DNA of 39,737 nucleotides from Flavobacteriaceae bacterium (GTDB lineage Bacteria; Bacteroidota; Bacteroidia; Flavobacteriales; Flavobacteriaceae), in NCBI GenBank assembly GCA_016744615.1, contig JADGEA010000010.1, forward strand, positions 1-39,737, written 5' to 3'. The position numbers were made by a program, and so were the translations under genes. A model generated the notes under the pieces. That model searched no databases. It was not told where the DNA came from and saw only the letters and a list, made by a program, of their open reading frames with translations. Positions 1-39,737 of this stretch are shown piece after piece (within the stretch, counting starts at the first letter, position 1; every line of letters begins with the position of its first letter).

Positions 1-130
1 ACAGATCAGGAGCTTCATATTCCCATGTTCCAATAAAAATCTTTTCGCCTACAGTACTATCTATTCCTGTAAAACTCGTCATTACTAAAAACGTTAAAAC
101 TAACGAGCCTTTTAAAATCAAATTTTTCAT
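1..130 (-). CDS. N-terminus of a small secreted protein (runs off the left edge)
   Basis: The reading frame opens with ATG at 130 and is still open at base 1, giving 43 codons. The start reads MKNLILKGSLVLTFLVMTSF, a basic N-terminus followed by a hydrophobic run, which is a typical signal peptide. The mature part begins around TGIDSTVGEKIFIGTWEYEAPD. The GTWEYEAPD segment recalls small flavobacterial secreted beta-barrel or lipocalin-like proteins, but that is only an impression from memory. Most of the gene lies outside the window, so no function is assigned. It is transcribed in the same direction as the SusC operon but is separated from it by 425 bases and has its own promoter-like box. 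Confidence 0.6.
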   Translation of the reverse strand, partial: MKNLILKGSLVLTFLVMTSFTGIDSTVGEKIFIGTWEYEAPDL

Positions 131-179
131 AATTTCTTCTTTGTTTAATTGTATTTATTCTTTTCTTATTTATGATAGA

Positions 180-187
180 CAAATGTA
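180..187 (-). promoter_or_regulatory. Bacteroidota-type -7 box for the gene at 1-130
   Basis: On the minus strand this reads TACATTTG, a full match to the TAnnTTTG -7 consensus of Bacteroidota. It lies 50 bases upstream of the ATG at 130. No clear TTTG -33 element is seen at the expected distance, so the call rests on the -7 box and position alone. Confidence 0.4.
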
Positions 188-404
188 TTAAAAACCAACG
201 TTTAACCTTTATCTATTCGTCCATTTGGGATAAAAAACACTCATTTGGTTTAAAAAAAATTTCCTTGAAACTAACTTGATTACTCAATTCTTTCTTCTTT
301 ACCTATGATAGGTATATTCTAATTTTTATTTATTCATTTTTTTAATGACAAAAAAAAACGAAATTTATTGTTTAGATCTCCCTTTCGGGGATAACATTTC
401 AATG

Positions 405-439
405 GAAATCCGGGGCGCTTGCCCCGAGGATTTCTTTTT
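405..439 (+). terminator. GC-rich hairpin followed by T-run; terminator or palindromic repeat
   Basis: GAAATCC-GGGGC pairs with GCCCC-(GA)-GGATTTC around a GCTT loop, giving a 12-bp stem with a two-base bulge, followed on the plus strand by a short T-run at 434-439. The strength and GC content stand out in AT-rich DNA. No plus-strand gene ends upstream, so the T-run is on the unexpected side; the nearest gene end is the minus-strand PKD lipoprotein at 556. It may act as a bidirectional terminator or be a dispersed palindromic element. Confidence 0.45.
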
Positions 440-555
440 GATTAAATCATTGGCTCATTCTATCATGAGCACATTAAAATATAAACCACTTCCAATCTCT
501 TAACAGCGGTTTAACCAAACCAATATTATTAGTTTTTATATTTCTAAGTCTAACA

Positions 556-1443
556 CTATTGAGCTTCAAAAGATAAATGAAGTAATAAAGTTGGATACTC
601 ATAAGCTGCTGGCTCTGTAGCGATACCTAATGCAACATTCATAGTTGTTTCTGTTATATCCTTTAATACTACAAGTACTTTTTTCTCTTTAAAACCAAAA
701 TATTCATCTATAATTAGCTGGGTTTTATCAGTAAAATTCACAGGACCTAATGCACTATCCACAGTAAAATCACCTTCAGATATTTCCCAAGTAGCATCAG
801 TTTTAGGCGTATAAACTACGTTTGCAAGTGGTATATTTTGAGGGTCATACGAAACTTCTCTAATATCTGCCTGACGTTCAACCATTGCGTAAACAAGACC
901 CATCATACTTTGACCATTTTTATTATCAACCTTATACTGCCCATCAAATACAAAAGTAAAAGTATCATCATAAGATGCACCTAAACCAACAAGATCTAAT
1001 AAATTATCCTGAGAAGGTAAAAATATTCCTAATTTATCTTCAACAAATCCTGCTCCCTCTATACCCGAAGTATAAGCCTTTTTCAATTTCCATGATTTTC
1101 CATCTGGTTTTGCTTGGCCTCCAGTTAATAATATTTCAATAGAAGGTAAAATAGTAACAATCTTAGTCTCCGTAAATGTTCCGCCTGGTCCACTTGCTGT
1201 CAAATTTACAGTATACTCTCCTGATTTGGCATATGCATATATAGGATCTTCCTCATTACTTGTTGTTCCATCTCCAAATTCCCATAAAATTGTGTCAGCA
1301 TCTGTTGTCTTACCATTAAATGTCACTTGTGTTCCTTCAATCAAGAATTGAAAATCGGCTATAGGAACTACTTCATCATCACTGCAATTAAAAAGTGTTA
1401 ATACGAGTAAAAAAAAAGTCAATATCTTTATATTTTTCATCAT
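556..1443 (-). CDS. PKD-domain surface lipoprotein of the SusCD operon
   Basis: The 295-residue protein starts with a lipoprotein signal ending LTLFNC (Cys20), so it should be lipid-anchored, probably on the outer membrane surface. Residues about 27-100 form one PKD domain with the ILWEFGDGTTS signature. The remaining ~190 residues (from GGQAKPDGKSWKLKKAY onward) are beta-rich and not recognised. It is the third gene of the SusC-SusD operon, 22 bases after the SusD stop, which is the position of SusE/F-like accessory glycan-binding lipoproteins. I infer substrate binding at the surface beside SusCD. Two adjacent ATG codons exist at 1443 and 1440; the first is used here. Confidence 0.8.
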   Translation of the reverse strand: MMKNIKILTFFLLVLTLFNCSDDEVVPIADFQFLIEGTQVTFNGKTTDADTILWEFGDGTTSNEEDPIYAYAKSGEYTVNLTASGPGGTFTETKIVTILPSIEILLTGGQAKPDGKSWKLKKAYTSGIEGAGFVEDKLGIFLPSQDNLLDLVGLGASYDDTFTFVFDGQYKVDNKNGQSMMGLVYAMVERQADIREVSYDPQNIPLANVVYTPKTDATWEISEGDFTVDSALGPVNFTDKTQLIIDEYFGFKEKKVLVVLKDITETTMNVALGIATEPAAYEYPTLLLHLSFEAQ

Positions 1444-1465
1444 TTAAATGTTTTTAGTTTTTTCT

Positions 1466-2941
1466 TTAATTTTTATCCCACCATACTGGTGTATCAATTT
1501 TATTCACCCCTTGTCTTTCAATTGCTTCGTCAACATTTGTACCATTTGCACTTAATTCAGCATTTGGATACAAAAATCTTTTCGGCATAATACCTTTAGT
1601 CACACCTCTGTCTAATTTGGCTGCTGTTCTTTCGGCAATAATAGGATATCCGGTACGGCGAACATGCGACCAAGATTCAAAATAGTTTGGCGTTATACCA
1701 ACCCACATTTGAATACCAATCTGCTCTTCCATCTCATTTGTTGTCCCCGTTAAAGTTGTTGTTTCACTTGCTAAAAAGTTAACAATATCAACGCCATCTA
1801 CTTCCCATTGATCTAAAGATGTTTTAATTCCCATTCTGTAGAGTTCATTTGCCTTTGCTGAATCTCCATCATAAGCCAAAGCAGCTTCTGCTCTTAAAAA
1901 CCAAACTTCAGCAGCCGTCATAATATAATGTAAACTTTCTGCTGAAGATATTGCATCTCCCATGTTTGATTTAGATTCATATTTTGATACTCCAAAAGCA
2001 ATATCATTTAAGCCATTTAACTGTCCGGCATATTCATCCTCTTTATTTTTAGCAACAAAAACAGATAGTCTTGGATCAGAAGTATTTACCAGTTGATCTA
2101 TCATCATTTCTGACATTTTAACTAATGGATAACCTATTTTTCTTAAATACCAACTATTACCACTACCTTCTGTTTGAATCATAGATGCATCATGTGTTGG
2201 ATCTTCCATTAAAGGCTCATTTAAACATTGTGCAACTACTTGTTTGGATAGAGTATTATCAGCCAATCTTAATCTCATACCCAAACGTAAACGTACAGAA
2301 TTTGCCAATCGAACCCATTTATCTAAATCATTATTAAAAAGCGGATCAGAACCGGGATAGCCTTTAGCAGGATCTGCAATTTTTAGCGTACTGATACTTT
2401 CTCCCAATCGTTCGATCATATCTTTATAGATAAATTCCTGTGTATCATATTTAGGTGTTATAATACCTTCTGTTTTCCCTTTACCTCCTTCGGTATAGGG
2501 AATTTCACCAAAAGCATCTGTAATAACAGCAAATCCCATCACTGAAATTACATTAGCCATCGCATATCTTACTTCATTTCTTGTACCTTCTGTTGTGGTT
2601 ATTACCATTACATCTTCAATATGTTTGATCACGCCTCCGTAAAAGCCATTGTACATCCTTGAATAGGTCCCATCAAAGTTATCAAAATACTGATCTGGTC
2701 TTCTTGCCGTACTTCCTTCCACATAATAATGGGCATACTGACCAGCAAATTCTGAAGAGGCACCTGCTGTTTGAAGTACCAAACTTCTAACTGCATTGGT
2801 AAATAATGCTGCATCATCAATTTCAGTTACAGCATTTGGGTTGTCATAAGCATCATCTAAACTACTTTCGCAAGAAATAAAAAGTATCCCAAGTATAAAA
2901 ATTGTTAAAGTATTTCTAAGTATATATTTTATATTTTTCAT
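1466..2941 (-). CDS. SusD/RagB-family outer-membrane lipoprotein
   Basis: The 491-residue protein has a lipoprotein signal with Cys24 (LFISC). It shows the SusD/RagB pattern: a helical TPR-rich N-terminal half ([33 protein letters not shown]) and a C-terminal region with [12 protein letters not shown] and [15 protein letters not shown]. The sequence looks closest to the SusD-like_2 subgroup. SusD proteins cap the SusC pore and bind the nutrient before import. The gene lies 11 bases after the SusC stop and 22 bases before the PKD lipoprotein, so the three are almost certainly co-transcribed. The ligand cannot be told from sequence. Confidence 0.92.
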
Positions 2942-2952
2942 GATTATCCTAA

Positions 2953-5900
2953 TTAAAAATTAATATTAAAATTCAAACCATAAGATCTGGTTGATGGTAA
3001 TGAACCTACTTCCATATAAGTACCTGATGTTCCACTACTATAACCTGCTTCGGGATCAATATCACCAGCAGCATTATAAATAAAGAATAAATTAGTTCCT
3101 ATTGCTGACACGCTCAAAGATTGAATAGGTGAATTTTGCATCATTCTTTTTGGAAAATTATACGTTAATACAATTTCTTTTATTCTTACATTTGTGGCAT
3201 CCAACATCATATTGGTAACAATTTGATTGGAAAAAACCTCTGAGAGTTGTTTGTTTAAAGCTGGTATTGCAACCGTATTAGGTGCACCTGTATTTTCATT
3301 GATACCATCATAAACAATTCCTCCAACTCTTCCTTCTAAAGATCTTTGATCTGTTCCAAAGAACATTCTATAACCTCGTCCGTGGGAATAAAATACACCT
3401 CCATATTGACCACTGATCGTAGTTCTAAGTGATATATTCTTGTATTTGAAATTATTGGTAATACCACCATAAAAATCAGGAGTCACAGAACCAAAGTTTG
3501 TTATTTCCCCTTTGCTGATAGTTCCATAATCACTCACCAATATCCTACCAAAATTATCACGTTTAAAATCTACGCCATAAATACTACCAAACTCCTCACC
3601 CGGTCTTGCCTCTACAGTTACACCTGCATTCTTATTAGAACCTAAAACAATACTCTCTAAACCTTCATTTAATGACTCAACCATTGAGGTACTTTGCGTA
3701 TAATTAAGACCCATATCCCATCTAAAATTATCCGTTTGAACCGGAATTAAATTCAGACTAGCTTCAATTCCTGTATTTTTTATACTTCCTGCATTTACAA
3801 CTTTACTTGAGAAACCAGAAGTTCCTGAAATTGGAACAGCCATGATCTGATCGGTTGTCAAGGTCTCATAATAAGTTACATCTAAATTGATGCGGTTATT
3901 AAAAAACCCTAATTCCATTCCTACTTCCCATGATTCTGAGTGCTCAGGTTTTAGGTCTACCGCCGGAAGACTTCCCGGAATAGATGCTACAGAATAATCT
4001 AGTGTTGGTGTTTGGTTTACATTATAAACAGATTGGGTTCTGTATGGTCCAGTGTCATTACCTACAGTAGCATAAGAAGCCCTTAACTTCCCCATATTAA
4101 ATGTTTTTGAGTTAATGCCAAACAGCTTTGTAAACAACAAACTTGCGTTTTCTGAATGATACCAGTACGAATTATTATCAGAAGGAAGAGCAGATGAGTT
4201 GTCATTTCTTAAAGTAGCATCAAAATAAAAGAAGCCTCCATAACTTAACTCTGCCAATCCATAAAATGAATACACATTCTTTTTCCAGCTATAATCACTA
4301 CTATAAGAATTTTTATAATTAGATATTCTGTAAAAATCTGGTGTTTTTTCATCTTTACCCGAAACACCAATAGAGCTACCAAATTCACTTCGGTAATTAG
4401 CTCCTAAACTTGCATTTATACCAATTCCAACAACGCTTGTTTTATAAGTTCCCAAAATATCAGAATTCCAAATAGTTGATTTACTTGTACTATGCGAATA
4501 ATTTCCTAAACCTTCTGAAATTGCACGAGCACCTCTTGCTGCATGACTTACTCCATCTCGAATAATATAATCCATTCCTGATTTACCTGTAAATAACAAA
4601 TGTTCATTCACATCGAATTTTGCGGATACTACTCCTTGAATCCTGTCTTTTAGATCTTCATTATATACATTATCTAAAGCCCAGTACGGGTTTACATAAG
4701 TGGGGTCATTTAGAGGGTTCAACTCATTTCCATTAGCATCTACCGTATTGTTTTTAAGATCTTCTAAACGAACATCCGGAGCCATTAATGAAAGCTGCAA
4801 AGAAGTATTTGAAGGCCCTTCAGCTAATTCTGGTCTATTTTTCACCTTTGCTCTAATATAACTAACTCTTCCATCTACACTAAATCTATCGGTTAAATTA
4901 GAAGACGCTCTTAAATTATAGGTTTGTTTTTTAAGTGTATTATTTGGAACAATACCTTGAGAATTCTGATCGGTAATAGATAATCTAAAACTATTCTTTT
5001 CAGAAGCACCCTGAAAAGCAATTGTATTTGTCGAGTTTGTTCCCATTTGATAAAACTCTTTAAAAGGATCTGGTTGTGGAGAAAAAGTATCTTTTTCACC
5101 TAACCAGTTCGTATATTCCTGACCTTCCATTTTTGGACCCCAACTCCAAGAGAATGGATAATCTCTTACCGGTCTACCATCAGGACCGATTGGTGCATGC
5201 TGATCAAAAGCACCTGTCCCATATTCGTTTTGTAAGTCTGGCGAAAGCATAATATCCGTTACAGTAAATGATGAAGACAAAGACACTCCAATACCTCCTT
5301 TTCTTTCACCTGTTTTGGTAGTGATGATGATAACACCATTCATACCTAAAGAACCATACGCTGCAGATGCACCTGCCCCTTTTAAAACACTAATAGATGC
5401 CACATCATCGGGATTGATATCAGAAAGTGCATCACCACCATCGGTACCTCCCCACTGACTTGCACCACTACTGCCTCCACCAACAGGAATTCCATCAATT
5501 ACAACCAATGGCCGGTTCGAACCGGAAATTGTAGTAATACCTCGTAATAAAATTCTACTGGAACCATCAACACCTGTATTTGCCTGTGTGATCTGAAGAC
5601 CAGAAACTTTCCCCGTAAGGGAATTCATTACATTATTATCTTTTACAATATTTACCTCCGCAGCATCAATTTGTGCAACCGAATACCCTAAAGATGCTTT
5701 ATCTCTCTCAATATTCAATGCAGTAACAACTACTTCATCTAATTTATTCTCATCAGCCATTAAGGCTATACTGATAACTGATTGATCTCCTACTGTAATT
5801 TCTTGGGTTATAAAACCCATATATGAAAATACTAAAATGCTATTAGCATCTACATCTTTGATAGCAAAATTTCCGTCAAAATCGGTTATTGCTCCCTTAC

Positions 5901-6045
5901 TTGTTCCTTTAACAAGGACACTTACTTCTGGTATTGGCTGATTTGAATCTTCTTCAAGAACTTGTCCTGACACCATTTTTTGCGCATAGACTGAACCTGA
6001 TAAAGTAAATATCATTACGCCTAGTAATAATAATAATTTGTTCAT
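2953..6045 (-). CDS. SusC-family TonB-dependent outer-membrane transporter
   Basis: The 1030-residue protein has a signal peptide (cleavage near SVYAQ, residues 18-22) and a carboxypeptidase-regulatory-like beta domain at about 24-108 ([27 protein letters not shown]). A TonB-box region [20 protein letters not shown] follows near residues 103-122. The plug is next ([51 protein letters not shown]), then a long beta-barrel ending in the aromatic NFNINF. This is a full-length SusC. It imports an oligosaccharide or similar ligand with SusD. It is the first gene of the operon, and its promoter region carries the TetR-type operator found at two other units in this window. Confidence 0.95.
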
Positions 6046-6143
6046 AGAATCTGAAATTTAAATTTATATTTCTTCTTAATTTTAAGTTAAAACAACTCGA
6101 TCTAAGCTATTAGAAACGATTTAAAATGCACTAAAAAACAATA

Positions 6144-6159
6144 AACCGACCGTTCGGTT
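6144..6159. promoter_or_regulatory. TetR-type operator at the SusC promoter
   Basis: AACCGA-ccgt-TCGGTT is a perfect 6+6 inverted repeat of the ACCGAC/GTCGGT type bound by many TetR-family repressors. It begins one base downstream of the SusC -7 box, so a bound repressor would cover the transcription start. The surrounding 29 bases (6143-6171) occur identically at 33007-33035 in front of the ALDH operon. The likely binder is the TetR encoded at 12095-12715; this is inference. Confidence 0.8.
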
Positions 6160-6160
6160 G

Positions 6161-6189
6161 CTAAAGTATTACTTTTTTTTAAAAACAAA
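6161..6189 (-). promoter_or_regulatory. Promoter of the SusC operon
   Basis: On the minus strand there is a TTTG -33 element (plus-strand 6186-6189) and a TACTTTAG -7 element (6161-6168), separated by 17 bases. This fits the Bacteroidota TTTG/TAnnTTTG pattern with a slightly short spacer and the last G displaced. The start of transcription would fall inside the operator at 6144-6159, giving a 5' leader of about 100 bases before the SusC ATG at 6045. Confidence 0.55.
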
Positions 6190-6367
6190 GCTTTTTTTTT
6201 GTTTTTTATTAACCTTGTAAACTATGCGTCACCTTTTTAGTCAAACTAATCAACTCACAAAACAAAAATATTAGATCGTTTAAATCCAATATACTAATCA
6301 TCATTAACTGTATTTCAGTATATTATATAAATCGCGAATTTGAAAACCCTCTGTTCTCTTAAGAATA

Positions 6368-6403
6368 TTTTTAATAAATGCACACGTGTGCATTTATTAA
6401 AAA
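6368..6403. promoter_or_regulatory. 36-bp perfect palindrome with LacI-type operator core
   Basis: All 36 bases are self-complementary without a spacer. The core AATGCACACGTGTGCATT has the central CG expected of LacI/GalR-family operators. It covers the start region of the LacI-type remnant that follows on the plus strand, as expected for an autoregulatory site. Because that regulator looks inactivated, the site may be an orphan or be used by a LacI-family protein encoded elsewhere. Confidence 0.6.
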
Positions 6404-6569
6404 ATACGACAGAAAGAATTACCATAAAAGACATTTCAAAAAACTTAAAATTCATCACTCCACAGTTTCCCGTGCTTTGAGAAATAGTACTCAAGTAAAG
6501 GAAGAAACCAAAAATAGAATTGTTAAATATGCCAGAAAATATGGCTATAAAGTAAATATGAATACCTAA
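6378..6569 (+). pseudogene. LacI-family regulator remnant (DNA-binding domain only)
   Basis: The 63-codon frame encodes a recognisable LacI helix-turn-helix: IHHSTVSRALRN, then VKEETKNRIVKYARKYGYKVN. Directly upstream, the expected LacI start ITIKDISKNLK is present but in another frame (codons from 6418), while the open frame reads a scrambled NYHKRHFKKL. This needs one inserted and one lost base around 6416-6455. The whole effector-binding domain is missing: the frame stops at 6569 and the next recognisable sequence is a transposase tail. I infer a regulator of the neighbouring GH32/fucU cassette that was cut by an insertion and then decayed. Confidence 0.75.
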
Positions 6570-6807
6570 ATTTGACTATGATACTAACTTAAAAGTTTTA
6601 AAGATAACTCAAAATGGATCTGTTAGTTGAAAGTCTTATTATTAGGTATATTTAACTGCTGATTTGAAAGGAAAATATATAAGAACTCAAGATTTAGGCA
6701 ATGCCATTTGGAAAGTATTTTACAGAAACGTATTTTTAGGTTTCTGTAATGAAAATAATATTAGAGATAAACAACAATCAATAAGGTTAAGTGTTAATAT
6801 GGTGTAA
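6562..6807 (+). pseudogene. Transposase C-terminal remnant (integrase-core type)
   Basis: One frame from about 6562 to the TAA at 6807 reads PKFDYDTNLKVLKITQNGSVS, stop, KSYY, stop, VYLTADLKGKYIRTQDLG, then NAIWKVFYRNVFLGF. This matches the tail of Bacteroidota transposases with an rve integrase core as I remember them (GNGIWKVFYRxVFLGYF). The two internal stops, TGA and TAG, fall where Trp (TGG) is expected, so they look like single-base mutations. Only the last ~80 codons survive and no terminal inverted repeats were found. It abuts the LacI remnant, so the insertion probably cut that gene. Confidence 0.72.
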
Positions 6808-6819
6808 ACAACCTCTCTT

Positions 6820-6827
6820 TAACTTTG
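6820..6827 (+). promoter_or_regulatory. -7 box of the GH32 promoter
   Basis: TAACTTTG is an exact TAnnTTTG match, 37 bases before the GH32 ATG at 6865. No good TTTG -33 is seen. The box lies just after the transposase remnant, so the GH32 gene keeps its own promoter despite the loss of its upstream neighbour. Confidence 0.5.
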
Positions 6828-6864
6828 TAAACTAGGTATCTTAACAAACATTAAAAAGAAAATC

Positions 6865-8307
6865 ATGAACATATACTTTAAAAAAATTAGGTTTATTTTT
6901 TTAGTAATCTTATTTACAAGCAGTATAAATTTGGTCAATGCTCAGTACTATCCACATAACGATAGTATTGATTATAAAGAAAACTATCGAGGTCAATATC
7001 ATTTTAGCCCTAAATCTGAATGGATGAATGACATAAATGGGCTTGTTTATCAGGGAGGAAAATACCACATGATTTATCAGTGGGGGAAAAAAATAAGACA
7101 TGGGGGATATGCAACAAGTCCGGATTTATTACACTGGGAAGATAAGGGAGTTGCATTGATTCCTCAAAAGTCATTTTTACCATTGGAGGCCATTCGCAAC
7201 GTTTCAGGTGAACAGGTGTTTTCGGGAAGTGCGGTGGTAGTTAGCGGTGAATCGGCTCAAAGAATTACAGGTTCAAAAAGAGAAACAATCGTAGTTATAT
7301 ATACTGGCACTGCCGCAGGTACATGTTTGGCATGGAGCAATGATAAAGGCAACACTTGGCATGATTACGCCAATAATCCAGTTGCCCATTTTACAAAGAA
7401 TACTGATCCTCGAGATCCATGTGTGATTTGGCACGAACCCACATCGAAATGGGTATTAGCACTATACGAAAACGGGACTACTTTTTATGGCTCTACTGAC
7501 CTTATAAATTGGGAGTTTTTAAGCAATCTAAATTTTGGCTATGAATGTCCAGATATATTTCAATTACCTTTAGATGGTGATGAAAATAATAAAAAATGGG
7601 TATTACAAGATGCCAAAGGTTCCTATCTTGTAGGAGAGTTTGATGGAACAACTTTCCTAAAAGATGATGACCAGAGAACTTTCGTAATGGATGTTGGGCC
7701 TGACTTTTATGCTGCTCAGACTTTTCCGATGGGAAATCTACCTAATAATGATTCGCGAATTATTCAGTTGGCCTGGATGGACAATTGGAATGGTGGAATT
7801 GGAGAAAGTGGATGGGAACGAAATGCTACTTTCCCAGTATCCCTGAGACTAACAACCCACAATGGACAAAAAAGAATAACTCGAAACCCAATACGTGAAA
7901 TTTCCTCCATTTATGAAAGTACAAAGACCTGGGAAAATCAGTTGGTAAAACCCAAAACAAATTTACTGGAAGGAATTCACTCAAAGAAATTTGAGCTCTC
8001 CCTTGAAGTTGATTTAACTGAAAGTACTGCCCTGACTTTTGGAATTAAAGTAGCCAATAAATATATAGTATATGATATTCATAATAAGACTTTGTTATCC
8101 AAAGAATTATTACCGGATGATTCAAATCATGTCAGCATAAGATTATTAGTTGACTGGGGACAACTTGAAGTATTTGGGAATAATGGTGTTTTTTCATATA
8201 CACAACAATTTGCTTTCTCTCCCAGCCATGATACCATTGAGCTATTTACAGATGGAGATATCAAATTAATTTCGATGGAATTTCATGAACTAGCAAGTAC
8301 ATGGTAA
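6865..8307 (+). CDS. GH32 secreted fructosidase (levanase/inulinase/invertase group)
   Basis: The 480-residue protein has a signal peptide (residues 1 to about 26, ending NLVNAQ). The GH32 five-bladed propeller shows all three catalytic motifs: WMNDINGL with nucleophile Asp56, RDP at 183-185 with the transition-state stabiliser Asp184, and YEC with acid/base Glu227. The C-terminal ~120 residues form the usual beta-sandwich (VDWGQLEVFGNNG). Family members hydrolyse fructans or sucrose from the non-reducing end. The nucleophile motif has Ile57 where Pro is normal (WMNDPNG). The gene looks intact although its regulator upstream is broken. The exact fructan cannot be told. Confidence 0.93.
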   Translation: MNIYFKKIRFIFLVILFTSSINLVNAQYYPHNDSIDYKENYRGQYHFSPKSEWMNDINGLVYQGGKYHMIYQWGKKIRHGGYATSPDLLHWEDKGVALIPQKSFLPLEAIRNVSGEQVFSGSAVVVSGESAQRITGSKRETIVVIYTGTAAGTCLAWSNDKGNTWHDYANNPVAHFTKNTDPRDPCVIWHEPTSKWVLALYENGTTFYGSTDLINWEFLSNLNFGYECPDIFQLPLDGDENNKKWVLQDAKGSYLVGEFDGTTFLKDDDQRTFVMDVGPDFYAAQTFPMGNLPNNDSRIIQLAWMDNWNGGIGESGWERNATFPVSLRLTTHNGQKRITRNPIREISSIYESTKTWENQLVKPKTNLLEGIHSKKFELSLEVDLTESTALTFGIKVANKYIVYDIHNKTLLSKELLPDDSNHVSIRLLVDWGQLEVFGNNGVFSYTQQFAFSPSHDTIELFTDGDIKLISMEFHELASTW

Positions 8308-8593
8308 AGAATGAAACCTAATATTCCCATCAGATTACAGTTGCCAACAAAGACATATAAAATTTATGCTATCTCTAAAGAAAAATTACAGAACTAAAAC
8401 AATCAATTAAAATTTGTACTTGGCTGAAAATTCTTCGAATTTTCAGCCACACAAATCTTATACAAGACCGTTGGGGTACATATCCGAAATTGGAAAAGTT
8501 TTTTTGATCTGCTTATAAAAAAGATTCAAAATGAAAATGATTTTCAAAATAAAAGTAAAATGTTTAAAATAAAATTAATTTAAAAATATAATT
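8308..8593. other. GH32-fucU intergenic region with large hairpin
   Basis: This stretch contains a strong hairpin at 8413-8457. A 28-codon ORF at 8311-8397 (MKPNIPIRLQLPTKTYKIYA...) and a short stretch LIQDRWGTYPKLEKFF near 8459-8505 could be leftovers of decayed genes, but I do not recognise either. The surrounding cassette is decaying, which fits. Confidence 0.35.
8413..8457 (+). terminator. Strong hairpin downstream of GH32
   Basis: TGGCTGAAAATTC (8422-8434) pairs perfectly with GAATTTTCAGCCA (8438-8450) across a TTC loop. An outer ATTTGT/ACAAAT stem (8413-8418 with 8452-8457) extends it past a small internal loop. There is no clean T-run, so it may be a weak terminator or an mRNA-stabilising structure between GH32 and fucU. 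Confidence 0.4.
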
Positions 8594-9025
8594 ATGTTAA
8601 AAGGAATTTCACCAATAATTAGTCCCGATTTATTAAGTGTACTCGCCAGAATGGGACATGGCGATGAGATCATATTTGCAGATGCACACTTCCCGGGTGA
8701 AACATTTAACTCAAATGTATTGAGAGCAGACGGCATTAAAATACCCGAATTACTGGAAGCTGTTTTGCCTCTTTTTGAACTGGATAGTTATGTAGATGCT
8801 CCGCTAATTATGATGGCAGCTGTAGAAGGAGATACTTTGGATTCTTCGGTTGAATTATCCTATTTAGAAAAGATAAAGTTAACAAATCCTCAAATATCTG
8901 CGACAGAGAGAATTGACAGATTTGCATTTTACGAAAGAGCCAAAAATGCATTTGCGGTGGTAATGACCTGTGAAACAGCAAAATATGGTAATATCATTTT
9001 AAAAAAAGGAGTAACTCCTTGTTAA
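8594..9025 (+). CDS. fucU: L-fucose mutarotase, FucU/RbsD family
   Basis: The 143-residue protein fits Fuc[21 protein letters not shown] with the catalytic-type His22, and the C-terminal [14 protein letters not shown]. FucU interconverts alpha and beta anomers of L-fucose (and related sugars) in the cytoplasm, feeding catabolism. It sits between GH32 and an aldo/keto reductase remnant. A kinase and a FucA-like aldolase lie in the opposite operon at 12718-14902, so the window contains several steps of an L-fucose-type route, although no fucose isomerase is present. FucU is not under the TetR-type operator, as far as can be seen. RbsD (ribose pyranase) is the alternative, but the DAHFPGE motif favours FucU. 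Confidence 0.88.
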
Positions 9026-9037
9026 TTTAGAATGACC

Positions 9038-9210
9038 ATGATACCAAAAATAGCACTAAATACTGGTGATAAGATATCTGTAATAGGACTCAACATTTGA
9101 TTCAGACAACTATTCGAATAATGAAGTTGCACTGGCCGTTGATATTTGCAAGAAACAATGGATACAAATATATTAAGACCGTTGCAATATTCAATACAAA
9201 CATACTTTAA
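9038..9210 (+). pseudogene. Aldo/keto reductase N-terminal remnant, frameshifted
   Basis: Starting 12 bases after the fucU stop, three frames joined together read MIPKIALNTGDKISVIGL, then TFDSDNYSNNEVALAVDI, then ARNNGYKYIKTVAIFNTN. This follows the start of aldo/keto reductases (L..G..I..IGLGT, then E.....A...GY..IDTA..Y). Frame changes occur near 9090-9096 and 9155-9157, the catalytic-site IDTA is degraded to IKTV, and the gene ends after about 55 codons. It probably once encoded a sugar or lactaldehyde reductase co-transcribed with fucU. Confidence 0.72.
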
Positions 9211-9228
9211 ACCCTAAATTCAACCTAA

Positions 9229-9277
9229 GCTAAAACGCAGAGTTATTTTATAACTCTTTAGGTTTTAGCCGGTTTTT
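9229..9277 (+). terminator. Double-stem terminator after the fucU unit
   Basis: GCTAAAAC (9229-9236) pairs with GTTTTAGC (9262-9269), and inside it AGAGTTAT (9239-9246) pairs with ATAACTCT (9250-9257) around TTT. A T-run follows at 9273-9277. It ends the plus-strand cassette and lies between convergent transcripts, so it may also help to end the GH27 operon arriving from the right. Confidence 0.6.
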
Positions 9278-9356
9278 AGGAAAACTAATAGATCAATTCA
9301 AGAAAAACCATATTAATGATTAACAGAGTGAAAAATATTCAGTTTTTCATAATTTA

Positions 9357-10571
9357 TCAATTGAAAAAATTAGATTCTAAAAAACTACCTTTAACTTTTA
9401 AAACTACAATGGAATGAGGTTTTAATTCAAAACTAACCTCTTTTTTTTGTGAAACAGGATAATCCATTTTCTCCCACAGATCTCTTAAAACATATCCTTT
9501 TTGAGAATCCATACCAATATCTTTTAATCGTAAACGAACACTTTGTTTTTTATTGGATCTATTCAGCAAAGCAACAGCCATTTCTCCACTTTGAAAAGAT
9601 TGCAAAGGTTTAGCCCATATTTGCCAGTCAGAATAATTGCCTATTTTTCTTGCCTGATACACCAGCGAATCCTGATTAAGAGCGATAACCTCTTTATTGG
9701 TTAGAATTGAAATTGTTTCCTGAGTCATATTTCGCAGATCATTTCCTGCAAGCAATGGAGAATTTAACATACACCACATAGAAAAATGAGCTTTATCTTC
9801 TTCATAGGTCATCCCACGTCCAACCTGTAACATATCCATATCATTCACATGCCCCGGAGATGCATATTTTCCCAAATCTATATTCAAATCAATTATATGT
9901 AAAATTGATTTGAATTTATTAGTAATATCTCCTGATATTCTCCATGAACTGGCAATTTTTATGGCCCATTCCCCCGGAAATTCCCACATACAAATATTGT
10001 AAATAGTATTTGGCTTAATTTCCTGAATCCAGTTAGCTATGTTTGTATACGCTTCCTTTTCATTTAAGTGAATCCATTCCCCTCCACACCAGTCCACTTT
10101 TATAAAATCATATTCCCAGGTGTTCAGCATCAATTCAAGATCTTGCTTTTCATACCCATATAATCCAACTCCAATACCAAATGGATCTTTATCCCAATGT
10201 GAACCGCACGTGTTTTTTCCTGCATCAGAATAAATACCTGCACTTAATCCTTTTGCATGTATATAATCTGCCAAATATTTCATCCCATGAGGGAACTTTT
10301 CAGGATGAGAAAGTAAATTTCCTTTCGCATCTCTTCCTCCAAAATATCCATCATCTATATTGATAAATGAATAACCGGCATCCTTCATACCTGAACTCAC
10401 CATGGCATTTGCTTGTTCTTTTATCAGACCTTCATCAATATCTATATGAAATTCATTCCAACTCGACCAGCCCATAATGGGAGTTTTAATTCCCTGTTGG
10501 GCAAATGAATGGATATTAAAATATAGAAAAACCACAAAACTTAATAAATAATATTTACTATTTCGAATCAT
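9357..10571 (-). CDS. GH27 secreted alpha-galactosidase-like glycosidase
   Basis: The 404-residue protein has a signal peptide (residues 1 to about 24, ending HSFAQ). It has the GH27 catalytic barrel: MGWSSWN at 33-39, NIDDGYFGGRD, nucleophile Asp160 in YDFIKVDWCGG and acid/base Asp215 in SWRISGD. A C-terminal beta-sandwich runs from about residue 300. GH27 covers alpha-galactosidase, alpha-N-acetylgalactosaminidase, isomaltodextranase and beta-L-arabinopyranosidase. The VDWCGG motif (Trp161) differs from the usual YDNCG, so galactose specificity is not certain. It is the last gene of the TetR operon, 48 bases after the aminotransferase, which ties periplasmic or surface sugar removal to that regulon. 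Confidence 0.9.
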   Translation of the reverse strand: MIRNSKYYLLSFVVFLYFNIHSFAQQGIKTPIMGWSSWNEFHIDIDEGLIKEQANAMVSSGMKDAGYSFINIDDGYFGGRDAKGNLLSHPEKFPHGMKYLADYIHAKGLSAGIYSDAGKNTCGSHWDKDPFGIGVGLYGYEKQDLELMLNTWEYDFIKVDWCGGEWIHLNEKEAYTNIANWIQEIKPNTIYNICMWEFPGEWAIKIASSWRISGDITNKFKSILHIIDLNIDLGKYASPGHVNDMDMLQVGRGMTYEEDKAHFSMWCMLNSPLLAGNDLRNMTQETISILTNKEVIALNQDSLVYQARKIGNYSDWQIWAKPLQSFQSGEMAVALLNRSNKKQSVRLRLKDIGMDSQKGYVLRDLWEKMDYPVSQKKEVSFELKPHSIVVLKVKGSFLESNFFN

Positions 10572-10619
10572 ATTTCAAACCTTTATAAATTATACTATTG
10601 AAAAATAAATATACTTAAT

Positions 10620-12089
10620 TTATATCCTAATTTCCTTAAAAACAGACTCAAATCTGTGTAAAGCCTCGTCAATAACCTCATCCGTTTGTTCAGCATTGGT
10701 ATATAATCTGCTTCCTGCAAGGGTAACAATTCCCACACTCATAAAAGCTGCTCCCATTTGCTCCATAATTTCTTTTCGAATCTTTAGTTCTTTTAAAACT
10801 TTTGGAATGGTCCAGAATTTTACAAAATTTATATCTAAAAATAAAACACCTGATGTTTCTAGATGGACTATAGATCCTTGATTATAAACAACATATGGTA
10901 ATTTGTATTTTGTAATTATTTTTTGAAGTCCGTCTTTTAATCTGTCCCCTGCTCTTCCTGCTTTTGCACAAGCATCCTTATCAATAATCCCTTTTAAGGT
11001 ATAATACCCAGCAACACAACTTAGAGGATTAGCTGCTAAAGTTCCCCCAACTTTAGCTTTTTTAATTTTTTTATCGCCATCCAAACCTGCTGTCAGGTAT
11101 TTCATATATTCATTTTTACCGCCAAGACCTCCAGCTGATGGATATCCTCCGGCAACTACTTTTCCAAAAACAGTCAGATCAGGAGTAACATCAAAATATC
11201 CCTGAGCACCTTGCATCCCTACTCGAAAAGCAGTTACAACCTCATCAAATATCAGTAAGGCTCCGTATTTATCGCATAATTTCCTAACCATTTTATTGTA
11301 ATCTTTAGGCATAGGTCGTGTGCCACTTTCAGGCCCCAATGGTTCCAAAATTACTGCTGCTGTTCCTCCTCTCAATTTATTGAACATCAGCTTTCTTTCT
11401 AATGCTTTCAAATCATTTGGATAAACTTCCTGCGTATGTTTGGTATAAGCTTTTGGAATTCCATGTGACTCAAATCTACCCGTTCTTGGAATACGAGTTC
11501 CATATACCATTTGATCCATCCAGCCATGGTATGCACCACCAATTTTAATGATCTTTTTCTTTTTAGTTGCTAGTCTTGCGACCCTTACCGCCGCAATAAC
11601 AGATTCAGACCCACTATTCAACATTCTGAATTTTTCTACAGATGGAATATTTTCACAAATAAGTTTGGCTAATTTATACTCATACTCATGAAAAAGACCT
11701 GTGGAAGGACCGCATGCATTGATCAATTCTATTGTTTTCTCTTTTACTTCTTTTGGATTAGACCCCAAAACTGTTGGTCCGCCTGCTTGCAAAAAATCAA
11801 TATATTTGTTTCCATCAATATCATATAAATAAGCTCCTTCTGCTTTATCAAAAACAATGGGATAAGGATAATTAAATGCCAAGTTATGTTGAGCACCACC
11901 GGGAATATAGTTTTTAGCTTCTTTAACCATTTTTTCAGAATTATTACAATTCTTATCAAAATAGTCCATTGCTTTTTCTAAAACTTCTTTTGGCAATCCT
12001 AAAGCTGGGTTTGCAACTAGCTCCTTTAATTTTTTATAGATGGGTTCCACATCATGGTAATCAGAAATACTATAATTAGATGATTTCAT
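10620..12089 (-). CDS. Class III PLP aminotransferase (glutamate-1-semialdehyde aminomutase-like)
   Basis: The 489-residue protein belongs to fold-type I class III aminotransferases. It has a PGGAQHNLAFNYPYPIVF start motif (63-80), DIDGNKYIDF, LNSGSESVIAAVRVAR (PLP phosphate site) and GAYHGW. ILEPLGPESG and FDEVVTAFRVG carry the PLP-ring Asp282, and FGK at 308-310 places the Schiff-base Lys310. It has a ~60-residue N-terminal extension compared with HemL-type proteins. Haem synthesis is unlikely, given the catabolic operon. It probably transaminates an amino or aldehyde intermediate. The gene starts 5 bases after the TetR stop, and a second, diverged class III aminotransferase sits in the other TetR-controlled operon. 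Confidence 0.88.
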   Translation of the reverse strand: MKSSNYSISDYHDVEPIYKKLKELVANPALGLPKEVLEKAMDYFDKNCNNSEKMVKEAKNYIPGGAQHNLAFNYPYPIVFDKAEGAYLYDIDGNKYIDFLQAGGPTVLGSNPKEVKEKTIELINACGPSTGLFHEYEYKLAKLICENIPSVEKFRMLNSGSESVIAAVRVARLATKKKKIIKIGGAYHGWMDQMVYGTRIPRTGRFESHGIPKAYTKHTQEVYPNDLKALERKLMFNKLRGGTAAVILEPLGPESGTRPMPKDYNKMVRKLCDKYGALLIFDEVVTAFRVGMQGAQGYFDVTPDLTVFGKVVAGGYPSAGGLGGKNEYMKYLTAGLDGDKKIKKAKVGGTLAANPLSCVAGYYTLKGIIDKDACAKAGRAGDRLKDGLQKIITKYKLPYVVYNQGSIVHLETSGVLFLDINFVKFWTIPKVLKELKIRKEIMEQMGAAFMSVGIVTLAGSRLYTNAEQTDEVIDEALHRFESVFKEIRI

Positions 12090-12094
12090 AGTCG

Positions 12095-12715
12095 TTAATT
12101 TATACAGATCATTTTAAAATAATTATCAAAAGCTAATTTATATTTTTCAGTCAATACCTCTTTGATATTTTTCCTGATTGTTGAATGATTTAGAGCAATA
12201 CCTTCAAGCATTCCAACGATCTGTAAAGTAATAGCTTCCTTATCCAGGTCTTCTCTAATTTGCTTGTCTTCCATCCCTTTGAAAACTATTTCTTTAATGA
12301 CCTCCCTGTATTCTTTCACCGTTGAACTAATTTTTTTTCGAATAATTTCGTTATTTTCACTATTCAACTGAAAACTATAAAAATTTCGAATCGGAAAATC
12401 CATACCTTCTTTTGTAATTGTTTCTACACTCGAAAAAAGGTCGGCAGCAAAATGATATATCAATTCAATATTCTGTATAAAACTTTCAGACAGGTTATCT
12501 AAATTTGTAGTTTGTAACAGATTGATATAATAAGTTTCAATGGTAGCAAAATAAATTTCTTCCTTACTTTCAAAATGATGGTATATAGCACCTTTTGATA
12601 ATTTAGTTGCTTTCATAATATCCTTTATGGTAACTTCCTTATATCCTTTTTCTAAAAATAAAGCAAAAGCTGATCTTATGATATTATCCTTACTTTTTAC
12701 ATCTTTTTTCTTCAT
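12095..12715 (-). CDS. TetR/AcrR-family transcriptional regulator
   Basis: The 206-residue protein has an N-terminal TetR helix-turn-helix at about 10-55 (IIRSAFALFLEKGYKEVTIK, KLSKGAIYHHFESKEEIYFA). A helical ligand/dimer domain follows. TetR proteins are usually repressors released by a small, often hydrophobic, ligand. The gene is third in the operon, 2 bases after the aldolase and 5 bases before the aminotransferase, so it should control its own synthesis. ACCGAC-type palindromes of the kind TetR proteins bind lie at three promoters in the window: the SusC operon, the kinase/MFS divergent region and the ALDH operon. It is the only TetR gene here, which makes it the best candidate for their regulator. 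Confidence 0.92.
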   Translation of the reverse strand: MKKKDVKSKDNIIRSAFALFLEKGYKEVTIKDIMKATKLSKGAIYHHFESKEEIYFATIETYYINLLQTTNLDNLSESFIQNIELIYHFAADLFSSVETITKEGMDFPIRNFYSFQLNSENNEIIRKKISSTVKEYREVIKEIVFKGMEDKQIREDLDKEAITLQIVGMLEGIALNHSTIRKNIKEVLTEKYKLAFDNYFKMICIN

Positions 12716-12717
12716 TC

Positions 12718-13377
12718 TTATTTGTTTTTATTTGCTTCTTTTGAGTATTTCATTAAATAATATTTATGCATGATCCAGGCTTCAAATTTACTGATAGATT
12801 TTGCTCCACCCAAAAATTCTGCTTCAATAAATGCTTTGGCTGATTTTTCCAATACCTGACAACAGACAAATACCTCCTCAATATCTCTGCCAATACAAAC
12901 GGCTCCATGATTTGCCATCAAGGCTGCATTTCTACCTTTTAATGCCTTTACTGTACCTTTTACAATTTTCTTTGTGTTTGGCAATGCATATGGTGCAACT
13001 CTAACAGAAGGTCCTAATAATTGTGCCTGATCATCCAATATTGGTGGAATCTCCCTTCGCGCAGTAGCTACTGTTGATGCATTCATTTGATGTGTATGGA
13101 TAACCGAATTGGCATCCTTTCTTGTTTTATAAATTTCGGTATGTAACTTATATTCAGAAGATGGTTTTACATTTCCTTCATATTTGTTTGTCAAATAGTT
13201 TACCCTAACCATATCTTCCGGTTCTAGTTCTTCATATGGCCTACCTGAAGGTGTAATGATCATATCTGTTTTATTTAAACGAATACTAACATTTCCCCAG
13301 GTTCTGGCAACCAAACCCTCATCCAGTAATTTTTTTCCTGCATCACAAACAGCTATTCTTGCTTCTTTTTCTGTCAT
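12718..13377 (-). CDS. Class II (zinc) aldolase, FucA/AraD family
   Basis: From the ATG at 13377 (one base after the kinase stop) the protein has 219 residues. An upstream in-frame start at 13401 would overlap the kinase and add MKGLIKIN, which is less likely. Residues match L-fuculose-1-phosphate aldolase closely: WGN at 27-29, TPSG at 42-45 and SS at 73-74 for phosphate binding, and catalytic Glu75. The zinc ligands are His94 and His96 (IHTH) and His157 (NHG). Such enzymes split ketose-1-phosphates to DHAP plus an aldehyde, or epimerise ribulose-5-phosphate. The upstream kinase would supply the phosphoketose. The aldehyde product could pass to the ALDH at 31558-32928. Confidence 0.9.
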   Translation of the reverse strand: MTEKEARIAVCDAGKKLLDEGLVARTWGNVSIRLNKTDMIITPSGRPYEELEPEDMVRVNYLTNKYEGNVKPSSEYKLHTEIYKTRKDANSVIHTHQMNASTVATARREIPPILDDQAQLLGPSVRVAPYALPNTKKIVKGTVKALKGRNAALMANHGAVCIGRDIEEVFVCCQVLEKSAKAFIEAEFLGGAKSISKFEAWIMHKYYLMKYSKEANKNK

Positions 13378-13378
13378 A

Positions 13379-14902
13379 TTAATTTTTATTAAACCTTTCA
13401 AAATTTATATTCTGATATGCTTTCTTTAAACCATAGTAGATCACTTTATAGTTTTTAAACATTTTTTGATAAACATCTTTGTGATTCTTTCGAGGAAAAT
13501 AGCTTTTTGATACCGGATTAAACTCTTTGATTCTACCAAAATCATTCTCTAGTCCTAAACCAACAAAAGCAGTCATTGCCGAACCAATGGCTCCTGCCAT
13601 TTTAGGATTCTCGGTAATACGCAATTTAATCTGAAGGATATCACTTAGACTTTGCATCCATGCACCATTTTGTGAACCACCTCCAATCACTGTTATCTCA
13701 TTGATTTCAATTCCAAAATCTTTTTGAATATTATCAATCGTCCATTTCAAATTATACCCTATTCCTTCGAGCATAGCACACATAATGTGCCCGCGATTAT
13801 GTTCCAGTCCTAAATTAAAAATGGTACTTCTTACGGTTATATCTGTAACAGGTGTACGCTCCCCCTGAAACCACGGAGTAAAGATCAGATCATCGGCTCC
13901 TGCCGGAATTTCGCTCACTTCCTTTTCCATTAATTCATATATATCAACACCTTGCTCCTTCTCTTTTTTATAGAATTTATTCAATGCCCATTCCACATTT
14001 ATACCTGCTGATTCTGTAATTCCCACTAACAAACTTGAACTTGGATCTGCACTTTGCAAACTCGCCACACCATTTTTAAATTTGTGGTTTTTTTGAGAAC
14101 TCACTCCAATCCATGCCGAAGATCCCAAATAAATATGAGCCTGATGGTGATCTATTTGTCCGGAACCCATTGCGGCAGATTGTGTATCATCACTTCCTCC
14201 AAATATTTTAACACCAGTGGTAAGCCCTAATTCCTGAGCTGCTTTTTTCGTTAAGCTCCCTACCAGATCTGTAGATTTTACCAAATCAGGTAGTTTGTTT
14301 ACATCAATACCTGCCACCTTAAAAAAAGTTTTTTCCCAATCTTTTTTATTTAGATCAAAACCATAACTACAAGCTCCTGACCATTCGGCAACCATTTTAT
14401 TGGTACACTTATATTTTAAGTAACCATTAACATCTAAAAATTTATAAGTGTTCTTATAAACCTCAGGCAATTGTTCTTTTACCCATAACAACTTAGGTAT
14501 TACATCTTTACCGGATAATTTAATTCCCGTGATCTTCTTAAAAATAGATTTACCTAAGAATCTATTCATTATTTTATTGGATTGACTATTTGCTCTAGCA
14601 TCAACCCAAGAAATATTTTTATAGAGCAAAGCGCCTTCTTTATCTACTGGAATAATTCCCATTGCCTGAGTAGAAAAAACCATTGCCAAAATTTGATCCT
14701 CTTTATTTAATTCACTTACTACCTTACGGGTTGTTACACAAATAGCTTCCCAATAGTCCTTTGGATCTTGCTCTACCCATCCCGGTTTGGGAAAATCAAT
14801 TCCATAGCTTTTTTCAAATGAATCATACACCTTTCCATCTGTACCAATAAGCACAGCTTTATTACTTTGTGTACCTACATCATGTGCTATTATGTAATTC
14901 AT
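13379..14902 (-). CDS. FGGY-family carbohydrate kinase
   Basis: The 507-residue protein shows the FGGY fold. The N-terminal domain has the phosphate loop DVGTQSNK (8-15) and the sugar-site motif WVDARA (99-104). GGSDDTQSAAMGSG (235-248) holds the putative catalytic Asp238. The C-terminal ATPase domain has IGGGSQNGAWMQSLSDI at about 411-427 and AGAIGSA. FGGY kinases phosphorylate xylulose, fuculose, rhamnulose, ribulose, erythritol and related polyols; the substrate here is unknown. The gene is first in the operon and is followed by the aldolase with a 1-base gap, a kinase-aldolase pair typical of deoxysugar or pentulose catabolism. It is divergent from the MFS gene across the shared operator. 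Confidence 0.9.
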   Translation of the reverse strand: MNYIIAHDVGTQSNKAVLIGTDGKVYDSFEKSYGIDFPKPGWVEQDPKDYWEAICVTTRKVVSELNKEDQILAMVFSTQAMGIIPVDKEGALLYKNISWVDARANSQSNKIMNRFLGKSIFKKITGIKLSGKDVIPKLLWVKEQLPEVYKNTYKFLDVNGYLKYKCTNKMVAEWSGACSYGFDLNKKDWEKTFFKVAGIDVNKLPDLVKSTDLVGSLTKKAAQELGLTTGVKIFGGSDDTQSAAMGSGQIDHHQAHIYLGSSAWIGVSSQKNHKFKNGVASLQSADPSSSLLVGITESAGINVEWALNKFYKKEKEQGVDIYELMEKEVSEIPAGADDLIFTPWFQGERTPVTDITVRSTIFNLGLEHNRGHIMCAMLEGIGYNLKWTIDNIQKDFGIEINEITVIGGGSQNGAWMQSLSDILQIKLRITENPKMAGAIGSAMTAFVGLGLENDFGRIKEFNPVSKSYFPRKNHKDVYQKMFKNYKVIYYGLKKAYQNINFERFNKN

Positions 14903-14913
14903 TAATTTTTTTA

Positions 14914-14921
14914 TATATTTG
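14914..14921 (+). promoter_or_regulatory. -7 box of the MFS promoter
   Basis: TATATTTG matches TAnnTTTG exactly and is followed after one base by the TetR-type operator at 14923-14940. No clear TTTG -33 element is visible. Transcription would start within or just after the operator, about 30-40 bases before the MFS ATG at 14968. Confidence 0.5.
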
Positions 14922-14922
14922 A

Positions 14923-14940
14923 AAACCGACTAAGCGGTTT
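14923..14940. promoter_or_regulatory. TetR-type operator in the kinase/MFS divergent region
   Basis: AAACCG-actaag-CGGTTT is an inverted repeat with the same outer half-sites and the same overall spacing as the operators at 6144 and 33008, but with a diverged centre. It is flanked on both sides by -7 boxes pointing outward over it (14914-14921 plus, 14942-14949 minus). One bound repressor could therefore block both the kinase operon and the MFS gene. Confidence 0.75.
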
Positions 14941-14941
14941 G

Positions 14942-14949
14942 TAAAAGTA
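14942..14949 (-). promoter_or_regulatory. -7 box of the kinase operon promoter
   Basis: On the minus strand this reads TACTTTTA, close to the TACTTTAG box at the other two operator sites and in the same position relative to the palindrome. The downstream kinase ATG is at 14902. Confidence 0.5.
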
Positions 14950-14967
14950 TTAAAATTTAACTTAATA

Positions 14968-16251
14968 ATGCATATTAATTATAAATATCCTAAAATCAGG
15001 TGGTTTATGCTTGCTTTGTTTATGTTTTTAACTATTACAATTGAATTACAATGGTTGACACATGCACCTATAGCAAGGGTTGCAGAGAGTTTTTATAGTA
15101 ATCAAACACAAACGTATAGCTGGTTAGGTATTGATTCTATTGCGTTGGCATATATGATCATTTATTTGATCATGTGCTTGCCAGCAAGTTATATTATTGA
15201 TACATACAGCGTAAAAACTGGGCTGAATTTAGGTGCGATTTTGACAATTGTTGGGACCATAATTAAAGGATTTGGAGCACACAGTTTATTGTGGGTTTTT
15301 ATTGGTCAGTTATTTTTAGCAATTGCTCAGCCTTTTATTTTAAATGCAGTTACGGCTTTTAGCGTAAGATGGTTTCAATTAGACGAAAGAGCTATTGTTG
15401 CCGGATTGTTGGCTCTAGCTCAATTTATTGGAATTTTATTTGCCATGTTACTTACACCAATGCTGGTTGAAAGTTCTCCAGAAAGCATGAATTATGGTGA
15501 AGGAATTGACTCCATGCTAATGATCTATATGATTCCAACTGTGGTTGCTGCTATTCTATTTTTATTGTTCTTTAAAGAAAAACCCGCAGACCTCCCTTTT
15601 GATATTCAGCATGAAAGATTAAACTTTAAGCAGGGCATAATTCATATGCTTCAATTAAAGGATGCAATACTTGTGATGATTCTTTTTACTATTGGGTTGG
15701 GTATTTTCAATGCTATAAGCACCTTGGTGGATGCCATTACTGCAAATTTAAACATCAAAGATTCTGATGGATTGATCGGTGGAATAATGCTTATCGGAGG
15801 TATCATTGGAGCTGTAGTTATTCCTTTCCTTTCGGATCATTATAGAAAAAGAAAACTATTTTTGGTAATTTGTATGATAGCTTTTATTCCATCTATTTTT
15901 GGTTTGGCCTTTGCTGCTGAGATCTCTGATTTTTTTCAATTAACAATCAAAAATACCTATAATCTGGCATTGATCTCTAGCTTTTTTATTGGAATGTTTA
16001 TCATGAGTGCAGGACCCATCGTATTTCAATATACTGCAGAGATCACAGTACCAACACCGGAATCAACATCACAAGGTATTCTGTTATTGGTTGGGCAAGT
16101 TAGTGGTGTGGTCATGATAACCATCATGACCATTAATAATAATGAGTATTTAGATGGTATGATGAAAATATTTGTATTGCTATCTGTTATTGCTTTTGTT
16201 GTAGTGTTGTTTATAAAAGAATCAGATATAAAAAAGTTGAACCCAAAATAG
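14968..16251 (+). CDS. MFS transporter, FLVCR-like
   Basis: The 427-residue protein has about 12 hydrophobic segments, with the inter-domain loop near FFKEKPADLPFDIQHERL (residues about 195-215). N-terminal features such as IRWFMLALFMFL, the loop APIARVAESFY, LPASYIIDTYSVKTGL, the GQ and QPFI helices, and RWFQLDERAIVAG resemble the FLVCR branch of the major facilitator superfamily. Members of that branch move choline, ethanolamine or haem in animals; bacterial substrates are mostly unknown. Its operator is shared with the kinase operon, so it probably imports the substrate that this operon breaks down. It stands alone, ending 253 bases before the next operon. Confidence 0.85.
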   Translation: MHINYKYPKIRWFMLALFMFLTITIELQWLTHAPIARVAESFYSNQTQTYSWLGIDSIALAYMIIYLIMCLPASYIIDTYSVKTGLNLGAILTIVGTIIKGFGAHSLLWVFIGQLFLAIAQPFILNAVTAFSVRWFQLDERAIVAGLLALAQFIGILFAMLLTPMLVESSPESMNYGEGIDSMLMIYMIPTVVAAILFLLFFKEKPADLPFDIQHERLNFKQGIIHMLQLKDAILVMILFTIGLGIFNAISTLVDAITANLNIKDSDGLIGGIMLIGGIIGAVVIPFLSDHYRKRKLFLVICMIAFIPSIFGLAFAAEISDFFQLTIKNTYNLALISSFFIGMFIMSAGPIVFQYTAEITVPTPESTSQGILLLVGQVSGVVMITIMTINNNEYLDGMMKIFVLLSVIAFVVVLFIKESDIKKLNPK

Positions 16252-16504
16252 AAATGGAAAGCATTTTTGGTTTTTAAAATGAATTTATGGATAAATTAAT
16301 TGATATTTTAAATGCTGATGGTAAAAAAAATAGGAGAGACCTGTATGAAATCAATTGAAAGGTGATTTATCTTTTACGGAAAGGAATACAACCAATTTAT
16401 CATCAATCAAATTAAAAAGAGGATAAATAATATAGCGAATGGATAAGATATATTGATTTATATAGGGTTTAGTTCTTTAATTTTACACAATTAGAAAAAC
16501 GAAA

Positions 16505-18001
16505 ATGATTTTTAAAAATAGATTTAATTTTAGAATAATAACGGCAATTATGATTGCTGGTGTTTTTGCGTTAAATTCCTGTCAAAATAAAGACCCTCAA
16601 GAAAAATCGATCTTATTATACTGTGCTGCAGGCGTTAAACCAGTTGTAGAAAAAGTTGCACAAGAATATTATAAGGAATACGGTATTCGTATTGACCTGC
16701 AATATGGAGGTTCCGGCACATTACTTTCTAATTTAAGAATTGCAAAACAGGGCGATCTTTATCTGGCTGGTGACAAAAGTTATATCGATGAAGGAATAGC
16801 ATATGGATTTATCAAAGAAACGCAACCTTTGGCTTTTATGAAACCGGTAATAGCTGTTGCCAAAGGAAATCCGAAAGGAATACAAACCATTGAAGATCTT
16901 TTAAATGAAAATATCAAAGTAGCAATTGCTAATCCGGACGCAGCATCTATTGGTCGTCTTACAAAAAAAATATTATCCAAATCAGGCCAGTGGGAAGACC
17001 TTAAAAATAATGTTACTGTTTTAATGCCAACTGTAAATGAGGTGGCCAATAGCATTAAAATTGGAGCAATTGATGCAGGAATCATCTGGGATGCTACGGC
17101 AAACCAATATGAAGAACTGAATTTCATAAAGGATCCTGTCTTAAACAAGCATACTAAAAATATCACCATTGGAGTATTAAAATACTCCAAAGACCCTACA
17201 GAAGCACTCCAATTTTTGAGATATTTATCAGCCAGAGATAAAGGATTACCCATATTTAAAGAATTAGGCTACCAACCCATTAAAGGGGATATCTGGGAAG
17301 AAAATCCACAACTTTTATTTTTTAGCGGAGGTGTTAACCGACTCGCAATTGACCATACCATTCAGAAGTTTGAAAAAAGAGAAGGAGTTGATGTTGCCAG
17401 AGTTTATAATGGTTGTGGCATATTAGTCTCACAAATGAAAACTGGACAAAAACCTGATGCTTATCTTTCCTGTGATATTTCTTTTATGACCCAGGTTGAA
17501 GATAGATTTACTGATATTACCGATATTTCTAAAACCAGAATTGTAATTGCAACAAAAAAAGGAAATCCAAAAAACATTCAAAATTTGGATGATCTGACCA
17601 AAGAAGGTTTACAAATAGGAATTTGTAACCATAAACAAAGTGCTTTGGGTTCGCTTACCAAACGACTACTAGAAAGTAAAGAAATTTGGGATGAAGTATA
17701 TAAAAATGTACGATCTCAGACACCAACCGCAGACCTTTTGGTCAATCAGATACGTACAGGCTCTTTAGATGCAGTTATTGTGTACGAAGCTAATATTTCA
17801 CAAGTAAAAGACAAACTGGATATGGTGAAATTAAATGATCCCCAGGCCATGGCGCTTCAAAATTATGGTATTTCTAAAAATTCAGATCATCAATACTTGA
17901 TGAAACGACTTTTAAATACTTTGACAAATACCAGTTCAAAAAAAAATTATTTGGATTTAGGATTTAGCTGGGAATTTAATGATTTAAAAAATAATGAATA
18001 A
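16505..18001 (+). CDS. Tandem ModA-like periplasmic-binding lipoprotein
   Basis: The 498-residue protein has a lipoprotein signal with Cys26 (ALNSC). Two ModA-type binding domains lie in tandem, about 33-262 and 272-490. They align with each other: YGGSGTLLSNLRIAKQGDLY against YNGCGILVSQMKTGQKPDAY, KGNPKGIQTIEDL against KGNPKNIQNLDDL, and IGAIDAGIIW against TGSLDAVIVY. Usual ModA proteins have one domain. In the second domain, Cys replaces Ser (NGCG) and Gly (LSCD) in the two loops that line the oxyanion pocket of ModA. It is the first gene of a seven-gene operon with ModB- and ModC-like partners, but its ligand may not be molybdate. Confidence 0.85.
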   Translation: MIFKNRFNFRIITAIMIAGVFALNSCQNKDPQEKSILLYCAAGVKPVVEKVAQEYYKEYGIRIDLQYGGSGTLLSNLRIAKQGDLYLAGDKSYIDEGIAYGFIKETQPLAFMKPVIAVAKGNPKGIQTIEDLLNENIKVAIANPDAASIGRLTKKILSKSGQWEDLKNNVTVLMPTVNEVANSIKIGAIDAGIIWDATANQYEELNFIKDPVLNKHTKNITIGVLKYSKDPTEALQFLRYLSARDKGLPIFKELGYQPIKGDIWEENPQLLFFSGGVNRLAIDHTIQKFEKREGVDVARVYNGCGILVSQMKTGQKPDAYLSCDISFMTQVEDRFTDITDISKTRIVIATKKGNPKNIQNLDDLTKEGLQIGICNHKQSALGSLTKRLLESKEIWDEVYKNVRSQTPTADLLVNQIRTGSLDAVIVYEANISQVKDKLDMVKLNDPQAMALQNYGISKNSDHQYLMKRLLNTLTNTSSKKNYLDLGFSWEFNDLKNNE

Positions 18002-18076
18002 AAAATAATCCATATCAAAACAGAGTACGCAAATACAAAACCTTTAACCGTTAGATCTAACCTCCCGTTTTATTTA

Positions 18077-18835
18077 ATGATGGGAATCATGGCTTCCACT
18101 TATATTATTTTGATTGTAGCCATGATCATTGCAGATATGTCTTATACAACTCCTAATCATGTTTTATCTGCCTTGAAAAGTGAAGAGATTCAATATGCCA
18201 TAAAACTGAGTTTGATCACCTGTACCGTTACCATGGTTTTAAGTTTACTGGTAGCCATACCTTTGGGTTACCTTATGGCTCGATTTGATTTTCGTTTTAA
18301 AAAATTACTCGATGCTATTATTGATATTCCCATTGTTTTACCTCCTTTGGTAATTGGTTTAAGTTTATTGATCCTTTTTCAAACAGCTCCTGGGCAATTT
18401 ATTGAAAGTCATGTGCGAATAACATATACTGTTTACAGCATTGTAATTGCTCAATTTATGGTTGCAACTGCATTTGCTGTACGAACCATGTATGTAACTT
18501 TTGCCCAGATCAATAACCGGCAAGAACAGGTTGCTTTAACTTTGGGCTGTAATCAAAAACAATCCTTTTTTTATATTTTATTACCACAGGCCAAAAACGG
18601 AATTTTAACTGCTGCATCTTTGGCATGGGCGAGAGCATTAGGAGAATTTGGACCCATTTTAATATTTTCAGGAGCAACCAGAATGCGTACCGAAGTCTTA
18701 CCTACTACTGTTTTTTTAGAAATGTCAGTAGGAAATATTGAAGCTGCTGTTGCAGTCTCTTTAATTATGATTGTTTCCGGATTTTCAGTTTTGATGATCG
18801 TAAGACTATTTGGAGATAAAAAAACAATTCGATAA
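18077..18835 (+). CDS. ModB-like ABC importer permease
   Basis: The 252-residue protein has about six membrane helices and the binding-protein-dependent permease signature near ARALGEFGPILIFSGATRMRT, the EAA-type loop that contacts the ATPase. It is closest to the ModB/WtpB/CysW group. The frame is open upstream to base 18002 and continues from the ModA-like gene with only its TAA (17999-18001) between them. The upstream stretch KTEYANTKPLTVRSNLPFYL looks like natural permease N-terminus but has no standard start codon. I take the ATG at 18077 as the start. The ATPase follows with no gap. Confidence 0.88.
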   Translation: MMGIMASTYIILIVAMIIADMSYTTPNHVLSALKSEEIQYAIKLSLITCTVTMVLSLLVAIPLGYLMARFDFRFKKLLDAIIDIPIVLPPLVIGLSLLILFQTAPGQFIESHVRITYTVYSIVIAQFMVATAFAVRTMYVTFAQINNRQEQVALTLGCNQKQSFFYILLPQAKNGILTAASLAWARALGEFGPILIFSGATRMRTEVLPTTVFLEMSVGNIEAAVAVSLIMIVSGFSVLMIVRLFGDKKTIR

Positions 18836-19489
18836 ATGATCCATTGTAAAGACCTACATATCAAACAAGGAGATTTCACTTTAAATGATATCAATTTCCG
18901 TATAAAAAAAGGAGATTATGTGGTAATGATGGGGAAAACAGGTTGTGGTAAAACGACAATACTCGAATGTATTTGTGGATTGAGAAATATCGATTCCGGT
19001 GAGATCAGGGTCAACGGAACAGAAATTTCAAAATTTACTCCTGCACAAAGACAAATAGGTTATTTACCTCAAGATGGAGCTTTATTTCAAACCATGACCG
19101 TTGCACAAAACATAGGTTTTGCTCTAAAGATCAGGAAATGGGACAAGCAAAAAACAGAGGAAAGAGTCAATGAACTTGCAAGATCATTAGAGATTAGTAA
19201 ATTATTAAAAAGAAAAGCTCACGATCTGAGTGGTGGTGAAAAACAACGTGTTGCACTGGCAAGAGCCCTTAGTTTTTACCCTGATGTTCTATGTCTGGAT
19301 GAGCCTTTAAGTGCTTTGGATGAAGATACTGTAACTGAAATGTACGATCTTTTAAAAGAGCTGAAAAACAACCATAAAATAACAGTTCTCCATATTTCAC
19401 ATTCTAAAATAGATGCTCTTAAACTGGCTGATAAAGTTTTGATTTTTGAAAATGGTACTATAAAGAACATAAATACGAGTGAATTGTAA
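18836..19489 (+). CDS. ModC-like ABC importer ATPase
   Basis: The 217-residue protein has all ABC ATPase motifs: Walker A GKTGCGKTT (33-41), Q-loop YLPQDGALF, signature LSGGEKQRVALARAL, Walker B VLCLDEPLSALD and the switch His in VLHISHS. It lacks the C-terminal MOP/TOBE molybdate-binding domain found in classical ModC. Its ATG directly follows the permease stop, so the two are translationally coupled. It should drive import through the ModB-like permease. Confidence 0.9.
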   Translation: MIHCKDLHIKQGDFTLNDINFRIKKGDYVVMMGKTGCGKTTILECICGLRNIDSGEIRVNGTEISKFTPAQRQIGYLPQDGALFQTMTVAQNIGFALKIRKWDKQKTEERVNELARSLEISKLLKRKAHDLSGGEKQRVALARALSFYPDVLCLDEPLSALDEDTVTEMYDLLKELKNNHKITVLHISHSKIDALKLADKVLIFENGTIKNINTSEL

Positions 19490-19501
19490 TAAATATTTAT
19501 T

Positions 19502-20638
19502 ATGCTGATTATCAAAGAAATAATTTATAGAAAGTTTAATTTTTTAATGGGACTTTTAGGTATGATTATCATTGTAGGTTTTGTTGTAGCCTTTTACACC
19601 ATCACACAGGCTACAAAAAATGAGACTAGATTATTAACCAGAAATATGGGCTTTAATGTAAGGATCATTCCCAGTGAAACTGATATGAATCAGTTTTGGA
19701 TGGGAGGCTATTCTAATCTTACCATGTCTCAAGATATAGTGGACAAACTAATTGATGAAAGATCTATCAATTATGCACACCTAACAGCTACTTTGCATAA
19801 AAAAAACGTTTGGAAAAACAAAGAGGTAATCCTTACCGGAATCTCAAAAGACGAAAAAGAACCTTCCGGGAAAACCAAATCTAAAATGATCTTTGCCATT
19901 GCAAAAAACAAGGTTTATATGGGTTATGAGCTTGCAAATCAATTTCAAATCAAAAAAGGTGATAAAGTTATTTTTTTTAAAAAGACTTTTGAAGTTGAGA
20001 AAACCTTATCAGAAACGGGAAGTGAAGACGATATTCGTGTTTATTTTGATTTGGAAACCCTGCAAAAACTTATCAACATGGAAGGTCGGGTAAATGAAAT
20101 AATGGCTCTAAACTGCATGTGTTCCACAGATGGAGGAGATCCCTTAGGAGAATTGAGGGCTGAATTGAATAGAATTGTTCCAGAAGCAAAAGTGATTATG
20201 AATGCAACTATTGCCAATGCCCGTGAAGACCAACGAAAAATGACTGATAAATATTTTGCTTTTTTATTCCCGATTATATTGATCATCTGTGCAATCTGGC
20301 TAGCATCTGTTGCCATGACCAATGTAAAAGAAAGAACCCATGAAATTGGGATCATGAAAGCACTAGGGTTTACAAGCTGGAAAATTAGTACACTTTTCTT
20401 TTTACGCGCTTTTATTATTGGTTTGCTTGGTGCTGTGCTTGGGTTTTTATTAGGATCTGTACTTTCTTTTTATTTAGGTCCAAAAATATTTAACCTTACC
20501 ATTGTTTCCGTCAAACCATTATATCACTTACTGTACTGGGCAATTTTTATCGGACCCTTATTTGCTGCCCTAACTTCACTGATTCCTGTATTGTGGGCAG
20601 TAAGCCAGGATTCAGCTCAACTTTTAAAAGAACAATAA
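19502..20638 (+). CDS. MacB/FtsX-family ABC permease with periplasmic CxC motif
   Basis: The 378-residue protein has the FtsX layout: one N-terminal membrane helix (about 14-35), a periplasmic domain of ~215 residues, then three C-terminal helices (about 252-275, 297-325, 342-366). The cytoplasmic coupling segment is VKERTHEIGIMKALGF. Proteins of this type work as mechanotransmission or export permeases with LolD/MacB-like ATPases, and the next gene encodes such an ATPase. The periplasmic domain contains LNCMCS with Cys205 and Cys207, which is not a general feature of FtsX/MacB/LolC proteins. Two other products of this operon also carry CxC motifs. Confidence 0.87.
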   Translation: MLIIKEIIYRKFNFLMGLLGMIIIVGFVVAFYTITQATKNETRLLTRNMGFNVRIIPSETDMNQFWMGGYSNLTMSQDIVDKLIDERSINYAHLTATLHKKNVWKNKEVILTGISKDEKEPSGKTKSKMIFAIAKNKVYMGYELANQFQIKKGDKVIFFKKTFEVEKTLSETGSEDDIRVYFDLETLQKLINMEGRVNEIMALNCMCSTDGGDPLGELRAELNRIVPEAKVIMNATIANAREDQRKMTDKYFAFLFPIILIICAIWLASVAMTNVKERTHEIGIMKALGFTSWKISTLFFLRAFIIGLLGAVLGFLLGSVLSFYLGPKIFNLTIVSVKPLYHLLYWAIFIGPLFAALTSLIPVLWAVSQDSAQLLKEQ

Positions 20639-20639
20639 G

Positions 20640-21299
20640 ATGATAGAATCACAAAACACAACTAAAATATTCAATTCCACTAAGGAAAAAGTAATTGCCT
20701 TAAATGATATCAATCTTAATGTTAAAAAATCAGAATTTATTCTGATAAAAGGAGAAAGCGGAAGTGGTAAATCCACCTTATTATTCATTATGGGAGGAAT
20801 GCTAAACCCAACTTCCGGTAAAATGATCGTAAATAATAAAGATCTCTTTACCTTATCAGAAGGAGAAAGAGCAAAATATAGAGCAAATGAAATAGGTTTT
20901 GTTTTCCAGTCCTATCACTTATTACCCTATTTAAATGTGCTGGAAAATATTATACTCTCAGGTAAATTACCCAAAATTAATATTACAAAAGAAGAAGTTT
21001 ATAAAATTGCCAGAGAATTGGGTATTGCTGATAGATTAAACCATAAACCCGCTCAATTAAGTGCCGGTGAAAAACAACGAGTTGCATTGGCAAGAGCTTT
21101 AATTACGAAACCCTCCATCATTTTAGCAGATGAACCCACAGGGAATTTAGATGAAAAGAATACGATCGAGGTTTTGAATTACTTAAAATTATTTCAAAAA
21201 AAAGGTGGTACAGTAGTTATGGTTACACATGGAAATCTGGCAGACAAATACGCTACCCGAACCATCCAATTAGAAAAAGGAAAATTAATAAAAAAATAA
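20640..21299 (+). CDS. LolD/MacB-type ABC ATPase
   Basis: The 219-residue protein has Walker A GESGSGKST, a Q-loop in FVFQSYHLLPYLNVLEN, signature LSAGEKQRVALARAL, Walker B IILADEPTGNLDE and the His switch VMVTHG. The Y-x-LLPxLxVxEN pattern and TGNLD are typical of the LolD/FtsE/MacB branch, partner of FtsX-type permeases. The ATG follows the permease gene after one base, so the two form a pair. The signature has Ala in place of Gly (LSAGE), which is seen in some members of this branch. Confidence 0.9.
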   Translation: MIESQNTTKIFNSTKEKVIALNDINLNVKKSEFILIKGESGSGKSTLLFIMGGMLNPTSGKMIVNNKDLFTLSEGERAKYRANEIGFVFQSYHLLPYLNVLENIILSGKLPKINITKEEVYKIARELGIADRLNHKPAQLSAGEKQRVALARALITKPSIILADEPTGNLDEKNTIEVLNYLKLFQKKGGTVVMVTHGNLADKYATRTIQLEKGKLIKK

Positions 21300-21306
21300 A
21301 CAAAAC

Positions 21307-24300
21307 ATGAAAACTAAAATACTGTTGTTTTTAGTTATTACTTTATTGATCTTTAGTTGCAAAGAAAAAGAAAGTACCCCACAGGACTGGGCTCAATTTA
21401 AAAAAGACAATTACCGAAGTGCAAATTCTCCTGTTCAACTAGATCTTACAACTTTTGGACAAGACTGGAAATATACTGCCAGCCAAATGCCTTCGCCTGC
21501 TTGGTATGGTCCTGCAAAAGAAGATACTTATGCCAAAAGCGGTCCCTTACCTTCCATGAGAGATTATGATTTATCTTTTTATCCAATTGTTGTGGGAACA
21601 AAACTTTATTACGGTTCAACTGCTGATGATGCAATTCATTGTTTAGACACTAAAACAGGAAAAGAAAAATGGGTCTACACAACAGGTGGTCCAATTCGAA
21701 TTGCTCCTACCTACCATAAAGGAAAATTATATTTTGGATCGGATGATGGTTTTGCATATTGTATAGATGCTTCTGATGGAGACCTTATTTGGAAATTCAC
21801 CCCAAAAGAAGATCAACCTAAAAAGGTGATGAATAATAATTCTTTGATCTCTTTTTGGCCTATTCGAACCGGTTTATTAATTGAAAATGATATTGCATAT
21901 TTTGGTGCATCTTTGCTTCCCTGGAAAGAGTCCTATTTCTGTGCTGTAAATATCAAAACAGGTAAACCTGATATAAAGGGGACTTATATTAAAAAATATG
22001 ATGATCTAACTTTAGAGGGTGCAATGGCCTCCACAGGAACAAAAATCATACAACCACAAGGTAGAATATCACCTATGTTTTTTAACAAAAATGATGGCGT
22101 TAGCAAAGGTCAGTTAGCTGGAACAGGTGGTTGTTTTGTGTTGGTTACACCCGAGTTAAATATTGTTCATCCACAAACTTCTAGGGAAAAAAGTATTATA
22201 GAAACCTTAATTAGTGATCCCAATCAAATTTCTGATAGCAATGGTAAAAAGGCGCAGTTTATGACCTTTAAAGGAGGTAAAGAAATGGTGGTCAATGATA
22301 GTGTCAGTTACATCCTTACCGATAATTCTATTTCAGCTTACAACAGAAATACTAAAAAAGTAATCTGGCTTCAAAGAAATTATCAGGCACATAGAATAAT
22401 TCTTGCAGGAGATGTACTCTATGTAGGTGGAACAGATAAAGTTTATGGGGTAAGTACCAAAAACGGACTTCCAATTTGGGAATCTTCCGTAAACGGAACT
22501 GTAAATGCGATCATAGTTGCTGATAATGCTCTATTTGCTTCTACCCGGGAAGGAAGTATTTATTGTTTTAGAAATGGGTTTAAGAATAACGCTTTATTGA
22601 AAAAAAACAAAGATAAACCTGCAGAGATTGCCAAAGCAAAAGTTACTGAACGAAAAATTATCAAAAGAAACTTTGATTTTTATGCCGGACCTTTTATCAA
22701 TGCTATAGACCCAAATACCATAGAAATTCATTTTATTACAAAAACACCATTAAAATGTAGCATCAACTGGGGTGACGAATTTAAACAGGAAATGATAGAG
22801 GAAAATGAAGCAAATACAGATCATAGAATTATCATACCTCATATAAGAAAGGATTTCAATTATCAATATCAAATTGTTTCCGGTGACGAAAGGTCCAAAT
22901 TCTATGAATATGATAATATGTTTAATTATACAAAACATAAAAATTCAAAAAAGGATTCTAAACAAAATGTAGAAATAGTTATTGCTGAAATATTGAAATT
23001 AAATCCATCCGATAAGGGAATTTGTATTGTATTAGGAGAAAAAAATAAAGATCTGGCTTTGGATATTGCCAGCAATTCTGAAATGAAAGTTTTGTTATTT
23101 GAAAAGTCAGCATCCAAAGTAGATCAATTGAGAAAAGAATGGCAAAAAACAGGTTTTTACGGAGGAAAAATAGTAGTTCATCAGGTAGCTGACTATTCTA
23201 AATTACCTATTACAAGTGATATTGCTGAACTTGTTTTGGTAAATGATCCATCCATTATAAATGCAAAAGAAATAATTCGATTGATAAAACCTGAAGGATA
23301 TGCTGTTTTACTTGACAAAGAAGAAACATATAATAAATGGTTTGATTCAGCTGAAAATCTTTGGCAAGTGGAACAAATTAATAAAGATTCAAAATTATAT
23401 TTAAAAAAGAAAAAAATTGAAAATATTGGAAAATGGACACATCAATACGGATTAGCAGATAATAGTGCTTTTGGTGGCGAAAGTCTTTGGGGATCTACCT
23501 CTACAGAAGATTTTGAAATCCAGTGGATGGGGCGTCCCGGACCAAGATTCCAAACAGACAGAAGTGGCAGAAAACCTTCTCCACTTGCCGTAAATGGAAA
23601 AATGTTTGTTCAGGGAAAAGAACGGGTTCTTGCCGTTGATACTTATAATGGAAAAATATTTTGGTCAAAAGAAATTCCAGAAATGGTAAGAATGAATTTA
23701 CACCATGACTGCAGTAACTGGGCTGCTGATGATGATTTTCTGTATATCGCTGTAAATCAAAATTTAATAAAACTCAATAGTCAAAACGGAAAAATTGATA
23801 AGATCTTCCCTGTTGATCCAAGCAAAAATAACGTCCCTAATGAATGGGGATATATTGGTGTTTTGGAAGATAAAATGATTGGGTCTTCCACTCAAAAAGG
23901 AAGCGCTTTTAAAAACTATTATGGAGGTGCTGGTTGGTATGATGCACAGACTGGACCAATGACATATAAAGTAATGAGTTTTGCTTTATTTGCGAAATCA
24001 AAAAATAATGGAAAAGAGATATGGAAATATGAAAAACCTACATCTGCAATTATAAATTCAACCATAACAATTTCAAATAAACAGATTAGTTTTATAGAGT
24101 CACGCAATCCAAAAATGGAACTAAGCAAAAAAGGAAGAGGAAAAAGCGACATTTTTAAAAATTTATATATGGTATCTCTTAATGTAGATACAGGTAAAGT
24201 TAACTGGGAGAAAAAACTAGATACAGAACCCGGAATTACAACTTATTTTATGGCTGCCAGTAAAGATTATAACGTAATTGTTTCTTCGTTTAAAGGCAAC

Positions 24301-25653
24301 TATTATATCTATAATTATAATGCAGGAAATGGTGATCTAGTTTGGGAAAAAGAACAATCTTGGTTTTCTGATAACCATGGTGGACATTTATCACGACCGG
24401 CCATTATTAAGAATAAACTGATCGTCAAACCTGCTATTTACGCTCTGGATACCGGTGAAAAATTAAAGATGGTAATCCCAAAAGCCGGACATGGCTGTGC
24501 CTCTTATGCCTTATCAGAGCAATCTGCTTTTTACCGTGGAGGAAGTGTTACACAATTCAATTTTGATACTGATAAATTTTCCAAATGGGAAAGATTACGT
24601 CCGGATTGCTGGATTAGTACAATTCCGGCACAGGGCATGGTATTATCACCCGAAGCTGGAGGAGGTTGCAGTTGTGGTAATTGGCTAGAAACTTCTATGG
24701 TTTTTGCACCAATTTCCAGAGCTCCTTTATCATTGATCTACAAAGAAACTCAATTTATTGATTCCTTATCCATAGAGATCAAGGCAAGAGATATTTCGAA
24801 TAAAAACATTTATTATACCCTTGACGGAAGTAAACCTTCAAAAGATTCAAATCATTATATAGCTCCTGTAATTATTTCTAATAATACGACTTTAAATACT
24901 ATTATTTATGTTGAAAAAGAAGGTGAAGAAATAACTTTTACCCGGACAAAAGATTTTACAAGATTATTTCCGGAACCAAGTATTCAAAAAAACCCTCAAC
25001 TGGTTGATGAAAACTGGGTGTTTTATATCAATCGAACAGGTGTAACAGGTAAAATCCATTATACAACCGATGGATCTACACCAGATAAAAACTCTCCTAA
25101 ATATGTTAAATCCGTTCCTTTTTTAGAAAAAACACTAATCAAAGCGAAAACATTCTGGACAGATAATGGAAAAGAAATAGTGAGTAAAGAGACAAGTGCA
25201 GAACTGATGATACCTAAATTGATAGAAAGTATTTCCGCAAAAGCAAAACCGGGAATTATCAGAAACTATTATAAAGTAAAATATAGAGATATGCCAGATT
25301 TTAATACGGTTGAACCGGATCACAAAAAGATTGTTAAACAGGTAGATCTGGAATCGATCAAAGACAAAGGTAAATTTGCGCTTCATTTTAACGGTTATCT
25401 CCAAATTGAAAAAGATGGTTTGTACACTATTTACAATCAATCCATTGGTGAATCTTATTTGTATTTACATGGGGAAAAAATATTGACAAATGAGAATAAT
25501 TCTGAACAAAATATTGTTTTAGGCTTAAAAAAAGGATTACATCCCATTATTGTAAATTATAAGATATGGAGAGGAAATCCAAACCTAAATTTGCAAATAG
25601 AAGGTCCTAATTTACAAAAAGAAGCAATTGACAAAAACATGTTAAAGCACTAA
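21307..25653 (+). CDS. Giant lipoprotein: PQQ-type beta-propellers, Rossmann insert, chitobiase-like and PA14 domains
   Basis: The 1448-residue protein is a lipoprotein (Cys18 in LLIFSC). A first PQQ-repeat propeller covers about 27-425 (CLDTKTGKEKWVYTTGGPI, CIDASDGDLIWKF). A Rossmann/methyltransferase-like segment lies at about 550-680 (GICIVLGEKNKDLALDIA, IRLIKPEGYAVLLDK). The second propeller covers about 690-1150 (AVDTYNGKIFWSKEI). Two chitobiase-C-like repeats follow (YYTLDGSKPSKDS, HYTTDGSTPDKNS), then a PA14-like end (about 1340-1445). Conserved-looking cysteines cluster in propeller 2: HHDC802, HGC1064, PDC1101W and GGC1121SC1123GNW. I recall similar proteins from Planctomycetes; their function is unknown to me. 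The gene is embedded in the ABC operon and presumably acts at the envelope surface. Confidence 0.8.
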   Translation: MKTKILLFLVITLLIFSCKEKESTPQDWAQFKKDNYRSANSPVQLDLTTFGQDWKYTASQMPSPAWYGPAKEDTYAKSGPLPSMRDYDLSFYPIVVGTKLYYGSTADDAIHCLDTKTGKEKWVYTTGGPIRIAPTYHKGKLYFGSDDGFAYCIDASDGDLIWKFTPKEDQPKKVMNNNSLISFWPIRTGLLIENDIAYFGASLLPWKESYFCAVNIKTGKPDIKGTYIKKYDDLTLEGAMASTGTKIIQPQGRISPMFFNKNDGVSKGQLAGTGGCFVLVTPELNIVHPQTSREKSIIETLISDPNQISDSNGKKAQFMTFKGGKEMVVNDSVSYILTDNSISAYNRNTKKVIWLQRNYQAHRIILAGDVLYVGGTDKVYGVSTKNGLPIWESSVNGTVNAIIVADNALFASTREGSIYCFRNGFKNNALLKKNKDKPAEIAKAKVTERKIIKRNFDFYAGPFINAIDPNTIEIHFITKTPLKCSINWGDEFKQEMIEENEANTDHRIIIPHIRKDFNYQYQIVSGDERSKFYEYDNMFNYTKHKNSKKDSKQNVEIVIAEILKLNPSDKGICIVLGEKNKDLALDIASNSEMKVLLFEKSASKVDQLRKEWQKTGFYGGKIVVHQVADYSKLPITSDIAELVLVNDPSIINAKEIIRLIKPEGYAVLLDKEETYNKWFDSAENLWQVEQINKDSKLYLKKKKIENIGKWTHQYGLADNSAFGGESLWGSTSTEDFEIQWMGRPGPRFQTDRSGRKPSPLAVNGKMFVQGKERVLAVDTYNGKIFWSKEIPEMVRMNLHHDCSNWAADDDFLYIAVNQNLIKLNSQNGKIDKIFPVDPSKNNVPNEWGYIGVLEDKMIGSSTQKGSAFKNYYGGAGWYDAQTGPMTYKVMSFALFAKSKNNGKEIWKYEKPTSAIINSTITISNKQISFIESRNPKMELSKKGRGKSDIFKNLYMVSLNVDTGKVNWEKKLDTEPGITTYFMAASKDYNVIVSSFKGNYYIYNYNAGNGDLVWEKEQSWFSDNHGGHLSRPAIIKNKLIVKPAIYALDTGEKLKMVIPKAGHGCASYALSEQSAFYRGGSVTQFNFDTDKFSKWERLRPDCWISTIPAQGMVLSPEAGGGCSCGNWLETSMVFAPISRAPLSLIYKETQFIDSLSIEIKARDISNKNIYYTLDGSKPSKDSNHYIAPVIISNNTTLNTIIYVEKEGEEITFTRTKDFTRLFPEPSIQKNPQLVDENWVFYINRTGVTGKIHYTTDGSTPDKNSPKYVKSVPFLEKTLIKAKTFWTDNGKEIVSKETSAELMIPKLIESISAKAKPGIIRNYYKVKYRDMPDFNTVEPDHKKIVKQVDLESIKDKGKFALHFNGYLQIEKDGLYTIYNQSIGESYLYLHGEKILTNENNSEQNIVLGLKKGLHPIIVNYKIWRGNPNLNLQIEGPNLQKEAIDKNMLKH

Positions 25654-25656
25654 AAT

Positions 25657-26760
25657 ATGATAAAGCCTTTGAAATTTATTTTAGTTTTACTTTTGGTAAT
25701 GTCTTATTCTAATGCCAGAGCATGCCGTTATACCATCAGAGAAATTGGTTTTTCTACCCTATCAAAGGTTACCTATGTGCTGTACCGAATTGATAAAAAC
25801 TCCTCTTTTATTCCAAAACAGCAAATGGATAATTTTTCCGATTCTAATGTGAAAATATTTGGGCTGAATTTAAAAGACGATAAGTCAAATAAAGTCATTC
25901 TATTTGCTAAAAATCAAGATCTGAGTTTTCCTGTTTATGTTCTTGTTGCTCCAGACGGACGAATGTTAGCACTCACCGGTGATCAATTTCAAAACAACAT
26001 AGAATCTGCAACCATATTATCTCCTGTCAGACAACAACTTATTGATGATCTGCCAAAAGGATATGCTACTGTTATTCTGATAGAAGGGATAAATACAAAT
26101 GAAAATAGCTTGGCTAAAGAAAAGGTTTTAAAAGCATGTGACCGAGTGGAAAACATCATACCTCATATGCCTAAACAGGTTGCAAACGGACCTAGAATGA
26201 TCGTTGTTTCTAATGGTGAATTCGAGCAAGAAAAAGTGATGCTTTGGAGTTTTGGTTTAGACAAAATACCAGATCATCCTATTGCTTTTGTTGTTTATGG
26301 CAAAGGAAGAATTATGGGTGATAGCATTAATTATTCAGAGATTCAAAAAGGAAAAGTATATAAATTATTATCTATTATTGGGGCAGATTGTGAATGTGGT
26401 TTGGACAGAAAATGGATGTTGGGATATCAAATACCTTTAGACTGGCCTACAGAAACCAGACAAAATTTAAGTGATATTCTAGGTTTTGATGTGGATAATC
26501 CAATGGTTTTAACAGAGATGAGCCGGATATTGGCCATTGAAAACAGAGTTGCAGCTGACCCGGATGGTATTTCTTTTGAACCAGTTGTTATTGATCTGGA
26601 AAAAGAGTTTAATGATGTTCCTGAAGTTGCACATAATGAAAATCCCCCTTCTCAGGAGGATTCTCTCAATTCAAAATTAATTATTACCTATTCTTTAATT
26701 TTTGTTATTATTTTAGTTGGCTTAGGCTCCTACTTTGTATTAAAGAAAAAACCAGATTAG
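25657..26760 (+). CDS. Cys-motif exported protein with C-terminal membrane anchor, unknown function
   Basis: The 367-residue protein has a signal peptide (about 1-21) and then ACRYTIREIGFSTL, placing Cys23 at or near the mature start. A mixed alpha/beta domain follows, with GADCECGLDRKW carrying Cys245 and Cys247, and a single membrane helix at about 341-362 with a short KKKPD tail inside. The topology is therefore a periplasmic domain anchored in the inner membrane. I do not recognise a characterised family. It is the last gene of the seven-gene operon, 3 bases after the propeller gene. The CEC motif parallels CMC in the FtsX-like permease and CSC in the propeller, so I infer a shared metal or redox task. 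Confidence 0.72.
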   Translation: MIKPLKFILVLLLVMSYSNARACRYTIREIGFSTLSKVTYVLYRIDKNSSFIPKQQMDNFSDSNVKIFGLNLKDDKSNKVILFAKNQDLSFPVYVLVAPDGRMLALTGDQFQNNIESATILSPVRQQLIDDLPKGYATVILIEGINTNENSLAKEKVLKACDRVENIIPHMPKQVANGPRMIVVSNGEFEQEKVMLWSFGLDKIPDHPIAFVVYGKGRIMGDSINYSEIQKGKVYKLLSIIGADCECGLDRKWMLGYQIPLDWPTETRQNLSDILGFDVDNPMVLTEMSRILAIENRVAADPDGISFEPVVIDLEKEFNDVPEVAHNENPPSQEDSLNSKLIITYSLIFVIILVGLGSYFVLKKKPD

Positions 26761-26771
26761 CTAAGTTTTTA

Positions 26772-27530
26772 TCAGGTTGTCATCGCCTGAATTCGCATCA
26801 TATAATCATTCAATTGAGCAGCATATTCAGGAGCTCCTACTATGCGAACAAAACCCTGATCAACTGCCTGAATAAATTCAACATCTCGAAGTAAAACTGC
26901 CATTGCACCATCTAATCCATTGAGTTTCATTTGCACAAAAGGTCTTTTGCGTTTATAAACGCCCCTACCCGATTTTGAATTTCCGGCTTTTACTCTTAAA
27001 TAAGCAGCAATATCTGTATTTTCAACAATAATCTGATATATCCTGTCGGGTTGTTTTGCCACCCACTTTTGCATATCCACATCACCAACTTTATTCAGTT
27101 GACTAAGCGATGTAGTTGCCATATAAAAGGCCATTTTCACCTTTAAATACTTCTTTTCTTCTTTCTTTGGCCTTACATTAGGCATCATGATCTTTAATGA
27201 ATTCAAAAGTAAAATGGTCTTTACAAGTAATGATACTTTTGTAAATCCTGCTATTTTTGGAAGAACAGTTTTTCCTCTTAAAAAATCATTCATTTTTTTT
27301 ATCGTAGAAAAACTAAAAGTGATATCCGCTTTATCCAGATCATCGTACTCCACCTTAAAATCACCATTATCAAAGCATAATGCAGCACCATTATCTTCTG
27401 CTTTTACTACTACTCTCGCCTTAACGTTTGCAAATAATTTTTTATAAAAAGCATCATCCTGTAAAACAACCTTGATTACAGGGAAAACAGCATGGGTAAA
27501 CAGGCGGTTAGCAATTAATTCTTTGTCCAT
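26772..27530 (-). CDS. Tandem SCP2-domain protein (copy A)
   Basis: The 252-residue protein appears to contain two sterol-carrier-protein-2-like domains, about 15-110 and 135-250. Domain 1 has VVVKAEDNGAALCFDNGDFK, YDDLDKADITFSFS and MNDFLRGK. Domain 2 has QIIVENTDIAAYLRVKAGNS, AMAVLLRDVEFIQAVDQG and FVRIVGAPEYAAQ. No signal peptide is seen, so it is cytoplasmic. SCP2 domains bind lipids, acyl-CoAs or sterols in a hydrophobic groove. It is the last gene of the ALDH-to-transketolase operon and a distant paralogue of the protein at 30748-31509. Its end lies only 11 bases from the end of the convergent ABC operon. Its ligand is unknown; a hydrophobic intermediate is inferred. Confidence 0.68.
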   Translation of the reverse strand: MDKELIANRLFTHAVFPVIKVVLQDDAFYKKLFANVKARVVVKAEDNGAALCFDNGDFKVEYDDLDKADITFSFSTIKKMNDFLRGKTVLPKIAGFTKVSLLVKTILLLNSLKIMMPNVRPKKEEKKYLKVKMAFYMATTSLSQLNKVGDVDMQKWVAKQPDRIYQIIVENTDIAAYLRVKAGNSKSGRGVYKRKRPFVQMKLNGLDGAMAVLLRDVEFIQAVDQGFVRIVGAPEYAAQLNDYMMRIQAMTT

Positions 27531-27583
27531 TTTTTATTTTTTACTGAATTAAATAATTGAAGATTTTTTAAATTAATGATATA

Positions 27584-28603
27584 TTAAACTTCATCATCCC
27601 AGTTATCATCCTCTTCAAAATCTTTCCCCATCAGTTCTCTTAATTTTTCGATAATTCCATTAGCATCGAGCTTATAATGACTGTACAGATCCTCTGGATA
27701 TCCAACTATTGAGAATTCATCAGGAACACCAACCTTGTCAAATGCACAGCCCATACCACTTTCTACAATCACCTCAGCAACTGCGCTACCCAATCCACCA
27801 AAAGTATTGTGTTCTTCAATAGTAAGAATTCTTCTCGAATTCTTTACCGCAGCAATAATTACCTCACGATCAATGGGTTTAATGGTGTGCATATTAATCA
27901 CCTCTACACTTATATCATCATTTTCTTTTAGAAAATCAGCGGCTTCTGCTGATTGTAAAACTCCGATTCCTGTGGCAATAATCGTTATATCTGTTCCTTC
28001 ACGAAGTTTAACCGCTTTACCAATTTCAAAACCATAATCTTCATTTTTATAATAGGTTGGTTCAAATCCACGACCAATTCTAATATATACCGGACCTTCA
28101 TGTGCAATTGCAGCACGAACAGCATTAGCAGTTTCAATTCCATCTGCTGGAACAATAACCGTCATGTTTGGAAAAGCTCTCATGATAGAAAGATCCTCCG
28201 TACAATGGTGCGTAGAACCCGCTGAACCAAATGATAATCCAGCATGTGTTGCAATAATTTTTACATTTAAATTCTGATAACAAATATCCGTTCTTACTTG
28301 TTCTGCAGCACGCATAGAAGCAAAGGCTGCCATGGTGGAAACCACAGGTAAAAGTCCTGATTTTGCCATTCCTGCAGCTACTCCAAAAAGATTTTGCTCC
28401 GCAATTCCCAAATTAAAAAATCTCTCAGGGAATTCATCTCCAAATTTTCCAATTTTTGTTGATTTTGCTAGGTCTGCCGTTAATGCAACAATATTCTGAT
28501 TTTCTTTTCCAAGATCGGTTAAAACCTGTCCGTAAATTTCTGCCTGTGTTAAGGTGTCAGCATCATAAACCGTCCACGTTGTTCCTAATATTTCTTTTGA
28601 CAT
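27584..28603 (-). CDS. Transketolase C-terminal subunit (Pyr and C-terminal domains)
   Basis: Starting at the ATG at 28603 (MSKEILGTTW), the protein has 339 residues. An upstream in-frame start at 28663 would overlap the partner gene and add a lysine-rich stretch, so it is rejected. It has the pyrimidine-binding domain with catalytic Glu69 in FNLGIAEQN, MAAFASMRAAEQVRTDICY, and GSTHHCTEDLSIMR. The C-terminal domain follows (TIIATGIGVLQSAEAADFL). It pairs with the TPP-binding half encoded directly upstream (19-base gap) to form one transketolase. Split transketolases often serve special catabolic ketose or ketol reactions instead of the central pentose-phosphate cycle. Confidence 0.93.
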   Translation of the reverse strand: MSKEILGTTWTVYDADTLTQAEIYGQVLTDLGKENQNIVALTADLAKSTKIGKFGDEFPERFFNLGIAEQNLFGVAAGMAKSGLLPVVSTMAAFASMRAAEQVRTDICYQNLNVKIIATHAGLSFGSAGSTHHCTEDLSIMRAFPNMTVIVPADGIETANAVRAAIAHEGPVYIRIGRGFEPTYYKNEDYGFEIGKAVKLREGTDITIIATGIGVLQSAEAADFLKENDDISVEVINMHTIKPIDREVIIAAVKNSRRILTIEEHNTFGGLGSAVAEVIVESGMGCAFDKVGVPDEFSIVGYPEDLYSHYKLDANGIIEKLRELMGKDFEEDDNWDDEV

Positions 28604-28622
28604 TTTTTTGTTTTTTTGAGTT

Positions 28623-29456
28623 TTAACTATTTGCAGCGATAGATGCTTTTGCTTTTTCAACAACTATTGAATCAATACTTCCGTAATGCCATTCTGTTTT
28701 GTCTTCCATAAAATCAATACCTTTTCCTTTAATTGTATTGGCAATAATCACAATAGGTCTCTCAACCGCAGCATTTGCTTTTTCAATAGCAGCATTCAAT
28801 TCATGAAAATCATGTCCGTTTATTTCAATTACGTCAAATCCAAAAGCTCTCCATTTATCTCCTAATGGATCTATAGACATGATATCTTTTACTTCTCCAT
28901 CAATCATTCGTTTGTTAAAATCAACGATCGGAATAAGGGAAGTAACATTATAATGTGCTGCAGCCATAATCGCTTCCCAATTGGAACCTTCATTCATCTC
29001 ACCATCACCAATCACACAGTAAGTTTTATAATCCAATCCTTTTACTCTTCCTGCCAAAGCTATTCCCAAGGAAATTGGTAGTCCGTGACCCAAAGATCCG
29101 GTTGAAGCATCAAGGCCTCTCACTTTAAGACTATCTAAGTGCATCCCGAAAGGGGAATTGAACTGATTAAATGTTTTTAAAGTTTCTTTATCAAAAAAGC
29201 CTTTATTAGCTAATAATGGTGCAAGTCCAACTCCTGCATGTCCCTTGCTCAATATAAACCTGTCTCTATCCTCCAAATCTGGATTTGAAGAATCATATTT
29301 CATGAATTTATTGTAGAGAATGGTAATGATATCCACCATACTCATTGCTCCTCCAATGTGAGCTCCACCTGCCCAAAACGTAACATCAACAATGTCGTTT
29401 CTTAACTTGGCAGCTTCAGCTTTTAAATTATTAAGTTCTTTATCTGTTAATGGCAT
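28623..29456 (-). CDS. Transketolase N-terminal subunit (TPP-binding domain)
   Basis: The 277-residue protein carries the PP domain of transketolase. It has GAHIGGAMS with His33, SKGHAGVGLA with His73, and STGSLGHGLP with His124. The TPP/Mg2+ motif runs from GDGEMNEG (150-157) to Asn181 in IVDFNKRMIDG. Transketolases move a two-carbon ketol unit between a ketose and an aldose or other aldehyde, using TPP. Its length is what is expected for half of the enzyme. It stands between an aminotransferase gene (25 bases upstream) and the C-terminal half. Because the operon is TetR-controlled and also holds an ALDH and SCP2 proteins, its donor may be an unusual substrate. Confidence 0.93.
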   Translation of the reverse strand: MPLTDKELNNLKAEAAKLRNDIVDVTFWAGGAHIGGAMSMVDIITILYNKFMKYDSSNPDLEDRDRFILSKGHAGVGLAPLLANKGFFDKETLKTFNQFNSPFGMHLDSLKVRGLDASTGSLGHGLPISLGIALAGRVKGLDYKTYCVIGDGEMNEGSNWEAIMAAAHYNVTSLIPIVDFNKRMIDGEVKDIMSIDPLGDKWRAFGFDVIEINGHDFHELNAAIEKANAAVERPIVIIANTIKGKGIDFMEDKTEWHYGSIDSIVVEKAKASIAANS

Positions 29457-29481
29457 AACCCTTTTATTTTAATTTTATTAT

Positions 29482-30741
29482 TTATAGTTTTAAAGCATTG
29501 AATGCATCATCTGCAATATCAAGCGTAAGTTTTAGATCTTCTTCTGTATGTGCAGTAGAAACAAACCAATTATGGTGCGATGTAAAATAAGCTCCTCGTT
29601 GCGTACATTCTGCACACCATCTTTGATGTAATTTCAAAGTTGGATCATCTGTAATTCGATAGTAAGGCATGGCAGAATGACCGGTAACTTTAAGATCATA
29701 TCCGTGACTATTAGCCAGCTGAACCAAACCTTTTTCCAGTTTTTTACCATAATCATATATCTTTGAAACCCCATCATTTGCTTTTAAATATTTGATGGTT
29801 TCCAGCGATGCAACCATAGGAGTTGCAGAAAACCAAAAACTACCGGTATAAAACACTTTAGAAACACTTGATTTCAATTCATTTGTTCCTACCAAAGCTG
29901 AAATTGGATAACCATTTGCCATGGCTTTTGAATAACAAATCAGATCTGGTTTAAAACCAAAAGTTTCATTTGCTCCGTTTATATTGATCCTAAAACCGGT
30001 TCTTACTTCGTCAATAATCAAAACAATACCTTCTTTTCTGCAAATCTTCTCTACTTCCTGCCAGTATCCATCATCCGGCATTTCATTATCAAAAAATATG
30101 GTGTGATGATAAGGTGAAGATATCAATCCGGCAATTTCATTTTTATTCTCTTTGATAATTTTTTTCAAATCATCAATATCATTCCATTTTCCCATAATGA
30201 TGTTTTGGGCATCATCAAACATAATTCCAGGGTGATCAGGTGATTGTGTCCATGGATGCACACCGTGATATCCTCCTTTTAAACGAATTACTTTTTTTCG
30301 TTGTGTATGTTCTCTGGCTGCCATTAAGGCATAAGATGTAACATCATTTCCATTCTTAGCAAAAAATGCCCAGTCGGCAATGGTAATCGTATTTACAAGT
30401 TCTTCAGCAAGTTCTACCATCGCTTCGGTTGCTCCGGTTGCTGTATCTACTTTTTGCATTTGCTCCAAAACAGCTTTATCAATTATCTCATTTTTATAAC
30501 CAACAACCATGGGTCCATAACCACACATATAATCAATAAATTCATTCCCATCCACATCGGTCATTCTAGAACCTTTGGCACTTTCAATATAAAAAGGATA
30601 AGCAGATACCGGAACCAATGGCGCCGGACTAAAATGACCATAAATTCCGTTAGGAATCACCTCTACTGCTCTTTCAAAAAGCTCATTTGATTTTTTATAA
30701 TCGTACTTTTTAAATGTTTTCTTTGTCTTTGTTGCTTCCAT
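29482..30741 (-). CDS. Class III PLP aminotransferase (glutamate-1-semialdehyde aminomutase-like), second copy
   Basis: The 419-residue protein is a fold-type I class III aminotransferase. Its motifs are IPNGIYGHFSPAPLVPVSAY, DVDGNEFIDYMCGYGPMVVGY, KNGNDVTSYALMAAR (PLP phosphate loop), GGYHGVHPW, IIDEVRTGFR with Asp244, and YSKAMANGYP with the Schiff-base Lys272. It resembles HemL-like enzymes in length but has Asn-Gly-Asn-Asp in the phosphate loop where HemL has Ser-Gly-Thr-Glu, so a catabolic substrate is more likely. It is only distantly related to the aminotransferase at 10620-12089, although both appear to belong to one regulon. It lies 6 bases after SCP2 copy B and 25 bases before the transketolase. 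Confidence 0.88.
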   Translation of the reverse strand: MEATKTKKTFKKYDYKKSNELFERAVEVIPNGIYGHFSPAPLVPVSAYPFYIESAKGSRMTDVDGNEFIDYMCGYGPMVVGYKNEIIDKAVLEQMQKVDTATGATEAMVELAEELVNTITIADWAFFAKNGNDVTSYALMAAREHTQRKKVIRLKGGYHGVHPWTQSPDHPGIMFDDAQNIIMGKWNDIDDLKKIIKENKNEIAGLISSPYHHTIFFDNEMPDDGYWQEVEKICRKEGIVLIIDEVRTGFRININGANETFGFKPDLICYSKAMANGYPISALVGTNELKSSVSKVFYTGSFWFSATPMVASLETIKYLKANDGVSKIYDYGKKLEKGLVQLANSHGYDLKVTGHSAMPYYRITDDPTLKLHQRWCAECTQRGAYFTSHHNWFVSTAHTEEDLKLTLDIADDAFNALKL

Positions 30742-30747
30742 AATCTC

Positions 30748-31509
30748 TTAATTCACGTAAATTGGAATTCTGTCCAGTATTAATCCTATATTATCTAACA
30801 AGTAAGTTTGTCCCACAATTTTAATATCTTGTTTTGCCAGGGCTGAAAAAATATCCACTTCTCCACTAAAGAATTTATTGGCTATTGATATGTTCTTAAT
30901 GGTCATTTCACAGGTTGCAGTTTCTGAATTACCCACGGCTACTTCAATATAATTTGCATCGGTATTTACAAAAGCACTCGGACCATTCTCTACATTGATA
31001 AATAAACTCCCTTTGGTTAAATGTGAGCCTGTAAGTTTTGATTTCGGATCGTATTTCATTACAACAGGTAGCGCATTCATAGCTGTTGTTAAAGTAAATA
31101 TAGTATTGATATTTAAATAATTAGGATCAGAAAGTAACTCAGGAGTTGGCTTTAAATAATATTCCAGTTTATCCGTCACCTTGGAGAATTCTTTATCTAA
31201 AAATCCTAATTTTGTAAAGCCTTTTAAAGGAATTGGATTTGCATTACCATCAAACATTTTATTTAAATGTGCTTCTGACATAAAGAAAAGAACCACATTG
31301 GTTTTGGAAAATTTCCCTTTGATCACCTCGCATTTTCCATCATGAAATTTGACAGATGCAACCGGACCATTTTTAACTCTGAATTCAATGGAAATATTCC
31401 AGCTCTTTACAAGTTCTTTGATCTCAGGATCTAGAATAACCAGCTGCTCAATGTTCTTTATGACTGCATATAGATTTACACCTGCTTTTATTTTTTCTTC
31501 GATACTCAT
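30748..31509 (-). CDS. Tandem SCP2-domain protein (copy B)
   Basis: The start is taken at the ATG at 31509; the codon two positions upstream (31515) is TTG. The 253-residue protein shows two SCP2-like domains. The first is about 25-125 (ISIEFRVKNGPVASVKFHDG, VVLFFMSEAHLNKMFDG). The second is about 140-250 (LFINVENGPSAFVNTDANY, CEMTIKNISIANKFFSGEVD, FSALAKQDIKIVGQTYLL) with the usual dG...a...G.i.i.G pattern. There is no signal peptide. SCP2 proteins bind hydrophobic ligands. Two paralogues in one operon with an ALDH, an aminotransferase and a split transketolase suggest that a pathway intermediate is lipid-like or poorly soluble. Confidence 0.68.
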   Translation of the reverse strand: MSIEEKIKAGVNLYAVIKNIEQLVILDPEIKELVKSWNISIEFRVKNGPVASVKFHDGKCEVIKGKFSKTNVVLFFMSEAHLNKMFDGNANPIPLKGFTKLGFLDKEFSKVTDKLEYYLKPTPELLSDPNYLNINTIFTLTTAMNALPVVMKYDPKSKLTGSHLTKGSLFINVENGPSAFVNTDANYIEVAVGNSETATCEMTIKNISIANKFFSGEVDIFSALAKQDIKIVGQTYLLDNIGLILDRIPIYVN

Positions 31510-31557
31510 GTTCAAAATTTTTACTTATTGATTTTCTATAAATTCTTACTTTTTATT

Positions 31558-32928
31558 TTACTCTACTAAATACCTCATAATTTTCATTTTAAAATCTGAA
31601 TAAGGAGGATATTTTAGACTAGACTCATACCAAAATGGTTTGTCCAAAATACTTTTATGATGAGAAAAAGTGTTAAAACCAGCCTCTCCATGATAATTAC
31701 CAATCCCACTAAAACCGACACCTCCAAAAGGAAGATTACTATTTGACAAGTGCATTACAGAATCATTGATAGCACCTCCTCCAAAAGAGATCTCTCTTAA
31801 TAATTTATTGATCACTTTTCGATTATTTGAATAGATATAACAAGAGAGTGGTTTGGTTCTACTCTTCACTTCTTTGATCACTTCATCAAGGTTACTAAAT
31901 GAAATTACCGGTAAAATTGGGCCGAAAATCTCATCCTCCATAATTTTATCTTCAAATGTCACATCATTTAGAACTGTAGGACTTATAAACCTGTTTTCCT
32001 TATTTGTTTTACCTCCACAGTACAATTTATCATTATCGATTAAACTATTCAAACGTTCAAAGTTATTTGTATTGATAATTCGCAGATAATTATTTTCTAT
32101 ATCATTTTCGTTCTTATGGTACTTATTGATTTCTTTTTTAAGTGCAGTTAAAAATTCTTTTTCAATAGATTTCTCTACTAAAATATAGTCAGGAGCAACA
32201 CAGGTTTGACCTGCATTTAAAAACTTGGCCCAAACAATTCTTTGTACGGTAACCTTGATATTACAACCTGCCATAACAAAATTCGGGCTCTTCCCTCCCA
32301 ATTCTAAAGTTACAGGTGTTAAGTGTTTGGCTGCTGCCTGATATACAATTCTACCGACATTGATACTTCCTGTAAAAAATATCTTATCAAATTTATTCTC
32401 TAAAAGCTCTGTTGTTTCTTTTACTCCACCTTCCAAAACATGAAAATATTCTACCGGGAAATTTTCATTAATAATCTTTGCCATTACAGCCGATGTTTTA
32501 GCTGGAAGCTCACTTGGTTTTAATATAACGGTATTACCAGCTGCCAGTGATGAAATAGCCGGAATCAATGACAATTGAAAAGGATAGTTCCAGGCACCTA
32601 TTACTAAGGTATTGCCTAATGGTTCTGGAATGATATAACTTTTAGAGGGAAAATTCGCAAAGTTTGTACTTACTTTTTTTCTTTTACTCCACCTTTTAAT
32701 TTTCTTGACAAAAAGATTTAATTCATGATAAGTAAGAGATAATTCAGAAATATAAGTTTCGTATTTTGATTTCCCAAAATCCTCATAAATTGCGTCGTAA
32801 AGCAAGTTTTCATTTTCTTTCAATAAACGCTTAAATTTCTTTAATTGGTGAACTCTAAAATCTGTTTCCTTTGTTTTATTCGAATTAAAAAATAACTGTT
32901 GTTTTAAAATAACATCTTTTATTTCCAT
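31558..32928 (-). CDS. ALDH3-type aldehyde dehydrogenase
   Basis: The 456-residue protein has the aldehyde dehydrogenase fold in its shorter class-3 form. It has GAWNYPFQLSLIPAISSLAAGN, KPSELP, FFTGSINVGRIV (NAD site), catalytic Glu209 in LELGGKSPNFV and nucleophile Cys243 in NAGQTCVAPDYILV. The C-terminal SSLKYPPYSDFKMKIMRYLV is typical of ALDH3 members, which often oxidise medium or long-chain and aromatic aldehydes. It is the first gene of the six-gene minus-strand operon, directly behind the promoter with the TetR-type operator. It could oxidise lactaldehyde from the aldolase or a more hydrophobic aldehyde from transketolase or aminotransferase chemistry; the ALDH3 type favours the latter. 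Confidence 0.92.
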   Translation of the reverse strand: MEIKDVILKQQLFFNSNKTKETDFRVHQLKKFKRLLKENENLLYDAIYEDFGKSKYETYISELSLTYHELNLFVKKIKRWSKRKKVSTNFANFPSKSYIIPEPLGNTLVIGAWNYPFQLSLIPAISSLAAGNTVILKPSELPAKTSAVMAKIINENFPVEYFHVLEGGVKETTELLENKFDKIFFTGSINVGRIVYQAAAKHLTPVTLELGGKSPNFVMAGCNIKVTVQRIVWAKFLNAGQTCVAPDYILVEKSIEKEFLTALKKEINKYHKNENDIENNYLRIINTNNFERLNSLIDNDKLYCGGKTNKENRFISPTVLNDVTFEDKIMEDEIFGPILPVISFSNLDEVIKEVKSRTKPLSCYIYSNNRKVINKLLREISFGGGAINDSVMHLSNSNLPFGGVGFSGIGNYHGEAGFNTFSHHKSILDKPFWYESSLKYPPYSDFKMKIMRYLVE

Positions 32929-33007
32929 TGTCTATTGTATTTTACACTCGGCTTTGATAAGTCTAATTGAAATAAAAACTTATAAAAAAATTATTTTTAA
33001 TTTATCA

Positions 33008-33023
33008 AACCGACCGTTCGGTT
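33008..33023. promoter_or_regulatory. TetR-type operator at the ALDH operon promoter
   Basis: This is the same 16-base inverted repeat, AACCGACCGTTCGGTT, as at 6144-6159. It is one base downstream of a TACTTTAG -7 box on the minus strand (33025-33032) and about 80 bases upstream of the ALDH start. The identity with the SusC site extends over 29 bases, covering operator and -7 box together. Confidence 0.8.
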
Positions 33024-33024
33024 G

Positions 33025-33032
33025 CTAAAGTA
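33025..33032 (-). promoter_or_regulatory. -7 box of the ALDH operon promoter
   Basis: On the minus strand it reads TACTTTAG, identical to the SusC promoter box and in the same place next to the operator. No clear TTTG -33 was found. The -33 region falls close to the terminator of the preceding operon. Confidence 0.5.
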
Positions 33033-33060
33033 TTAAAAAAAAATAAGATTAGGATTGTTT

Positions 33061-33105
33061 TTAAAAAAAAATTAAAGTTCAATATCTATTATTTTGAATT
33101 TTAAT
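33061..33105 (-). terminator. Terminator of the DUF6786/GH116 operon
   Basis: ATTAAAGTTCAA (33071-33082) pairs with TTGAATTTTAAT (33094-33105) as a 12-bp stem with one G-T wobble. On the minus strand it is followed by a run of eight T (33063-33070). It lies 33 bases after the stop at 33139 and separates the GH116 operon from the ALDH promoter. Confidence 0.6.
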
Positions 33106-33138
33106 ACTATAGCATATAGACAATCTCTTGAATTCAAA

Positions 33139-34410
33139 TTAAAAGGCTCCTTGAATTTCTTCGATGGATACTTTCAATACTTTTAATGTAATGGTATTAA
33201 GAACATCTTTATTTCCTTTAAAATGGTATATCCGTTGTATATGTTTATAGCTTTCTCCAACTGCCAATGCCAAAGCAGGTGAAGAACTTTCCAATTCATA
33301 AAAAGGTCCCATTTGAGTACCATCTTCTAACTTACCGTCATTATATGAATTTAGCACATCTCCTGAATAAGGATCATCTTGTAATTCCCATGCAGAATTA
33401 ACGTATACATCATTCTCTTTTGGTTCTGGAATTTCTAATATAGTTAAAATCATATTTTCAGAATCGTAGCTACCTATTAATCCTGTTGTTCTTTTAGGTG
33501 AAACACCAATTTTACCCCTGCTCTTACCATCTGCTTTAAAATAAATTGTTTTTGCTGTCATCTTTAATCTATTCGTATCAATTTTTCCAAAATAGTTGTC
33601 GTTTACAATAGAACCTAATTGGTTTTTATTTCCTTGTTTTACAGGAACAACAACCGTGGTTTCTATAGAAGAATTTAACATACTTAATAGCCATATTGAA
33701 ACTAAACCAGTTTTCTTTTTCCAGTCTGAACTCCCTATATTCTTTACAGTATTCATTGTTTCATAAGCAACTACAGATAATTTTTTATTTTCCAAATGCA
33801 ATAATTCCTTAATTTGAGCTTTCTGAAGTAAGTTAATTCTTCTTGTTAAAGCAATCTTAAAATTAGTACCTGAATAATTGAGTAAGTTCATTTCTTTTTG
33901 AAATAAGGCACTATTCTTCATTTGCTCCACTACATGAAAAGCTTCTGTATCCAAAATAGGTGGAACATACCAATTAGCAAAATCAAAACTTACTCCTGGT
34001 TTAAAATACAAGGAAAACTGACCTCCTTCTGGTCCCAACCAAAAACGCTCCTCTCCTCCAGTTGGATTTATGTGTTCTTTTATTTCTTTTGATCTGATCA
34101 GATCATAATTTAACCATCCAAAACTCAAGCCTTCTTCTCCGTTAAGTGTGCTTGTCATCACTCTACCCTGTAATTCAGGTGAGAGTACAAGCATCGATTT
34201 TTTATCATCACTTTCTAAAATAATGGTGTTTTTATAATTCTTTTGAAGAAATTTTTTATCATAACCAAAAGTTCCTTTTTCATAAACTGTTTCAATACTT
34301 TCGCTGGAAAATTTCAATTGATTTACCAAATTCTCATGATTACTCTTATTACTTGGTTTACAGCCAAACAATACAATTCCTAACAGAAATAAAAAAAATA
34401 TTTTTCCCAT
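33139..34410 (-). CDS. DUF6786-like lipoprotein
   Basis: The 423-residue lipoprotein has Cys17 (VLFGC). Segments SPELQGRVMTSTLNGEEGLS, FGWLNYDLI, and GGEERFWLGPEGGQFSLYF match a family I remember as DUF6786, which is found beside glycosidases in Bacteroidota and related phyla. The beta-rich pattern and aldose-epimerase-like feel suggest a carbohydrate-binding or mutarotase-like fold, but no activity is known to me. It is the last gene of the operon, 13 bases after GH116, so it probably acts on or binds the same glycan. Confidence 0.65.
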   Translation of the reverse strand: MGKIFFLFLLGIVLFGCKPSNKSNHENLVNQLKFSSESIETVYEKGTFGYDKKFLQKNYKNTIILESDDKKSMLVLSPELQGRVMTSTLNGEEGLSFGWLNYDLIRSKEIKEHINPTGGEERFWLGPEGGQFSLYFKPGVSFDFANWYVPPILDTEAFHVVEQMKNSALFQKEMNLLNYSGTNFKIALTRRINLLQKAQIKELLHLENKKLSVVAYETMNTVKNIGSSDWKKKTGLVSIWLLSMLNSSIETTVVVPVKQGNKNQLGSIVNDNYFGKIDTNRLKMTAKTIYFKADGKSRGKIGVSPKRTTGLIGSYDSENMILTILEIPEPKENDVYVNSAWELQDDPYSGDVLNSYNDGKLEDGTQMGPFYELESSSPALALAVGESYKHIQRIYHFKGNKDVLNTITLKVLKVSIEEIQGAF

Positions 34411-34423
34411 AATTTTAAATATT

Positions 34424-37042
34424 TTAGGATTTAATTTTTATGAAAACAGTTTCCTTTTCATCTATAATTCTAAGTTTTTTAAACTTCTGAATTCCAAAAT
34501 TCTTTAACCGAAACTCTTTCAGTTCAACAGTACCAAATAACACTGTGAATTTAACATTTGCCACCTTTGAATCACTCTCAATTTCACATACACCCCATGC
34601 ATAACCATTTGACCAAAAATATTTTCCTGATTTAGATGTAAACATTACAAATTTATCAACACCTGAATAATGAAATTCTGACTCTGCTAAAATCGCAGCC
34701 CAACTCGCCATCGCTCTAGCATAATGATGTCCACACTCCGCTTCATCAAAAGGACTTCTTTTACTTCCGTTATACCTATCACGAATATTTTTAATCACAT
34801 GCAGTCCTTCTTTTTCCATTCCTTCATAAAGCATTCCAATAGCGGCAGTATATTCAAACCCAGTCATTACTTCACTAAAATAAGGAAATGGTATTTTAGG
34901 CCTTCCTTTTGGAAAACTAGCCATTAATAAAGCAGATTCATTACCCATTGCATAAGTTCTCATATTATTAAAATGGTTTGACATACTTTCCATTTGATTG
35001 TATTTTAAAATACTTTGAAGAGATGTTCTCACATTATTCTTATCAACGATATATCCCAAACCAATAACATGAGCCATATATTGGCCTACTAACTGGTCCA
35101 CCAAACACCCTTTAGCAAGTTGATAATTCGGATATTTATGACTTTCTTGATCTATCTCAACAAACCCGGAAGATTCACCAGAAGAAATCTCTTTTAAAAA
35201 ATCTTTTGACATAACAATCTGCTCATAGTACTCTCCATTAAACAAGTTTTTATCTGTCCAAATCTTCCCTTTTTCAAAAAGCGAATTACATGTTTTAGAA
35301 AAATCCATATCTCCAACTGCAGCTGCCATTAAACTACCAGCCTTTAACGCTCCAAGATACCAGATTTGCATTTGAGGGTTCGGACCAACATAATTCACAT
35401 CCATTGTATTATGCTGAACTCCTTCCATAACACCATCTTTATCCCTATCCCAACCATCTTTGATCCAAGCATATGATAAAACTGCTTTTACTTTTTTCCA
35501 ATGTTTTTGTAGAAATTCATGATCTCCAGAAAGTTGCCAATCCCTGTAAAACTTCATGATTGTTCCCATTTGCCCATCTGCAGCGGTTGCCCCTCCTGCT
35601 TTTGATTTATCAAGAGGGAGTTCCACTCTAAAACTCATCCTTCCTTCATCATTTGTTGCATAATCAAATTCAACCTCTCTCATAGATTTGGCTAGATCTC
35701 CAAATAAAAATGCTGTTGCCTGTTCATAATTCCATACATGTGTACAGGAACCCTTACAAGACCCAAAACTATCCATCACACCTTCCCAACCAAACATTCT
35801 GCCATCTAATGTTCTAAACACTGTTTGTGATCTCAATGTACTTAAATTAAATAATGCTGCTTCTATTACATTTTCATCAAAAGAACTATTTACCATAGAA
35901 TTTACAAATTCTATGGTTTTATTTTTTAATAAAGGAAGGTTGGAAACTTCTTTTTCAATAACATCCCATGCATTTGAGTATTTTGTACAATAATAGTTTC
36001 CTACTTTGGTTTTTGACCATGCAAATCTGTTAGGAAAATGCCATGTTAAATAAAAAATAAATGATTTTTTTTCTCCGGGAGCAATGGTTTTTTGAACAGC
36101 AAGAGAGGCCATAGGGTCATTATTGACCAATTTTGATTTCTCAGTCAGCATACCATCATCACTAAAATCATCCCAAAAATCCAAAACAGAATTTGACCAA
36201 CTTAGAGTAGTGGAGGATGTTCTGTAGGATATGTTACCTTTTTTATTTGGAGTTGTTAAGGCGATTGTTCCATAAGCTGGACTTTTCTTATCAACTTTGT
36301 TTGAGAACATATAAATTCCGGAAACATCTTTTATTTTTTTAAATTCATTTTGGTTTTTTTTTGCTCCAATTGGAATATAATCTCCTTTCCAGTCTGTCCT
36401 AAATTCACTCCCGTCTTTTCCAATAAAGTTCCTAATATTTCCTGAAATAGAAACTGTTATTGGTTTTGAAGTAATATTTTCAACCTCATAATTTAAAATT
36501 GCTATTGGGATACCTGAAGCATCTGCATCACCAGGAATTAAAGGATTAAACCCTGTTAATTTCACTATTACAGGCATAGATGAATCAGATAAGTTTACCC
36601 TTCCAAAAGGATAACTTGCATCAAAACTACTACTTTCAAATCTTGGCAAACCATGATGATTTACACTTCTACCCTCATAATGTTCATATTCAGAATCATA
36701 AAGAGGCCCTAAGAGTGCTTTTGTATATTTATTTTTACCTTCTTCAATGTGAATGGCAAAAAAAGGGGCATTGTTACCATCTGTTACGGTACTATAACCT
36801 TTTGCAGGAACATTCATTATTTCCCAATCCTTAAGTTCACCTCTACCTCCAAGAGATACTGTTCCCGTTCCAATTCCACCAAGAGGCAGTGCAATTCTTA
36901 AAAGGTGATCCTTATCATAATGTTTTAAAAAAGTAATTTTATCTTCCTTACTCAGAGATTGTGCTTTTAATTGTCTTATTCCAACCATTGAAAGAAAAAA
37001 TATAATTCCATATATTTTTAGTGCCTCTTTACTAATTTTCAT
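34424..37042 (-). CDS. GH116-family secreted glycosidase
   Basis: The 872-residue protein has a signal peptide (about 1-28, ending QLKAQ). The N-terminal beta-sandwich starts with the family motif LPLGGIGTGT at 52-61. The (alpha/alpha)6 catalytic domain has GWEG with Glu420 (placed as nucleophile by loose alignment with LEG of GBA2), GSCTHVWNYEQATAF (432-445), DGQMG near 489, and HNTMD with acid/base candidate Asp548. GH116 includes beta-glucosidases, beta-xylosidases and the glucosylceramidase GBA2, so the bond cleaved is uncertain. It sits between the DUF4838 and DUF6786 lipoprotein genes and is co-oriented with them. The start was chosen because it gives a proper signal peptide. Confidence 0.88.
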   Translation of the reverse strand: MKISKEALKIYGIIFFLSMVGIRQLKAQSLSKEDKITFLKHYDKDHLLRIALPLGGIGTGTVSLGGRGELKDWEIMNVPAKGYSTVTDGNNAPFFAIHIEEGKNKYTKALLGPLYDSEYEHYEGRSVNHHGLPRFESSSFDASYPFGRVNLSDSSMPVIVKLTGFNPLIPGDADASGIPIAILNYEVENITSKPITVSISGNIRNFIGKDGSEFRTDWKGDYIPIGAKKNQNEFKKIKDVSGIYMFSNKVDKKSPAYGTIALTTPNKKGNISYRTSSTTLSWSNSVLDFWDDFSDDGMLTEKSKLVNNDPMASLAVQKTIAPGEKKSFIFYLTWHFPNRFAWSKTKVGNYYCTKYSNAWDVIEKEVSNLPLLKNKTIEFVNSMVNSSFDENVIEAALFNLSTLRSQTVFRTLDGRMFGWEGVMDSFGSCKGSCTHVWNYEQATAFLFGDLAKSMREVEFDYATNDEGRMSFRVELPLDKSKAGGATAADGQMGTIMKFYRDWQLSGDHEFLQKHWKKVKAVLSYAWIKDGWDRDKDGVMEGVQHNTMDVNYVGPNPQMQIWYLGALKAGSLMAAAVGDMDFSKTCNSLFEKGKIWTDKNLFNGEYYEQIVMSKDFLKEISSGESSGFVEIDQESHKYPNYQLAKGCLVDQLVGQYMAHVIGLGYIVDKNNVRTSLQSILKYNQMESMSNHFNNMRTYAMGNESALLMASFPKGRPKIPFPYFSEVMTGFEYTAAIGMLYEGMEKEGLHVIKNIRDRYNGSKRSPFDEAECGHHYARAMASWAAILAESEFHYSGVDKFVMFTSKSGKYFWSNGYAWGVCEIESDSKVANVKFTVLFGTVELKEFRLKNFGIQKFKKLRIIDEKETVFIKIKS

Positions 37043-37053
37043 GTTTACATATT

Positions 37054-39291
37054 TTAATCAATTAACACTTCATCTGCAAAAATCCAGGAAGGTTGTCCTG
37101 CAGCATGATGCCAGTAAGGAGGTGTTTTCATACTTTTAGCTTTAACCTTTATATATCTAACCTTAACCTCAGGAAACTTTATATTAAAGTATTGAATGTC
37201 ATTTACTTTACTCTTTTTTATCAATGGGTCTTTATTTTTAATAGTTCCTAATTTTTTGAAATTTTTATTATCATTTGAGTAATAATAAGTTACCTCTAAA
37301 GGAAAAAACACAACATGATTGGTTACCTGTAAAAATGCTGTGGAAACAGTAGATATTTCCTGACTTTCGCCAAGATCAATAACAGCCTCTAAATTATTAC
37401 CTTCAAAACCTAACCAATTGGCGTAAAATCCGTTTCCACCTAATGCTCCATCTGTTAGAACCTGAGGATCTTCTTTGGCGTATTTTTTAGGCTTCGTTAG
37501 CAATGTAACTTTTTTACCTAATGCCTTATTTGGCTTAGTTGCAACTTCTAAAGCTTTTTTACAAGATGAATAATAATCCTCAACTGTAAATCGCATTTCA
37601 TTCATCATGGTAATATCTGCCTTTTCACAAACAGAAATAAATCCATTCAATTTATCCTCCACAAATGGATTTTTTTTCTTTATTTCCTGATCATCAACAA
37701 TCACCAAGGTAAAATCTTTTGAAATATTCTTACGGCAAGCTTCCAAAATAGCATAGTCAACTCCTAATCTTGCTTCTTTTACTCTTTGTCTAATTATTGG
37801 TTTTTTAGAAACAGCTGCTTCTGCCTTGTTAAAAAAATCATTATATGTATTAAGCAATTCCGGACTTAAAAATGAATCAAATGCCTGCGAAGGGTCACCA
37901 TATAAGAATAGAAAAAAGTCAGGATCTTCCTTTATTTTTTGATGGATCAGATCTATATATTTTTTAACATAAACACCAGCTTCTTCATAATATCCATTTG
38001 TAAATTCTGTAATGATTTCATCAGCATTATCATCAGGATTCCACAATAATTTTGCGGTTAAGTACGACCTTAAAGCAAACAATTCACTTGGATTAGAACT
38101 ATGCTGCTCAAAGATCCATTTTGCATGGTTATCTCTAAAAAACTGAATGTTAGGCTGAAGTGTATGAATGTTTGGAAAAGGAGCTAAAAAGTTAGTAAAC
38201 TGTGTAGTATAATCCCAAATACGGATATTATCAGTAAGCTTATTCCAACCTCTGATATCATCAGCAAACGCTGTACACTTTTCTGTAATAGATGCACTTC
38301 TGTCACATTCAATGGAGCAAAGTGTAATCAATACGTTATCTGCTGGTTTTGTTTTACAAGGTTTACGGGTATATTGATAAGCCAATGTAGATATTGTTCT
38401 ATCAGGAAATTTAGCAGCTACTTTATTTACAAATTGAATCATCGATCCCGAAGGACTACCTTCTTCTTCATCTATTTTACTACATTGATCACAAGTACAA
38501 TATTGCGTATTATCATCTTGACTTACTGAAATTACAGTTGCATCTGGATATCTTTTAAAAAGGGCTGCAACCGAATCTTTTACAATCTCTAAAACCTTTT
38601 TATTTGTAAGACATAACTGTGTTGGAATTCTTTTTCCATTACGCAAAGAAAAATACTCAGGATGCTCATTATAAAACTTTTCTTCAGGAATAAATCTATG
38701 AAAAGTATGCACTTTAGCTCCCGGTACATAATGAGGAAAAGACTCTGTAGTCACTTTTAATTTTCCAGCAAATATAGAATCGTTATAAAACAATCGTGAA
38801 TGCACCGTTCTGGTTGTAATTTCAGGAGTATAACTATAATTTAATGATCTGGCCAAAGAAATAGTTTTCAGATCAGGTATCTTTTCAGCATCAGGTGCAT
38901 ACCATTCACAATCCAGATATTTTTCCAAGAATACATAAACTGCATTTTTAACAGCATGCCCTGAACCTCCTCCAATAATAAGATTTTCTCCATCAATTCT
39001 TATTTTTATTTCATTTGGGTCAGTATCCAGTTTTTTGATAAATATCTTTTTTTTATTATCATACTCTTTAGCTTCACTATTAATACTAATCTCCACTTTT
39101 GTGATTTTCTGCAAATAATTTTGTAATTCAGATGCTGCAAATAGCACATCTTTTCCTGCATCTTTATCTGTAACAATTTCATATTCTGAAGTCCCATTTT
39201 CTACCAAAAAAATTCCCTTTTCTTTACAGGACAACATATTTGTAAGAAGTAAGATGGAAAATAAAATGCTCTTTATTAATTTGACTTTCAT
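37054..39291 (-). CDS. DUF4838 lipoprotein with C-terminal discoidin (F5/8 C) domain
   Basis: The 745-residue protein is a lipoprotein (Cys22 in NMLSC). An alpha-glucuronidase-like N-terminal beta domain covers about 35-145 (AASELQNYLQKIT, GGSGHAVKNAVYVFLEKYL, CEWYAPDAEKIP). The DUF4838 barrel follows, with SVSQDDNTQYCTCDQCSK holding Cys265, Cys267 and Cys270, then LAYQYTRKPCKTKPADNV and IRIWDYTTQF. A galactose-binding/discoidin domain occupies about 605-745 (WLGFEGNNLEAVIDLG, VRYIKVKAKSM). DUF4838 proteins look like glycosidases related in fold to GH67/GH20; this one is not characterised as far as I know. It is 11 bases upstream of GH116. Confidence 0.83.
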   Translation of the reverse strand: MKVKLIKSILFSILLLTNMLSCKEKGIFLVENGTSEYEIVTDKDAGKDVLFAASELQNYLQKITKVEISINSEAKEYDNKKKIFIKKLDTDPNEIKIRIDGENLIIGGGSGHAVKNAVYVFLEKYLDCEWYAPDAEKIPDLKTISLARSLNYSYTPEITTRTVHSRLFYNDSIFAGKLKVTTESFPHYVPGAKVHTFHRFIPEEKFYNEHPEYFSLRNGKRIPTQLCLTNKKVLEIVKDSVAALFKRYPDATVISVSQDDNTQYCTCDQCSKIDEEEGSPSGSMIQFVNKVAAKFPDRTISTLAYQYTRKPCKTKPADNVLITLCSIECDRSASITEKCTAFADDIRGWNKLTDNIRIWDYTTQFTNFLAPFPNIHTLQPNIQFFRDNHAKWIFEQHSSNPSELFALRSYLTAKLLWNPDDNADEIITEFTNGYYEEAGVYVKKYIDLIHQKIKEDPDFFLFLYGDPSQAFDSFLSPELLNTYNDFFNKAEAAVSKKPIIRQRVKEARLGVDYAILEACRKNISKDFTLVIVDDQEIKKKNPFVEDKLNGFISVCEKADITMMNEMRFTVEDYYSSCKKALEVATKPNKALGKKVTLLTKPKKYAKEDPQVLTDGALGGNGFYANWLGFEGNNLEAVIDLGESQEISTVSTAFLQVTNHVVFFPLEVTYYYSNDNKNFKKLGTIKNKDPLIKKSKVNDIQYFNIKFPEVKVRYIKVKAKSMKTPPYWHHAAGQPSWIFADEVLID

Positions 39292-39338
39292 GTGTTTAGT
39301 TTTAAAATTTAATTTTATAACTTTCAGATTCAGAAAAA

Positions 39339-39737
39339 CTACAACTGAATTTCAATCACTTCCTGTTTTTGTTTACTGGAATAAAGGGGTGACAATACTT
39401 TCTTGTTTTTTGTACCCGGCTCACCAACAATAATTGTATAGGTTCCTTTTTTTAATACTTTAGGAACATAACTTGACCCTTTGATTCTAAGTGTATAAAC
39501 AATTTCTTTTGTATCTTCATTCATTACCTGAATAACAGGATCTTGCATCCCTTTAACTCTGATCTCGGGCAAAAACAGATTTGCATTTTTTAAGAAATTA
39601 TCTCCTTGGCTGATCACAATCGGCCAGCCTTCATATTGCTTATCTTTTTTTGGATTTGCCTGTCTCGGCCAACATTCGATAGTAATATCTCTCGTGTTTT
39701 TATTAAATCGAACTATGCCATATCCCGTTGCACGATC
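39339..39737 (-). CDS. C-terminal fragment of a probable PhoD-like phosphatase/metallophosphoesterase
   Basis: The minus-strand frame is open from the right edge to the stop at 39339 (133 codons), so the gene continues outside the window; an apparent GTG start at 39617 is internal. It begins DRATGYGIVRFNKNTRDITI, then ECWPR, and continues with EGWPIVISQGDNFLKNANLF, LPEIRV, PVIQVMNEDTKEIVYTLRIK and GTYTIIVGEP. I recall this C-terminal beta domain from alkaline phosphatase D-like secreted proteins of Bacteroidota and Planctomycetes, but the catalytic part is not visible. It precedes the DUF4838 gene by 47 bases in the same direction. Confidence 0.5.
   Translation of the reverse strand, partial: DRATGYGIVRFNKNTRDITIECWPRQANPKKDKQYEGWPIVISQGDNFLKNANLFLPEIRVKGMQDPVIQVMNEDTKEIVYTLRIKGSSYVPKVLKKGTYTIIVGEPGTKNKKVLSPLYSSKQKQEVIEIQL

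Follow-up and report, generated by a model that had tools for sequence, protein, structure and literature searches.

Closest described systems

The P19/Ftr1 (FetMP-type) iron-uptake cluster of C. jejuni (1649-1656) encodes DUF2318, two permeases, an ATPase and thioredoxins, and its description states that what these permeases and the ATPase move is unknown (PMC6083913). The consulted part of another paper contained nothing on an FtsX-type unit (PMC7965956). The trio of the P19/Ftr1 type, composed of an FtsX-type permease, a LolD-type ATPase and a periplasmic thiol protein, is present in a seven-gene set from a Flavobacteriaceae bacterium. The set lies within a stretch of 39,737 nucleotides of contig JADGEA010000010.1, here called the window. 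Pfam and NCBIfam searches of the seven proteins gave no match to FTR1, P19 or DUF2318/FtrD (PF10080). No description of the gene set was found in open-licence PMC papers searched by titles and abstract openings. We tentatively propose, with a probability of about 0.45, that the set forms an envelope system acquiring or handling a thiophilic metal ion or a metal-sulfur or metal-oxyanion species.

Organization of the locus

The set and its cysteine motifs comprise the following features:

16505..18001, + strand: tandem ModA-like binding lipoprotein, 498 residues (PF13531 twice, TIGR01256)
17414..17626, + strand: span bounded by the outermost codons of three cysteines of binding domain 2 (C304, C323, C374), invariant in 5 of 5 homologues
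18077..18835, + strand: ModB-like permease, 252 residues (TIGR02141 and TIGR01581 scores, both below cut-off)
18836..19489, + strand: ModC/WtpC-like ATPase, 217 residues, ABC as its sole domain (Pfam/NCBIfam)
19502..20638, + strand: FtsX/MacB-type permease, 378 residues, with periplasmic CxC (PF02687 and PF12704 above cut-off)
20114..20122, + strand: CMC motif of the FtsX-type permease, residues 205-207 (CxC in all seven aligned core loci)
20640..21299, + strand: LolD-type ATPase, 219 residues (TIGR02211 208 bits, below cut-off 307.75)
21307..25653, + strand: propeller lipoprotein, 1448 residues (Pfam domains, alignment of homologues)
24667..24675, + strand: CSC motif of the propeller, residues 1121-1123 (invariant, 9 of 9)
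25657..26760, + strand: last protein, 367 residues, with a signal peptide and a C-terminal anchor by eye (no Pfam/NCBIfam match)
26389..26397, + strand: CEC motif of the last protein, residues 245-247 (DCECGLD invariant, 8 of 8)

The seven open reading frames are all on the + strand, at 16505..26760. The initial annotation had described them as a tight operon with gaps of 0-75 bases, and the coordinates give gaps of 75, 0, 12, 1, 7 and 3 bases in order. The 253 bases upstream of the first frame are free, and the gene after the set is convergent and begins 11 bases downstream. The three CxC motifs reported in that annotation are present at the residues given for them. Upon residue shuffling, at least one CxC appears in 1.5% of cases for the CMC permease, 10.3% for the CSC propeller and 3.4% for the CEC protein, and the product of the three frequencies is approximately 5e-5. 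A fourth such motif, CIC, occupies residues 45-47 of the cytoplasmic ModC-like ATPase. No riboswitch was matched at the Rfam gathering score in the window or in the related loci L004, L005, L007, L008 and L017.

Recurrence of the gene set in Bacteroidota

A scan of genome contigs identified five loci, all from Bacteroidota, and further searches for relatives started from the genomes of these loci. Planctomycetes may also harbour similar sets, as suggested in the initial annotation. The seven-gene set recurs elsewhere in Bacteroidota, where it is rare. The genes are found together, in changed order, in four loci (L004, L005, L007 and L008), which supports the proposed metal-handling system. L007 is from Snuella sedimenti CAU 1569. 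Their core consists of the FtsX-type permease, the LolD-type ATPase, the propeller and the last protein, and ModABC adjoins it in five of the seven informative loci. Contrary to what the initial annotation had implied, the seven genes are not an indivisible unit, since the core stands without ModABC alongside in the two other loci, L011 and L017. To this extent homologues do occur without their partners, which goes part of the way towards the refuting observation named in the initial annotation, although the genome of L011 also holds L004, a second copy of the core with ModABC alongside. A MoaD/ThiF pair, in which the MoaD-like protein ends in GG, is present in L005, L007 and L008, and absent from the window and L004. 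A TonB receptor adjoins the set in two of ten loci (L008 and L018), while some of the other eight stop at contig ends; the two receptors belong to one subfamily, at 38% over the full length. Glycan genes adjoin L007, L011 and L017. The absence of ModABC beside part of the cores and the patchy distribution of MoaD/ThiF and the TonB receptor speak against the proposed metal-handling system.

Alignment of the homologues showed that the CxC pairs are invariant in the propellers (9/9), the last proteins (8/8) and the FtsX-type permeases (7/7, with six CMC and one CLC).

A mobile or viral origin of the set was considered and rejected. Relatives of the last protein were found in none of the plasmids, viral contigs or phages, and matches to the propeller were absent from viral contigs and never spanned more than 14% of the protein in plasmids.

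The ModABC-like importer has an unusual binding protein

The first protein is built from two SBP_bac_11 domains in tandem (Pfam PF13531, two stretches) and has a lipobox-like NSC at residue 26, identified by eye. The label ModABC-like names the right family and had overlooked this two-domain tandem. The ModA equivalog TIGR01256 scores 108.2 bits against a cut-off of 62.5, which is above the threshold, yet the score is spread over the two domains. The permease is below the cut-offs of both TIGR02141 (156.6 versus 182.6 bits) and TIGR01581 (201 versus 210.3 bits). The ATPase reaches 172.8 of the 285.05 required by the ModC equivalog, and the tungstate equivalogs WtpB and WtpC score 142.9 against 340 and 226.6 against 440, respectively. 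The ATPase was correctly recognized as lacking the regulatory domain.

In the alignment with the canonical ModA encoded in the same genome, C304, C323 and C374 of binding domain 2 fall on Ser, Ala and Ala, respectively. A cysteine thereby occupies the ligand-loop position at which ordinary ModA has serine. Judged from these residues, the second site looks designed to accept a soft ligand.

In another explanation, the importer is an ordinary one for molybdate or tungstate, and its proximity to an unrelated exporter of the MacB/Lol type and to a secreted protein is fortuitous. The TIGR01256 score would agree with this explanation, as would the two cores lacking ModABC and the genome of Snuella sedimenti (G454), which contains molybdenum-cofactor genes and has no second ModB match at 1e-10. 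We consider it highly improbable, given the ligand-loop cysteine and the recurrence of the linkage across lineages in changed order. Furthermore, among 393 genomes from the order to which G455 belongs, a tandem ModA at E 1e-40 was found in G455 alone, where it adjoins the core. Canonical ModABC is encoded separately from the set in the genome of the window (G000) and in G017, where ModB is split. MoaC is present in three of the five genomes carrying the importer described here (G000, G452 and G454) and was not found in the other two, G017 and G455. In view of the separate canonical ModABC of G000 and the two carriers in which MoaC was not found, the supply of molybdate for the molybdenum cofactor alone is unlikely to account for the set.

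The aor operon of AOR-type tungsten enzymes includes MoaD/ThiF. Such an enzyme was rejected as a client of ModABC and MoaD/ThiF, since AFOR_C is absent in eight of nine genomes searched. The exception, G688, has a single ModB match, which is weak (3.7e-13) and located elsewhere.

The propeller lipoprotein carries five invariant cysteines

The propeller lipoprotein contains two PQQ_2-type blocks, a Rossmann/methyltransferase-like insert, and CHB_HEX_C/Fn3_assoc and PA14 modules at its end, which are of the carbohydrate type. The insert and the end modules had escaped the initial annotation. A lipobox-like FSC was identified by eye at residue 18. Five cysteines of block 2, C802, C1064, C1101 and the C1121 and C1123 of the CSC motif, are invariant in 9/9 propellers. 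The propeller is encoded in nine of ten loci, and the tenth (L018) ends at a contig end.

These features can also be explained by a secreted metalloenzyme acting on glycans, with the FtsX/LolD unit and the CEC protein loading a metal or metal-sulfur centre onto the five cysteines. NosDFY and NosL, which serve nitrous oxide reductase, offer a comparison for such maturation. The presence of the propeller in nearly all loci, its invariant cysteines and its carbohydrate-type modules favour this explanation. PF01011, a blade-level model of the propeller domain of glucose, ethanol and alcohol dehydrogenases, scores 51.9 against a cut-off of 26.7, and PF13360 is also above its cut-off; the PF01011 score and the glycan genes beside L007, L011 and L017 may point to an enzymatic role. 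However, no full-length dehydrogenase model comes near its cut-off, with TIGR04528 at 51.8 of 650 and TIGR03074 at 23.6 of 832.65, and six of six NCBIfam models score too low for their cut-offs. L011 lacks the C-terminal modules and L017 has them in shortened form, and no propeller was seen adjoining the relatives of the FtsX-type permease in ars and CusA contexts. A secreted metalloenzyme is somewhat unlikely in our view.

FtsX-type permeases with a cysteine pair occur in metal gene contexts

The FtsX-type permease, which matches the FtsX and MacB models PF02687 and PF12704, scores 41.2 against the LolC/E cut-off of 362.45, and its ATPase reaches 208.4 with TIGR02211. The permease is below the curated cut-offs of all ten families shown, and the ATPase is below those of the best 25 of 199. 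A cysteine pair is present in the same stretch in all 13 FtsX rows of the aligned set (seven core, three ars-type with one incomplete, two zinc-ribbon/FtrD-type and one from Pelobacter), a count that is partly selected because most of these rows were retrieved by profile searches that used CxC proteins as seeds and a strict E-value. The pair is found in none of the four E. coli controls LolC, LolE, MacB and YbbP, which align poorly in that stretch.

Relatives with the cysteine pair occur in arsenic operons, in CusA/CzcA neighbourhoods and beside FtrD/DUF2318. ArsM and ACR3 are above cut-off near the relatives in G611 and G217, whereas the ars context of G501 ends at a contig end. CusA/CzcA is above cut-off in G189, which also contains an FtrD-like PF10080 protein. 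DUF2318/FtrD was seen solely next to FtsX relatives, by Pfam in L028 and by annotation in L056. On a Pelobacter plasmid, the annotation places DUF2318, a metal P-type ATPase and CusA/CzcA around the relative. The ars and CusA contexts are those of detoxification, which could argue for export.

The last protein of the set, in which C23 after the signal peptide is as invariant as DCECGLD, is related up to approximately residue 222 to thioredoxin-like proteins of ars operons (hhalign 95.6%, E 1.3e-8). The thioredoxin label is weak, as the two ars proteins compared with Thioredoxin_6 score 19.3 and 26.7, under its cut-off of 27. A sequence search of the PDB with the last protein gave three matches up to E 10, of which the best, at E 0.4, was unrelated.

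The thioredoxin relationship and the similarity to LolD and LolC would suit metal-free thiol-disulfide exchange, in which electrons passed on by the CxC pairs would serve the folding or repair of envelope lipoproteins, with FtsX/LolD handling lipoproteins. However, the CEC motif lies beyond the part that aligns with thioredoxin-like proteins and is not an active-site CxxC, the LolC/E and LolD scores are far below their cut-offs, and the FtsX relatives are found in metal gene sets. We regard this exchange as quite improbable. A CxC may nevertheless be redox-active without metal, which is a point against metal handling. The link to a thiophilic metal made in the initial annotation is grounded, though indirectly, because the genes recur, the CxC pairs are invariant and the FtsX relatives occur in metal contexts.

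Proposed mechanism of metal handling

Based on the gene content and cysteine motifs, a mechanism can be proposed for the metal-handling system, for which we infer direction, order of steps, metal binding and substrate. In some genomes, a TonB-dependent receptor would carry a metal complex across the outer membrane. The propeller, with the five cysteines of block 2, and the anchored, thioredoxin-related CEC protein may then bind the metal or thiol complex. The FtsX/LolD unit, which has its own periplasmic cysteine pair, would, at the expense of ATP, shift the thiol-bound species between these two proteins or release it, probably by mechanical transfer rather than classic efflux. The ModBC importer with the tandem ModA would then import this released species, and in the cytoplasm of some genomes' hosts the MoaD-like sulfur carrier and its E1 enzyme may be added.

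In its most extended form, the proposal is of a complete, undescribed trace-metal pathway from the outer membrane to the cytoplasm. The TonB receptor, Cys-cluster propeller, CEC anchor and dithiol FtsX/LolD motor would pass a thiometalate or soft metal complex to the cysteine-bearing tandem ModA, and the dedicated MoaD/E1 would provide the sulfur of a metal-sulfur cofactor distinct from the classical molybdenum cofactor. We consider this extended form doubtful.

The comparison unites FtsX proteins with a periplasmic dithiol as a single recognisable kind, whether they occur in arsenic, metal-efflux, FtrD or ModABC contexts. The set offers a version of the dithiol FtsX/LolD unit with visible cysteine partners, which makes its cargo directly testable.

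Comparison with known systems

The set resembles the P19/Ftr1 cluster in that an importer is grouped with an ABC permease, an ATPase and periplasmic cysteine or thioredoxin proteins, a likeness in kind that is based on description rather than alignment. DUF2318/FtrD members also adjoin dithiol FtsX relatives found here. However, the importer of the set is ModABC-like, there is one permease instead of two, and a propeller lipoprotein is added.

The FtsX and thioredoxin-like pair of ars operons (G217, G611 and the truncated G501) is similar in that two cysteines fall within the corresponding stretch of FtsX and that the related thioredoxin-like protein is encoded directly upstream of FtsX. It differs in having GCCN in place of CxC, in its ArsM/ACR3 neighbours in G217 and G611, and in that no ModABC or propeller was seen.

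The importer shares its ABC families, with one permease and one ATPase, with ModABC and WtpABC/TupABC, whereas its binding protein is a tandem with cysteines in domain 2, its permease and ATPase are under the family cut-offs, and its ATPase has no extra regulatory domain. The FtsX-type permease and its ATPase belong to the same superfamilies as those of LolCDE, MacB and FtsEX, but score under the curated cut-offs, and the periplasmic dithiol is absent from E. coli LolC, LolE, MacB and YbbP. A vicinal cysteine pair is a feature of PQQ-dependent dehydrogenases. The propeller shares PQQ-type blades (PF13360 and PF01011) with these enzymes and BamB, but has no CC among its 13 cysteines, and is distinguished by the methyltransferase-like insert and the five conserved cysteines of block 2.

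Gene content and recurrence of the operon

The window is contig C541 of an assembly of 565 contigs with 97.8% completeness and 8.35% contamination. It contains the tight seven-gene operon described in the initial annotation, with intergenic gaps of 0–75 bases.
16505–26760, plus strand: operon of seven open reading frames
13379–14902, minus strand: FGGY carbohydrate kinase (Pfam), flanking the operon
27584–29456, minus strand: open reading frames resembling transketolase halves (by eye), on the other flank
2953–6045: open reading frame of 1030 residues

Family searches identified the products, in gene order, as a tandem ModA-like binding protein, a ModB-like permease, a ModC/WtpC-like ATPase, an FtsX/MacB-type permease with a LolD-type ATPase (genes 4 and 5), and a PQQ-type propeller lipoprotein of 1448 residues. 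The ModC-like ATPase carries no extra domain, consistent with the previously noted absence of the regulatory domain. The last protein, of 367 residues, had no Pfam or NCBIfam matches.

Scanned once with the propeller, genome_contigs yielded five loci: L004 (Flavobacteriaceae bacterium GMC7.metabat2.105 MAG), L005 (Bacteroidia MAG), L006 (Marinilabiliaceae MAG), L007 (Snuella sedimenti), and L008 (Carboxylicivirga MAG). Between L004 and the window, propeller identity is 85% and FtsX identity 91%. The ThiS matches in the genome of L004 lie at the places found for G017, a genome of the same genus, and we accordingly infer that the window belongs to the Flavobacteriaceae. Parts of the set are present in ten loci: these five, the window, L010, L011, L017, and L018. 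The initial annotation raised the question of whether all seven genes recur jointly. Joint recurrence holds for the core of FtsX, LolD, propeller, and last protein, which are together in all six loci with enough contig (window, L005, L007, L008, L011, L017), and extends to ModABC in part of the loci. The presence of ModABC could be judged in seven of the ten loci, since contig ends cut L006, L010, and L018; it lies beside the core in five (window, L004, L005, L007, L008) and is absent from L011 and from L017, including the neighbouring stretch L029. ModABC precedes the core in the window, L004, and L007, and follows it in L005 and L008. The contig of L004 stops at the propeller. In L006, the open reading frame 3' of the propeller is another propeller-like fragment that runs off the contig, leaving the last protein out of view. 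In L018, a TonB receptor takes the propeller's place directly 5' of the last protein, the far side of which is cut. L011 and L004 belong to the same genome, in which the L004 copy of the core has ModABC alongside.
L011:8403–14818: second, divergent core copy in a glycan gene region, without ModABC; propeller of 1112 residues, last protein of 427 residues

The last protein was found in three of 60 related genomes, including that of the window (G000), and in one of 395 phylum genomes, G000 itself. Five of 247 genomes matched in the order to which Carboxylicivirga genome G455 belongs, three of them truly (G455, G683, G688) and two as ars-linked relatives. Matches in the window's own order (3/395) were G000 and two weak ones limited to the C-terminal part. 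Since few genomes matched in these searches, the gene set is rare and patchy among the Bacteroidota sampled. The tandem binding protein, searched at E 1e-40, matched one of 393 genomes, G455 itself, where its gene adjoins the core. Weak C-terminal matches of the last protein in the window's order lie at L062 (G977, E 3e-4) and L063 (G969, E 8e-4).

Conserved cysteines

The three outer-face CxC motifs, CMC of FtsX, CSC of the propeller, and CEC of the last protein, are located where the initial annotation placed them, and alignment of homologues showed them to be conserved: CSC is present in 9/9 propellers, CEC in 8/8 last proteins, and CxC in the FtsX of all seven core loci aligned (CMC in six, CLC in one). 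Residue shuffles gave a joint chance of approximately 5e-5 for three such motifs; conservation is a stronger argument for them than these statistics. Propeller residues C802, C1064, C1101, C1121, and C1123 are unchanged in 9/9 sequences with identities as low as 33%, and we propose from this conservation that the five cysteines may form one site. The last protein keeps C23 together with CEC (8/8). Domain 2 of the tandem ModA-like protein has three cysteines (C304, C323, C374) that are present in 5/5 homologues; C40 in domain 1 is present in 4/5. C304, within NGCG, aligns to the GSSG loop of the canonical ModA from the same genome, where domain 1 has GGSG; in E. coli ModA, the oxyanion is bound by this loop. 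A fourth CxC motif, CIC (residues 45–47 of the ModC-like ATPase, window 18968–18976), is cytoplasmic and lies directly past the Walker A stretch.

A cysteine pair lies in one shared stretch of the periplasmic domain in all 13 FtsX proteins aligned; its spacing is CxC, CC, or CxxC, and the CYDC and CSGC rows do not match column for column. The pair is absent from this stretch of E. coli LolC, LolE, MacB, and the first part of YbbP in the same alignment. The FtsX tree supported an ars group and a CYDC/Pelobacter group. The core rows were not resolved as a single clade and the E. coli rows had very long branches; therefore, we did not draw an order of descent.

Metal-related gene contexts

The FtsX profile search (E 1e-30) matched four of the 395 phylum genomes, G000, G217, G409, and G189. 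In G217, FtsX sits in an ars operon with ArsM and ACR3 above cut-off. In G409 and G189, the neighbours of a CYDC-bearing FtsX are LolD, zinc-ribbon proteins, and an RND transporter, which scored above the CusA/CzcA cut-off in G189 and was read by eye in G409. The two zinc-ribbon proteins of G189 differ, one having an FtrD-like domain and the other matching CcmH.

The weak last-protein matches in G501 and G611 are thioredoxin-like proteins encoded just 5' of an FtsX with GCCN. The gene order in G611 is ArsR/SmtB-type regulator, thioredoxin-like protein, FtsX, LolD, ArsC-like phosphatase, ArsM, and ACR3; ArsM, ACR3, and the regulator model scored above cut-off, and the ArsC-like protein below its cut-offs. 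The thioredoxin-like/FtsX pair of G501 comes after an ArsR-like protein (by eye), on a contig that ends within FtsX. The best Pfam match of both thioredoxin-like proteins was Thioredoxin_6, with scores of 19.3 and 26.7, below the cut-off of 27. Comparison of the last protein with the ars thioredoxin-like proteins in hhalign gave 95.6% (E 1.3e-8, identity 18%), with three sequences only on one side. The thioredoxin-like/FtsX/LolD set near ars genes is possibly an ABC component for arsenic handling. The sole plasmid match of FtsX was Pelobacter propionicus pPRO1.
L056:7964–18861: pPRO1 set, from annotation; FtsX, ABC ATPase, DUF2318, heavy-metal-associated protein, and CusA/CzcA, with a metal P-type ATPase just before
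L020:8890–14971 and L026:5407–11021: thioredoxin-like protein (C-terminal CC), GCCN FtsX, and LolD, beside ArsM and ACR3
L019:1652–3691: thioredoxin-like protein (C-terminal CC) and GCCN FtsX; contig cut

Molybdate and accessory genes

MoaC was present in six of nine genomes. Among the five with the set's ModABC, it was found in G000, G452, and G454 (Snuella), and not in G455 or G017; MAG gaps are possible, and G017 is 90% complete. A separate canonical ModA-B-C set occurs in G000 and G017, with a split ModB in the latter. In Snuella, the set's ModB is the only ModB match at 1e-10 and cofactor genes are present; therefore, molybdate may be transported by the set's ModABC in this genome. AFOR_C was absent from eight of nine genomes searched.

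A MoaD-like protein (C-terminal GG) and a ThiF/MoeB-like E1 are encoded directly 3' of ModC in L005, L007, and L008, the last with an additional MoeB-rhodanese; the visible stretches of the window and L004 contain no such pair. The ThiS family has one match above cut-off in G000, adjoining a MoaE-like open reading frame (by eye), and one weak match. In Snuella sedimenti, the tandem ModA and ModB genes are separated by one for a class III aminotransferase that scored above the PbfA (hydroxy-aminoethylphosphonate ammonia-lyase) cut-off (L007:4120–5454). A TonB-dependent receptor lies directly 5' of the set in two of ten loci (L008, L018); the two are 38% identical over their full length and score far below cut-off with haem and siderophore receptor models.

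Proposed function and comparison with known systems

Importer or efflux genes recurrently accompany an FtsX/LolD unit with a periplasmic dithiol and a periplasmic thiol protein. The corresponding genes of the C. jejuni P19/Ftr1 cluster were reported to act in iron acquisition, and its authors call the cargo of the ABC unit unknown (PMC6083913). Based on the recurring pattern and this parallel, we tentatively propose, with a probability of about 0.45, that the seven-gene set serves to acquire and handle a ligand that is transferred in thiol-bound form; both the direction and the ligand are inferred.

The main alternative is that the set matures the propeller as a metalloenzyme, for which an enzymatic activity has to be presumed; we consider this less likely.

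The blade matches of the lipoprotein fall into two blocks, and PF13360 and PF01011, the latter a family of dehydrogenase propellers, both scored above cut-off. The methyltransferase-like insert of the protein matched a methyltransferase at E 3e-4 when the propeller profile was compared with the PDB; Methyltransf_25 and Methyltransf_11 were above cut-off in the L011 copy, and the insert of the window copy had no Pfam match. CHB_HEX_C, Fn3_assoc, and PA14 modules are also present in the window copy (Pfam).

As a system for acquisition and thiol-bound handling, the set would work like P19-type clusters, judging from its genes, but it lacks their defining members FTR1, P19, and DUF2318. We found no description of the gene set in the open-licence PMC literature searched.
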